Shown here: positions 1 to 44,250 of the stretch, in pieces
Layout of the letters: the number at the start of each line of letters is the position of its first letter
Numbering within the stretch: the first letter of the stretch is position 1
From: Candidatus Cloacimonadota bacterium
GTDB taxonomy: Bacteria > Cloacimonadota > Cloacimonadia > Cloacimonadales > Cloacimonadaceae
Assembly (NCBI GenBank): GCA_012516855.1
Contig: JAAYWB010000042.1
Location: forward strand, 1-44,250
Length of the DNA stretch: 44,250 nucleotides
Reading direction: 5' to 3'
The notes under the pieces: generated by a model
Told to the model about the DNA's origin: nothing
Seen by the model: the letters and a program-made list of their open reading frames with translations, nothing else
Database searches by the model: none
Position numbers and translations under genes: made by a program

Positions 1-1237
1 AGGGCTCCAGCCCGTCGCGCGTTGCCTCAAATGGTATGGGCTTTTTCATGGTGTCTTTGATTCTTTCCATTGGTTCCGAAAGATATAGCTTCCCGCTTAT
101 CCAGTCCTCCGAATAGCCTTGCAGGATCGCACCAAACAGCCGCAGGCAACTCTTTTCATCAGGGAATATCCGGATGCATTTCTCTCTGCGTCTGAGCTCC
201 TCATTCAAGCGCTCCAGCGAATTGGTACACTTGATTCTGCTCCAATGTGCTGCAGGGAAATCAAGATAGACCGATATCTCATGGTAAGTGCTATCCAGCC
301 AATCCAATAGATTGTCTTTGCCTTTAGACTGGGCTGCCCTGTTAAGCTCTTTCCAGGCCAATTCAAAGGACTCTTTAGTCCGGGAACCTACCAGGTCTTT
401 TGTTAGCGGCAGCAGCCACAGCAAATCAGTCTTGGATACTTTGCTCTGAGCATTTCGCATCCAGTGGACAATACAGCGTTGTCTGAGCTGTCCCGGGAAA
501 CACTCCTCTATTGACTTGATCAGTCCATCATGTTCATCGCTGATCCAAAGTTCCGACCTCTCAAGACCACGAGCCTTTAAGCTTTGCAGAAAGCCTTTCC
601 AGTTATAGTAGCTTTCACGATTCCCCAGGTGAAGACCCAGCACATCACGATGCCCATCCTCTCTAACCCCAATCGCTATCAACACTGCTGTAGAATTAAC
701 CCTGCCCTCAGTTCTGATCTTGGTGTAGATCGCGTCCAGCCAGATATACGCGTAGCGACTATCAAGCTGTCTATTCTTCCATATCTCCACTTCTTCATCG
801 ATCTGAGCAGCGCAGCGGCTGACAAAGCTGCGATCTATGTTTTCCAAACCCAAGTCCACAAACAACTTGTTCATCTTTCGAGTAGAAACTCCGGCAAAGT
901 AGGCCTCGCTGACAATACTGATCAAAGCCCTGTCCACCCGCTGGTATTGTTCCAAAATCGAAGGGTAGAAGTTGCCGCTACGGAGCTTCGGAATACTCAC
1001 GCTTATAGGCCCCAATCCTGTGCTGAGAGGCTCTTTACGCTCACGGTAGCCATTGCGGTAGTTAGTCCTACTTTCCACTCGCTGATAAGGCTCTGCTCCC
1101 AATCTGGCGGTGAGCTCAGCATCAATGATACTCTGAATGCCGCTTTCCAACACCTTAACAAAGTCTCCCGGTAAAACTGTGCGAAATAACTTGACCAATT
1201 CAGCTCTTTCATCTTTCTTTCTCTTCGGTTGAGTCAT
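1..1237 (-). CDS. IS256-family (mutator-type) transposase, runs off the left edge
   Basis: DDE transposase that moves its insertion sequence by cut- or copy-and-paste. Reading the minus strand from the ATG at 1237 gives an open frame of 412 codons with no stop before the window edge. Catalytic triad candidates are D168 (IWLDAIYTK), D234 (WISDEHDGL) and E342 (CTNSLERLNEELRR). The spacings of 65 and 107 residues are those of the IS256 family. The N-terminal half has the family's NGYRERK and PKLRSGNFYP segments. Family members are about 390-420 residues, so only the last few codons and the far inverted repeat should be missing. No frameshift or internal stop is seen, so it may be active. An upstream AAGGAG on the minus strand serves as ribosome binding site. 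Confidence 0.93.
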   Translation of the reverse strand, partial: MTQPKRKKDERAELVKLFRTVLPGDFVKVLESGIQSIIDAELTARLGAEPYQRVESRTNYRNGYRERKEPLSTGLGPISVSIPKLRSGNFYPSILEQYQRVDRALISIVSEAYFAGVSTRKMNKLFVDLGLENIDRSFVSRCAAQIDEEVEIWKNRQLDSRYAYIWLDAIYTKIRTEGRVNSTAVLIAIGVREDGHRDVLGLHLGNRESYYNWKGFLQSLKARGLERSELWISDEHDGLIKSIEECFPGQLRQRCIVHWMRNAQSKVSKTDLLWLLPLTKDLVGSRTKESFELAWKELNRAAQSKGKDNLLDWLDSTYHEISVYLDFPAAHWSRIKCTNSLERLNEELRRREKCIRIFPDEKSCLRLFGAILQGYSEDWISGKLYLSEPMERIKDTMKKPIPFEATRDGLEP

Positions 1238-1355
1238 GATCTTCTCCTTGTTCTTTAGTTATTGGATTAAAACCATCAAAACAATGAGTGGGATCCGGCT
1301 CAACCTTTTTCTTCATCTGGCTGACTCCAATTTACACCAACCTTTGAGACACTAC
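1..1355 (-). mobile_element. IS256-family insertion sequence, partial
   Basis: The element contains the transposase frame plus about 120 bases upstream of its start. The outer end lies near 1326-1358: read on the minus strand, this stretch contains GGTGTAAATTGG, resembling the GTGTAAA core of IS256-family terminal repeats. The exact boundary and the 8-bp target duplication cannot be fixed because the other end is outside the window. Confidence 0.7.
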
Positions 1356-1635
1356 CTCTCATCTTTTCAATCCGGTCAAGTATCTTTTGTTATCACGATT
1401 GCGATTATTCATTTAGTGAGTTATTTGGGACTCCACATTATGACTAATAAACTATTATATACATGAGGTTGTGGAAGGTGAATCATCGGTTAAGGCATGA
1501 AATTTTGCCATCCATATCTGCTTGTTATGCAATATAGATAGACATTGCAGGGTAGATTGTTAATGAGAGTTGAAGTAAAATTCTCATTGACAGGTATAAC
1601 ATAATATTATTACGTGACCTCCAAGAGGTAATAAG
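1238..1635. other. Intergenic: IS end plus promoter region of the first island operon
   Basis: This 398-base gap holds the transposase upstream region and probable IS end (to about 1355), then an AT-rich stretch with no convincing gene, then the operon promoter/operator at 1562-1592. A 76-codon plus-strand frame (1236-1466) crosses the IS end, has no family resemblance and is judged spurious. Confidence 0.6.
1562..1592 (+). promoter_or_regulatory. Inverted repeat AATGAGA/TCTCATT fused to TTGACA, upstream of first operon
   Basis: AATGAGA (1562-1568) and TCTCATT (1582-1588) are perfect 7-bp inverted arms 13 bases apart. The right arm runs straight into TTGACA (1587-1592), a consensus -35 hexamer. 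Downstream is the AT-rich ATAATATTATTAC, but no hexamer matching TATAAT sits at 17 bases; TATTAC at 15 is the nearest. The same TTCTCATTGACA string with an inverted partner occurs at 10473-10534 before the helicase operon. A shared repressor or activator site overlapping the promoter is a reasonable inference. Confidence 0.5.
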
Positions 1636-2304
1636 ATGATAAATGATCTAAAACTTGATAAGTTGAGCGTGATCGGAAGAGCCGCGGAGGCATATGCTAT
1701 TGGGGATTTATCCGAGGTAAAACAAAGAGCTGAGCGCTTATATCTGGGTAAACGTTTTCCCTTCGTGATCAGCAGAGAATATCCTTATCCCCTGCATTTG
1801 TTCAGTCCGCGCCTTTCTGCGATGCTTGAGGGTGTTGCCAGCTATCCGGATGCTCAGAAAATATGGGAACTAATCACCGCCAGGGAGAACATCATCAAGA
1901 TGATCTCGGTTACTGAGATAAAAAGAACTGCGGCAGAGATCCTGGGCCCCCTGTTTCAGAATAAATACTCTGATAATAAGGATAGAGTAATGCCCCGTAA
2001 ACAGATGATCGGCTATATGATCAAGATTGTAATGGAGTGTTTCGGTTTCACAACATCTCGTGGCAGGATGCAAATCGACACTACCAGAGGACCTGATGAC
2101 TCTGCTCGCAGAGCTAATTACTTTAAATCAGCAACCCGCTACGCAAAAATGACAATAGACGAGCGAGATGTTTTACTTGAACAAATAGGGAATGCGGACG
2201 TGAAGAGGCATTTTCTGGCTATCACTGATCTGATATTAGCCGGACGGACCGAGTATCAGAAAATATACAACATTCATGGCTTAACAAACTGGGATTCATT
2301 ATAG
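1636..2304 (+). CDS. Unknown protein, first gene of island operon
   Basis: I do not recognise this 222-residue protein. It is soluble-looking, mostly helical in character, with no signal peptide or membrane segment. A basic central stretch (about residues 118-160: MPRKQMIGYMIK, then TTSRGRMQIDTTRG and SARRANYFKSATRYAK) could bind nucleic acid, but no named fold is evident. The start ATG at 1636 follows AAGAGGTAATAAG, a good ribosome binding site. It is only 11 bases upstream of the AAA+ ATPase gene and 44 bases downstream of the inverted-repeat promoter, so it is the leading gene of the operon. Leading genes of this kind can be regulators or specificity factors; nothing in the sequence decides this. 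Confidence 0.75.
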   Translation: MINDLKLDKLSVIGRAAEAYAIGDLSEVKQRAERLYLGKRFPFVISREYPYPLHLFSPRLSAMLEGVASYPDAQKIWELITARENIIKMISVTEIKRTAAEILGPLFQNKYSDNKDRVMPRKQMIGYMIKIVMECFGFTTSRGRMQIDTTRGPDDSARRANYFKSATRYAKMTIDERDVLLEQIGNADVKRHFLAITDLILAGRTEYQKIYNIHGLTNWDSL

Positions 2305-2315
2305 GGGGTAGATGA

Positions 2316-4139
2316 ATGAAGATCGAGGGTATAGAACCAGTAGAAATCCTGCACAAGCTGATTGAATTGAAAGCACCGGAGCAAGTCTTTGACCAAGATG
2401 ATCAGATAGATTCAACTCAAGCTCAAGACATGGCTCCCATAGCAAAGCCCAAGGCGAAGCTACTAAACAAACATATACACCAGTTGATAAAGCATCCCCT
2501 GTTTGAGAGCTACAGCCTCACGAAGCAAGATGTGATGGTGATAGCCGATCTTTGGCAGTTTCATCTCGAACTGCCTGGCAGGAGTAGTAGCTGGGCTGGC
2601 ATCTGCGCCAGTGCCAAGATTAGGCGTTATCAAGTGACTGCATGCCTGAAATACGTTACCGGGCTCTTAGAACGCAATATCATCTGCTTTGATGAGAGGA
2701 TTGAGGGGAACTACTATCTTAACCCTATGATCCTGCAATCTGCCGAATACACTCTCAGCAAAGACCTCATCCTGAGGATATTGGGAAGGGATATAAGAGA
2801 AGACCTGGAACTGATCATAAAAGAAAGCTGGCAGGATGATAAGGACTTCATGAGTGACTTGAGACTGGTTTTTAATCTCTGCTACAATAGCTTTGGCGAA
2901 TTGGGCAGCAGGTCTCCTATACTGGAGTATCCGATTCTATCGGCTTGCTTGCATCTGCTCAAAGACAGAATACTGGCTGCTCCTGACACCCTGGGCATAA
3001 AAGAACTCATACGCCAACATAGCCTAAGCGAAGACCAGTTGTACATCGTACTTTTGGTTATGTATCACCAACTATGTTGTGATGACAGAATAACGGAGGC
3101 TGATCTGGCTCTCTCCCTGGCCCCAGATCCCAGATTCAGGTGGCTACAGCAACAACTCCTTAGCGATGATTCCGTCTTGATATCTTCTGGGCTTATCAGC
3201 AGAGAACAACGCTTCCACCGAGCCCAGGTAAACACTATAGGTATTCCGCATGAAACACTTAAAACGCTGGGCTATAGGTCAAAAACCTCTGAAGATGTGG
3301 CGATAAAGCTTAGCCCATACTTTCAAAAGTGTCAGCCCAAGCAGACTCTGGGTGATGTGATAATTCCCGAATCGGATAAGCAGCTGATTTCCCAAATAAT
3401 CACAAAGTGCAAGTCTTATAAACGCAGAGACCTGGAAAAATGGGGATTGATGGTTGAAAGCAGTAAACAAGGTGTAGTGCTTTTGCTCTATGGTGCTCCC
3501 GGAACCGGCAAGACTTATACGGCAGGAGCAATAGCCAAAGAGCTTCGTAAAGACTTGATCACGCTCAATGTGCCAGAACTGCGAAACAAGTATTATGGTG
3601 AAACCGAGAAGTTGATTAAGAAAGCTTTTAGCGAGATGCGGGAGATGGCTTCAAAGGACAGCAATGCGCCTGTGTTCCTACTCAACGAAGCTGATCAACT
3701 GATCCATGAAAGAATAGCCAGCACTTCAACCTGCAGCACAATTGAGAATTCAATCCAGAGCATCATTCTGGAGGAATTGGAGACCTTTCCTGGCATCCTG
3801 ATCCTCACCACAAACCTTGAGTCCAACCTCGATGAGGCCTTCTTTCGCCGCTTTGATCTCAAGTTCAGATTCAGACTACCGGACATTGAAAGCAGGCGAA
3901 AACTGTGGAGTATGTATCTGAGGAAAGAGATTCCAGGATCAGCGGATATCGATGTTGAGCAATTGGCGCAGAAATATCAGTTCAGCGGTGCACAGATCGC
4001 ACTAGTGGTGCAAAACGCCTGTGTTGAAGCGATTGGTCGGACAGGTAAATCCAAGCGTCTCAGCCAGCATGATCTTCTGAAATACGCAGATCTGGAACAG
4101 CCTTGGGCAAATCAAGTGAATAAAAGCATAGGGTTTTAG
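2316..4139 (+). CDS. AAA+ ATPase with N-terminal extension and Asn in Walker B
   Basis: A 607-residue AAA+ ATPase, expected to form rings and remodel a protein or nucleic-acid partner. The C-terminal AAA domain has Walker A GAPGTGKT (393-400), an aromatic pore-like segment KYYGETEK (425-432), Walker B FLLNEAD (454-460), sensor-1 Asn in LTTN (about 500) and arginine-finger candidates R511/R512 in FFRRFD. A lid domain follows (to about 590). Walker B normally reads DEAD; here the first Asp is Asn (N457), which should weaken magnesium binding, though E458 is kept. The N-terminal 340 residues are helical, with a possible winged-helix-like stretch around 65-140, and match nothing I know. The start follows GGGGGTAGATGA; the next gene begins 8 bases downstream with AGGAGG. 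Its place before a nuclease and a protease suggests an unfoldase or switch role, an inference only. Confidence 0.88.
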   Translation: MKIEGIEPVEILHKLIELKAPEQVFDQDDQIDSTQAQDMAPIAKPKAKLLNKHIHQLIKHPLFESYSLTKQDVMVIADLWQFHLELPGRSSSWAGICASAKIRRYQVTACLKYVTGLLERNIICFDERIEGNYYLNPMILQSAEYTLSKDLILRILGRDIREDLELIIKESWQDDKDFMSDLRLVFNLCYNSFGELGSRSPILEYPILSACLHLLKDRILAAPDTLGIKELIRQHSLSEDQLYIVLLVMYHQLCCDDRITEADLALSLAPDPRFRWLQQQLLSDDSVLISSGLISREQRFHRAQVNTIGIPHETLKTLGYRSKTSEDVAIKLSPYFQKCQPKQTLGDVIIPESDKQLISQIITKCKSYKRRDLEKWGLMVESSKQGVVLLLYGAPGTGKTYTAGAIAKELRKDLITLNVPELRNKYYGETEKLIKKAFSEMREMASKDSNAPVFLLNEADQLIHERIASTSTCSTIENSIQSIILEELETFPGILILTTNLESNLDEAFFRRFDLKFRFRLPDIESRRKLWSMYLRKEIPGSADIDVEQLAQKYQFSGAQIALVVQNACVEAIGRTGKSKRLSQHDLLKYADLEQPWANQVNKSIGF

Positions 4140-4147
4140 GAGGTAAA

Positions 4148-5644
4148 ATGAAACCTGAAAGAACGATAAATCGGAAAATGGTGGAAGCTGCCCTGATCAT
4201 GAAACAGATCAATGGCGAGATGATTCAAACCATCCCACATGGCGTGGATCTGAAACATGTGTATTGTGCAAACTTTGCACACAGCGTGATAGACGGCATC
4301 ACTACTGAAATGTTCTGCTGCGATCTCATCCGTGGAGATGGAGGAGAACTGAGCAATTCATCAGGATCTGCCCCAAAATTCAATTCAATCTCATCCTCAG
4401 CATCACTAGCGGTTAGCACATTTGCACCATGGAAAACCCGCCTGAGTGAGCTAATAGTTGATCTCGGAACTAAGCAAATGACGGGTTTTGACAAATTGGA
4501 ATTTGAGCATATTGCCCACACTGCCATCCCCAAAGCTAAGAAGCATCCAAATCTGGATGTTTGGTTAGAATCTGATGATGCAATTCTTGCTATTGAGTGT
4601 AAGTTTTGCGAGTATCTGGGCGAGAGAACCGAGAAAGCAAGTCTTCACCCAGCATACAAGAGACTTGCTGCAACTATGGATCGAAATAATCCTTGGGTGA
4701 AGGCTATTGATCATGTTACAAACGAAAAGGGCGAATGTAAATACAGGTTCTTTGATGCTGTCCAAATCATCCGTCACTACTTCGGTGTGCTGAACTCCGG
4801 GCAGAAAGAGAAGCATCTGCTGTATCTATATTGGCATCCGGAAAACGAAGATTGGATGGATATCCACCCCTTTGATCTGCATATGAAAGAGCTGAAAGAG
4901 TTTTCGGATCTTGTCTCACAAGCGACTGATGTGCATTTTCACTTCTTGAGCTTTAATGAATTATGGGAGCAGTGGTCTAGGATGGAAAGCCCTGAGGTGC
5001 AAAAACACTGTAGGAATCTAAAAACAAAGTACTTAGTTAAACTAAATGAATACTCAATGGAGGATAAAATGGTTCCGAGAAATGAAAAATTCCGATTATT
5101 CACGATGCACGGGGTAGTCCAGCCCCCGATAGGTGATGAAGAGAGAATTAGAAACGGGTTGTATATGGCAGGATCGCTTAACTTAGCTTTAGCTAGAGGA
5201 TTTACCAGAAAAATCAGACTAGCAGCCTACGAAATGCCTTTGGCAACCAATACTAAAAGTGGAAACAGGATCGATTTGTTTGGTTATGATAAGGATCACA
5301 ATCCATACATTATTGAGTTGAAAACCGGTGATGCTAGGGATGAAATACCTGAAGTAATCGCGCAGATCAATCGGTATGAATCAATGCTGATTCCGATCTT
5401 GAATGATGTTGAAAAAGCAATAAAAGAACAGCTATTTCTCGATGAGTTTAAACTTACTCGAGACATTAAGAAAATCGTGCTAGCACCGGCAAATTATTAC
5501 ACAAAGCATGATTGGGAGCCATATAAGAATGAAGAAATACTTCTCTGTTATCTTCGTAAAGACAAGGATGTAGATGCCCTTGCAGACAAAGTCAATGGAG
5601 AGGAAGGCATCACGGTATACGTGTACAACAAACCAGCTAAGTGA
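4148..5644 (+). CDS. Protein with two PD-(D/E)XK nuclease-like motifs
   Basis: This 498-residue protein carries two separate restriction-nuclease-fold signatures. The first is around residues 118-155: E120, then NLDVWLES with D137, a strand, and AIECKF with E150-x-K152, like PGN_0703-type restriction endonuclease proteins. The second is around 360-412: RIDLFGYDKD with D376, then YIIELKTG with E390-x-K392, followed by a helix EVIAQINRYESML, like DUF91/NucS-type nucleases. Both keep the Asp and the E-x-K pair, so both may cut DNA. The middle (200-290) has no recognised domain. The start follows a strong AGGAGG. The next gene starts 8 bases downstream. A natural fusion of two nuclease domains would fit a DNA-degrading effector; the alternative is one active and one DNA-sensing domain. 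Family assignment by eye. Confidence 0.72.
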   Translation: MKPERTINRKMVEAALIMKQINGEMIQTIPHGVDLKHVYCANFAHSVIDGITTEMFCCDLIRGDGGELSNSSGSAPKFNSISSSASLAVSTFAPWKTRLSELIVDLGTKQMTGFDKLEFEHIAHTAIPKAKKHPNLDVWLESDDAILAIECKFCEYLGERTEKASLHPAYKRLAATMDRNNPWVKAIDHVTNEKGECKYRFFDAVQIIRHYFGVLNSGQKEKHLLYLYWHPENEDWMDIHPFDLHMKELKEFSDLVSQATDVHFHFLSFNELWEQWSRMESPEVQKHCRNLKTKYLVKLNEYSMEDKMVPRNEKFRLFTMHGVVQPPIGDEERIRNGLYMAGSLNLALARGFTRKIRLAAYEMPLATNTKSGNRIDLFGYDKDHNPYIIELKTGDARDEIPEVIAQINRYESMLIPILNDVEKAIKEQLFLDEFKLTRDIKKIVLAPANYYTKHDWEPYKNEEILLCYLRKDKDVDALADKVNGEEGITVYVYNKPAK

Positions 5645-5651
5645 GGTTGAT

Positions 5652-6530
5652 ATGATATCCAATAGTGAATTTAATCGAAGGGTAAAGGCGGTCTCCAAAG
5701 CAAGAGATAAACGGATTAGCCTGATTGAATCCAGGCTCAAGGATTTAACCGGGCTAAGGCTAGCCAATAAGCACAAATATCAATACCTATGTAACGAAAA
5801 CTTCGATGAAACACCTATTAAGAGAAGTGGAAAAGAAACCATCGTTGTGTTTCCTACTGATCTAATAGAGAACGATTTGAGAACTGATGATCAATTTCAA
5901 GTATGGACTTTCATTCTAGGCAGAATTGGAACTGGCAATGTATTCGAGAAAGGCATAGAATTCGAAAGCAAGGAACTTAGTGGTAAGGCCCAAGCCCAAT
6001 TAGAGGCTATTCAAAAAGAAGTGCTACGTTTAGATGATGGAGATTTTGGCATCTCTGACATTCTCGGAGTTTTCTCATACACTGAACACATGATTAAGCT
6101 TTACGCTCAGGTGATCGCCTATCACTCTATTCTGCTTTGCGTTGAAGCTGAAGATTTGGCTTTTGTGGTTCTGGCTCATGAACTTGCCCATGCTTACACC
6201 ATGGCCGGGTATGATATAAATGGGTACAGAGGACAAATATTGGATCAACCCGGGCAGAGGTATAAATATGTAGTTGAGGGCTTGGCGCAATATTATACAG
6301 AAGCAGTTTGTCATCAATTGGCGGGAAAGCAAGCCCAATTCAAAGCAGCTTTCGAGGCTCTTCTATCGAATCAAAGAGATCCTTATACATGGCATAAGCA
6401 ATGGTTTGGTGGAAAACAATCTCACGAAAGAATCCGACCTCTATTGCTAAGTTATCGGGATCATTTAGACTCAGAGTATTTCAAAAATCACTTGAATATA
6501 AGTATTGAATTGCTTAGGTCAATTCCCTAG
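5652..6530 (+). CDS. HELAH zinc metalloprotease-like protein
   Basis: A 292-residue protein with a zinc-protease motif: VVLAHELAH places H176, E177 and H180, and VVEGLAQYYTE gives E209 as a third metal ligand 29 residues later, the gluzincin pattern. No signal peptide is present, so it should act inside the cell. An in-frame ATG at 5574 exists, but it lies inside the upstream gene; the ATG at 5652 follows GAGGTTG, leaves a 7-base gap and is preferred. The first 60 residues are basic and helical. It is translationally close to the dual-nuclease gene and the Sel1-repeat gene. In defence contexts such proteases cleave a regulator or activate a toxin; that role is inferred. The exact family is not identified. 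Confidence 0.72.
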   Translation: MISNSEFNRRVKAVSKARDKRISLIESRLKDLTGLRLANKHKYQYLCNENFDETPIKRSGKETIVVFPTDLIENDLRTDDQFQVWTFILGRIGTGNVFEKGIEFESKELSGKAQAQLEAIQKEVLRLDDGDFGISDILGVFSYTEHMIKLYAQVIAYHSILLCVEAEDLAFVVLAHELAHAYTMAGYDINGYRGQILDQPGQRYKYVVEGLAQYYTEAVCHQLAGKQAQFKAAFEALLSNQRDPYTWHKQWFGGKQSHERIRPLLLSYRDHLDSEYFKNHLNISIELLRSIP

Positions 6531-6538
6531 GAAAATCC

Positions 6539-7345
6539 ATGAATAGGATAGATGAGATAATATCGGCAGCCAATTCCGGTAATGCAGACTCCCAAAACCA
6601 GTTAGGAGATGCTTACTACGATGGTATCGGAGTAGAGCAGGATTACATACAAGCATTAGAATGGTATCTCCGAGCAGCTAAACAGGGGCATGGTATAGCT
6701 CAGTATAACGTAGCCTATGCTTATGCCAATGGAATTGGAACTCAGAAGAACACATCTGAAGCTATCAAATGGTTCGGTAAATCAGCAGACCAGGGAGTAG
6801 CTCTGGCTCTATATGTTCTGGCAAAGATGCTAATCGATGGTCAGTTCATAGAACAGGACATAACTAAGGGTCTGGATTTGCTGCAAAAAGCCTCAGATCA
6901 GGGACTAGACCTTGCACATTATGACCTTGGTACCATATTCCTTGAGGGCAGGATTGTTGTGCCCGATGTGAACAAAGGAATAAGCTTTCTGGTCCTCTCG
7001 GCCGAGCAAGGAAACAAAGATGCTCAATACAATCTCGGCTTGGTCTATTTTAGTCTACCTGAGCCTGACTATGCTTCTGCCGAGAAATACCTTCGAGAAG
7101 CATCATTCAACGGCCATTTCAAAGCAATGTTCGAGTTATCGAGACTTTACGCCATTAGCACGAGAGACTACAGGCATGGCCTATTGTGGGCAATCGTAGC
7201 CTTAGAATACTGTGAAAAACAAGATGAACAGAGAATCACTCGGATCAAGAACAACTTGGAAAGTAAGCTAAGCACTGCCGAGTGTGACGCAGTCTCTTTT
7301 GAGGCAAGGAACATAATAGCAACATTGGACGCAAGTCTTAGTTGA
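6539..7345 (+). CDS. Sel1-repeat (TPR-like) protein
   Basis: A 268-residue protein made almost entirely of Sel1-like repeats of about 36 residues. Examples are AQYNVAYAYANGIGTQKN with EAIKWFGKSADQG, and AQYNLGLVYFSLPEPDY. About six repeats run from residue 15 to 215, followed by a short charged helix. Sel1 repeats form a curved helical solenoid that binds other proteins, so an adaptor role is expected. There is no signal peptide, unlike many Sel1 proteins of surface pathways, so it probably works in the cytoplasm with the products of the same operon. It begins 8 bases after the HELAH protease gene, with AGGAAAATCC as a weak ribosome binding site. A substrate-presenting partner of the protease is a testable guess. 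Confidence 0.85.
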   Translation: MNRIDEIISAANSGNADSQNQLGDAYYDGIGVEQDYIQALEWYLRAAKQGHGIAQYNVAYAYANGIGTQKNTSEAIKWFGKSADQGVALALYVLAKMLIDGQFIEQDITKGLDLLQKASDQGLDLAHYDLGTIFLEGRIVVPDVNKGISFLVLSAEQGNKDAQYNLGLVYFSLPEPDYASAEKYLREASFNGHFKAMFELSRLYAISTRDYRHGLLWAIVALEYCEKQDEQRITRIKNNLESKLSTAECDAVSFEARNIIATLDASLS

Positions 7346-7374
7346 TTATGTCGAGAATCGATTCAGGAGGATAG

Positions 7375-8742
7375 ATGAGTTTTGTTCACTTACACACTCA
7401 CAGCGAGTATAGCTGGCTGGATGGAGCCTGTACAATCGATGATCTGGTGCAGAGAGCGGTGCAGTATAAAATGCCGGCTGTGGCGATCACGGATCGCAAT
7501 AGTGTGGCTGGGGCTTCCCGCTTATGGCATCAGTGCATCAAGGCAGGCATCAAGCCGATCATCGGTCTGGAGATAGCAGTTCAAAATGATCTTGGAGACG
7601 GCAGGGTCTTTTCTGTGATCCTGCTAGCCAAGAACGGCTCCGGCTATGAGAATCTCTGCCGTCTGATTACTCAGGCTCATGAACATGATCCGCAAGCTCC
7701 CAAGATCACGAAAAGGCAGTTAAGGGAGCATTCCCAGAATCTGATCTGCCTTTCCTTCAGTGTGGTAGGAGAGATTTGCACCTTGCTTCTGGAAGGAAAA
7801 GACGAACAGGCAAGGCAGGTTTCGGATTGGTATTATGAGGTTTTTGGCGAAGATTACTTTTACGAGATCCAGAACCACGGGCTACCATCTGAAGCGGTGG
7901 CCATGAATAAACTGCTGAATCTGGCTTATCAAACCAAGATACCTGTGGTTCTCACCAATGACTGTCACTATATGGATCGTAGTGACTCCCTCGCCATCGA
8001 TTCCCTGAATTGCATCAGAAAGGGCTTGGATTTCGCTCATCCTGAAGCCAAACGCTTTGCTTGCAATGAGTACTACTTCAAGTCCCCCAAGGAGATGAAA
8101 GCGCTAAAAGGATTTCCACCTGAGCTTACAAAGAACACCCTGGAAATTGCCGATAAAATCGATGTAACAGATGGCTATATACCTATTGCTGAGATCGATT
8201 TATCAGCTCCCAGGGTGGTTGGTTTGCTAAGCAGTTACTCTCCCACATTGAGGATCAAATTCAAGCCCCGTAGCAGGCACATAACGGTCTCTTTGATGGA
8301 TCATAAGTCTGCAGATGTGTTGGAGCATCTTCGCCAGCAACTTCTCGATTATGATCTTGTTCACTTTACTGAGTATGATCCCTGGACGCCAAGAAGTATC
8401 TATTCCGAAGTTCTGAAAACAATGAAAGTGCCGGAAGAGAAGATAAAGGAACTTTGTGGATCGATCCCGGCTGGGGCAAAGACCCTACGTGAAGCCATCT
8501 TGATGAATGTAGATTTCTCGTGCCTTTCCAGCGAGGACTACATGTGTTCGTTAGCAGCAGAGATAGGCGATACCTTGATCAATACCTTCAAAGAAGAAAT
8601 AACATCAAGACACAATTACGCTTTGATCCCGAAGGGCATACCGGTTCCGGTTGTTCAGGATATTGACGGGCAGCCACGATGCCAGTATGATATCAGGCGT
8701 ATGGAAGAGGCAGGATTTGTTACCATTGAAATGCAACCATAA
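7375..8742 (+). CDS. DnaE-like PHP protein lacking the polymerase catalytic site
   Basis: The first 280 of 455 residues match the N-terminal PHP domain of bacterial replicative polymerase DnaE: FVHLHTHSEYSWLDG, AVAITDRNSVAG, IKPIIGLEIAV and VVLTNDCHY are its hallmark segments. PHP domains are metal-dependent phosphoesterases; H7, H9 and E66 are kept, but TDH reads TDR. After residue 295 the protein follows the DnaE segment just downstream of the active site: VLEHL, the VPEEKIKELCGSIPAG-type finger segment, and QYDIRRMEEAGFVTIEM near the end. The catalytic PDxDxDF motif is replaced by a segment around residues 303-312 (ITVSLMDHKS), and the rest of the palm, fingers, beta-binding and OB domains are absent (DnaE has about 1150 residues). 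It cannot be a polymerase. AGGAGG precedes the start. It may be a phosphodiesterase or a replisome decoy; this is inference. Confidence 0.82.
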   Translation: MSFVHLHTHSEYSWLDGACTIDDLVQRAVQYKMPAVAITDRNSVAGASRLWHQCIKAGIKPIIGLEIAVQNDLGDGRVFSVILLAKNGSGYENLCRLITQAHEHDPQAPKITKRQLREHSQNLICLSFSVVGEICTLLLEGKDEQARQVSDWYYEVFGEDYFYEIQNHGLPSEAVAMNKLLNLAYQTKIPVVLTNDCHYMDRSDSLAIDSLNCIRKGLDFAHPEAKRFACNEYYFKSPKEMKALKGFPPELTKNTLEIADKIDVTDGYIPIAEIDLSAPRVVGLLSSYSPTLRIKFKPRSRHITVSLMDHKSADVLEHLRQQLLDYDLVHFTEYDPWTPRSIYSEVLKTMKVPEEKIKELCGSIPAGAKTLREAILMNVDFSCLSSEDYMCSLAAEIGDTLINTFKEEITSRHNYALIPKGIPVPVVQDIDGQPRCQYDIRRMEEAGFVTIEMQP

Positions 8743-8768
8743 CCATAATAGATACCAAGGAGATTGAC

Positions 8769-9596
8769 ATGTCCGAAAATTCTAAGAGGATGAAGGGCAG
8801 CAGGTATAGATGCTTACTTGCTACTGAGTTGGAGTCGGGAAAAGCACGTAAACTTTTGGAGGATATTTGTCGGCCGTTGCAAGTAGAGATTACAGCCGAA
8901 GATGAGTACTTCCCGAAGGGATTCTCATGTCCAAAAGAACTTATTCTTACAAGCCAGGTAGCGAAGCCTTTCTTTGATAAACACTTTCCAGATCTCGGCT
9001 TTGAACATGTAAAAACCATTGTCAAAGATGAGTGGTGGTTGAAACCAAAGCTAGGCGGAAATACCCCTAATTGGGATATAGTTAGTTCTTGTACACTAAA
9101 CAATCAAGCAAAAGCTCTTATCATTGTAGAAGCTAAAGCTCACATAAGCGAGTTGGATAGTGCCGGCAAAACGTTAAAAAAAGGAGCAAATGATAATAGT
9201 ACTGCAAATCATCAAAGCATTGAGAAAGCAATAATCGATGCTAATGATGGTCTTAACGCTGCTTATACCTCCAAAGGCTTTGCTATTAGCATCAACCAAT
9301 GCTATCAGTTGTCTAATCGTTTTGCCTTTGCCTGGAAACTCGCTTCTCTAGGAATACCCGTGATATTGATGTATCTTGGCTTCATCAATGCCAAGGAAAT
9401 GGGAGACTATTTTCAAGATGATGAAGTCTGGATGATCAATCTGCTAGCGCATTCAAGGGGAATCATCCCAGAAGCAGCTTGGAACGGATCTCCAATTATG
9501 GTTGGCAGTACTCCAATTTACCCAATTTACAGAGCTGCTGACATCCAAGCAACACCAACTATCGTTAAGATTTATCCGCCAAAGGATGCGGAATGA
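8769..9596 (+). CDS. PD-(D/E)XK nuclease-like protein
   Basis: A 275-residue protein with a restriction-nuclease-fold signature: PNWDIVSS supplies D103, a hydrophobic strand follows, and LIIVEAKAH supplies E121-x-K123. The EAKAHISEL string is typical of small nuclease-like proteins in defence islands. The C-terminal half (about 170-260) is hydrophobic and aromatic (VILMYLGFINA, VWMINLLAHSRG), probably a core fold rather than membrane. AAGGAG precedes the start, 26 bases after the PHP gene, so it belongs to the same transcript. It may be an endonuclease effector. No target-recognition domain can be seen, so specificity would have to come from partners. Confidence 0.68.
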   Translation: MSENSKRMKGSRYRCLLATELESGKARKLLEDICRPLQVEITAEDEYFPKGFSCPKELILTSQVAKPFFDKHFPDLGFEHVKTIVKDEWWLKPKLGGNTPNWDIVSSCTLNNQAKALIIVEAKAHISELDSAGKTLKKGANDNSTANHQSIEKAIIDANDGLNAAYTSKGFAISINQCYQLSNRFAFAWKLASLGIPVILMYLGFINAKEMGDYFQDDEVWMINLLAHSRGIIPEAAWNGSPIMVGSTPIYPIYRAADIQATPTIVKIYPPKDAE

Positions 9597-9668
9597 TGAG
9601 AACTATCGTCCCGCAATATCTATTCTGCGATTGAATCTGTCATCAAGGTTAGTAATAATGAGGAGACT

Positions 9669-10391
9669 ATGATACCAATCACATTCTTGTCCCACGCTTG
9701 CGATATTCTCGCAGACACAAATGCAGGTTTGACCGGTTCAAATATTGCAGAATACTGCGCAGCATACGCTGTAGACTACAACGTTGATATACCTTATGGT
9801 ACCTATCCTTTTTTCGATAGTCCAAACAAGCGAACGGCACTCCTAAAAAATCTCCAGGCTTTCAAGCCAGAGCAACAATACGTAATTATCAAAGAGTTGT
9901 GTGAACTAGATAAGTGGTCTGATGATCCGAAGATCAAAGACTTGAAGATCAAACTAATATCAAGATATGGCGGTTTGTTTCAGGGTTCTGAGTGCATCAA
10001 CGAGATACTGATTGAAGAAACCAAGCACTGGCTGGAACCTTATGCAAAGTCAAAGCAAAACTACTTGTATGCCTTGGACAAATTCAATAATGGCGTGTTT
10101 CTTAGGAATTCTCTTGATGACCTAAGGCTGTCTCTTGAATTGCTACTGCAAGAAATCTTTGGAAATTCTAAGTCATTGGAGAACCAAATCAATGAAGTTG
10201 GGTCAATGGTTATCTCGAAGGGAGGATCGAAAGAATTCGCCAATATGTTTCAGAAACTCGTGGAGTACTATACCAAGTATCAAAACACCTATATCAAGCA
10301 TGACGACAGGGTCATGGAGCTTGAGATTGAGTTTATTTTTGAGCTCACATCGTCTTTCATGAAGCATTTTGTTAGGCTATCTGATCGCTAA
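9669..10391 (+). CDS. AbiJ N-terminal-domain-like protein, candidate abortive-infection component
   Basis: A 240-residue protein whose first 80 residues (ACDILADTNAGLTGSNIAEY, then a variable loop, KRTALLKNLQAF and an acidic helix) resemble the small helical AbiJ N-terminal domains. In many abortive-infection proteins these precede a HEPN RNase. The C-terminal 150 residues are helical and end with FMKHFVRLSDR; no clear R-x4-6-H HEPN motif is seen, so the toxin half may be divergent or absent. The gene lies 72 bases after the preceding nuclease gene, with GAGGAG before the start. It closes the first operon. The assignment rests on a short pattern and could be wrong. Confidence 0.55.
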   Translation: MIPITFLSHACDILADTNAGLTGSNIAEYCAAYAVDYNVDIPYGTYPFFDSPNKRTALLKNLQAFKPEQQYVIIKELCELDKWSDDPKIKDLKIKLISRYGGLFQGSECINEILIEETKHWLEPYAKSKQNYLYALDKFNNGVFLRNSLDDLRLSLELLLQEIFGNSKSLENQINEVGSMVISKGGSKEFANMFQKLVEYYTKYQNTYIKHDDRVMELEIEFIFELTSSFMKHFVRLSDR

Positions 10392-10472
10392 AAAACATAG
10401 TTTGGTAATGTATTCATCATCGGAGAATCGCTGGTCTGGATCAGAAACCAATATCTAACACAATTCAAAGTT

Positions 10473-10534
10473 CAATGAGAATCAAACACGGATGATCCTT
10501 TCTGCTAGGATGGGAAAGGATTTTCTCATTGACA
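10473..10534 (+). promoter_or_regulatory. Inverted repeat CAATGAGAA/TTCTCATTG fused to TTGACA, upstream of helicase operon
   Basis: CAATGAGAA (10473-10481) and TTCTCATTG (10523-10531) form perfect 9-bp inverted arms 41 bases apart, and the right arm overlaps TTGACA (10529-10534). This is the same arrangement as at 1562-1592 but with a longer spacer. TAATAT follows 8 bases later, against 9 in the other copy. The 279-base gap between the AbiJ-like gene and the helicase holds this motif and one 29-codon ORF. A common DNA-binding regulator for both operons is inferred. Confidence 0.5.
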
Positions 10535-10571
10535 GAAGAAGCTAATATGATTGTTTGACTTTTGGCGTGGA

Positions 10572-10661
10572 ATGGCCGAAATTAATGATGCGACTAAACG
10601 CTTGAAAGAGGCAACTGATCAGACCTTGAGAGTGTTAGGCGGATCATCTAGTTCTTTTTAA
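10572..10661 (+). CDS. Possible 29-residue leader ORF before the helicase
   Basis: An ATG at 10572 opens 29 codons (MAEINDATKRLKEATDQ..., ending in a serine-rich SSSSF) and stops 9 bases before the helicase start. The peptide looks like a short amphipathic helix. Only GTGGA precedes it as a weak ribosome binding site. It may be a leader peptide or a chance frame; nothing shows it is translated. Confidence 0.3.
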   Translation: MAEINDATKRLKEATDQTLRVLGGSSSSF

Positions 10662-10670
10662 GGAATCAGG

Positions 10671-13600
10671 ATGATGAGATTAGAAGACATTAAGGCAGGA
10701 GCCCTGATTCAGGGCATTGAACCGGGGGAAGTAGTGCGCATTGTTACCAGTGAACCTATTGGTGGAGATGCATACACCGTTTATTATAAGAAAAGCGATA
10801 GTTCTCTTCGAGAGCGCTTGATATATCGTTCTGATGAGGAAAACCTTTCCATTGCAGTGGCTGGTAGGCCCTGGACATTCGATGCTCCTGGCGCTGAGTT
10901 CAAGCTCGCAGTAGAAGCAAACCGGATTAACCTGGCATATCTGTTTGATCCTATGATGGCTGTTCACACATCCAATGTTGAGCCCCTCCCGCATCAGATC
11001 ACAGCAGTTTACGAATCACTGCTTCCCAGGCAACCCCTGCGTTATATACTTGCTGATGATCCGGGAGCAGGGAAAACTATAATGGCAGGACTGTATATGA
11101 GGGAACTCATCATGCGGGCTGATGCCAGGCGAATACTGGTTATTGCTCCGGGTTCCTTGGTAGAACAGTGGCAGGATGAAATGTACGAGAAGTTCGGCCT
11201 TGATTTCTGTATTTTCTCACGTGATTTACAACAGCAATCCAGGGGCGGTAATCCCTTTGAAGACTATGACTATATGATAGCCAGGATCGACATGATCTCC
11301 CGTGACGAGGATCTAGTTGAGAAGATCAAACAAAGCTACTGGGACCTGGTGGTAATAGACGAAGCTCACAAATGCTCAGCCTCCTGGTTCGGCAATGAAC
11401 TCAAGAAAACAAAACGCTACAGGCTGGCTGAAGAAGTGGGCGCTACCACCCAGCACCTCTTGCTGATGACAGCTACTCCCCACAAGGGCAAGGATGAGGA
11501 CTTCCAAACCTTTCTTGCTTTGCTCGATTCTGATCGTTTCTATGGGAAAACCAGAGACAGCGCTCATTCGATTGATATCTCGGATCTCCTGCGCCGTATG
11601 GTGAAGGAAGATCTCCTCAAATTCGATGGCACCCGCCTTTTCCCAGAGAGGAAGGCTTATTCTGTGACCTATAAGCTGTCTGATCCCGAGGCAGAGCTAT
11701 ATCTTGCTGTCACAGAGTATGTGCGGGAAGAAATGAACAAAGCTGATCGTCTGACCGGGAAACAAAAAAACACTGTCGGCTTTGCCCTCACCATCCTGCA
11801 AAGGCGCCTCGCATCCAGCCCTGAGGCTATATACCAATCTCTGAAAAGAAGATTGGACAAGCTCAATCGCAGGCTGGAGGAAGAAAAGCTCATTCAGAGA
11901 GGCGAACTGATCAGACAGCAAAAAGAAAAAAGAATTGAGCTGCCGGATGATTTTGATGATGAGGACTGGGATACTGAAGAACGGGAAGAAAATGAAGAAG
12001 AGCTGGTGGACAGCGCTACCACAGCTCAGACCATCCAGGAACTGGAATCAGAGACCAATACCCTCAAGCGTCTCAATGAACAGGCCAAAGCACTACGTGA
12101 CTCAGGCTTTGACCGTAAATGGGAAGAGCTTTCCAGTCTATTTGAGAATAACCCGCATTTTAGGGATGCCAATGGCAGTTTTCGCAAGTTGATCATTTTT
12201 ACTGAGCATCGTGACACCTTGAATTACCTGTATGAGCGGCTCAGTGGCTTACTTGGCAGCCAGGAGGCGATCATCACCATCCATGGCGGCATTAAAAGAG
12301 AGGAAAGGCGTAAAGCCCAGGAGCAATTTAAAAACCATCCCCGAGTCAGGATACTCCTCGCCACCGATGCTGCCGGTGAAGGCGTAAACCTTCAGAATGC
12401 CAACCTGATGGTTAATTATGACTTGCCCTGGAATCCCAACCGGATCGAGCAACGCTTTGGACGTATTCACCGCATCGGCCAGACTGAGGTTTGCCATCTC
12501 TGGAATATGGTGGCGGATGAGACCCGGGAAGGTGACGTGTTTCAAACCCTCTTCACCAAGCTGGAAGCCCAAAGAGCCGCCTTGGGCGGCAGAGTTTTTG
12601 ATATTCTGGGAGACGTATTTGAAGAAACAAGCCTCAAAGACCTGCTGATCGAAGCGATCCGCTATGGGGATGACCCTGAGGTCAGGTCCAGGCTGTTTCA
12701 AGTGGTGGAAGGCGTTCTCGATACCGAGCACATCAGAGAGATCATCAGCCGCAATGCCCTGTGTGAAGAGGTTATCGATGAAAACCGTCTCTTTGCCGTG
12801 AAAGCCGAAATGGAGAAAGCTGAAGCACGAAAACTCCAGCCCTATTTCATTAAATCCTTTTTCTTGCAGGCTTTCAGCCAGTTAAAAGGCAACATTCGCC
12901 AGGTCCGTAGCGAGGGCGAGCGTTGGGAAATCTCCTATGTTCCGGCCCAGATTCGTGAACGGGACCGCCAGATTTCAGGCCGTAACCGCAGAAACATCAA
13001 TCCGGTCACTCAGAAATACGAACGCATCTGTTTCGATAAACCCTTTGTGAGATTGCCCAACCGGGAAGCACCCATGGCCAGTTTCATCCATCCTGGGCAC
13101 CCGCTGATGATGTCGATCACAGATATCATGCTGGAGGATCACCGCAACAAGCTGAGACAGGGAGCAATTCTTGTAGCCCCTCATGATGATAGCATAGATC
13201 CCAAAGCCATGCTGATCATAGAACACTCAGTAAAAGAAGGGGTCAACCGGGATAGGTGCATCTCACGTCGTTTGCAGTTTGTCCAAATCGATGAACAGGG
13301 AGCGATCAGCAACGCGGGGTGGGCACCCCATCTAGATCTGGAGCCCATTTCAGATAGTGACTTCATTCTGATAAAACATCTGCTGGCAGCCCAGTGGGTT
13401 TCATCCGAACTGGAAAGCCAGGCTCTGGCGTATGCCACCACCTACCTTGCCCCGGAGCATTTTTCGGAAGTGATGCATCGGAGGGAAAGACAGGTCACCA
13501 AGACCCTTGAAGCTGTTCATCAGAGGCTGGTGACCCAGATCAACTATTGGTCCGACCGCAAGATCAAGCTTCAGGATGACCAGGCTGCGGGTAAAAAGAC

Positions 13601-14192
13601 CCGGATCAACATCGATAATGTCAGCCGCATCATCGATGAGCTGGATAACCGCCTCAAATCCCGCACCAAAGAGCTCAACGAGATGCGCCATGTAGTCTCG
13701 GAGACTCCGGTCGTGATCGGAGGCGCGCTGATCATCCCTGCTGGTTTACTGGCACAATTGAACGGGGAGGACACCTGGACCGCAGATGCCGAAGCCAGGA
13801 AGCAGATCGAGCTAAAAGCCATGCAGGTTGTGATGGACCACGAAAAGTCAAATGGTTGTGAAGTTTTTGATGTCTCTGACCTCAATTGCGGCTGGGACGT
13901 CACCAGCATCCCAGCTCCCATAGATGGTAAAATGCCGGAAACCAGGCACATTGAGGTAAAAGGCCGGGTAAAAGGCCAAAGCACCATCACCGTTACCAGA
14001 AATGAGATCCTGTATGGGCTAAACCAGGCTGACAAATTCATCTTAGCACTGGTGATTGTTGATGGAGATAGTTATGAGGGGCCATACTACATTCGTAAAC
14101 CCTTCACTCAAGAACCTGACTGGGCTGTAACCAGCATCAATCTCGATATCGCCAGTTTACTCAAGAAAGCATCAAAAAAGGAGGGATTATGA
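10671..14192 (+). CDS. SNF2/DEAD-type helicase with C-terminal DUF3883-like domain
   Basis: A 1173-residue superfamily-2 ATPase, the translocase of a helicase-methylase-ATPase anti-phage operon. Motif I is DDPGAGKT (129-136), motif II DEAH (230-233), motif [12 protein letters not shown]. The second RecA domain has [12 protein letters not shown] and [13 protein letters not shown] (motifs V and VI). An acidic coiled insert near residues 420-450 ([18 protein letters not shown]) lies between the two RecA halves. The C-terminus (about 1050-1165) resembles DUF3883, a nuclease-fold-related domain: GWDVTS, then RHIEVKGRV with E1095-x-K1097. DUF3883 is common in defence helicases. ATG codons at 10671 and 10674 both follow AAGGAATCAGG. 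The stop overlaps the RhuM start as ATGA, so translation is coupled. Confidence 0.9.
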
Positions 14193-15217
14193 AGAAGGAA
14201 CTTAAAACAGCGGAACCAAGATTCCTGATCTACACCAATCAGGATGGAAGCGTACACATTGAAACCAAGCTATTGGATGAAACCATCTGGCTGAGTCAAA
14301 AGCAACTGGCAGAGTTGTATCAGACCACTGTTGCTAACATCAATATCCATATTCGCAACATCCTCACAGAGGGTGAGCTAGAGCCAGACGCAGTTATTAA
14401 GGATTTTTTAATAACTGCCTCCGATGGTAAAAGCTACCATACCATGCACTACAATCTCGATATGGTTATCAGTGTGGGATATAGGATCAAATCCCAGATC
14501 GCCACACGATTCCGCATCTGGGCTACTGAGCGGCTCAAGGAATACCTGATCAAGGGTTTCACCATGAATGATGAACTGCTCAAAGAGGCCGGAGGCGGTT
14601 CCTATTTTGATGAACTTCTGGCCCGGATCAGGGATATCCGCTCCTCAGAAAAAGTCTTCTGGCGCAAGGTCCTGGATATCTATGCTACCAGCATAGACTA
14701 TGATCCCAGGTCAGATCTATCGCGTGAGTTTTTCAAGGTCATCCAAAACAAGATGCACTGGGCGAGTCATGGCCATACTGCCGCCGAGATCATCTATCAG
14801 CGGGCTGATGCCGGCAAAGCCAATATGGGGCTCACCAACTGGCCGGGAACCCAGCTCCGTAAGGCAGATACTGAAATAGCAAAGAACTACCTGAACCAAG
14901 AAGAACTGGATCTCCTGAACAGAATTGTGAGCATGTATCTGGACTTCGCCGAGCTTCAAGCCCTGAACAGAACTCCGATGTACATGAAAGATTGGATATC
15001 CAAGCTGGATGAGTTCCTGAAGCTAAGCGGCAGGGATATTCTCGTGCATGCCGGCTCCATCGCCCACGAAGACGCGATCCAGAAAGCCCGGCTGGAATAT
15101 GAAAAATGGCATCATGAGCAGCTTTCAGAGCCGACCGCAGCAGAAAAGCACTTTGTGGAAGCCCTGCAGGAAGTAAAACAGATTACTAAACAGTTCAAGC
15201 CCAAGAGAAAGAAATGA
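14189..15217 (+). CDS. RhuM-family protein
   Basis: A 342-residue RhuM-type protein, named after a Salmonella pathogenicity-island gene and often found inside restriction and defence operons; its biochemical role is not settled. The recognisable N-terminal part has [23 protein letters not shown] and [15 protein letters not shown] (residues about 30-105). The conserved middle has [19 protein letters not shown] and [15 protein letters not shown] lysine-rich tail (FKPKRKK) ends it. It overlaps the helicase stop and the methyltransferase start by 4 bases each, so it is fully embedded in the operon. AGGAGG precedes its start. It could be an accessory DNA-binding or toxin-like component of the system. 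Confidence 0.88.
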
Positions 15218-18072
15218 GTGAATATAAAATAAAAGCCCCCAGAAAGCTTATCGAAGTGGCCCTGCCCCTCAAAGAGATCAATGAAGCCTGTGTTCGTGAA
15301 AAATCCATACGCCATGGTCATCCCTCCACCTTGCATCTATACTGGGCAAGGCGTCCTCTGGCTGCCGCCAGGGCGGTGCTCTTTGCTCAATTGGTCAATG
15401 ACCCCGGCTGGGATGAAGAACTGCAGATAGGCTACAAGCGCAAAGCGGATGCCAACCGCAAGCGGGAAGAGCTGTTTGAGATCATCCGGGAACTGGTGAA
15501 GTGGGAGAATACCAACAACGAGATAGTGCTGGAGAAAGCCCGGGCTGAGATCCGTAAAAGCTGGAAAGTAACCTGCGAACTGAACAAAGACCATCCCCAG
15601 GCTGCAGAGCTCTTCAATCCCGATAAGTTGCCAGCCTTCCACGATCCCTTTACCGGAGGCGGCTCCATCCCGCTGGAAGCCCAACGCCTGGGATTGGAGG
15701 CATGGGCTAGTGACCTGAACCCTGTGGCAGTGCTTATCAACAAGGCCATGATCGAGATTCCACCCAAGTTTGTGGGACACCGTCCCATCGGTCCCATTCC
15801 CAAACGTGACGATCAGACAACAACCAATAACTACACTTGGCCAGGCTTGACCGGCCTGGCTGAAGACGTGCGTCGTTGGGGACATTGGGTGCGGGAAGAA
15901 GCCTACAAGCGCATCGGGCACCTCTATCCCCCCATCAAAATCACACCCGAGATGGTTTCCGAACGCCCTGATCTGGCCCCTTACAGGGGAAAGAAGCTTA
16001 CTGTGATCGCGTATATATGGGCAAGGACAGTGAAAAGCCCCAATCCCTTATACTCCCATGTGGATGTGCCGCTTACATCCACTTTTCTGTTATCTGACAA
16101 GAAGGGGAAAGAGGCCTGGATCGAACCAATAATTGATGAAGATAAATACCAGTTCAAAGTCCGTGTTGGCATGCCGAGTGATCTTGAGACAGTTAAGAAA
16201 GGCACCAAGGCAGCAGGTAGATCATCAAACTTCATTTGCATTCTCTCGAATACTCCAATTGATGGGAATTACATCAAGGCTGAAGGACAAGCAGGGAGAA
16301 TGGGGTCTAAACTGATGGCGATCGTATGTGAAGGGAATAACTCCCGTGTTTATCTATCCCCTGATGCGTATCAGGAGAAACTTGCCAATTCTGCGGTTCC
16401 CACCTGGAGACCTGAACAAGAATTAGTTGGGAAAAGTGCTGATCAACTTCCCCTTTATGGCATGAAGACGTATGGAGACATTTTCTCCAACAGACAACTT
16501 AGTGCTCTGAACTGCTTTTATAATATTATCTCTGAAATTGGCAATAACGGTTTTAATGTCAACGAAAGCCAGAAATATAGAGCGACTATCGCATTATACC
16601 TTTGTTTTGGAGTAGACAAATGCACAGACTATTGGTCAACCGCCTGCAGTTGGCACATCAGTAAATCTCTTATTAGAAATACATTTGGAAGACAAGCCAT
16701 TGCTATGGTATGGGATTATGTAGAGGCTAATCCTTTTTCTAGTTCTTCTGGGAATTGGTTATCGATGATAAGTTGGGTTTGGAAAGCGATGAATTCTTTT
16801 GCTATAACGATCAAAGGACACGGAGAAGTCGCTGACGCTAGCACACAAAACATATCACAAGACAAGATCGTTTCAACTGATCCCCCCTACTATGATAACA
16901 TAATGTACGCAGATCTATCAGATTTCTTCTACGTTTGGCAGAGACCTGTGTTAAAACATATCTATCCTAATCTGTTCAAAACAATAAATACTCCAAAAGA
17001 CAAAGAGCTTGTTGCGTCTCCATATAGGCATGCATCTAAAGTTGAAGCGGAAAATTACTTCTTGTATGGGATGATTGAAGCTATGAGAAATATATTTGTT
17101 CAGTCTCATAGAGGCTATCCAGCAACGATTTACTATGCATTCAAACAATCAGATACAACAAACTCAGGAAGTTCATCTACAGGATGGGTTACGTTCTTGG
17201 AAGCTGTTATTAATTCTGATCTTGCTATTGTGGGAACTTGGCCAATTAGAACTGAGCTTGTTAATAAAGTAAGTGGGATCGGCAGTAATATGCTTGCGTC
17301 GTCGATTATTTTGGTCTGTAGAAAGAGAAAGGTTGATTCAGAATCAATAAACCGAAAGGACTTCTTGAAAGAGCTTAATCAAAATGTCCCAGAAGCCCTG
17401 GATACAATGATCAATGGAAGTGAAACATCAAGCCCAATTGCTCCAGTTGACCTCGCTCAAGCGGCCATAGGACCGGGCATGGCAGTATTTTCCAAGTATA
17501 AGTCCATTCTAGAGGCTGATGGTTCTACAATGACTGTCCGCACTGCCCTCATTCTTATCAATAAAGCCATTGACGACTATTTCAAGGAATTGGAGGGTGA
17601 TTGGGACAGTGATACCTGTTTCTGTCTGCAATGGTTCAGCGAGTATGGCTGGCGTGAAGGTGTATATGGTGAAGCAGATGTTCTGGCCAGAGCCAAAGGT
17701 GTTTCAGTTGAAGGCGTCAGAGATAGCGGTGTCTTGGCAGCCGCAGGTGGAAAGGTTAAGTTGCTGAGGCCAATAGAATATCCCGATACCTGGAATCCCG
17801 CCAAAGACAGCCGCATGCCAGTCTGGGAGGTTTTACATCATCTCATCCGTCTGCATCAAACCAGGGGAGAATCCGCAGCCGCAGAGATCGTTAAAGCTAT
17901 CCCCCATATTTGCGAAACAGCCCGCCAACTGGCTTTCCTGCTCTATACCACTTGCGAACGCAAAGGCTGGGCTGAAGATGCGCGTCCTTACAACGATCTG
18001 GTTACAGCCTGGCTCTCCATCGAAAAGCAAGCACGTGCAGATGAGGGTGGTCAAATTGAGGCTGAGTTCTAG
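15214..18072 (+). CDS. DUF1156-type DNA (adenine) methyltransferase
   Basis: A 952-residue DNA methyltransferase that should mark host DNA for its operon. The start is the DUF1156 signature: RKLIEVALPLKEINEA, EKSIRHGHPSTLHLYWARRP (about 7-48). The S-adenosylmethionine-binding motif is DPFTGGGSIPLEA (144-156). The catalytic motif is DPPY (556-559) in STDPPYYDNIMYADL. D/NPPY motifs act on exocyclic amino groups, most often N6-adenine. The 400 residues between the two motifs are far longer than in compact methylases and probably hold target recognition. That middle, roughly bases 16070-17450, is visibly AT-richer than the ends, which suggests recombination of a specificity segment. The gene overlaps the RhuM stop by 4 bases. 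The DUF499 gene starts 190 bases downstream. Confidence 0.9.
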   Translation: MSEYKIKAPRKLIEVALPLKEINEACVREKSIRHGHPSTLHLYWARRPLAAARAVLFAQLVNDPGWDEELQIGYKRKADANRKREELFEIIRELVKWENTNNEIVLEKARAEIRKSWKVTCELNKDHPQAAELFNPDKLPAFHDPFTGGGSIPLEAQRLGLEAWASDLNPVAVLINKAMIEIPPKFVGHRPIGPIPKRDDQTTTNNYTWPGLTGLAEDVRRWGHWVREEAYKRIGHLYPPIKITPEMVSERPDLAPYRGKKLTVIAYIWARTVKSPNPLYSHVDVPLTSTFLLSDKKGKEAWIEPIIDEDKYQFKVRVGMPSDLETVKKGTKAAGRSSNFICILSNTPIDGNYIKAEGQAGRMGSKLMAIVCEGNNSRVYLSPDAYQEKLANSAVPTWRPEQELVGKSADQLPLYGMKTYGDIFSNRQLSALNCFYNIISEIGNNGFNVNESQKYRATIALYLCFGVDKCTDYWSTACSWHISKSLIRNTFGRQAIAMVWDYVEANPFSSSSGNWLSMISWVWKAMNSFAITIKGHGEVADASTQNISQDKIVSTDPPYYDNIMYADLSDFFYVWQRPVLKHIYPNLFKTINTPKDKELVASPYRHASKVEAENYFLYGMIEAMRNIFVQSHRGYPATIYYAFKQSDTTNSGSSSTGWVTFLEAVINSDLAIVGTWPIRTELVNKVSGIGSNMLASSIILVCRKRKVDSESINRKDFLKELNQNVPEALDTMINGSETSSPIAPVDLAQAAIGPGMAVFSKYKSILEADGSTMTVRTALILINKAIDDYFKELEGDWDSDTCFCLQWFSEYGWREGVYGEADVLARAKGVSVEGVRDSGVLAAAGGKVKLLRPIEYPDTWNPAKDSRMPVWEVLHHLIRLHQTRGESAAAEIVKAIPHICETARQLAFLLYTTCERKGWAEDARPYNDLVTAWLSIEKQARADEGGQIEAEF

Positions 18073-18087
18073 GACTGAGGAGTTATC

Positions 18088-18216
18088 ATGCTGAGAATAG
18101 TAAATCTGCTTTCCAGGGAAGAGGGCACAACTAAGCTGCCTGGATTGAACTCGGAACAAATCAACTTCCGAGAGCTTCCGAGTTGTTTGCCAAGCATGGT
18201 AAACTCATTGATATGA
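18088..18216 (+). CDS. Possible 42-residue ORF between methylase and DUF499 genes
   Basis: An ATG at 18088, after GAGGAG, opens 42 codons (MLRIVNLLSREEGTTKLPG..., ending in MVNSLI). Its stop overlaps the start of a 17-codon ORF, which in turn overlaps the DUF499 start. It has no recognised family. It may be a small operon member, a remnant of a larger gene or a leader. An inverted repeat lies inside it (AACTCGGAA 18148-18156, TTCCGAGTT 18176-18184). Confidence 0.35.
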   Translation: MLRIVNLLSREEGTTKLPGLNSEQINFRELPSCLPSMVNSLI

Positions 18217-18266
18217 ATAATCTTGCGAATATGGGAACGCTGCAAAAGCATCAGGAGATATTATGA
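18213..18266 (+). CDS. Possible 17-residue coupling ORF directly before DUF499 ATPase
   Basis: ATG at 18213 (inside ATATGA, overlapping the stop of the 42-codon ORF) opens 17 codons ([17 protein letters not shown]). Its TGA overlaps the DUF499 ATG. No ribosome binding site of its own is obvious. Such a chain of overlaps could carry ribosomes across the 190-base gap. Confidence 0.25.
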
Positions 18267-21097
18267 TAAAAGCATGGCGAGACATTGCAATTCCTCATCA
18301 AGACGTACTGAAAGGCACCTTCAAACAATCAGAATTTGCCGCAGACCTGTCCCAGGTTCACCTGGGCAAAGCCAGCGAAGAATACCAAAACCCGGCTCTG
18401 TTCTATCAAAGAACATACATAACTGAAGGTATGAGGCTGCTGTTGACCTCTGTGATCCAGAGGCTAAGCGGCAAGGGCGGCGAGCCGGTGATCCAATTGC
18501 AGACTGCCTTTGGAGGTGGCAAGACCCATACCATGCTGGCTGTTTATCATCTAGCCAAAGGTGAGCTAGCTGCTTCAGAGTTGCAGGGGGTCTCTCCCAT
18601 TATTGATGCTGCGGGTGTAACTGAGCTACCTAAGGCGAAAATCGTGGTGATCGATGGCAACCAGCTATCTCCAGGAGATGTGAAAAAACGCGGCAATACA
18701 AGTGTAAACACATTGTGGGGCGAACTCGCCTGGCAGCTTGGCGGCCCTGAAGCTTATGAAATGGTCAAACAATCTGATCTCAATGGTACTTCCCCCGGCA
18801 AGGAGATTCTAATACCCCTGATCAGCAAGTATGCCCCCTGCGTGATCCTAGTCGATGAGCTGGTGGCCTATGTTAGGCAATTTGCATCTGGGAAAAGTCT
18901 TCCTGGCGGCAGTTATGACTCAAACCTGTCCTTTATGCAGGCTCTGATGGAGTCGCTGAAAGTGGTGCCAAATGCGATCATGTTGGCTTCCTTGCCGGAG
19001 TCGGACAAGGAAGCTGGCAGTCAGCTGGGGATCAATGCCCTGGCAGCTTTGAAAAGCTACTTCGGCAGAGTGCAGGCTATTTGGACTCCCGTGGCAACAG
19101 AGGAAGCCTTTGAAATAGTTAAACGCAGGCTGTTCAAAGAAATATCAGATAGGAATGGGATGGAAGAAACTTGCCGTACTTTCACTGACTTCTATCTGGA
19201 AAAGAAGGACAGCTTTCCCGACGAAACCCAGGAAACCCGATACTATCAGAGGATGCTGCAGGCCTATCCCATTCATCCGGAGATCTTTGACCGGCTTTAT
19301 GACGATTGGTCAAGCCTGGAAAGCTTCCAGAGAACCAGGGGTGTATTGAAACTGATGGCCAAGGTAATCCATAAACTCTGGACAGACAACAACAAAGACC
19401 CCCTGATTATGCCGGGTAACCTGCCCCTTTATGATGCCGATGTCCGTAATGAGGTGGTTTATTATCTTCCTCAAGGATGGGACCCTGTGCTGGAAAAGGA
19501 TGTGGACGGTTCAAGGTCGGAACCTCATTTGATCGAGAATGCGGAAGCCAGGTTTGGCCAGGTTCAGGCTTGCAGGAAACTGACCCGCACCATCTTCCTG
19601 GGCAGCGCACCTCATGCGGTCTCCCTGCATGCTGCTAAAACCTCAAGAGGTATTGAGTATAAGCGTATCCTGTTGGGCTCTGTGATGCCGGACCAGGTAA
19701 TTGGTTTGTTTAGCGATGCCATGAACAGGCTGGTTGATAAACTGCACTATCTGAGCAATGCGGATAAAAAGCAATTCTGGTTCGATACCCGGCCTAACCT
19801 CAGACGAGAGATGGAGGATCGCAAACGTCGTTTTAATGATAAGGATGATGTGATCCCGGTAATTAAGGACCAATTGCAGAAAGTACTGAGCAATGGTGTA
19901 TTCGAAGCAGTGCACGTTTTCACACGCAGCGAAGACATCCCTGATGACTATTCTCTCAGGCTGGTTTTGCTGCCTCCTGATGCGTATTATCTGCGCTCCG
20001 GGGGAAGTTTCGCTATGGAAGGCATCTCAGATTATGAAGGTGCGAAACATATCCTCACTCATCGGGGTGAACAACCAAGACTGAGACAGAATCGCTTAAT
20101 CTTCCTGGCTGCTGATGGTGAATACCAAGGAAAACTTAAAGACCAGATCCTGACCCTATTGGCTTGGGATTCGATTCTTAAGGATATCCAGATGCTGAAG
20201 CTCAACCTCGATGTGTACCAGACAAGGCAGGCAAAAGCGGGAAAAGAAGATGCCGAAAAGGCAGTTAAGCATCTGATTCGTGATACCTATCGGTGGCTTC
20301 TGATCCCTGATCAGGGTAACGCACCCGGAGATAGATTTGAGGCACTTTCCATCAATGCTGCAGCTCAGAATTTAACTGCTGAGGTCGAGAAGGTCCTCAA
20401 GGAAAACGAACACCTGATTACTGGGTGGGCTCCCATCCATCTCAGCAATTTGCTCAAGAAATGGTTCTGGAAGGATGGTACCCATCATATGAAAGCCCAG
20501 GATGTCTGGCATAGCATGTGTTGCTATCTGTATATGCCCCGTTTGAGCAGCAATAGTGTATTCCAGGCTGCTATAAGCGCAGGCGCATCAAGCCAGGAGT
20601 TCTTTGGCTTTGCCTATGGATATGATAACGATCAGTATATAGGATTCACGTTTGGTAACTCAACCGCTCCTATCTATGATAGCTCACTGCTCCTTATCGA
20701 TCCTGGGATTGCCGCAGAGCATAAGCAAAAAACAGCAGAAGGTGACACACTAGTTGGAAAAGGAGATGGCTCTACACCCGGAGCTGGTACTGGAGGCCAG
20801 GGTACTCCTGGTAGTCAGGGTGGACCCGGTACTGGAGGCACTACACCACCACCTACCCAACCTAAGACCAGATTACACTATTATGGACGTAAAGAACTCG
20901 ATGCAACCAGGGCCAAGACAGACTTTGCCACTATCATAGATGAGATCGTGATGCATCTGATCAAGAAACCAGCAGTATCTGCATCAATCCAGATAGAAAT
21001 CAAAGCAGATAACCTGGAAGGCTTCGATGAAGCCACTCAGCGCACCATCAAAGAGAATAGCAACACACTCAAGTTTGACCTGAGTGAGTTTGAGTAG
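18263..21097 (+). CDS. DUF499 P-loop ATPase
   Basis: A 944-residue ATPase of the DUF499 family, the usual partner of DUF1156 methyltransferases in anti-phage operons. The N-terminus shows the family signature [35 protein letters not shown]. Walker A is AFGGGKTH with GGGKT at 84-88. Walker B is [10 protein letters not shown] at about 195-204. A glycine/proline/threonine-rich linker near residues 830-868 ([12 protein letters not shown]) separates a small C-terminal domain. The role is thought to be nucleotide-driven assembly or control of the methylase-helicase machine; details are not known. AGGAG precedes the ATG, which overlaps a 17-codon ORF. A 12-bp perfect palindrome CTACGCGCGTAG (21104-21115) follows the stop. 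Confidence 0.9.
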
Positions 21098-21355
21098 AAC
21101 ATGCTACGCGCGTAGTAAATAAAACAGGAGGTGAGAATTATGCAAAACATAATAGCAACTCTCCTACAATGGATAGCTGTATAGTGGCTAAGGTCTTAGG
21201 TGAAATACTACCTTGACCGAGAATGGCCACTCTTATGGTTAGCCATGTAGTTGGTCTTCGTAATGTTGTATAGCATATGCAGTTAACATGCGTGGAGTAC
21301 CTGGGCGTGAAACACCGCCCAGGTACAAAACGTGAAGAAAGGTGGAATGGAGATT
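21098..21355 (+). promoter_or_regulatory. Structured leader region before HEPN-UvrD pair
   Basis: The 258-base gap is not empty. In order it holds a 12-bp palindrome (21104-21115), a 14-codon ORF with a consensus ribosome binding site, a stem from AGTGGC (21183-21188) to GCCACT (21226-21231) with an inner AAGGT/ACCTT pair (21190-21194 and 21210-21214), and a perfect 11-bp hairpin (GTACCTGGGCG 21297-21307, CGCCCAGGTAC 21316-21326, 8-base loop). No U-tract follows either stem, so they are not simple terminators. The set resembles an attenuation or translation-controlled leader, or a small structured RNA. No known RNA family was recognised. Confidence 0.45.
21140..21184 (+). CDS. Possible 14-residue leader peptide
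   Basis: ATG at 21140 is preceded by AGGAGGTGAG, the best ribosome binding site in the neighbourhood, and opens MQNIIATLLQWIAV before a TAG. The peptide is hydrophobic. Its stop codon lies at the foot of the first stem of the leader, the arrangement seen in peptide-controlled leaders. A tiny membrane-active toxin is a less likely reading because of the length. Confidence 0.4.
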   Translation: MQNIIATLLQWIAV

Positions 21356-22429
21356 ATGAGTACTAACGAATCGACAATTAACAGGTTAATGGAGGATTTT
21401 ACTCAAACAACTAAATCCTCAGACGAAATCTTGAATATGGTGATGCGGGAAGAAAAAGAATTTACTCCATATGAGGTTTTGTACTTATTTCAACACCTCC
21501 TTGGCATGAAAGTAAGGTACAAACCTCATGAAAAAGTAGCTTTCATCCTGTTCATGCAATACAAAGAAATTGAGATCGCGTTTGTGCTTAACAAATTCTC
21601 ATTCGAATTTCATCAAAGTGAGACCGACGATCATAATGAAGTGTATACCGAGATCAAGACTAAGATCAGGCAAGCGATAATTCAATCACAAAGTGAATTC
21701 ATAGCAGATGCCGAAGTAAGTATAACAGCAAGAAATGTTATACTCCCAAACTACTATATTAGGTTTGAGAGAGCATTTGAATGTTTGGAATATCAAATAG
21801 AGAATAATTTGAACGATAGAAGTGATTGGCCTCATAATGATCATAGAGCCGATTGCTTCATTAATTCCTATGCCCTTCATATTGTTAGTTACATGGAGCA
21901 TGTTTTAACTCTGTTGTACCCCTTTTCGGATAGCTATAATTCTAGGATTGATATCAAGAGCTTTGTATTCCAGTGCATTTATGATAAGATTGACAGTCTT
22001 TTAATGAGCTTGATGTCTGGGGATGTAGAGATTAAGAACAAAATCGCACAACTCATAAAGTATGTCCGAAACCCAATAGCCCATGGTTATCTAACTAGAG
22101 CTTATTTCGGTGATGTCTTGATTCCGGATATTGGATTTATTCCCATGTCATACAGTAATTATACACTGAGTTCGCAGAACTATCCATTCTTCCCCGTGAA
22201 CCTTGAACATCAATATTCTGAGATGAGAGAAATCAAGGATAGTTTCGATAATCTTGTGGTGAAGCTTTACCCTAATGCGACTACAATCATAAAATCAGGG
22301 TTAAGTATTAAATGTGATCCAGAATCCAGACAAGAGTACGTATTGGTAATCCGGGATAGCGAAACCACGAATGACTTCATTTCAAGGGAACAATATAAAG
22401 TAGATAATATGATGAACATGGACTGGTAA
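21356..22429 (+). CDS. HEPN-like protein, candidate RNase toxin
   Basis: A 357-residue protein of unknown family. The C-terminal part has IKYVRNPIAHGYL, where R238 and H243 form the R-x4-H pair of HEPN RNases; RNxxAHG is the usual form. The helices before it (SYALHIVSYMEHVLTLLYPF and the stretch to 235) fit a HEPN bundle. The N-terminal 130 residues are not recognised. GTG 21332, ATG 21347 and ATG 21356 are possible starts. 21356 is chosen because AAAGGTGG lies about 10 bases upstream. It is AT-rich relative to the rest of the island and sits 8 bases before a UvrD-like helicase gene. HEPN proteins in such pairs cleave RNA upon infection; that function is inferred. Confidence 0.6.
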   Translation: MSTNESTINRLMEDFTQTTKSSDEILNMVMREEKEFTPYEVLYLFQHLLGMKVRYKPHEKVAFILFMQYKEIEIAFVLNKFSFEFHQSETDDHNEVYTEIKTKIRQAIIQSQSEFIADAEVSITARNVILPNYYIRFERAFECLEYQIENNLNDRSDWPHNDHRADCFINSYALHIVSYMEHVLTLLYPFSDSYNSRIDIKSFVFQCIYDKIDSLLMSLMSGDVEIKNKIAQLIKYVRNPIAHGYLTRAYFGDVLIPDIGFIPMSYSNYTLSSQNYPFFPVNLEHQYSEMREIKDSFDNLVVKLYPNATTIIKSGLSIKCDPESRQEYVLVIRDSETTNDFISREQYKVDNMMNMDW

Positions 22430-22437
22430 CAAATCCA

Positions 22438-24162
22438 ATGAATACTGTTGTAGTATCAAGTGACCAACAAATTGACAGGCATGCCTATACTCAGATAATA
22501 ATCGATTCAACCGCTGCCAAGAAAGTCATTGTAGCTGGACCTGGGACTGGAAAAACTACAACATTTGAACTCATTCTCAAACAATCAGGAACACCAAACA
22601 ACTTAGTGCTTACCTTCATTAACCGCCTTGTGAATGACTTGAACTGCAGATTGAGTGACCTTGCAAAGGTTTGTACCTTGCACAAGTTCTGTATGGGCAT
22701 TTTCAACCGACAGTTTCCTGACTGGTACATGGTAAGTATGCTAGGTGCAATTATTAGTGAGGATACTGGGGTTAAGGAAGATATTTTCAACGAGTTGTTC
22801 CATAAGCTAGATGAAAGAAATCCTCTGTTCAAATTATACTTGAAAAGAGCTACATACTACAAAGCAATAAGCTTCAATGATTCAATTTATCGTATTCTGA
22901 AGAAGGCAACAATAACTCCCAGTATAATTCCAGATTATGATAATATATTGATAGATGAATATCAGGATTTTAGTGCTTTGGAAGTTGCCTTCATAAAGCA
23001 ATTGGAAAGTCATGGGAAGATCCTGATAGTAGGTGATGATGATCAAGCTATTTATAATGGCAAGTACGATTTGGGAGACAGCCTCAGAAGCTTGTATCGA
23101 TCAGGAGAATACACCAAATTTGAACTGCCTTTTTGCAGTAGATGTCCTAAGGTCATAGTAGAGTCCGTAAGTGACATTGTGGAAAATGCTGTTAAAAAGG
23201 GATATCTTCAAAATAGGATCAATAAGTCGTTTAGAGCTTTTGAGCCAGGGAAAGAAATTGTAAATGAGAACTATCCAAAGCTTCAGATATTGAACATGGC
23301 CTCGGTAAATGCAGCAGAAGTCTTTCTAAACATGTATATCTCGGCTATTCTGCAAGATGAGTTAGACGATTATAGAAATAGAGATGGAATTGAGCCACTC
23401 ATACTGGTCATAGGCACAACAAAATACTTGAATATATTCCGAAGCAAAATGCAGAACATTGCAGAATACATCGAGCCGAAACAGAACAATAACATTGAAA
23501 TTGACCAATTATGCGAAGGATATAGAATTCTTTTAGATGATGAAACATCAAACATCGGGTGGAGGTTACTGCTACTTTCTGACAAAATCACCCCCCCTAA
23601 GGAGCATAGAAGAATCCTAAATAATTCATTAAACAACACTCCCCTCATTGATTTACTGCCCGAAGAATACAAACAAAAACACAAAGCTAATGTAGATTTG
23701 ATTAGAGAGTTTATAGGAGCTCAAGAGAGTGCTGCAGCTGAAGCGAACTTAGAAGTAGTCTTTGGAGTACCCATAAAGGAAAAGATAGTTCGCTATTTTA
23801 GGAAAGTAGATGGTGAGGAGTCTGATAGTTCTTCCAACAGCTCTTATCCGATTCAGTTTGTTACGTACCAAGGATCTAAAGGATTGGCAGCAGACTATGT
23901 GTTTCTTCTGGGTGTTAATAATGGAGATATCCCCAAGGACCCCACCAAGATAGCGGATTATGAGATCTGTGAATTCATAGTCGGACTTACTAGAGTTAAG
24001 AAAGAGTGTTATGTTCTCCCAATAAGTAATGTGTATGGAGAAAAAAAGTACAGAAACGTGTTTCTGTCGTGGATAACACCCCAACGAGTCGCAAATTCAA
24101 GATTCCTTTCCAAGAATGACGTAGTAGAGTTGTTTAGACAATGCAAAACGGAGAAGCAATAA
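22438..24162 (+). CDS. UvrD/Rep-like superfamily 1 helicase
   Basis: A 574-residue superfamily-1A DNA helicase. Motif I is AGPGTGKTT (33-41). Motif II is DEYQD (173-177), followed by motif III LIVGDDDQAIYNG. Late motifs are VTYQGSKGLAADYVFLLG (motif V) and FIVGLTRVKKECYVLP (motif VI). It is shorter than UvrD (about 720 residues) and similar in size to the helicase partners of two-gene defence systems such as GajB of Gabija. Here the partner is a HEPN-like protein, not an OLD nuclease, so it is not Gabija. The stop lies 5 bases before the left repeat of an IS5-family element, so the C-terminus appears complete although the insertion is immediately adjacent. No good ribosome binding site precedes the ATG, so coupling to the upstream gene is likely. 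Confidence 0.85.
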   Translation: MNTVVVSSDQQIDRHAYTQIIIDSTAAKKVIVAGPGTGKTTTFELILKQSGTPNNLVLTFINRLVNDLNCRLSDLAKVCTLHKFCMGIFNRQFPDWYMVSMLGAIISEDTGVKEDIFNELFHKLDERNPLFKLYLKRATYYKAISFNDSIYRILKKATITPSIIPDYDNILIDEYQDFSALEVAFIKQLESHGKILIVGDDDQAIYNGKYDLGDSLRSLYRSGEYTKFELPFCSRCPKVIVESVSDIVENAVKKGYLQNRINKSFRAFEPGKEIVNENYPKLQILNMASVNAAEVFLNMYISAILQDELDDYRNRDGIEPLILVIGTTKYLNIFRSKMQNIAEYIEPKQNNNIEIDQLCEGYRILLDDETSNIGWRLLLLSDKITPPKEHRRILNNSLNNTPLIDLLPEEYKQKHKANVDLIREFIGAQESAAAEANLEVVFGVPIKEKIVRYFRKVDGEESDSSSNSSYPIQFVTYQGSKGLAADYVFLLGVNNGDIPKDPTKIADYEICEFIVGLTRVKKECYVLPISNVYGEKKYRNVFLSWITPQRVANSRFLSKNDVVELFRQCKTEKQ

Positions 24163-24166
24163 CTAT

Positions 24167-24179
24167 GAAAGACCTTTGC
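24167..24179 (+). repeat. Left terminal inverted repeat of IS5-family element
   Basis: GAAAGACCTTTGC, the exact reverse complement of 25537-25549. Identity stops right after the 13th base. Confidence 0.75.
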
Positions 24180-24351
24180 GTAATTGTTCCAAGCTGACAC
24201 GACAAAGCAGAGATCGGAAAGTTATCCACAACTTCAGGATATTTTTCACAAGAATTGAGGGAGAAACGCCAATTATCCTGCTGTTTCGTACCAAACCCAA
24301 CCAATATTGCCCTTTTTCAAACCCAATTCACAGAATCTGGACGCACCTCTC

Positions 24352-25404
24352 CTATGCAGGACTTAGAGAAAGAATTTTCATTGCCCGTTTGATGTTGTAG
24401 GCCAGGCACCTCATGTAGAGATAGCAAGTCGTTTTCTCCAGCCCCAGGTATCTTGACCTCGACCAGCCATAGCTTCGCTTCAGCGAGCCAAAGGTACGCT
24501 CGATGACGTAGCGATGCTGAGAAATAGCCTTGTTGCGTTGTTTGTTGGCATCATCTTCGGCTTCATTCCGCTTGCGTTTGTGCATGATCTTATCCACCAG
24601 ATTATTGTTTCTGAGCAGTTCCTTATTGGCTTCGCTGTGATAACCCTTATCAGCATGAATGATGTCTCCCTCCTCAAGAGCTGTGTTGAAGATCAAGTCC
24701 GGAAACATCACTGTGTCATGCACATTGGCAGGAGTGACGATGATGTTCTCCACGATTCCATTGGAGTCAGTCAATACGTGCCCCTTGTAGCCATAGGTCG
24801 ATTGATTCCCCTTCTTCATCCAATGGGCATCTTGATCGACTGACTCCTCAACTGTCACATCTGTTGCTTCAAAGGTGGGAGTTGATTCTTCTGACTGTGC
24901 CTCATCGCCAGTTGGCTCTGTCTCTATGTAAACCTTCTTACGAGGGCGGGCCTGCGAGGTGATCAGGGTCGCATCAACCATCTTGCCTTTCTTGACCTCC
25001 AAACCCATCTCGTGAAATTCGCCCATGATTCCCTCAAACACGGTCTTATACAAGCCGGACTTTGTCAAACGGTCGCGCCAACGACTGATTGTCGAATGAT
25101 CAGGGGTACTCTCGGTTATGCTGAAGTCACAGAAGTTCATGAACAGAAGATTGGTGCGAAGATAGAACTCCATCTCAGGATCGGAAAGATCATACCAGCC
25201 CTGTAGCAACATCACCCTAAACATCTTAACTGGATCATAGGAATCTCTGCCGGCAACCTTGGTCCGCTGAGGATCAAGCGGCTCCAGATACTTCTTTACC
25301 TTGTCCCAGTTTACCATCTCCTTGAACTCAAGCAAAAAGTGCTCTATCTGGCTCAGTCGGTTCTGAATGTCGTAGTCTGTCATGGTCATCTTATCTTGGC
25401 GCAT
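24352..25404 (-). CDS. IS5-family transposase
   Basis: A 350-residue DDE transposase. The N-terminal DUF772-like domain has DPVKMFRVMLLQGWYDLSD and the FCDFSITESTPDHSTISRWR stretch (about 57-110). The catalytic triad is D144 (KMVDATLI), D252 (HADKGYH) and E302 (YVIERTFGSLKR, the Y-1-R-E-like C-terminal signature). An acidic spacer (160-190) separates the first two. The start ATG at 25404 on the minus strand follows AGGAG. The frame is intact and full length, so the element may still move. Confidence 0.93.
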   Translation of the reverse strand: MRQDKMTMTDYDIQNRLSQIEHFLLEFKEMVNWDKVKKYLEPLDPQRTKVAGRDSYDPVKMFRVMLLQGWYDLSDPEMEFYLRTNLLFMNFCDFSITESTPDHSTISRWRDRLTKSGLYKTVFEGIMGEFHEMGLEVKKGKMVDATLITSQARPRKKVYIETEPTGDEAQSEESTPTFEATDVTVEESVDQDAHWMKKGNQSTYGYKGHVLTDSNGIVENIIVTPANVHDTVMFPDLIFNTALEEGDIIHADKGYHSEANKELLRNNNLVDKIMHKRKRNEAEDDANKQRNKAISQHRYVIERTFGSLKRSYGWSRSRYLGLEKTTCYLYMRCLAYNIKRAMKILSLSPA

Positions 25405-25536
25405 GGTTAATCTCCTGTTCTTGATAAGATAACAATATATGTGGCTATCTAATTTGTCAAGAATTAATTACAGCTTTGCATAATTGGTCTTTCCGAGCAG
25501 AACACTACTCTTCCCTAGGTTTGGCACTACCTATGT

Positions 25537-25549
25537 GCAAAGGTCTTTC
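25537..25549 (+). repeat. Right terminal inverted repeat of IS5-family element
   Basis: GCAAAGGTCTTTC, exact reverse complement of the left end at 24167-24179. Confidence 0.75.
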
Positions 25550-25561
25550 TCAATCTAGCGC

Positions 25562-25719
25562 TTGCAGATTTCGTGTCAGAATTTGAAGTTTTCGGTGATC
25601 TAAATTGCAGAAATCCTGTCAGAAACTACCTAAAATGGTCTTGGAAAGGATGAGTAAGGATGTCCTACGATGCGACAGTTTGCAGTTTTCGCTGCACAAT
25701 TTGCAGATTTCGTTGTCAC
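25562..25719 (+). repeat. Four degenerate 19-bp direct repeats upstream of aspartate kinase
   Basis: Copies start at 25562, 25605, 25680 and 25701 with the shared form TTGCAGatTTCgtGtCAgA (for example TTGCAGATTTCGTGTCAGA and TTGCAGATTTCGTTGTCAC). Spacing is irregular (43, 75 and 21 bases), so this is not a CRISPR array. They could be regulator sites or a decayed repeat family. The 263 bases from the IS to the kinase gene hold nothing else but a promoter candidate. Confidence 0.55.
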
Positions 25720-25780
25720 TTTGCAATGCCAATGGTGGTGACGGGGTTGAGGCGAATCGGCGGTGGGGCCAGAAAAAGTC

Positions 25781-25809
25781 TTGACAAATCGTTTCCAGTG
25801 AGAAATTAG
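25781..25809 (+). promoter_or_regulatory. Promoter candidate for the lysC-metG operon
   Basis: A perfect TTGACA (25781-25786) is followed after 17 bases by AATTAG (25804-25809), a weak -10. Transcription would start only a few bases before the ATG at 25819, and no ribosome binding site is visible there. The transcript may be nearly leaderless. Confidence 0.35.
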
Positions 25810-25818
25810 TGTTTGTTT

Positions 25819-26994
25819 ATGGCAATAATCGTTAAAAAATTCGGCGGTACTTCCGTGGGCAGCACCGCCCTGATACAGAACATCGCCCGCAGGATAGCGC
25901 AGGAAAAGCGTCCGGAAGATTCCCTGGTGCTGGTGGTTTCGGCGATGGCCAAGACCACCGACGAGCTGATGCAGCTTGCCTACAGCATTTCGGAGCACCC
26001 TTCCCGGCGCGAACTGGATATGCTGCTCACAGCCGGTGAGCGGATAAGTATGTCGCTGCTGTCGCTGGCCCTGCAAAAGGAAGGTTTCGGCTCGATCTCG
26101 TTCACCGGATCACAAAGCGGAATCATCACGGACAACCAGCATGGCAATGCCCGCATCCTGAACGTGAACGCCTTTCGCATCAACCAGGAGTTGAGCGGGG
26201 GCAAGATAGTGATCGTGGCAGGCTTTCAGGGCGTTAGCCAGGCCAAGGAGATCACCACTCTGGGCCGGGGCGGTTCTGACACCTCGGCGGTGGCTTTGGC
26301 TTGTTACCTCCAAGCCGGGTGCTGCGAGATTTTCACCGACGTGGACGGGGTTTTCACCGCCGATCCGCGGGTGGTTCCTGAAGCCCGTCTGCTGCCACAA
26401 ATCGGCTATGAACAGATGCTGGCGCTGGCCTATAACGGCTCCAAAGTGATGCACCCCCGGGCGGTGGAATTCGCCAGCAAATACCAGATTCCAGTCGAGG
26501 TGAAAAATTCGCGCAGTTTCGCGCCCGGAACCCTGATCCACACAGAAAAAGCAAGCAAGGAAGAGATGATGGAAGAACGCAAGATAACGGCCATCGCGCA
26601 CAAGGAAAACCTGATCCGCCTGGAACTGGCCCGCGACGCCAAACTTACGCAACTGCTGCAGGACTGGAACAACGAGATATTCAAATACTCCGTGGACGAA
26701 AACAGCATCGAGCTGATGATTGAGGAAAAATACCGCGGCGAAGCGGAGTATTTGCTGCGGCAACATGATATTGAAGCGCTGTCCTGGGAAGACGGCTTCG
26801 GTTACGTTACCCTGGTGGGTTTGGGAATCAACCTCGATCCCGGCTGGCTGGCCCGCACCCTTGAACTCTGTGCCCCCTTCGGCATCCGCCGTGTTCAGCA
26901 CAGCGACATGACCATCGAACTGATGCTGCCTTCGGAGCAGGCTCGCCCCTGCGTCCTGAAACTCCATCAGGCCTTCATTGGAGAAGAAAAATGA
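25819..26994 (+). CDS. lysC: Aspartate kinase
   Basis: Phosphorylates aspartate, the first step of the lysine, threonine, methionine and diaminopimelate pathway. The 391-residue protein begins with the diagnostic IIVKKFGGTSVGS. Further kinase motifs are LVVSAMAKTTDELMQLA, the TLGRGGSDTSAVALA loop and EIFTDVDGVFTADPR, which bind nucleotide and aspartate. Residues about 255-391 form two ACT domains (RKITAIAHKENLIRLEL; GYVTLVGLGINL) for feedback control by an end product. TTG at 25813 extends the frame by two codons; the ATG at 25819 gives the standard start. The last 4 bases overlap metG. Base composition here is clearly GC-richer than in the island to the left. Confidence 0.95.
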   Translation: MAIIVKKFGGTSVGSTALIQNIARRIAQEKRPEDSLVLVVSAMAKTTDELMQLAYSISEHPSRRELDMLLTAGERISMSLLSLALQKEGFGSISFTGSQSGIITDNQHGNARILNVNAFRINQELSGGKIVIVAGFQGVSQAKEITTLGRGGSDTSAVALACYLQAGCCEIFTDVDGVFTADPRVVPEARLLPQIGYEQMLALAYNGSKVMHPRAVEFASKYQIPVEVKNSRSFAPGTLIHTEKASKEEMMEERKITAIAHKENLIRLELARDAKLTQLLQDWNNEIFKYSVDENSIELMIEEKYRGEAEYLLRQHDIEALSWEDGFGYVTLVGLGINLDPGWLARTLELCAPFGIRRVQHSDMTIELMLPSEQARPCVLKLHQAFIGEEK

Positions 26995-29006
26995 AATATC
27001 TGGTGACCAGCGCCCTTCCCTATGCCAACGGCAAACTCCATATCGGCCATGTAGCCGGGGCCTATCTTCCTGCCGACATCTTCGTCCGCTGGCTGAAACT
27101 GCATCACGAGGATGTTATCTACATCTGCGGCACAGACGAACACGGCACCCCGATTTCCATCTCCGCCGACCAGGAAGGAGTCAGCCCCGCCGAGGTGGTG
27201 AAACGCTATCACGAATCCATCCGGGACGCTTTTGCCGCCCTGGAAATCGAATTCGACAACTTTTCCGGGACCTCACGGCCAGCCCACTACCAGCTTTCAC
27301 AGGATTTCTTCAGCGCCCTCTATGACAAGGGACACGTCATCCCCAGAGTGACGCGACAATTCTATTGCAAACACGACAAACGCTATCTGCCTGATCGCTA
27401 TGTGGAAGGCACTTGCCCCCGCTGCCAGGACCCCGGCGCCCGTGGCGACCAATGCGACGCTTGCGGCCAAATCTATGAAACCACCACCCTCATCGAACCC
27501 CGTTGCAAAATCTGCGGGAACAAACCGGAAATTCGTGAAACCACCCACTGGTATTTGCAATTGAACGATTTCAAAGAGCATCTGGAACGCTGGATCGCCA
27601 CAAAGGACTACTGGAAGGAAAACGTCCGCAACTTCATGCTCAACCTGCTGGAACAGGGACTGGTGGAGCGTCCCATCACCCGTGACCTGAGCTGGGGCGT
27701 GCCCGTGCCTCTGGCCGATGCCGGCGACAAAGTGCTCTATGTATGGTTTGAGGCCCCCATTGGCTATATCTCCTCCACCGTGGAATGGGCAGAACGCATA
27801 GGCCAGCCGGAGCGCTGGAAAGACTACTGGCTGGATCCCGAAACCAGGCTGGTCCACTTCATCGGCAAAGACAACATCATCTTCCACGCCCTCATCTGGC
27901 CAGCGGTGCTTATGGGGCAAAACCAAAGCTATTGCCTGCCTTATGACATCCCCGCCAACGAATTTCTGAACCTGGAAGGGCAAAAACTTTCCACCAGCCA
28001 CAACTGGGCTATCTGGGCTGACGAAATCGCGGCCAAATTCCCCGCTGAATACATACGCTACTATCTGGCCTGCATCGCTCCGGAAAAGGGAGACAGTGAC
28101 TTCTCCTTCCGCGATTTCCAGCAAAAGGTGAACGGTGAACTCAACAATGTGCTCGGCAACCTGGCCAACCGCGTTTTCGCCTTCTCTGGCAAGAACTTCG
28201 AGGGCAGAATCGCCCATCCGCAGCTAAGTCCCGCCGCCAAAGCCGTTCTGGACGAGGCTTTAGCCTTGTTCAACCAAATCGACTCCGGCTACCAGGACTA
28301 TCAGGTGAAAGCCAACACCCGGCTGGTGATGGAAATCGCCCGCCTGGGCAACCGCTTCTTCGACGAACGCAAGCCCTGGGCCGGGATCAAGACCGATCCC
28401 GATGCGGTGAAGGAAACTCTCTGGACCTGCCTCACCCTGCTAAGGCTGGTTTCCGTGGCCCTCTTCCCCATTATGCCTGTCTCAATGGACCGCCTGCGCG
28501 ATATGATGGGCCTGGAACCTCTGCAAGAATGGGAACAGCCGGATCTCAGCGCTGACTACATCCTGCGGGAAGCCAAGCCCCTCTTTGCCAAGCTGGACGA
28601 TGCCACGATCGAGGCCGAAATCGCCCTCTTACATGAGAAAGCTGCCAAGGCTGGAAAACCCAATAACGCAGAACCCATCAAGGCCCAGATCTCCTATGAA
28701 GATTTCGACCGCCTGGACATCCGTGTGGCCACAGTCCTGGAAGCCGCCCCAGTTCCCAAAACCAACAAGCTGCTGCGCCTGAAGGTTGATCTCGGCAGCG
28801 AACAGCGCGAACTGGTGGCTGGAATCGCCGAACATTACAAAGCTGAAGACGTAGCCGGAAAACAAGTGCTGATGCTGGTGAACCTGGAACCCCACAGCAT
28901 CCGCGGCATCGTTTCGCAGGGGATGGTGCTGGCGGTGAACACCCCGGACGCCCTGCTGCTGGTCCACCCCGCCCAGGCCTGTCCACCTGGATCAGTGGTT
29001 AAATAG
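26991..29006 (+). CDS. metG: Methionyl-tRNA synthetase with C-terminal tRNA-binding domain
   Basis: Charges tRNA-Met with methionine. The 671-residue protein has the HIGH motif as HIGH (17-20) in GKLHIGHVAGAYLPAD and KMSKS as KLSTS near residue 337. A zinc-knuckle insert of two Cys pairs lies at about 139-177 (CPRCQD...CDACGQ and CKICGN). The anticodon-binding helical domain runs to about 540. An EMAP/Trbp111-type OB domain ends the protein (DRLDIRVATVLEAAPVPKTN to the C-terminus), which promotes dimerisation and tRNA binding. The length matches the long bacterial form. It overlaps lysC by ATGA; linkage to aspartate kinase ties methionine supply to translation start. Confidence 0.97.
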   Translation: MKYLVTSALPYANGKLHIGHVAGAYLPADIFVRWLKLHHEDVIYICGTDEHGTPISISADQEGVSPAEVVKRYHESIRDAFAALEIEFDNFSGTSRPAHYQLSQDFFSALYDKGHVIPRVTRQFYCKHDKRYLPDRYVEGTCPRCQDPGARGDQCDACGQIYETTTLIEPRCKICGNKPEIRETTHWYLQLNDFKEHLERWIATKDYWKENVRNFMLNLLEQGLVERPITRDLSWGVPVPLADAGDKVLYVWFEAPIGYISSTVEWAERIGQPERWKDYWLDPETRLVHFIGKDNIIFHALIWPAVLMGQNQSYCLPYDIPANEFLNLEGQKLSTSHNWAIWADEIAAKFPAEYIRYYLACIAPEKGDSDFSFRDFQQKVNGELNNVLGNLANRVFAFSGKNFEGRIAHPQLSPAAKAVLDEALALFNQIDSGYQDYQVKANTRLVMEIARLGNRFFDERKPWAGIKTDPDAVKETLWTCLTLLRLVSVALFPIMPVSMDRLRDMMGLEPLQEWEQPDLSADYILREAKPLFAKLDDATIEAEIALLHEKAAKAGKPNNAEPIKAQISYEDFDRLDIRVATVLEAAPVPKTNKLLRLKVDLGSEQRELVAGIAEHYKAEDVAGKQVLMLVNLEPHSIRGIVSQGMVLAVNTPDALLLVHPAQACPPGSVVK

Positions 29007-29016
29007 ATCTACAATA

Positions 29017-30525
29017 ATGAGAACTGCCCTGATATTTAAAGTGGCGCTTGCTTTGTGCCTGGCTTTATCGCTGACAGGCTTGGCCGCTGCTGAGTACCGG
29101 AATGGACAATTATACATCGAGGTGCTGCTCTGTTCCGGGGCAAGCATCGAATTGGAAGCCGAAAGCAGTGCAGCCACCAAAGTGGTTGTATCAGAAAGGG
29201 AATCACCCCTCTCACTCGGTATCGATACCCCCATCAGGATCAGCCTGGATAACTCAGCCACGCTATCCAGTTGGAGCTGGCTGGAGAGCAGCAGACCATG
29301 GGACACTGATTCCAACGGAGTTTTGAGGGAAAGCTTTGCCTGGGAGGATTCCAGCCTGGTGATCAAGCGGGAAAACCTGGTCTATTCAGAACACAGTTTC
29401 GCGGACAAAGCGACGGCGCTGAGATTCGCCCGGGAAGCCGGAGTCAGCGAGGAGAAGGTTCAGGGCATACCCTTGCTTCATGCCACGGTCCGGGTCACAG
29501 GCGCCAAAGGGGCTGCCCGGTATCTGGAAACACCGCTGCATCTCAGTTCCGCGGACCCCCTCTGCCTTAATGGGGATGAGTTGGGCTTCAGCGGAGAATT
29601 CCTGCTGAAATGCGTGGAGGGCAGGCTGGTGCTAACGCATCTGCTTCCTCTGGAAGATTACGTGGCCGGGGTGATCGCCAACGAGATCGGCAGCAAGGCG
29701 CCTCTGGAGGCAATGAAAGCCCAGGCGGTGGCGGCCAGGACCCACGCCGTGAGCCTGCTTCTGAGCAACAGCCATAAAAAAGACGGCTACGATCTCTGTA
29801 ACGCCACCCACTGCCAGGTTTACAAAGGCAAATACAGGCAGAATGAGACAGTCCGCCTAGCCGCCAGTTCAACTGCAGGCGAGATTCTGACCCGTGAAGG
29901 CCGCATCGCCGACGCCACCTACCACAGCTGCTGCGGCGGCAGAACCGACTCCTCCAAAGCCATCTGGGACGGGGCTCCCCTACCTCACCTCGGCGGAGTG
30001 CTGTGCGATGAGGCGGCCGCGGGTTTGAACCTTGCCGATGAAGCGGACGCGAGGCGCTGGATCCTGGAGGAAACAGCCGAAAAAGGCAACAGCGCCTGGA
30101 AAGCTTCGGCTCTGGCCTGGAGCAGACAACTGAAGCGGAGAGAACTGGCCAAAAACGTGGGACTGGCTGACATCGACCATCTCGTAATCAACCGCCGCGG
30201 AGCTTCCGGGCGGATCACAGACATCACCTTTCACGGTGAGAAAGCTGTGCGACTGACCAGCGAATACAGAATCCGTCAGGCTTTTGGCGGTGCTAAATCA
30301 TCCTTTTTCTACATTGAGGGCGGTTTCGTGACAACAGACAACGGCGGGGGGGGGATCTATCCCTCGGAAACCCTCTCCATCAAAGGCCGGGGCTCGGGAC
30401 ACGGCGTGGGAATGTGCCAGGTGGGGGCTTTGAGGATGGCCCGGGCCGGCGATGACCATCTGCAGATACTTTCACACTATTACCCGGGCACGGAAATCTC
30501 CACCCAATGGATGCAACATGAATGA
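29017..30525 (+). CDS. Secreted SpoIID/LytB-domain protein
   Basis: A 502-residue exported protein. Residues 1-25 are a signal peptide (ALIFKVALALCLALSLTGLAAA). The SpoIID domain covers about 200-500: LEDYVAGVIANEIGSKAP, LEAMKAQAVAARTHAVS, YHSCCGGRTD and the terminal GRGSGHGVGMCQVGALRMA. SpoIID proteins are peptidoglycan lytic transglycosylases acting on stem-less (denuded) glycan; relatives outside sporulators act in cell-wall turnover. The putative catalytic Glu is in VIANEIG. It begins 10 bases after metG and overlaps hslO by 8 bases. It is a non-sporulation homologue here, presumably periplasmic. Confidence 0.88.
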   Translation: MRTALIFKVALALCLALSLTGLAAAEYRNGQLYIEVLLCSGASIELEAESSAATKVVVSERESPLSLGIDTPIRISLDNSATLSSWSWLESSRPWDTDSNGVLRESFAWEDSSLVIKRENLVYSEHSFADKATALRFAREAGVSEEKVQGIPLLHATVRVTGAKGAARYLETPLHLSSADPLCLNGDELGFSGEFLLKCVEGRLVLTHLLPLEDYVAGVIANEIGSKAPLEAMKAQAVAARTHAVSLLLSNSHKKDGYDLCNATHCQVYKGKYRQNETVRLAASSTAGEILTREGRIADATYHSCCGGRTDSSKAIWDGAPLPHLGGVLCDEAAAGLNLADEADARRWILEETAEKGNSAWKASALAWSRQLKRRELAKNVGLADIDHLVINRRGASGRITDITFHGEKAVRLTSEYRIRQAFGGAKSSFFYIEGGFVTTDNGGGGIYPSETLSIKGRGSGHGVGMCQVGALRMARAGDDHLQILSHYYPGTEISTQWMQHE

Positions 30526-31396
30526 CCAACTTTGGCGGGGAACCGCTTTTTCAGGGCAATTCCGGGTGCTGGCTGTGTCGTCCACCCAAACGGCCCAAAC
30601 GATACGCGACCTGCATGATCTTTCTCCGGTGAACACGCTGCTGCTGGGCAAAATGATCCCTGCTGTGGCGATGCTGAGTATGGACCTAAAACTGGCTGAG
30701 GGCGAGGTTTCGCTGCGGGTAGATGGGGACGGGCCGCTGAAAGGTGCTCTGGTGATCTGCTCCGGAAGTGGCGACCTGCGTGGCTACGCTTTGGAGCCCC
30801 GGCTGTGGCTGGACGACGCCGAAGCAAACCTTTTCCCCGTACGCGCACTGGGAACCGGCACCTTGAGCGTGATCCGCGGCTTTCCCAACAAAAAACCGGT
30901 GACCGGCACCACTGTCCTCTCGGAAGGCGAACTGGCGCTCAATCTGGCACATTATTTCGATCAGTCGGAGCAAATTCCCTCCGTGGTGAACCTCGGCGTG
31001 CTGATCGATAAAACCGCCGCCGTGCGGGCTTCCGGGGGCTTCATCATCCAGCAGATGCCGGATGCCGATCCCAAACTTGCCGACGAACTGACCGCCGCTC
31101 TGAGCCGGACACCCAACGTTTCAGACCTGATGGACATGGGCCTCTCCCTGCCGGATATCCTCAAGCGCTTTGTGGTGAAGGAAAGCGAGCTGGAGCTTAC
31201 GCCGGCTGGCCCCATCCAATACAGATGTAACTGCTCGCGGGAACGATTTGAACGGGCTTTGCTGCTTCTTGGCGAAGAAGAACTCTCCTCCATGCGGGAA
31301 GGAATCGAACCCCAGTGCCATTTCTGCAACGCCACCTACCGCTTCAGTGCTGAAGATATGAACGCTCTCATCGCCACTTTGAAGGATAAGCCATGA
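30518..31396 (+). CDS. hslO: Hsp33 redox-regulated chaperone
   Basis: Holds unfolding proteins during oxidative stress in the cytoplasm. The 292-residue protein starts with MNDQLWRGTAFSGQFRVLAV and has the Hsp33 N-terminal core (RDLHDLSPVNTLLLGKM; LRVDGDGPLKG). The C-terminal redox switch has CNC (in YRCNCSRERF) and CHFC (in PQCHFCNATY), the four Cys ligands of zinc. An upstream in-frame ATG at 30452 lies inside the SpoIID-like gene; 30518 fits the family start and overlaps that stop. The last 4 bases overlap the next gene. Family length is about 290. Confidence 0.96.
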   Translation: MNDQLWRGTAFSGQFRVLAVSSTQTAQTIRDLHDLSPVNTLLLGKMIPAVAMLSMDLKLAEGEVSLRVDGDGPLKGALVICSGSGDLRGYALEPRLWLDDAEANLFPVRALGTGTLSVIRGFPNKKPVTGTTVLSEGELALNLAHYFDQSEQIPSVVNLGVLIDKTAAVRASGGFIIQQMPDADPKLADELTAALSRTPNVSDLMDMGLSLPDILKRFVVKESELELTPAGPIQYRCNCSRERFERALLLLGEEELSSMREGIEPQCHFCNATYRFSAEDMNALIATLKDKP

Positions 31397-34065
31397 AACA
31401 CTGTCTTATCCTCGTCCTGCTGTTTGCTGCGGCGCTTGGCGCTATCAGCACCGAGGATTTCTCCTGGTTGCTGGCCACCGAAAACTTCGAAGTATTGCGA
31501 AAGCACTCCGGCAAGGTGGAGGAACTGATCTGCGGGCCTGAAACGGAAGTCCGCCTGGCTTTGGAATTCGCGCTACGAACCCAGGAACCGGAACTGGAAC
31601 TGCTCTGCCGCGAACGGCTGGCTTTGGGCCATCACTCCCTGGCTGACGCGCTGGAATGGCTCCGTCTTGCCGATCAAATCAAAATCGACAACGCTGCTTT
31701 CGAAAAAGTGAGGCAGCAACTGGTGGAAGAATTCACCTCACCGGACGAGCAAATCGTACTGGACCACCATCTCTACGGGACATCTGATGAAGACTTTTTG
31801 CATGAGCTGCGCCATGTTCGCGGCTACAATCCAGTGATAGAAAGCCTAGCCAGGGAAATGATCGACCGGATCAGTGTGGAAAGTTCCGATTCGCTGGCTT
31901 TGGCCCTCATTGACACTTTCGAACGCGACTATCCCCTCTCCGAGTGGGGCCAGGTGGCCTATTACTACAAGCTTTACCACCTTTCCAGCGTCGGCGCCTA
32001 CGACGAGATGGAAGCCCTCGTCCAGGAAAAGGGATTCCAATCCGACCTGCATCTTTACATTTCCGCCATCTACATGCTCAGTCCAGCCTACAGGCGTTCC
32101 CGGCCGGACAACTCCCTGCTGCTCAACCAGGTGGCCTACATGCTCGATTCCGCCCTGAAAGACTACTCACGCGAAGAAAAGGTGCGCGTGCTTTATGACC
32201 TTCTCACCCCGGCAGAATGGAACACCCGGCTGCGCTTCACCAGGCTCAAGGCTGAATACTACTCGCTCCTGGCCAAACACAACCTCTATGGCGACGAAAC
32301 AAACCTCGCCGCGCTGATCCCCTCAGCCGGACCCGCCTTCCAGCAGCTCCTCAGCGATATCCAGACCCTTTCCTTCGCGAACAACGACCGGGGCGACCTG
32401 GCGGAACTGAGCTATTGGCAGGGCAGGATCGAAGCGTTGCCCAACCAGGATTTCTTTCTTCTGCGGGCTGCCAGGAGCTTCACGCGGTCGCTGATACTTG
32501 GTTCGCCGCGCCGGAAGTATGACAAGGCCTGCCTTGCGGCCCTGGAAGAGCTACGCCAGAAGCTGGGCATAGAGGCCGGGCTGATAACCTGGGCGCGTTC
32601 CCTGGCCGGTTACCGGGGCATCATTTTCGAGGAACATCCTTTCCCGGATAAGCGCTACACCAGGGTGGCCATCGGCGACTATAACAACGACGGCTACAAT
32701 GATCTGCTCTTCAACGGCAACGCCCTGTACCGGAATGAACAGGGGCGGAACTTCGTGGCCCTGAGCGATTCCATGAACATCAGCCGGCTCAATTCCAACG
32801 GTGGGCTTTGGGCAGATTTCAACCTCGACGGCTGGCTTGATTTCGTGGCCATTTCCCACAACTCCGAAGGCCTCGGCGAAGCCCTGATGAAGAATCAGCA
32901 AGGCAGCCGCTTCGTGAAGGTAAACGAGCGCGCCGGCGAGATCGATGACCGTTTTCCCACCGAAGGCGCCGCCTGGATCGACACCGGCCGCACAGGCTAT
33001 CCCTCACTTTACACCGCGAACTACGAAACCTGGCAGGTCCAGGCCGGATATCCTGACTTTTTCTGGCAAAACGATGGCGGCTACTTCAGCGACAAAAGCG
33101 TGGAACTGGGTTTCCGAACACCCGGCTACACCAGGGAACCGGGCTTGGCGGGACGGGGTGTGGCGCCTGCTGATTACGACAACGACGGAGAGCAGGAAAT
33201 CCTGGTGACCAATTACCGCCTCACCCGCAATTTCTGCTGGGACCATGCCGACAGCCTTTATTTGGATGTGGCGGCCCGGGACGGCCTGAGCGGACGTTAC
33301 AAGGATGGCTGGTACGGCCACAGCATCGGCGCTGACTGGGGGGATTTTGACAACGACGGCGACCTCGACCTCTTCATCGCGAACCTGGCCCATCCGCGCT
33401 ACATCGAGATTTCGGATGTGAGCCAGTTGCTTCGCAACGTTGGCTTATGCCACAAAGTGATCGGCGTCGACACCCTCTGGTACTGGCAATTCACAGACGT
33501 GACGCGGGAAGCGGGCATCACTTACGACGAACTTCACTCGGATCCCCTCTGGCTGGACGCCGACAACGACGGTTTCCTGGACCTCTTCATCACCTCGGTT
33601 TATCAAAACGACCGCTCCTACCTCTATAAAAACAACGGCGACGGCACTTTCACCGACATAACTTTCCTGGCCGGGGCGAGGGTGTTCAACGGTTGGGGCA
33701 ACGCCACCGCGGATCTGGATCGGGACGGCTTCACCGATCTGGTTGTGGGCAGCGGCAACGGCGCCAAAATCCTCTTCAACCGTAGCCATAACGGATTCCG
33801 CGCCCTCTACGTTAAGCCTGTCTGGGACAACGGAAAAGTTGTGCTGATCACTGATCCCGCCGAATATTCCCAATATCCGAACTCCCCCGCTTTCGGAACC
33901 CGAGTGGAAGTGAAGCTGAAACGCCCCGATGGCAGCGAATACAGCCTGATGCGGGAGCTCAGCTCCGCTAAGGGCACCTCCTCCCAAAGCAGTCAGGAAC
34001 TGCATTTCGGACTGGGCGATGCTGAAATCGTCTCCATCAGGGAAATCATCCATGCGCAAGATTAG
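31393..34065 (+). CDS. Exported FG-GAP/VCBS and ASPIC-UnbV repeat protein
   Basis: An 890-residue secreted protein. A signal peptide (MKHCLILVLLFAAALG) starts it. Residues 20-400 are helical, TPR-like, without recognised repeats. Residues 410-810 hold calcium-binding FG-GAP/VCBS loops of the D-x-D-x-D-G type, for example DYNNDGYNDLLF, DFNLDGWLDFVA, DYDNDGEQEILV, DFDNDGDLDLFI, DADNDGFLDLFI and DLDRDGFTDLVV. These build a beta-propeller. The C-terminus (FGTRVEVKLKRPDGSEY to the end) is an ASPIC/UnbV domain. Such proteins sit on the cell surface or in the periplasm; their ligand is unknown. It overlaps hslO by ATGA and the amidohydrolase by 14 bases. No sorting domain follows. Confidence 0.87.
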   Translation: MKHCLILVLLFAAALGAISTEDFSWLLATENFEVLRKHSGKVEELICGPETEVRLALEFALRTQEPELELLCRERLALGHHSLADALEWLRLADQIKIDNAAFEKVRQQLVEEFTSPDEQIVLDHHLYGTSDEDFLHELRHVRGYNPVIESLAREMIDRISVESSDSLALALIDTFERDYPLSEWGQVAYYYKLYHLSSVGAYDEMEALVQEKGFQSDLHLYISAIYMLSPAYRRSRPDNSLLLNQVAYMLDSALKDYSREEKVRVLYDLLTPAEWNTRLRFTRLKAEYYSLLAKHNLYGDETNLAALIPSAGPAFQQLLSDIQTLSFANNDRGDLAELSYWQGRIEALPNQDFFLLRAARSFTRSLILGSPRRKYDKACLAALEELRQKLGIEAGLITWARSLAGYRGIIFEEHPFPDKRYTRVAIGDYNNDGYNDLLFNGNALYRNEQGRNFVALSDSMNISRLNSNGGLWADFNLDGWLDFVAISHNSEGLGEALMKNQQGSRFVKVNERAGEIDDRFPTEGAAWIDTGRTGYPSLYTANYETWQVQAGYPDFFWQNDGGYFSDKSVELGFRTPGYTREPGLAGRGVAPADYDNDGEQEILVTNYRLTRNFCWDHADSLYLDVAARDGLSGRYKDGWYGHSIGADWGDFDNDGDLDLFIANLAHPRYIEISDVSQLLRNVGLCHKVIGVDTLWYWQFTDVTREAGITYDELHSDPLWLDADNDGFLDLFITSVYQNDRSYLYKNNGDGTFTDITFLAGARVFNGWGNATADLDRDGFTDLVVGSGNGAKILFNRSHNGFRALYVKPVWDNGKVVLITDPAEYSQYPNSPAFGTRVEVKLKRPDGSEYSLMRELSSAKGTSSQSSQELHFGLGDAEIVSIREIIHAQD

Positions 34066-35281
34066 AACCAAGCTGCTCACCCCGCTCACTCCCGACGCCG
34101 CCGTGATCTACCGGGACCACGTGATCGCCTGGGATGAGGACGGAATAGCTTTCATCCGCCGCTTCGATCCCGCTCTGGACAAAGATTGCGAAGACCGCCG
34201 TGACCTGCTTTGCCTGCCCGGCTTCATCGACGTGCATGTCCACCTTTCCCAATACCGAATCCGCGGCGCCTATGAACCCTCGTTGCTTAATTGGCTGGAA
34301 CGCCATGTTTTCCCCGAAGAGGCCCGTTCGGCGGACCCCGCCTACGCCAAAACCCTCTCCGACGAGTTTTTCCAGGCCCTCTTCGCTGCCGGGACCTCCA
34401 CCGCCGTTATCTACACCGCGCCCTTCGCCGAAGCCTGTGAAGCCGCCTTTGCCAGTGCCGCGTCCTCCGGCGCCAGGGCCTTCATCGGTATGACCATGAT
34501 GGATAGCAACGGCCCTCCGGAACTGATCCAGTCCACGGACTACGCCTTTTCCCGTTCCGTGGAGCTGTTTGAGCGCTGGCATGGCCGGAACCCCCTGCTG
34601 GAATATGTCTTCACCCCGCGTTTCGCGCTTTCCTGCTCTAAAGAACTGATGTCTCGCGTAGCCGATTTTGCCTCCGCGAGAAGTGCCTGGATTCAGACCC
34701 ACCTTTCGGAAAACCGCGGCGAGATTGAACATGTCCTCCAACTCTTCGAAGCCGACTCCTACACCCAGGTTTACGAACGTCTGGGACTGCTCACAGACAA
34801 GACAATCCTCGCCCACGCCATTCATCTGGACGAGGCCGAACTGGACATCCTGGCCGCCCACGCCTGCAAAATTGCCCACTGTCCAGATTCCAATTTCTTC
34901 CTCAAAAGCGGCGAATTCAACTACCCGGCGCTGGCTGCCAAAAAGCTGCGGATCGGCATCGGCAGCGATGTCGCGGCCGGGACCGCCCTGAGCATGCTCT
35001 ACCACGCCAAGATGGCCAATTTCCGCCAGAGCGCCCATTCCCTGAAACCCGAACGCCTTTTTCACCACATCACCCTGGGCAACGCCACCCTGCTGGGCCT
35101 GGAGGAACGGATCGGCAGTCTTGAACCAGGCAAGGAAGCGGACCTCTGTTTCCTGAGACTACCCTCCCCGGCGCTCCCGGATGAAGACCTGCTCTCCGCG
35201 CTCTGCTTCTGGGGCCACGAGTGGCTTGTGGAGGAAACCGTGGTCGCCGGCCGAACAGTTTTTCGCCGTTTGGAAGCATAA
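34052..35281 (+). CDS. guaD: Guanine deaminase-type amidohydrolase
   Basis: Hydrolyses guanine to xanthine and ammonia in purine salvage. The 409-residue protein has the amidohydrolase metal motif LPGFIDVHVHLSQYR (H62, H64). Later ligands lie in IQTHLSENRGEI, LAHAIHLDEAE and GIGSDVAAGTALSML. RFALSCSKEL and IAHCPDSNFFLKSG are typical of the guanine deaminase branch. An in-frame ATG at 34019 lies within the preceding gene; the ATG at 34052 starts MRKIRTKLLTP and overlaps the upstream stop by 14 bases. It is the last gene of the operon. Another closely related deaminase (for example of a different purine or pterin) cannot be excluded. Confidence 0.85.
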   Translation: MRKIRTKLLTPLTPDAAVIYRDHVIAWDEDGIAFIRRFDPALDKDCEDRRDLLCLPGFIDVHVHLSQYRIRGAYEPSLLNWLERHVFPEEARSADPAYAKTLSDEFFQALFAAGTSTAVIYTAPFAEACEAAFASAASSGARAFIGMTMMDSNGPPELIQSTDYAFSRSVELFERWHGRNPLLEYVFTPRFALSCSKELMSRVADFASARSAWIQTHLSENRGEIEHVLQLFEADSYTQVYERLGLLTDKTILAHAIHLDEAELDILAAHACKIAHCPDSNFFLKSGEFNYPALAAKKLRIGIGSDVAAGTALSMLYHAKMANFRQSAHSLKPERLFHHITLGNATLLGLEERIGSLEPGKEADLCFLRLPSPALPDEDLLSALCFWGHEWLVEETVVAGRTVFRRLEA

Positions 35282-35363
35282 TTGCATATTTCAGAATGAC
35301 CGTATTCAAAAAACCTGGCCCTGAAGGGCTTATCATATTTTAGCATCAAGCAAGGAGAGACAT

Positions 35364-38300
35364 GTGAAAAATGCAGTCCTGATCATCCTCTTACTGGGAT
35401 TCATAGTTTCATTGACCGCCTCCCTGGTCTGGAACGACGCCGTTCCCATCCGCCAGGGAGTTAATATCGAATGGTTCCGCACCGGAACTCAAACCGCCGA
35501 TGGCTGCGCCATTTACGTTTGGTCTGACACCAAGCTGGGCGAGCGAGACCTTTGGGCACAGAAGGTTGACGCGGCCGGAAACATGGTCTGGGGCGAGCCT
35601 GTGTTGATCGACGGCAAGCCGGACCGCCAGGAAGATCCCGTGATAACCATGACCTCGGACAACAATTTCATCATCGCCTGGATCGACTTTTCGGACGACC
35701 TTGACGGCAACGTTTACGCCCAGAAAATCGACGCCAACGGCCAACTGCTCTGGCCCGCGGGCGGAAAACCCGTCTGCACCGCCGGGGAGACCCAAATCGC
35801 GCTGAACATGGAGCCAGACAATGCTGGCGGCGCCTACATCGTCTGGTCGGATTCACGCAACCCGAGCAAAGACCTCTACGGACAGCGGATCGACGCTTCC
35901 GGAAACCCCGTCTGGGACTTGAATGGCATCCCCATTGCCAACGGCACCGGCGACGAAGAACAAAACACCATGCTGCCCGACGGACAGGGTGGGCTGATGA
36001 TAGCCTACACCCACAGCTATGTGGGCGCGGAAGACATTTTCCTCAAACGCTTCAACCCCGACGGCACCATGGCCTGGCCTGAACTGGTGGTGCTTTCCGA
36101 TGCCGATGGCAACCAGGGCAAAGTGCGCATGGCCGCCCTCTCCGGAGGGGATTTCGTTTTCACCTGGCAGGACCAGCGCAACACCGATCCCGATATCTAC
36201 GCCCAGAAAGTGAATCTGAACGGACAACTACTCTGGCCTGATCCCTTCGTCGTTTATGGCGATTCCGGCAACCCCGTCTTCGCCCAGCAGCAAAACCCCA
36301 GAATCGTGGCCACCAGCGACAACGCCGTCATCATCATCTGGGAAGACAAACGCTTTAACGACCAGCATCCGGACCTTTTCGCTCAGAAGGTAAGCGCTTC
36401 GGGCAATTTGCTTTGGGATGCGAATGGCGTGGCGCTCAGCGTGGCGGATTTCGACCAGGTCGGACCCCGCATGGCCTCCGATGGCAATGGCGGTTGCTAC
36501 GTCGTTTGGGATGACCTGCGCAACGGCAACACACCCAACGACGACATCTATGCCCAGCACCTTTCCGCGACAGGAGCAGCCCTCTGGGAAGCAAACGGCA
36601 AGCCCGTCTGCTCCGCTCCCAACCAGCAGTGCAGCGCCCTGGTGAAAGTGGCGGGAGACAACGTTTTCATCAACTGGATGGACATCCGCAACGGCAGCGT
36701 GGGTATCTACTACCAGGTTTACAACACCGCCGGCACCGCCCAACTGGCCTTGAACGGCGAGGAAGTTTTCTGGGGCCTCAGCGGCGACACCCCGCTGGAC
36801 CACTATCTCTTCCTGCCCCGGGCCAACGACACCGTGATTATCTGGCAGGACACCCGCTTCGCCAACCTCGGCTACCAGATCTATTTCCAGTTCCTCAATC
36901 CCGACGGCAGCGTGGCTTTGGAACCCAACGGCCGGCCGGTTACCCTTTCCACCGGCTACAACCAGCTCACCCCCAGCGCGGCCGTTACCCCGGACGGGCA
37001 TATCGCCATAGCCTGGGAAGACAACCGCAACCCCAACCCAAAGATCTACCTCCAACTGCTCGATCCCAGCGGAAACAGGCTGTGGGGCGACACGGGGATG
37101 GAACTGACGGAAATGGACCCGCTAAGCCAGAAAGACCCCCGCATCAGCTATTTCGACGGGAATTTCTATGTGGGATGGTCGAACTACGACCAGGTGAACA
37201 CCAGCTACCGCTATCACGTGTATGGCCAGATGATCCAGAACAACCAGAAGCAGTGGGGTCCGGACGGCGTGATGGTAAGCACCCTCTCCGGCGCTGATCT
37301 GAACAGCGAGTGCGTGATCACCGACCTCAAGGAAAACTATTACACCTGGCAGAACTACAAACCCTCCGAATTCACCCAAAGCGTGTATGTGAAAAAGGTT
37401 GGCCTGGACGGCAACGCCGCGGATGGCTGGCCCGAAGCCGGGCAAATGGCCTCCACCCATTCCAATTATGACACTAACCAGCGTTTCCCGCTCACCACAA
37501 AAACCGACCAGGGCATCTTCGTGATGTGGCAGGACGCCCGCGGTGACTTTGTCCAAAACTATTACGGGCAGCACCTCTCCACCGGCGGAGAACGCCTCTG
37601 GGACCCGCTGGGGGTGAATCTGGCCGATTATGGGCGTGAACAGGACAAGCCCAGCCTGGTGGACAAGGACGGCTTCCGCAACGAGATCGTCTTTGCCTGG
37701 TGCGAAAACATCGGCGGCCAATACGACATCATCGCCCAGAAGTATTCCCTGGCAGGATCACCCCTCTGGGGCAACCTCGGCAACTTTGTGGTGCAGAAAG
37801 ACAGCACCCAGTCCAACCCCGGCCTCGCCCGCTTTGACAACGGAGGGATGGTGATAGCCTGGGTGGATTACTTCGACATTGAATCCGACATCTATTACAA
37901 GTATATCAAATCCGACGGAAGCTTCGTGCAGACCTCGCCCTTCGGCGATGTGTTGTCCGACGCCGGCAAGATGCAATACAATCCCATCATCGTGACCCTG
38001 GGCAACGATGCCTACGCGATCTGGGCGGACGGGCGCTCCAGCGGCAAGACCGAGATCCTCGGCCTCTACGCCCAAAAACTGAACAACGAAACGGTGACCG
38101 GCCTCGACCCCGTGGTTCCCGGCCTGGAAGCCTTCCGGCTGCTGCAAAACCATCCCAACCCCTTCAATCCCAGCACCGGCATTGGTTTCCAGATCAGCGA
38201 CCCCTCCAAATCCTACACTTTGGAAATCTTCAATATGCGCGGCCAAAAGGTGAAAACCCTGGCCAGCGGACATCTGGAGAGGGGCAGCCACATCGCCGTC

Positions 38301-38408
38301 TGGGACGGCACCGATGAGCAGGGACGCGGAGTTTCCTCCGGCATCTACCACTATCGCCTCAGCGACGGCACCCAGGTCCAAAGCAAACGCATGGTCCTGA
38401 TGAAGTGA
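35364..38408 (+). CDS. Secreted repeat protein with FlgD-like C-terminal sorting domain
   Basis: A 1014-residue exported protein of unknown role. The start is a GTG at 35364 behind CAAGGAGAGACAT; the adjoining ATG is out of frame and closes at once. A signal peptide (LIILLLGFIVSLTASLVW) follows. Residues 30-910 hold about a dozen degenerate repeats of the pattern xAWxDxRxxxxDIYAQKxxxxGxxLW, for example IYAQKVNLNGQLLW and DLYGQRIDASGNPVW, likely a beta-propeller-like fold. The last 85 residues are a FlgD-like Ig domain with LLQNHPNPFNPSTGIGF, FNMRGQKVKTL, GSHIAVWDGTDEQGRGVSSG and KRMVLMK, used for outer-membrane export or surface attachment in this bacterial group. It is probably its own transcription unit, ending at a strong terminator. 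Confidence 0.87.
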   Translation: MKNAVLIILLLGFIVSLTASLVWNDAVPIRQGVNIEWFRTGTQTADGCAIYVWSDTKLGERDLWAQKVDAAGNMVWGEPVLIDGKPDRQEDPVITMTSDNNFIIAWIDFSDDLDGNVYAQKIDANGQLLWPAGGKPVCTAGETQIALNMEPDNAGGAYIVWSDSRNPSKDLYGQRIDASGNPVWDLNGIPIANGTGDEEQNTMLPDGQGGLMIAYTHSYVGAEDIFLKRFNPDGTMAWPELVVLSDADGNQGKVRMAALSGGDFVFTWQDQRNTDPDIYAQKVNLNGQLLWPDPFVVYGDSGNPVFAQQQNPRIVATSDNAVIIIWEDKRFNDQHPDLFAQKVSASGNLLWDANGVALSVADFDQVGPRMASDGNGGCYVVWDDLRNGNTPNDDIYAQHLSATGAALWEANGKPVCSAPNQQCSALVKVAGDNVFINWMDIRNGSVGIYYQVYNTAGTAQLALNGEEVFWGLSGDTPLDHYLFLPRANDTVIIWQDTRFANLGYQIYFQFLNPDGSVALEPNGRPVTLSTGYNQLTPSAAVTPDGHIAIAWEDNRNPNPKIYLQLLDPSGNRLWGDTGMELTEMDPLSQKDPRISYFDGNFYVGWSNYDQVNTSYRYHVYGQMIQNNQKQWGPDGVMVSTLSGADLNSECVITDLKENYYTWQNYKPSEFTQSVYVKKVGLDGNAADGWPEAGQMASTHSNYDTNQRFPLTTKTDQGIFVMWQDARGDFVQNYYGQHLSTGGERLWDPLGVNLADYGREQDKPSLVDKDGFRNEIVFAWCENIGGQYDIIAQKYSLAGSPLWGNLGNFVVQKDSTQSNPGLARFDNGGMVIAWVDYFDIESDIYYKYIKSDGSFVQTSPFGDVLSDAGKMQYNPIIVTLGNDAYAIWADGRSSGKTEILGLYAQKLNNETVTGLDPVVPGLEAFRLLQNHPNPFNPSTGIGFQISDPSKSYTLEIFNMRGQKVKTLASGHLERGSHIAVWDGTDEQGRGVSSGIYHYRLSDGTQVQSKRMVLMK

Positions 38409-38441
38409 CCCCTTCCCAATAATCTCAAAACCTTTTCCGCC

Positions 38442-38470
38442 AGAGGCCCCGCTTGTCCGGGGCCTCTCTT
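38442..38470 (+). terminator. Rho-independent terminator after the repeat-protein gene
   Basis: AGAGGCCCC (38442-38450) and GGGGCCTCT (38459-38467) form a perfect 9-bp stem with an 8-base loop, followed by CTTTCTTTGCTTT. Confidence 0.85.
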
Positions 38471-38671
38471 TCTTTGCTTTGGATTTGCCCTTTGCCCCTT
38501 CCCACTCGCCTCTTTTTCGCCTCCCGTTTAGTTCCCGTTTGACAGGCAGGAACTCAACGGGAAATGAATAGGATGTGAATGGGATACGGCAAAGGCTCCA
38601 TATATAGTGGGTAACAAAACGGGGTATTCGTCACAGAAAATCGCGGAAAATGATAATGGATCATGGATAAA

Positions 38672-38970
38672 CTGGATTCCGGGTCAGGCCCGGAATGACG
38701 TAGGTGTGGGGTCGGGTGGTGGTTTATGGGCTATTCCGCCCGGTCTGGATTCCGGGGCAAGCCCGGAATGACGTGGGTGTGGGGTTGGGTGGTGGTTTAT
38801 AGACTATTCTGCTGGTATGGATTCCGGGTCAAGCCCGGAATGACGCGTAAAGGCATTGCCCGGAGAACCGAATATACGTCATCCCGGACGTCACCGAGCC
38901 CGCGAGGTGACATTGATCCGGGATCCATGAATGGATGTACACTGGATTCCGGGTCAAGCTCAGAATGACG
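38672..38970 (+). repeat. Palindromic tandem repeats, about 73-bp period
   Basis: The unit contains TGGATTCCGGGTCAAGCC, then CGGAATGACG: an inner palindrome (TTCCGGG/CCCGGAA) that can fold as a hairpin. Copies begin at 38672, 38745, 38816 and 38942; the first three are joined by a GGTGTGGGG..GGGTGGTGGTTTAT linker. A diverged copy (ATCCCGGACGTCACC...) lies at 38881-38930. Similar palindromes are common as dispersed intergenic repeats in many bacteria. An 80-codon frame across the array is a by-product. The bases 38480-38671 hold no other feature. Confidence 0.8.
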
Positions 38971-38992
38971 TGGGTGTGGGACAAGGCCATGA

Positions 38993-39346
38993 ATTCACAA
39001 ATCCCAAAGTAGGGAGAAAGTAGGGAGATGAGCCTGAAACCCTTTACCAGTATATGTTTCAGGGCTATAGATTCACAAATACGGCCCCTCTTATATCCAG
39101 ACTGATGCAACAAGAGATAGCATATGCAAGATAGTAGCTATCTCTATGAAATATAGATATATCATATATATAATATATTTAATACTTTTATATAATATTA
39201 TATTATATATTCCATTTGCATCCCCCCTGGGGGAGTTCTATGTAATAGAGGGCTGTGAATTGTGAATCTATAGGCTCCAAACCCTGATGCAGAGTACGTT
39301 ATAAGCCATTCTCCCTACTTTCTCCCTACTGGATTGATTTGTGAAT
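38993..39346. repeat. 354-bp foldback element with 88-bp inverted arms
   Basis: Left arm 38993-39080 and right arm 39259-39346 are inverted copies of equal length. Three blocks match: ATTCACAAAT at the outer end, AGTAGGGAGAAAGTAGGGAG in the middle, CTATAGATTCACAA at the inner end. The about 35 bases between the last two blocks differ between arms. Each arm therefore carries ATTCACAA at both ends. The 178-base centre is extremely AT-rich (long ATATA/TTATAT runs at 39150-39215) and has CCCCCCTGGGGG near 39225. No ORF fits inside. It may be a non-autonomous mobile element (MITE-like), a fragment of a replicon or a protein-binding site cluster. Confidence 0.65.
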
Positions 39347-39352
39347 TTATAC

Positions 39353-39377
39353 AAAAAGGGAGGAGTTGCACCCTCCC
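39353..39377 (-). terminator. Rho-independent terminator for the minus-strand lipoprotein gene
   Basis: Read on the minus strand, GGGAGG and CCTCCC (bases 39377-39372 and 39363-39358) pair around an 8-base loop and are followed by TTTTTG. It lies about 70 bases past the stop at 39447. A second 9-bp hairpin (TAAGGCTCT 39423-39431, AGAGCCTTA 39441-39449) overlaps the stop codon but lacks a T-run. Confidence 0.65.
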
Positions 39378-39446
39378 CTGGACAGGTTATTTTTGGGCCC
39401 ATGATTCCATGATAAGGTCATTTAAGGCTCTCTTTCAAATAGAGCC

Positions 39447-40361
39447 TTAGAAAAAAAGTTTCACCCCCAAAGGCCGGTGGTCGGAAATCTGGTTGAAGTA
39501 ATTTTGCCAGCTTCCCATGAATTCATCCACGCGGATCACGCGGCATACGCTGTTGGCATTGTCGAGGGCGTCGAAAAGTTCGTTGGTGACCAGGATGTGG
39601 TCGATGTGGGAAACGTAGGGAGGGTAGGAAACATTGTTATAAGTAGGGGCCAGGGCGATGTGCATGTCCGCGAAGCGGTATTCCTCCGGTTTGTCCAGAA
39701 AGACCCGGAACACGTTGTATTCCTCCGGTTCGGCGATCTGGTCGTTCATATCGCCCACCACGATCACATTGTCATTGGGGAGGTTTTCCACGATATACTG
39801 GTCCAGCATCTGGCAGGCCAGGCGGCGGCGGCATTCCTCGTCCCAAGGGTCGGATTCGTCGATATAGTTGTCGCCATAAGCCTTCAGGTGGTTGTTTATC
39901 ACTTTGAAGTTCCGGCCCTGAAAGTCGAAATCCAGGACGTAGGGCGCACGGGGAAATGGATTGGTTTGGCCCTCGTAGATGGTATAAACGTCGTTTACCC
40001 GGACCACCCGGGTATCGTAAAGATAAGCCAGGCGGTAGCTGCTGGTGGCGTTATAGATATGGGCGGAGTAGTTCGGTATCAGGTTGGCGAGTTCGTGAAA
40101 AGCGGAGCTGTCCATGATTTCCTGGAAGGCGATTATATCAGCCCGCATCTGGGGAATGATCTGGGCTATGGTTTGGATGCTGGCCTGGTCGAGGGGGAAG
40201 GTGCGGAGGTTCCAAGTGACAATTTCCAGAGACTGGTCGGAGCCGAAACTCAGGATGCTCTCGTTATCGCCGGGCACCAACGGGGTGTTGGTCCCGCAAC
40301 TGAAAAGGGCTATCGCGGCCAGCAGGGGCAGCAGGGTGTATCCAAGTGATTTTTTCATCAT
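39447..40361 (-). CDS. Lipoprotein of the endonuclease/exonuclease/phosphatase family
   Basis: A 304-residue exported protein. The N-terminus is a lipoprotein signal (LGYTLLPLLAAIALFSCG) with lipobox LFSC, so Cys21 should be lipid-anchored. The EEP fold follows: LEIVTWNLRTF, IIAFQEIMD with the metal Glu, NNHLKAYG, VVGDMNDQ with Asp/Asn, HIDHILVT and the catalytic SDHRPLGV at the C-terminus. All key residues are kept, so it should be an active metal-dependent phosphodiesterase: a secreted nuclease or a phospholipid/nucleotide phosphatase. Location outside the cytoplasm suggests scavenging of DNA or phosphate. It is transcribed divergently from the C25 peptidase gene. Confidence 0.9.
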   Translation of the reverse strand: MMKKSLGYTLLPLLAAIALFSCGTNTPLVPGDNESILSFGSDQSLEIVTWNLRTFPLDQASIQTIAQIIPQMRADIIAFQEIMDSSAFHELANLIPNYSAHIYNATSSYRLAYLYDTRVVRVNDVYTIYEGQTNPFPRAPYVLDFDFQGRNFKVINNHLKAYGDNYIDESDPWDEECRRRLACQMLDQYIVENLPNDNVIVVGDMNDQIAEPEEYNVFRVFLDKPEEYRFADMHIALAPTYNNVSYPPYVSHIDHILVTNELFDALDNANSVCRVIRVDEFMGSWQNYFNQISDHRPLGVKLFF

Positions 40362-40385
40362 CTGTCCAATTATCTTCTTTAAGAG

Positions 40386-40414
40386 ATTATAACTGAAGCA
40401 AGAAACTTTCCAAA
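40386..40414 (-). promoter_or_regulatory. Promoter candidate for the EEP lipoprotein gene
   Basis: On the minus strand TATAAT (40391-40386) is preceded after 17 bases by TTTGGA (40414-40409), a partial -35. It lies 25 bases upstream of the ATG at 40361. Confidence 0.5.
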
Positions 40415-40493
40415 TGTCACCTAATTATCAAAGCGGAGAGATTACGGAATGAAACTTGCATACTGGTATCACCAGTATCATGGGAGGATACCA

Positions 40494-43400
40494 ATGAGAT
40501 ATTACTTATTGATAGTCATAATGCTTTCCCTGGGCGTGCTTTACGCCGCAGCCGGGGATGTTTGCCAAACCACCGCCTCCGGGCTCTCCGCGCGCCTGCA
40601 GAATCTGCGTCTGTCCCCTCTGGAAGCCACTGACAGCGATGATCCCGAGTTTCCGGAAACCACCCTGCTTTCGCGCACCTATGCCCTGCCCTTCCAAAGC
40701 GTGGAGCTTAGTGTGCAGAGCCTGGAATGGAAGGTTTTCGACCGGAACGGGAATTTCCTTTACAGCGAACAGAACAGGAACCTGGACGCCCTGAGCGTCG
40801 GCAACAGCTTCAGCTTCCGCGAGATGCGCGGCTTCACCGTGCTCGTCGAAACCCAGATCGACGACGGAGAAAGCATCCGGACCCTCACGAACGCGGAGTT
40901 CTCCCTGGCCGGACAACAACCCATCCCCCTGCCCCAAAGCGTCTCTCCCGCCTTCATTGACGCCTACCGGGAACTGGCGGACAACTTTGACACCTCCTAC
41001 CTGCGCGATTTGCCCGTGGCCCGCCCCAAAATGCTGATTCTCAGCCACGACAACCTGGCCAATTACCAAACCAGCTTCGTGCAGTGGAAACGCCAGCAAG
41101 GATTTGACGTTTACGTGGCGTATCCCGGCGAAATCGGCAGCACCCTCACCGACTACCGCAACTTCATCCAAAACCACTACCAGCAGTATCACTGCGATTA
41201 CCTGCTGCTGCTGGGCGACGTTACGGGCCAGGGTTCCTACACCATCCCCACCGCATTTTACCCCTCTCCGGAATACGCGGAAAACGACGCCGATGACCAC
41301 CAGTACACGCTTCTGGAAGGCGATGACTATTTCCCGGAGATGCTGGTGGGCCGAATGTCTTTCAACGACATCTCGGAATTCCTGACCATGGCGAACAAAT
41401 CCGTGAGTTATGAAAGCACTCCGTTCATGAACAACACCGCCTGGATGACCCGCGGTCTGGCAGTGGCCGGAAACTACGCGGAAGGCGGCTTGCGGCCCGT
41501 TTCCCCGGTGCATATGTCACGCTGGCTGCGCGACAAGATGCTGGATCACGGATACGCCGCTGTGGACACCGTTTTCTACCCTCCCACCTATCCGGGCACC
41601 TCCTCCATCACCGCTTCCATCAACCAGGGCGTGCAGTTCGTCAGCTACCGGGGCTGGGGCGACGCCAACGGCTGGCACTACCCCTCCTTCCACAATCCGG
41701 ATCTCAATTCAACGGTCAACGGCCCCCGCATGCCGGTGGTCTTTTCCATCGTCTGCAACACAGGCGATTTCGCCAATTCCGTGAACCCCAGCTTTGGCGA
41801 AAAGTGGATGCGGATGGGCAGCGTGGCCCAGCCCAACGGCTGCGTGGCCTTTGTTGGCCCCTCAGACCTGCATACCAAGACCAGGCTGAACAACTCCATC
41901 TCCAGCGGCGCTTTTCGCAGCATCTTTGACTATGGGGTGCGCGGCTTCGGCTCCAGCGTGCTGATGGGCAAGATCGAGCTTTACAAGAATTTCCCCAACG
42001 AAATCGGCCCCAACCAGTATGTGGCCTTCTATTACCACGTTTACAACCTCCAGGGGGACCCCAGCCTCAAGATGTGGGTGCTGGTGCCCGGAAGCATCCC
42101 GGAAAGCGTGATCGAGGGCGGGCTGACCTTCTCCCCCAGCGCCTCCCACATCCGGATCAACGCCCCGGCCAACCTCGGCGCGATGGTGACCGGAACCCGT
42201 GATGGCATAAATTACACCCACGCCCAGGTGAAAAACGGCTTCGCCATCCTGCCCCTTGACCCTCAGCAGAGCGGAGACCTGACCATCACGGTGTCGCAGG
42301 AGAATTTCCTGCCCCTGGTGCGCACCCTCAGCCCCAGCGAACCCGCCGGGATCGGCATCACCGCCAACAACGCGGCTCAGCAGACCCTGAATCCAAACAG
42401 TGTCTTCGAAGCTGAGGTCACGCTGAAAAACTTCTCCGCCGCGCCAGTCACGCTGAATGAACTTGACATCAGCGCGGACGAATACGCGACAGTGGACTAC
42501 AACCACAGCCCCTTCACCCTGGCCGCCGGCGAAACCCAATCGATCAATTTCACCATCACTGGCCACGCGGACATAGTTCCCCGCCGGCACATATCCTTCA
42601 CCCTGCAAAGCGCCGCGACAAACCTGGAACAGCAGTTCCAGATGTATGGCGGCGGAGCGGAATTCACCATCCTGAACGCTTCCGGGCTCATTTCCATCGG
42701 CGGAACCTCCAGCGTGGAATTCCAGGTGATGAACACCAGCGCCAGCCCCCTCAGCGACGCCCTTGCGCAGTGCGTCTCCCTCACCGGCGCGGCAAACTTT
42801 GAGAACGGCGGAAGCGCGAACCTGGGCAACTTCGGCCCCGGCGAGACCAAGACATTCAGCGTCGATATCACGGTGGGCTCCGAAGCCTGGCATGGCCGCA
42901 ACCTGCCCATGAAAATGGTGGTGAGCTCAAACGGATATTCCAACACCGCTTTCTATAGCCTCACCGCCGGAACGCCGGCCACCACTTCTCCCACCGGACC
43001 TGACGAATACGGCTATTTCGCCTATGACAGCTTCGATGCCGGCTTTGCCCAAACCCCGGTTTACAACTGGATCGAGACCGATCCCGCCCTGGGCGGGCAG
43101 GGGACGGTTTGGGAGGTGATGGACGACGGTTCACTCACGGTTGACCTGCCTTTCAGTTTCCGCTTCTACGGCCGCGAATACAATCACGTAACCATGTGCT
43201 CAAACGGCTGGATCTCGCTGCTGCCCACCGACATGGTGGATTTCTACAACTGCTACATCCCTGCCGCGCTGGGCCCTTACGCCATGATCGCCGGCTATTG
43301 GGACGACCTCAAAGGCATGAAAACCGGCGACAACACCTTCAGCAACATGCGCCTGATCCGCTGGCACGACGCCGCCAACAACCGCTACATCGTGCAATGG

Positions 43401-43988
43401 AACGACGCCTACAACCAATACAACATAGACTTGATGGAAAACGCCTCCCTGGAGAAATTCCAGATCATCCTCTATCCCCAGGCCGACCGTGACGGCGACA
43501 TCGTGGTCCAGTACCACACCGTGGACAATCCCGGCCTCACCACCAATTACTGCACAGTGGGCATCGAAAACCACACCCAGACAGTTGGCCTCGGCTACAC
43601 TCACGGCAACGTCTATCCGCCCACAGCCACACCCCTGCAGGCAGGTCTGGCCATAAAATTCACCACCCTGGCCCCGGACAGCTATGTGGCCGCAAACGAT
43701 CCGGTGGCCGTGCCTTTCGCGCTGGAACAGAATTATCCCAATCCCTTCAATCCCAGCACCACCCTTTCCTTCAGCCTCGCCCAAAGCGGTCAGGCACGCC
43801 TGGCCGTCTATAACACCAAGGGCCAACTGATCAGGACCCTGGTGGATTCAGAACTTTCCGGCGGCAAGCACAGCGTTGTCTGGAACGGACTCGACGAAGC
43901 CGGAAAGTCCGTAAGTTCGGGGGTGTATCTCTACAAACTGGAGACCGCCGGAGCCAGCCAGACCCGCAGAATGCTGCTGATGAAATAA
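40494..43988 (+). CDS. Gingipain-type (C25) peptidase-like secreted protein with sorting domain
   Basis: A 1164-residue secreted protein. The ATG at 40494 follows GGGAGGATACCA and leads directly into a signal peptide (RYYLLIVIMLSLGVLYAAA); the ATG 15 codons upstream is possible but less apt. Residues 60-160 resemble a propeptide. The C25 domain runs about 175-540: KMLILSHDNLANY, DYLLLLGDVTG, EMLVGRMSF and FSIVCNTGDF, with C421 as the candidate nucleophile. The usual catalytic GHG reads GWG (W388). Ig-like domains follow (550-820), then a region with PFSFRFYGREYNHVTMCSNG (about 880-1060). A FlgD-like sorting domain with LEQNYPNPFNPSTTLSF, YNTKGQLIRTL and RRMLLMK ends it. It may be a cell-surface protease or a dead adhesin-like relative. 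Confidence 0.85.
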   Translation: MRYYLLIVIMLSLGVLYAAAGDVCQTTASGLSARLQNLRLSPLEATDSDDPEFPETTLLSRTYALPFQSVELSVQSLEWKVFDRNGNFLYSEQNRNLDALSVGNSFSFREMRGFTVLVETQIDDGESIRTLTNAEFSLAGQQPIPLPQSVSPAFIDAYRELADNFDTSYLRDLPVARPKMLILSHDNLANYQTSFVQWKRQQGFDVYVAYPGEIGSTLTDYRNFIQNHYQQYHCDYLLLLGDVTGQGSYTIPTAFYPSPEYAENDADDHQYTLLEGDDYFPEMLVGRMSFNDISEFLTMANKSVSYESTPFMNNTAWMTRGLAVAGNYAEGGLRPVSPVHMSRWLRDKMLDHGYAAVDTVFYPPTYPGTSSITASINQGVQFVSYRGWGDANGWHYPSFHNPDLNSTVNGPRMPVVFSIVCNTGDFANSVNPSFGEKWMRMGSVAQPNGCVAFVGPSDLHTKTRLNNSISSGAFRSIFDYGVRGFGSSVLMGKIELYKNFPNEIGPNQYVAFYYHVYNLQGDPSLKMWVLVPGSIPESVIEGGLTFSPSASHIRINAPANLGAMVTGTRDGINYTHAQVKNGFAILPLDPQQSGDLTITVSQENFLPLVRTLSPSEPAGIGITANNAAQQTLNPNSVFEAEVTLKNFSAAPVTLNELDISADEYATVDYNHSPFTLAAGETQSINFTITGHADIVPRRHISFTLQSAATNLEQQFQMYGGGAEFTILNASGLISIGGTSSVEFQVMNTSASPLSDALAQCVSLTGAANFENGGSANLGNFGPGETKTFSVDITVGSEAWHGRNLPMKMVVSSNGYSNTAFYSLTAGTPATTSPTGPDEYGYFAYDSFDAGFAQTPVYNWIETDPALGGQGTVWEVMDDGSLTVDLPFSFRFYGREYNHVTMCSNGWISLLPTDMVDFYNCYIPAALGPYAMIAGYWDDLKGMKTGDNTFSNMRLIRWHDAANNRYIVQWNDAYNQYNIDLMENASLEKFQIILYPQADRDGDIVVQYHTVDNPGLTTNYCTVGIENHTQTVGLGYTHGNVYPPTATPLQAGLAIKFTTLAPDSYVAANDPVAVPFALEQNYPNPFNPSTTLSFSLAQSGQARLAVYNTKGQLIRTLVDSELSGGKHSVVWNGLDEAGKSVSSGVYLYKLETAGASQTRRMLLMK

Positions 43989-44044
43989 TACCTGGACATG
44001 AATCAGGCTTGGCGCGCTTAGTTGCCTGCCGGCCTGTTAACATT

Positions 44045-44078
44045 GCAGCGGATGGATATCTTCCTCCGCTGCTTTTTT
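44045..44078 (+). terminator. Rho-independent terminator after the C25 peptidase gene
   Basis: GCAGCGGA (44045-44052) and TCCGCTGC (44065-44072) form a perfect 8-bp stem with a 12-base loop, followed by TTTTTT. The remaining bases to 44250 show no convincing gene. Confidence 0.85.
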
Positions 44079-44250
44079 CGGGCTCTCATTCGGCTCTCTT
44101 CAAACCGGATTGTTCAAACCGAGCGCTGCTACCTCTGTCCAGGCGGTCGCTGTACCGCTATTTTCCCCGGAGCCTGGCGTATAGCGAACGTAGTGAGCAT
44201 GGACGACAGGAGGCATTGGAATAATCATTCCTTGCTGGCGTCGATGCTCG

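Follow-up and report, generated by a model that had tools for sequence, protein, structure and literature searches.

The window analysed here, a stretch of 44,250 nucleotides from a Cloacimonadota genome (G000; contig JAAYWB010000042.1), carries close to its start a run of genes on one strand, separated by short gaps (1636-9596). The run encodes, in order, protein A, protein B, a protein with two nuclease-type motifs, a metalloprotease, a Sel1-repeat protein, a relative of DnaE that is called pseudo-DnaE throughout, and a nuclease. The pseudo-DnaE gene is preceded by an AGGAGG ribosome-binding site. A promoter and terminator scan gave results near chance level.

1636..2304, + strand: protein A, 222 aa, conserved partner upstream of B
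2316..4139, + strand: protein B, 607 aa, AAA+ ATPase of the classic clade, with a C-terminal AAA module closest to IetA
4148..5644, + strand: protein with two PD-(D/E)XK-type motifs (weak Pfam/NucS matches)
5574..6530, + strand: putative zinc metalloprotease found in 4 cassettes, recognised by reading its HELAH motif in the sequence, with no family match above threshold
6539..7345, + strand: Sel1-repeat protein, found in the same 4 cassettes as the metalloprotease
7375..8742, + strand: pseudo-DnaE, 455 aa, ATG start, a PolIII alpha derivative that appears catalytically dead
8769..9596, + strand: PD-(D/E)XK-like nuclease, 275 aa, with invariant W102-D103...E121-A-K123

Homologues of the 275-residue nuclease occur at three other loci that contain an A-B pair or pseudo-DnaE, and PDB profile searches with this nuclease and with protein A gave no match. 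The middle of protein A is 25-30% like small hypothetical proteins of about 110-120 aa, which are found on plasmids of Photobacterium, Lelliottia and Acinetobacter (L161, L162, L163).

Beyond the nuclease lie a PADLOC candidate, PDC-S32 (9669-10391), and then a complete Hma system (10671-21097). A RhuM-family gene (14189-15217) sits between HmaA and HmaB and overlaps each neighbour by 4 bases, as if it were part of the Hma operon; at the corresponding position in G015 it is missing. At 21332-24162 a GajB-like UvrD helicase (574 aa) is preceded by a 365-aa protein with no PADLOC or Pfam match, and the two may form a Gabija-like pair in which the partner has diverged. One boundary of the island is a mutator-type transposase (2-1237; IS256-like by eye) that is cut by the contig start, and the other is a DDE transposase (24352-25404), after which come the housekeeping genes for an amino-acid kinase, MetG, SpoIID and Hsp33. 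The PDC-S32 candidate is 100% identical over 240 aa to its counterpart in G045, a genome of another genus (L017:9588-10310), and the genes around it are 80-99% identical between the two genomes; judged from the PDC-S32 identity against that of its neighbours, part of the island has apparently been transferred recently between these lineages.

The N-terminal part of pseudo-DnaE is a PHP domain, the only domain returned by a Pfam search of the 455-aa protein, and in a phmmer search of the PDB residues 2-264 align with the PHP of Taq DnaE (E=5e-46). It is 45-48% identical to the PHP of DnaE from the same family of Cloacimonadota. Residues 306-451 align weakly (11 bits) with Taq DnaE 467-617. An HMM of residues 284-455, built from the short-form homologues, matches Cloacimonadota DnaE at residues 400-552, with E=3e-12 for G048 and 2e-5 for the DnaE of the same genome, against E=0.6 for the best reversed decoy. 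As PDFDIDF occupies 394-400 of the DnaE from the same genome and KMDILG, the motif of the third Asp, lies at 548, the remnant corresponds to the DnaE segment between these two catalytic motifs, which agrees with the first-pass annotation of this DNA, where the C-terminal part was said to track DnaE right after PDxDxDF. About 120 DnaE residues have been swapped for a linker of about 35, and by gapless extension of the alignment RHITVSL would be the equivalent of PDFDIDF. The layout of the gene is as follows.

7375..8172, + strand: PHP domain, residues 1-266 (Pfam PHP, E=3.9e-45)
7495..7497, + strand: Arg41 codon, in place of the metal-ligand His of TDH
7612..7614, + strand: Ser80 codon, in place of a metal-ligand His
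7759..7761, + strand: Ser129 codon, in place of a metal-ligand Cys
8173..8289, + strand: linker of about 35 residues instead of the DnaE N-terminal palm including GPGRGS and PDxDxDF (alignment)
8290..8739, + strand: residues 306-455, remnant of palm and thumb; its end falls on the strand of the third catalytic Asp, which is Glu452 in this protein

An AF2 model of pseudo-DnaE, with seven family members as input, reached a pLDDT of 73.6 and a pTM of 0.74, with residues 1-18, which include the HxH and Asp ligands, below a pLDDT of 50. In Foldseek the model resembles whole PolIII alpha (TMq 0.74-0.82) better than the PHP-only chimera 4gx9 (0.52), so the C-terminal part of the predicted fold matches as well. 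With the HMM and the fold match in agreement, the C-terminal homology of pseudo-DnaE to DnaE is real. The retained piece had at first been read as a finger segment, a reading that has to be corrected. The thumb helices lie at Taq 513-552 (PMC3919608), which makes the middle of residues 306-455 thumb rather than fingers, and the piece as a whole is palm and thumb. Fingers are kept only in sister proteins of 682-685 aa, and the AF2 model of the 682-aa form (pLDDT 54) was too poor for use.

The expectation that this is a DnaE relative with the PHP kept and the polymerase active site lost is borne out in the alignment, where both GPGRGS and PDxDxDF have been removed by deletion. At the position of the third catalytic Asp the window protein has Glu, as do the remaining complete short forms, and the long forms have Asn or Tyr; PMC3919608 describes the catalytic residues D401, D403 and D555 (E. 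coli numbering) as absolutely conserved in the C family. Measured against a C-family polymerase, pseudo-DnaE has the DnaE-type N-terminal PHP and lacks the complete palm with GPGRG(S/A) and fingers. It has no conserved clamp-binding motif, and the OB fold and C-terminal domain are absent. The suggested binding to the clamp thus finds neither a motif nor the C-terminal half of DnaE to build on.

The PHP metal site, which the earlier reading had not remarked upon, is altered as well. The nine metal ligands are HHDHEHCDH in true DnaE and HHDRESSDH in the window protein, and every homologue has the same set or a more degraded one. Three ligands are replaced throughout the family (H41R/T, H80S/P and C129S/G) and six of the nine positions (H5, H7, D16, E66, D196 and H198) are kept in nearly all members; the G020 protein, which sits on a long branch, has lost H7 and D196 too. 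The active motif is given as HHDHEH[C/H]DH in PMC12926913, where any deviation in DnaE is scored as inactive. A Geobacillus PolC with a single PHP ligand changed has no exonuclease, and in other DnaE and PolC proteins one or a few ligand changes accompany the loss of activity (PMC5636811). Judged by its motifs, pseudo-DnaE is doubly dead: neither the polymerase centre nor the PHP exonuclease motif has survived.

A phylum-wide search of 125 Cloacimonadota genomes combined a PHP search with the lengths of the open frames. The C-terminal part was matched in 12 of the 125 at E<=1e-3, one of these matches (G048) being true DnaE. There are 12 pseudo-DnaE genes in 11 genomes (G000, G045, G004, G009, G013, G014, G057, G020, G015, G039 and G005, the last with two), 11 of them complete and the G013 gene cut by a contig edge. 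G011 has only broken copies, one interrupted by a stop and foreign in sequence at its 3' end, the other a start fragment beside protein A. The family comes in a short form of 454-457 aa, a long form of 682-685 aa with fingers, and a single form of 359 aa; ten of the 11 intact genes have a length within the first two ranges and the eleventh is the 359-aa form. All 71 genomes with a completeness of 90% or more and a contamination of 5% or less match the PHP, with full-length DnaE listed for nearly all of them, and pseudo-DnaE coexists with normal DnaE; for G009 pseudo-DnaE is the only entry listed.

In the PHP tree pseudo-DnaE forms a single clade (UFBoot 100) that lies within the DnaE of Cloacimonadota, and the first branches of this clade are the long forms and the form of 359 aa. 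The dN/dS values (NG86) are 0.11-0.29 for the whole gene and 0.07-0.21 for the PHP part, with somewhat higher values for the C-terminal part, and on this measure the family, including the G014 copy, is under purifying selection. The window and G045, which belong to different genera, share 88% identity in pseudo-DnaE against 67% in DnaE, whereas G000 and G020, of the same genus, share 56% in pseudo-DnaE against 76% in DnaE, which together with the patchy distribution suggests horizontal transfer. The genes are best described as a single family, maintained under selection, of PolIII alpha (DnaE) paralogues that have been inactivated in Cloacimonadota. A pattern-based scan of genome-collection contigs with a family-specific query found six pseudo-DnaE loci, all in Cloacimonadota; the other 74 matches are nearly all long DnaE-type polymerases with PDxDxD, and a few (L087, L090, L110 and L126) were left without a type. 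Searches of viral contigs for pseudo-DnaE and of plasmids with its C-terminal part found none.

An assembly chimera or a simple truncation was rejected, as the identical junction recurs in many independent genomes, and the dN/dS values led to rejection of a pseudogene. The early impression of neither a plain truncation nor a standalone PHP has therefore held, with a remnant (residues 306-455) after a linker and intact homologues of the same length under selection. The homologues are likewise not merely isolated decaying genes, the broken copies being confined to G011.

Protein A is found at ten loci in the phylum at E<1e-29, plus a fragment in G039. Eight A loci have enough flank to be compared (G000:C42, G045, G005:C21, G005:C19, G015:C97, G011, G039, viewed from the B side, and G060), and three whose contigs end too soon were left out (G000:C41, G033 and G015:C121). 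Pseudo-DnaE or its start fragment is present at seven of these eight. At G011 the start fragment follows A directly, without B, and G060 has the A-B pair without pseudo-DnaE. In the three long forms and the 359-aa form pseudo-DnaE is the next gene after B, and the earliest-branching genes of the family thus lie directly downstream of the AAA+ ATPase and protein A. A nuclease-type gene, of varying family (DUF6946, REase-ARP or ExK), stands in the same gene run at nine of 11 informative loci, so that most members are in runs with PD-(D/E)XK-type nucleases. G004 and G009 have nuclease-type neighbours and no A-B pair, and in G014 and G020 pseudo-DnaE is alone among housekeeping genes, from which it follows that pseudo-DnaE does not strictly depend on the ATPase. 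The distant relatives of B in the phylum are found in other contexts, partly transposon-like. A second A-B pair in the window genome, at a contig end (L159, G000:C41, 339-2842), is 75-77% identical to the first.

Known or candidate defence genes are neighbours at four of the 12 pseudo-DnaE loci, namely Hma (G000 and G015), DrmD (G005:C19) and a methylase with a helicase (G045), and none were seen beside pseudo-DnaE at G004, G009, G014, G020 or G005:C21. Of the idea that same-length homologues would be found in defence islands, the existence of intact homologues was confirmed and the adjacency to defence only in part, and for this reason the arrangement is named a conflict-type cassette rather than a proven system of defence. 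The PHP of pseudo-DnaE also matches 777 phage records. These matches are to the PHP of phage DnaE, which in five of six inspected cases is full-length (1111-1241 aa) with PDxDxD, and with phage-encoded DnaE this common a phage replication protein would be a plausible candidate ligand for pseudo-DnaE. The sixth, L214 (Bacillus phage vB_BpsS-140, 3847-7449), is a DnaE region with no annotated gene, in which the PHP lies on a 366-aa open frame that stops before the polymerase part and is followed by unannotated DNA; it is perhaps an intron, an intein or a split gene.

A non-catalytic recognition or scaffold subunit best accommodates the features of pseudo-DnaE, which keeps the PHP-palm-thumb shape although both chemistries are lost, is under selection and has its ancestral place behind an AAA+ ATPase with interchangeable nucleases. 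We give an even chance to the proposal that pseudo-DnaE serves in an AAA+/nuclease conflict cassette as a non-catalytic subunit, be it structural, a scaffold or a sensor. The PHP-thumb shape would have been kept to recognise a normal contact of PolIII alpha, be it a DNA structure at the replication fork, a partner within the replisome or a replication protein encoded by a phage. ATPase B and the nucleases would be the acting parts. Against this stand the solitary copies in G014 and G020, the lack of A-B in G004 and G009 and of pseudo-DnaE in G060, the broken copies in G011, the long branch and further ligand losses of the G020 protein, and the defence neighbours at only four of 12 loci; experimental or literature support for defence by pseudo-DnaE was not found. 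The more specific idea of an immune sensor derived from a replicative polymerase is a speculative extension of the subunit proposal. Here the PHP-palm-thumb surface would act as bait or fork sensor, and binding of a phage replication factor or an abnormal fork would switch on the AAA+ ATPase and interchangeable PD-(D/E)XK nucleases.

Pseudo-DnaE could instead mimic part of PolIII alpha and poison or slow the host or phage replisome by occupying a partner surface. The kept PHP and predicted palm/thumb fold would suit such a competitor, as would the frequency with which phages encode their own full-length DnaE, but most of the known contacts are gone with the clamp motif, OB domain, C-terminal domain and fingers. 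Moreover, the PHP proofreading motif is intact in the Cloacimonadota DnaEs examined, so that there is no obvious separate epsilon subunit for pseudo-DnaE to capture, and we regard this competition as unlikely. A decoy of the replisome, which the first-pass annotation had suggested, may also be correct, although no direct evidence for it was found. It is similarly doubtful that pseudo-DnaE is a cellular regulatory or repair factor that is carried with mobile defence genes and acts outside defence. The orphan intact copies in G014 and G020, the former also under purifying selection, are what such a factor would leave, yet it accounts poorly for the patchy presence, the pattern of transfer and the ancestral association with the A-B pair and nuclease genes. 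Activity of the PHP domain as a phosphoesterase, the suggestion of the first-pass annotation, or as a nuclease could draw on the six retained ligand positions but is very improbable given the three ligands replaced in every member, the further losses in G020, the scoring of any deviation as inactive in PMC12926913 and the Geobacillus PolC precedent (PMC5636811). Least credible of all is that the gene is a functionless duplicate or fragment of dnaE in decay; the broken G011 copy might speak for this reading, which is at odds with 11 intact genes of single origin, kept lengths and dN/dS well below 1.

Amongst known proteins, pseudo-DnaE is closest to DnaE1 (PolIII alpha, C family), with which it shares the PHP, the palm/thumb after PDxDxDF (E=3e-12) and the predicted fold (TMq 0.74-0.82), and from which it differs in the absence of GPGRGS, the three catalytic Asp, fingers, clamp motif, OB and C-terminal domains and the full set of PHP ligands. 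The AAA module of B scores best with IetA among the PADLOC models (96 bits), but B falls under the NCBIfam IetA cut-off (90 vs 510 bits), inspection of the ORFs found no IetS subtilase in the A-B cassettes, and neither A nor pseudo-DnaE is a part of the anti-phage system IetAS. Hma (helicase-methylase-ATPase) adjoins the cassette downstream in the window and in G015, but is a separate complete system, and pseudo-DnaE is also found without it. ImuB, an inactive Y-family polymerase that works with DnaE2, is likewise a dead polymerase serving as a non-catalytic subunit of a multi-protein module, although it belongs to another polymerase family, takes part in SOS mutagenesis and does not lie beside AAA+ or nuclease genes. 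The PolX-like or inactivated PolX proteins in PMC12926913, a 2026 survey, are also polymerase paralogues with the polymerase centre lost and the PHP kept, but they are of the X family and their PHP exonuclease is active, unlike the PHP of pseudo-DnaE, which appears inactive. That survey discusses PHP domains that are inactive, as well as inactive proteins of the X and Y families. The parts consulted of the bacterial polymerase surveys PMC3919608 and PMC12926913 yielded no inactive C-family polymerase, and the open-access literature none in defence; an earlier description elsewhere is possible. A PolIII alpha that is doubly dead, under selection and moving horizontally would give the C family a counterpart to ImuB and the PolX-like proteins and, if it is a subunit of a defence cassette, would make it testable whether a core subunit of the replisome can become an immune sensor or bait.

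Follow-up and report, generated by a model that had tools for sequence, protein, structure and literature searches.

In SaPI and SCCmec elements, as described in PMC7581432, the helicase gene (encoding Rep or Cch2) is followed by a repeat-bearing origin, the iterons of which lie just downstream of the gene and are recognised by the C-terminal DNA-binding domain of the helicase, and a separate operon primase is present. The Sulfolobus plasmid pRN1 combines an AEP primase, an SF3 helicase and a C-terminal winged helix, and its origin is a stem-loop of ≈ 100 nt, lacking iterons, just downstream of that gene; between plasmids of this type the stem-loop structure is reported as conserved and the sequence is not (PMC4234260). 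In the PLEs, satellites of Vibrio cholerae, the DNA-binding part of the initiator RepA and the origin co-vary and are exchanged together between elements, and an origin-directed nuclease has been proposed as the driver (PMC8263062); the binding domain is located N-terminally, and RepA is, in the relevant part of PMC7145576, not predicted to have helicase activity. In herpes simplex oriS an A/T spacer is flanked by initiator boxes in inverted orientation (PMC12543377). Finally, Kazlauskas et al. 2018 described AEP-primase mobile replicons with AEP, PriCT, a DUF3987 ATPase and a C-terminal winged helix, the latter being proposed to recognise the origin, and the portion of their paper used here mentions no origin sequence for the DUF3987 replicons (PMC5862659). 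The definition of PICMI satellites likewise makes use of a model for a DUF3987 primase (PMC10803314).

The window, i.e. the whole stretch of 44,250 nucleotides under analysis, contains an orphan foldback of a type that probably acts in cis as the replication origin of integrated mobile elements, a family seen in one genus of the Cloacimonadota. By analogy with the systems above, the best reading is that of an iteron-type origin whose A/T core would serve for unwinding. The 3′ end of a helicase gene adjoins many foldbacks of this family, relatives of the window foldback being found just 3′ of the gene, as in the SaPI and SCCmec arrangement; in contrast to the latter, the helicase is a DUF3987 protein, both arms join in a single long inverted foldback, and the host is a member of the Cloacimonadota. 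A further difference from SaPI and PICI islands is that a partial scan of the element proteins recognised neither an integrase nor a recombinase. With pRN1 the elements share the order of primase, helicase and predicted winged helix as well as the conservation of structure over sequence, but the helicase matches DUF3987 and is predicted to be MCM-like, and the foldback (≈ 360 bp) has tandem words, hence iterons, and an A/T core. The exchange of initiator tail and origin recalls the PLEs, yet here the putative binding domain sits at the C-terminus of a helicase, and many modules coexist within one genome. The likeness to oriS is an architectural analogy only, the initiator being unrelated. The features of the AEP-primase mobile replicons, namely an AEP with PriCT-2 and a P-loop helicase (PF13148) with a predicted C-terminal winged helix, are all present, and the foldback supplies a candidate for their origin.

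The features read in the window are compiled in Table 1. The original prediction of inverted arm blocks around a nearly pure A/T core, with an 8-bp stem in the variable part of the left arm, is borne out in each of these elements, including the 15-nt, 21-nt and inner pairs; the arms had been drawn a few bases too short, as pairing extends over the full span given in the table. Its argument that conserved blocks with divergent sequence in between point to protein binding holds up as well. The shared motif in both arms, the hairpin, the helicase 3′ end and the element end had been overlooked. Folded as a single DNA strand, the region 38980-39360 reaches -76.1 kcal/mol, as compared to -33.0 kcal/mol for shuffled sequences (sd 3.9, n = 100; z = -11.1). 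An Rfam scan of the window at gathering thresholds returned no match, and an RNA family was rejected on this basis. By its A/T richness the core is a candidate unwinding region beside the iterons.

Table 1. Coordinates of the foldback and its surroundings in the window.
Feature	Position	Strand	Remark
Element end GTGGGTAACAA	38607..38617	+	adjoins ATATATA 38600-38606; sister-species homology stops at 38595
Foldback, iteron-bearing inverted arms flanking A/T core (candidate replication origin)	38989..39350	.	pairing, fold, family alignments
Outer word, left arm	38989..39003	+	pairs with 39336-39350, 15 nt, 93%
Tandem private word AGTAGGGAGAA AGTAGGGAGA, left arm	39008..39028	+	pairs with 39310-39330, 21 nt, 100%
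8-bp stem, left arm	CCTGAAAC 39033-39040 / GTTTCAGG 39056-39063		
Inner word CTATAGATTCACAA, left arm	39065..39078	+	within 36-nt pair, 72% identity
Family-shared motif CCTCTTATAT inside inner word, left arm	39087..39096	+	strict-pattern scan of arms
A/T core, nearly pure A/T (candidate DNA unwinding element)	39145..39223	.	
Family-shared motif ATGTAATAGAGGGC, right arm	39240..39253	-	strict-pattern scan of arms
Inner word TTGTGAATCTATAG, right arm	39260..39273	-	partner of CTATAGATTCACAA 39065-39078
Tandem private word, right arm	39310..39330	-	perfect partner of 39008-39028
Outer word, right arm	39336..39350	-	partner of 38989-39003
Terminator-like hairpin, 3′ end of helicase gene	39358..39378	-	read from sequence; layout also in L043, L044
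Last 12 sense codons and stop of DUF3987 helicase gene (LNDLIMESWAQK, stop)	39387..39425	-	homologous to G000:C63

Complete versions of the linked gene encode DUF3987 proteins (PF13148), and a BT4734-like primase (PF08800, E 1e-8, with PF08707 PriCT-2, E 3e-9) is encoded upstream of the helicase or fused to it. No solved relatives of the helicase were found by sequence up to E 1. Its AlphaFold model (mean pLDDT 84.8) has a winged helix at the C-terminus (residues 404-461), and the best PDB matches in Foldseek are MCM AAA+ chains (E 2e-6), followed by RuvB and ORC, suggestive of an MCM-like AAA+ fold. An A/T core lies no further than 600 nt from the stop codon in 36 of the 49 helicase 3′ ends examined, inverted arms scoring at least 14.5 accompany it in 31 of these 36, and in 27 of 38 arm sets a 7-mer is repeated more often than in any of 40 shuffles, such that a repeat-bearing site directly follows the gene of the putative initiator helicase. 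Among the 13 ends that show no core within this distance, five have less than 300 nt of sequence remaining, and in L134 the core lies further downstream, behind inserted repeats. The helicase matches, counted by hand, comprise 52 entries, 18 of full length, 26 limited to the 3′ end (some of these cut by contig ends) and eight internal or partial, one of which reaches the 5′ part. That the 3′-end fragments represent a small standalone winged-helix gene was considered and dropped: their 5′ breakpoints vary, and in L062 and L066 an element end is fused to the fragment. Outside the genus, nine loci with related helicases were fetched; seven have sequence after the longest ORF, and none of these seven shows arms clearly above shuffles, one (L219) having an A/T-rich stretch.

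The original prediction had been staked on further copies and on arm conservation in relatives, and its refuting condition did not come true. An exact 20-mer of the window recurs once in its own genome (G000), near the start of contig C63, and the architecture is found in many genomes of the genus. As C63 begins in the right arm and contig C52 finishes in the left arm, this second copy probably falls into a gap of the assembly; identity to the window copy is 98.4% over 127 nt and, in the helicase-end region of C63, which encodes ...LNDLIMESWVQK, 93.9% over 148 nt. A third, diverged foldback resides on contig C77. This contig also shares with the window (38489-38593; L069:8201-8305, 78% identical) an intergenic hairpin repeat of the GTTCCCG...CGGGAAC type that occurs after genes. 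Full-length relatives in G010 and G002 of the same genus are 66-67% identical, and other genomes contain core matches. Most of the 15 fetched stretches that were inspected have two inverted arms with words varying from copy to copy, and the arms exceed every one of 20 shuffles in 30 of 31 scorable A/T cores, a figure that describes the family and not a genome-wide rate because the loci were picked by core or helicase similarity. A scan of named genomes gave seven loci, six of them in Cloacimonadota. Judged from these alignments, the architecture is conserved across the family, and the arm words themselves are not. A search of the open-licence PMC literature retrieved no paper naming this element family in Cloacimonadota.

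Each element has its own words, repeated in both arms and differing from those of other elements; the private word at 39008-39028 recurs in G010:C2 (L042), and by manual reading G002 alone has at least eight distinct arm words. Within the inner word many arms have a looser motif in common, CAA(A) - spacer - CTCT/CTCC; its strict version occurs in 28 of 42 arms, as compared to 1.5 on average and 6 at most in shuffles. The winged-helix tail and the arm words segregate together. Up to about nt 1200, most 60-column windows of the G002 helicase genes on C36, C10 and C20 show 90-100% identity, the exceptions being some windows at 82-88% and the first window of both C20 pairs at 75%; within the winged helix, at about nt 1200-1260, identity drops abruptly to 72-78%, and from there it is mostly 23-63% through the foldback. 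As C20 keeps no A/T core downstream, its comparison extends over the tail and the sequence behind it. On G002 C5 the 5′ context is different, yet tail and foldback match those of C36 at 90-100%. One locus is orthologous between G002 (C2) and G010 (C23), both copies being truncated at the same junction; its flanks are mostly 68-98% identical, and the tail and foldback 22-58%. For 27 elements, retained from 36 after nine had been dropped, word similarity correlates with winged-helix similarity (Spearman 0.38 for the tail and 0.43 for the helices), a value that none of 2000 permutations reaches in either case. The partial correlation is 0.19 for the tail and rises to 0.27 for the winged-helix helices. 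The correlation does not single out the tail, and the words track relatedness in general, which contributes. As far as sequence comparison can tell, tail and foldback are best read as a swappable cassette that would keep an origin paired with its own initiator.

A complete element runs in the order primase gene (BT4734-like AEP with PriCT-2), DUF3987 AAA+ helicase gene, terminator, foldback and element end. The C-terminal winged helix of the helicase may bind the words repeated in both arms, two facing helicase assemblies, one on each arm, would melt the A/T core in between, and the element's own primase could then begin synthesis on the exposed strands, presumably during an extrachromosomal replicating stage. 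No extrachromosomal form was found in searches of plasmid and phage records: none of 72,556 plasmid records matches the helicase, and only three phage records do, at 21-26% identity. An origin of known plasmid or phage type was rejected on these grounds. Viral contigs gave no match for gene family X (see below), the primase or the 20-mer and only one remote helicase relative, a DUF3987 protein of 25% identity on a 36-kb viral contig from IMG/VR (L217).

The window copy itself retains the foldback, the 12 last sense codons and stop of the helicase gene, and one element end only. In the sister species G002 (contig C18) both flanking genes are adjacent at the orthologous site and the foldback is missing; homology to the window breaks off at 38595 and resumes at 39447, and this is not a clean empty site because other repeats sit between the flanking genes. 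Between foldback and element end (38630-38985) a dispersed repeat (GGATTCCGGG...CCCGGAATGACG) is found several times; in L134, other dispersed repeats interrupt a foldback. The copy thus looks like an orphan 3′ remnant of a larger element, without a helicase of its own, and need not be active.

The ends of the elements are short GTGGGTAACAA or GAGGATGAGAA termini beside TATATA, situated outside the foldback; any target-site duplication there merges into the TATA-rich flanks. Terminal inverted repeats are seen at both ends of four elements: GTGGGTAACAA on both sides of the derivatives L062 and L066 and of the complete element of ≈ 17 kb in G002:C20, and GAGGATGAGAA at both ends of the fused-gene element of ≈ 9.4 kb in G006:C8. 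Among the part of the element ORFs that was scanned, no integrase, recombinase or transposase was recognised. A gene family X (≈ 150 aa; L142:5923-6372, L149:5651-6097 and others) occurs in each of the 13 genus genomes; many of its copies start near the TATATA palindrome that also marks element ends, and several complete elements sit between two outward-facing X genes. Gene X has no Pfam family above cut-off, no convincing PHROG and no PDB fold match at E 0.001, and was rejected as a recombinase on this basis. Defence-like cargo, found at L142:9656-14229, L131:5261-5923, L227, L061:12898-15171 and L067:858-4802, comprises a type ISP restriction system, a Gp49/HTH/SecB-like trio, and ZorB-like, KAP/PifA-like ATPase and STAND PD-Lambda-4-like genes.

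Among the options raised in the original prediction, a replication-type site fits best. Non-autonomous mobile DNA fits too, because the window copy is a 3′ remnant of a larger element and is absent at the orthologous site of the sister species. It could accordingly be asked whether the foldback is the end or recombination site of a mobile element, a MITE-like cis site for integration, and not an origin. Helicase fragments of the 3′ end only often adjoin foldbacks, as though mobilised derivatives had retained the foldback, the two G000 copies are near identical, and L062 and L066 are bounded by the same terminus on both sides; on the other hand, the termini map outside the foldback, and no recombinase or transposase came to light in the scanned genes, which makes this explanation unlikely.

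A regulatory role, in which the winged helix at the foldback would control expression or copy number by iteron handcuffing without starting replication, draws on the position directly after the operon and on the control roles that iterons often have. It seems improbable, however, since an A/T core of ≈ 80 bp between two symmetric arms exceeds the needs of a repressor site, and control sites would normally be expected at promoters, whereas the foldback follows a terminator. Least of all does the evidence favour a host-owned chromosome-structuring or partition site with dispersed copies, and the chromosome-structuring option of the original prediction found no support. Many copies per genome, several of them at orthologous loci in different species, would agree with such a site, but the words vary between copies within one genome, unlike in a site read by the host, presence varies between sister species, and the copies track a mobile helicase, so that we consider it highly improbable.

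Against an origin speak the lack of an extrachromosomal form among the plasmid and phage records, the helicase 3′ ends without a nearby core, the related helicases outside the genus, which show no clear foldback, and the correlation, which does not single out the tail. An origin remains the preferred reading, and it gives a candidate function to a class of sequences resembling junk palindromes and a candidate origin to DUF3987/BT4734 replicons. The matched and mismatched pairs of helicase tail and origin form a natural set that offers a route to the recognition code of the winged helix, and they raise the question of what drives origin swapping. Tentatively, and with more doubt than confidence, a wider picture may be sketched: the Cloacimonadota might harbour replicons of an undescribed family, defence-bearing and apparently integrase-less (≈ 9-17 kb in cases with both ends seen), that dock at TATATA palindromes beside gene family X; each would possess a symmetric origin of its own, to be read by the winged-helix tail of the element's MCM-like helicase; the cassette of tail and origin would be exchanged as a unit, giving the origin words that coexist in G002, and orphan origins could persist as cis-acting parasites or decoys. 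In G000, a fused primase-helicase, accompanied by another foldback word, is represented by two pieces at contig ends, on C27 (L146:7367-8820) and C78 (L148:281-550), possibly one element split by assembly.
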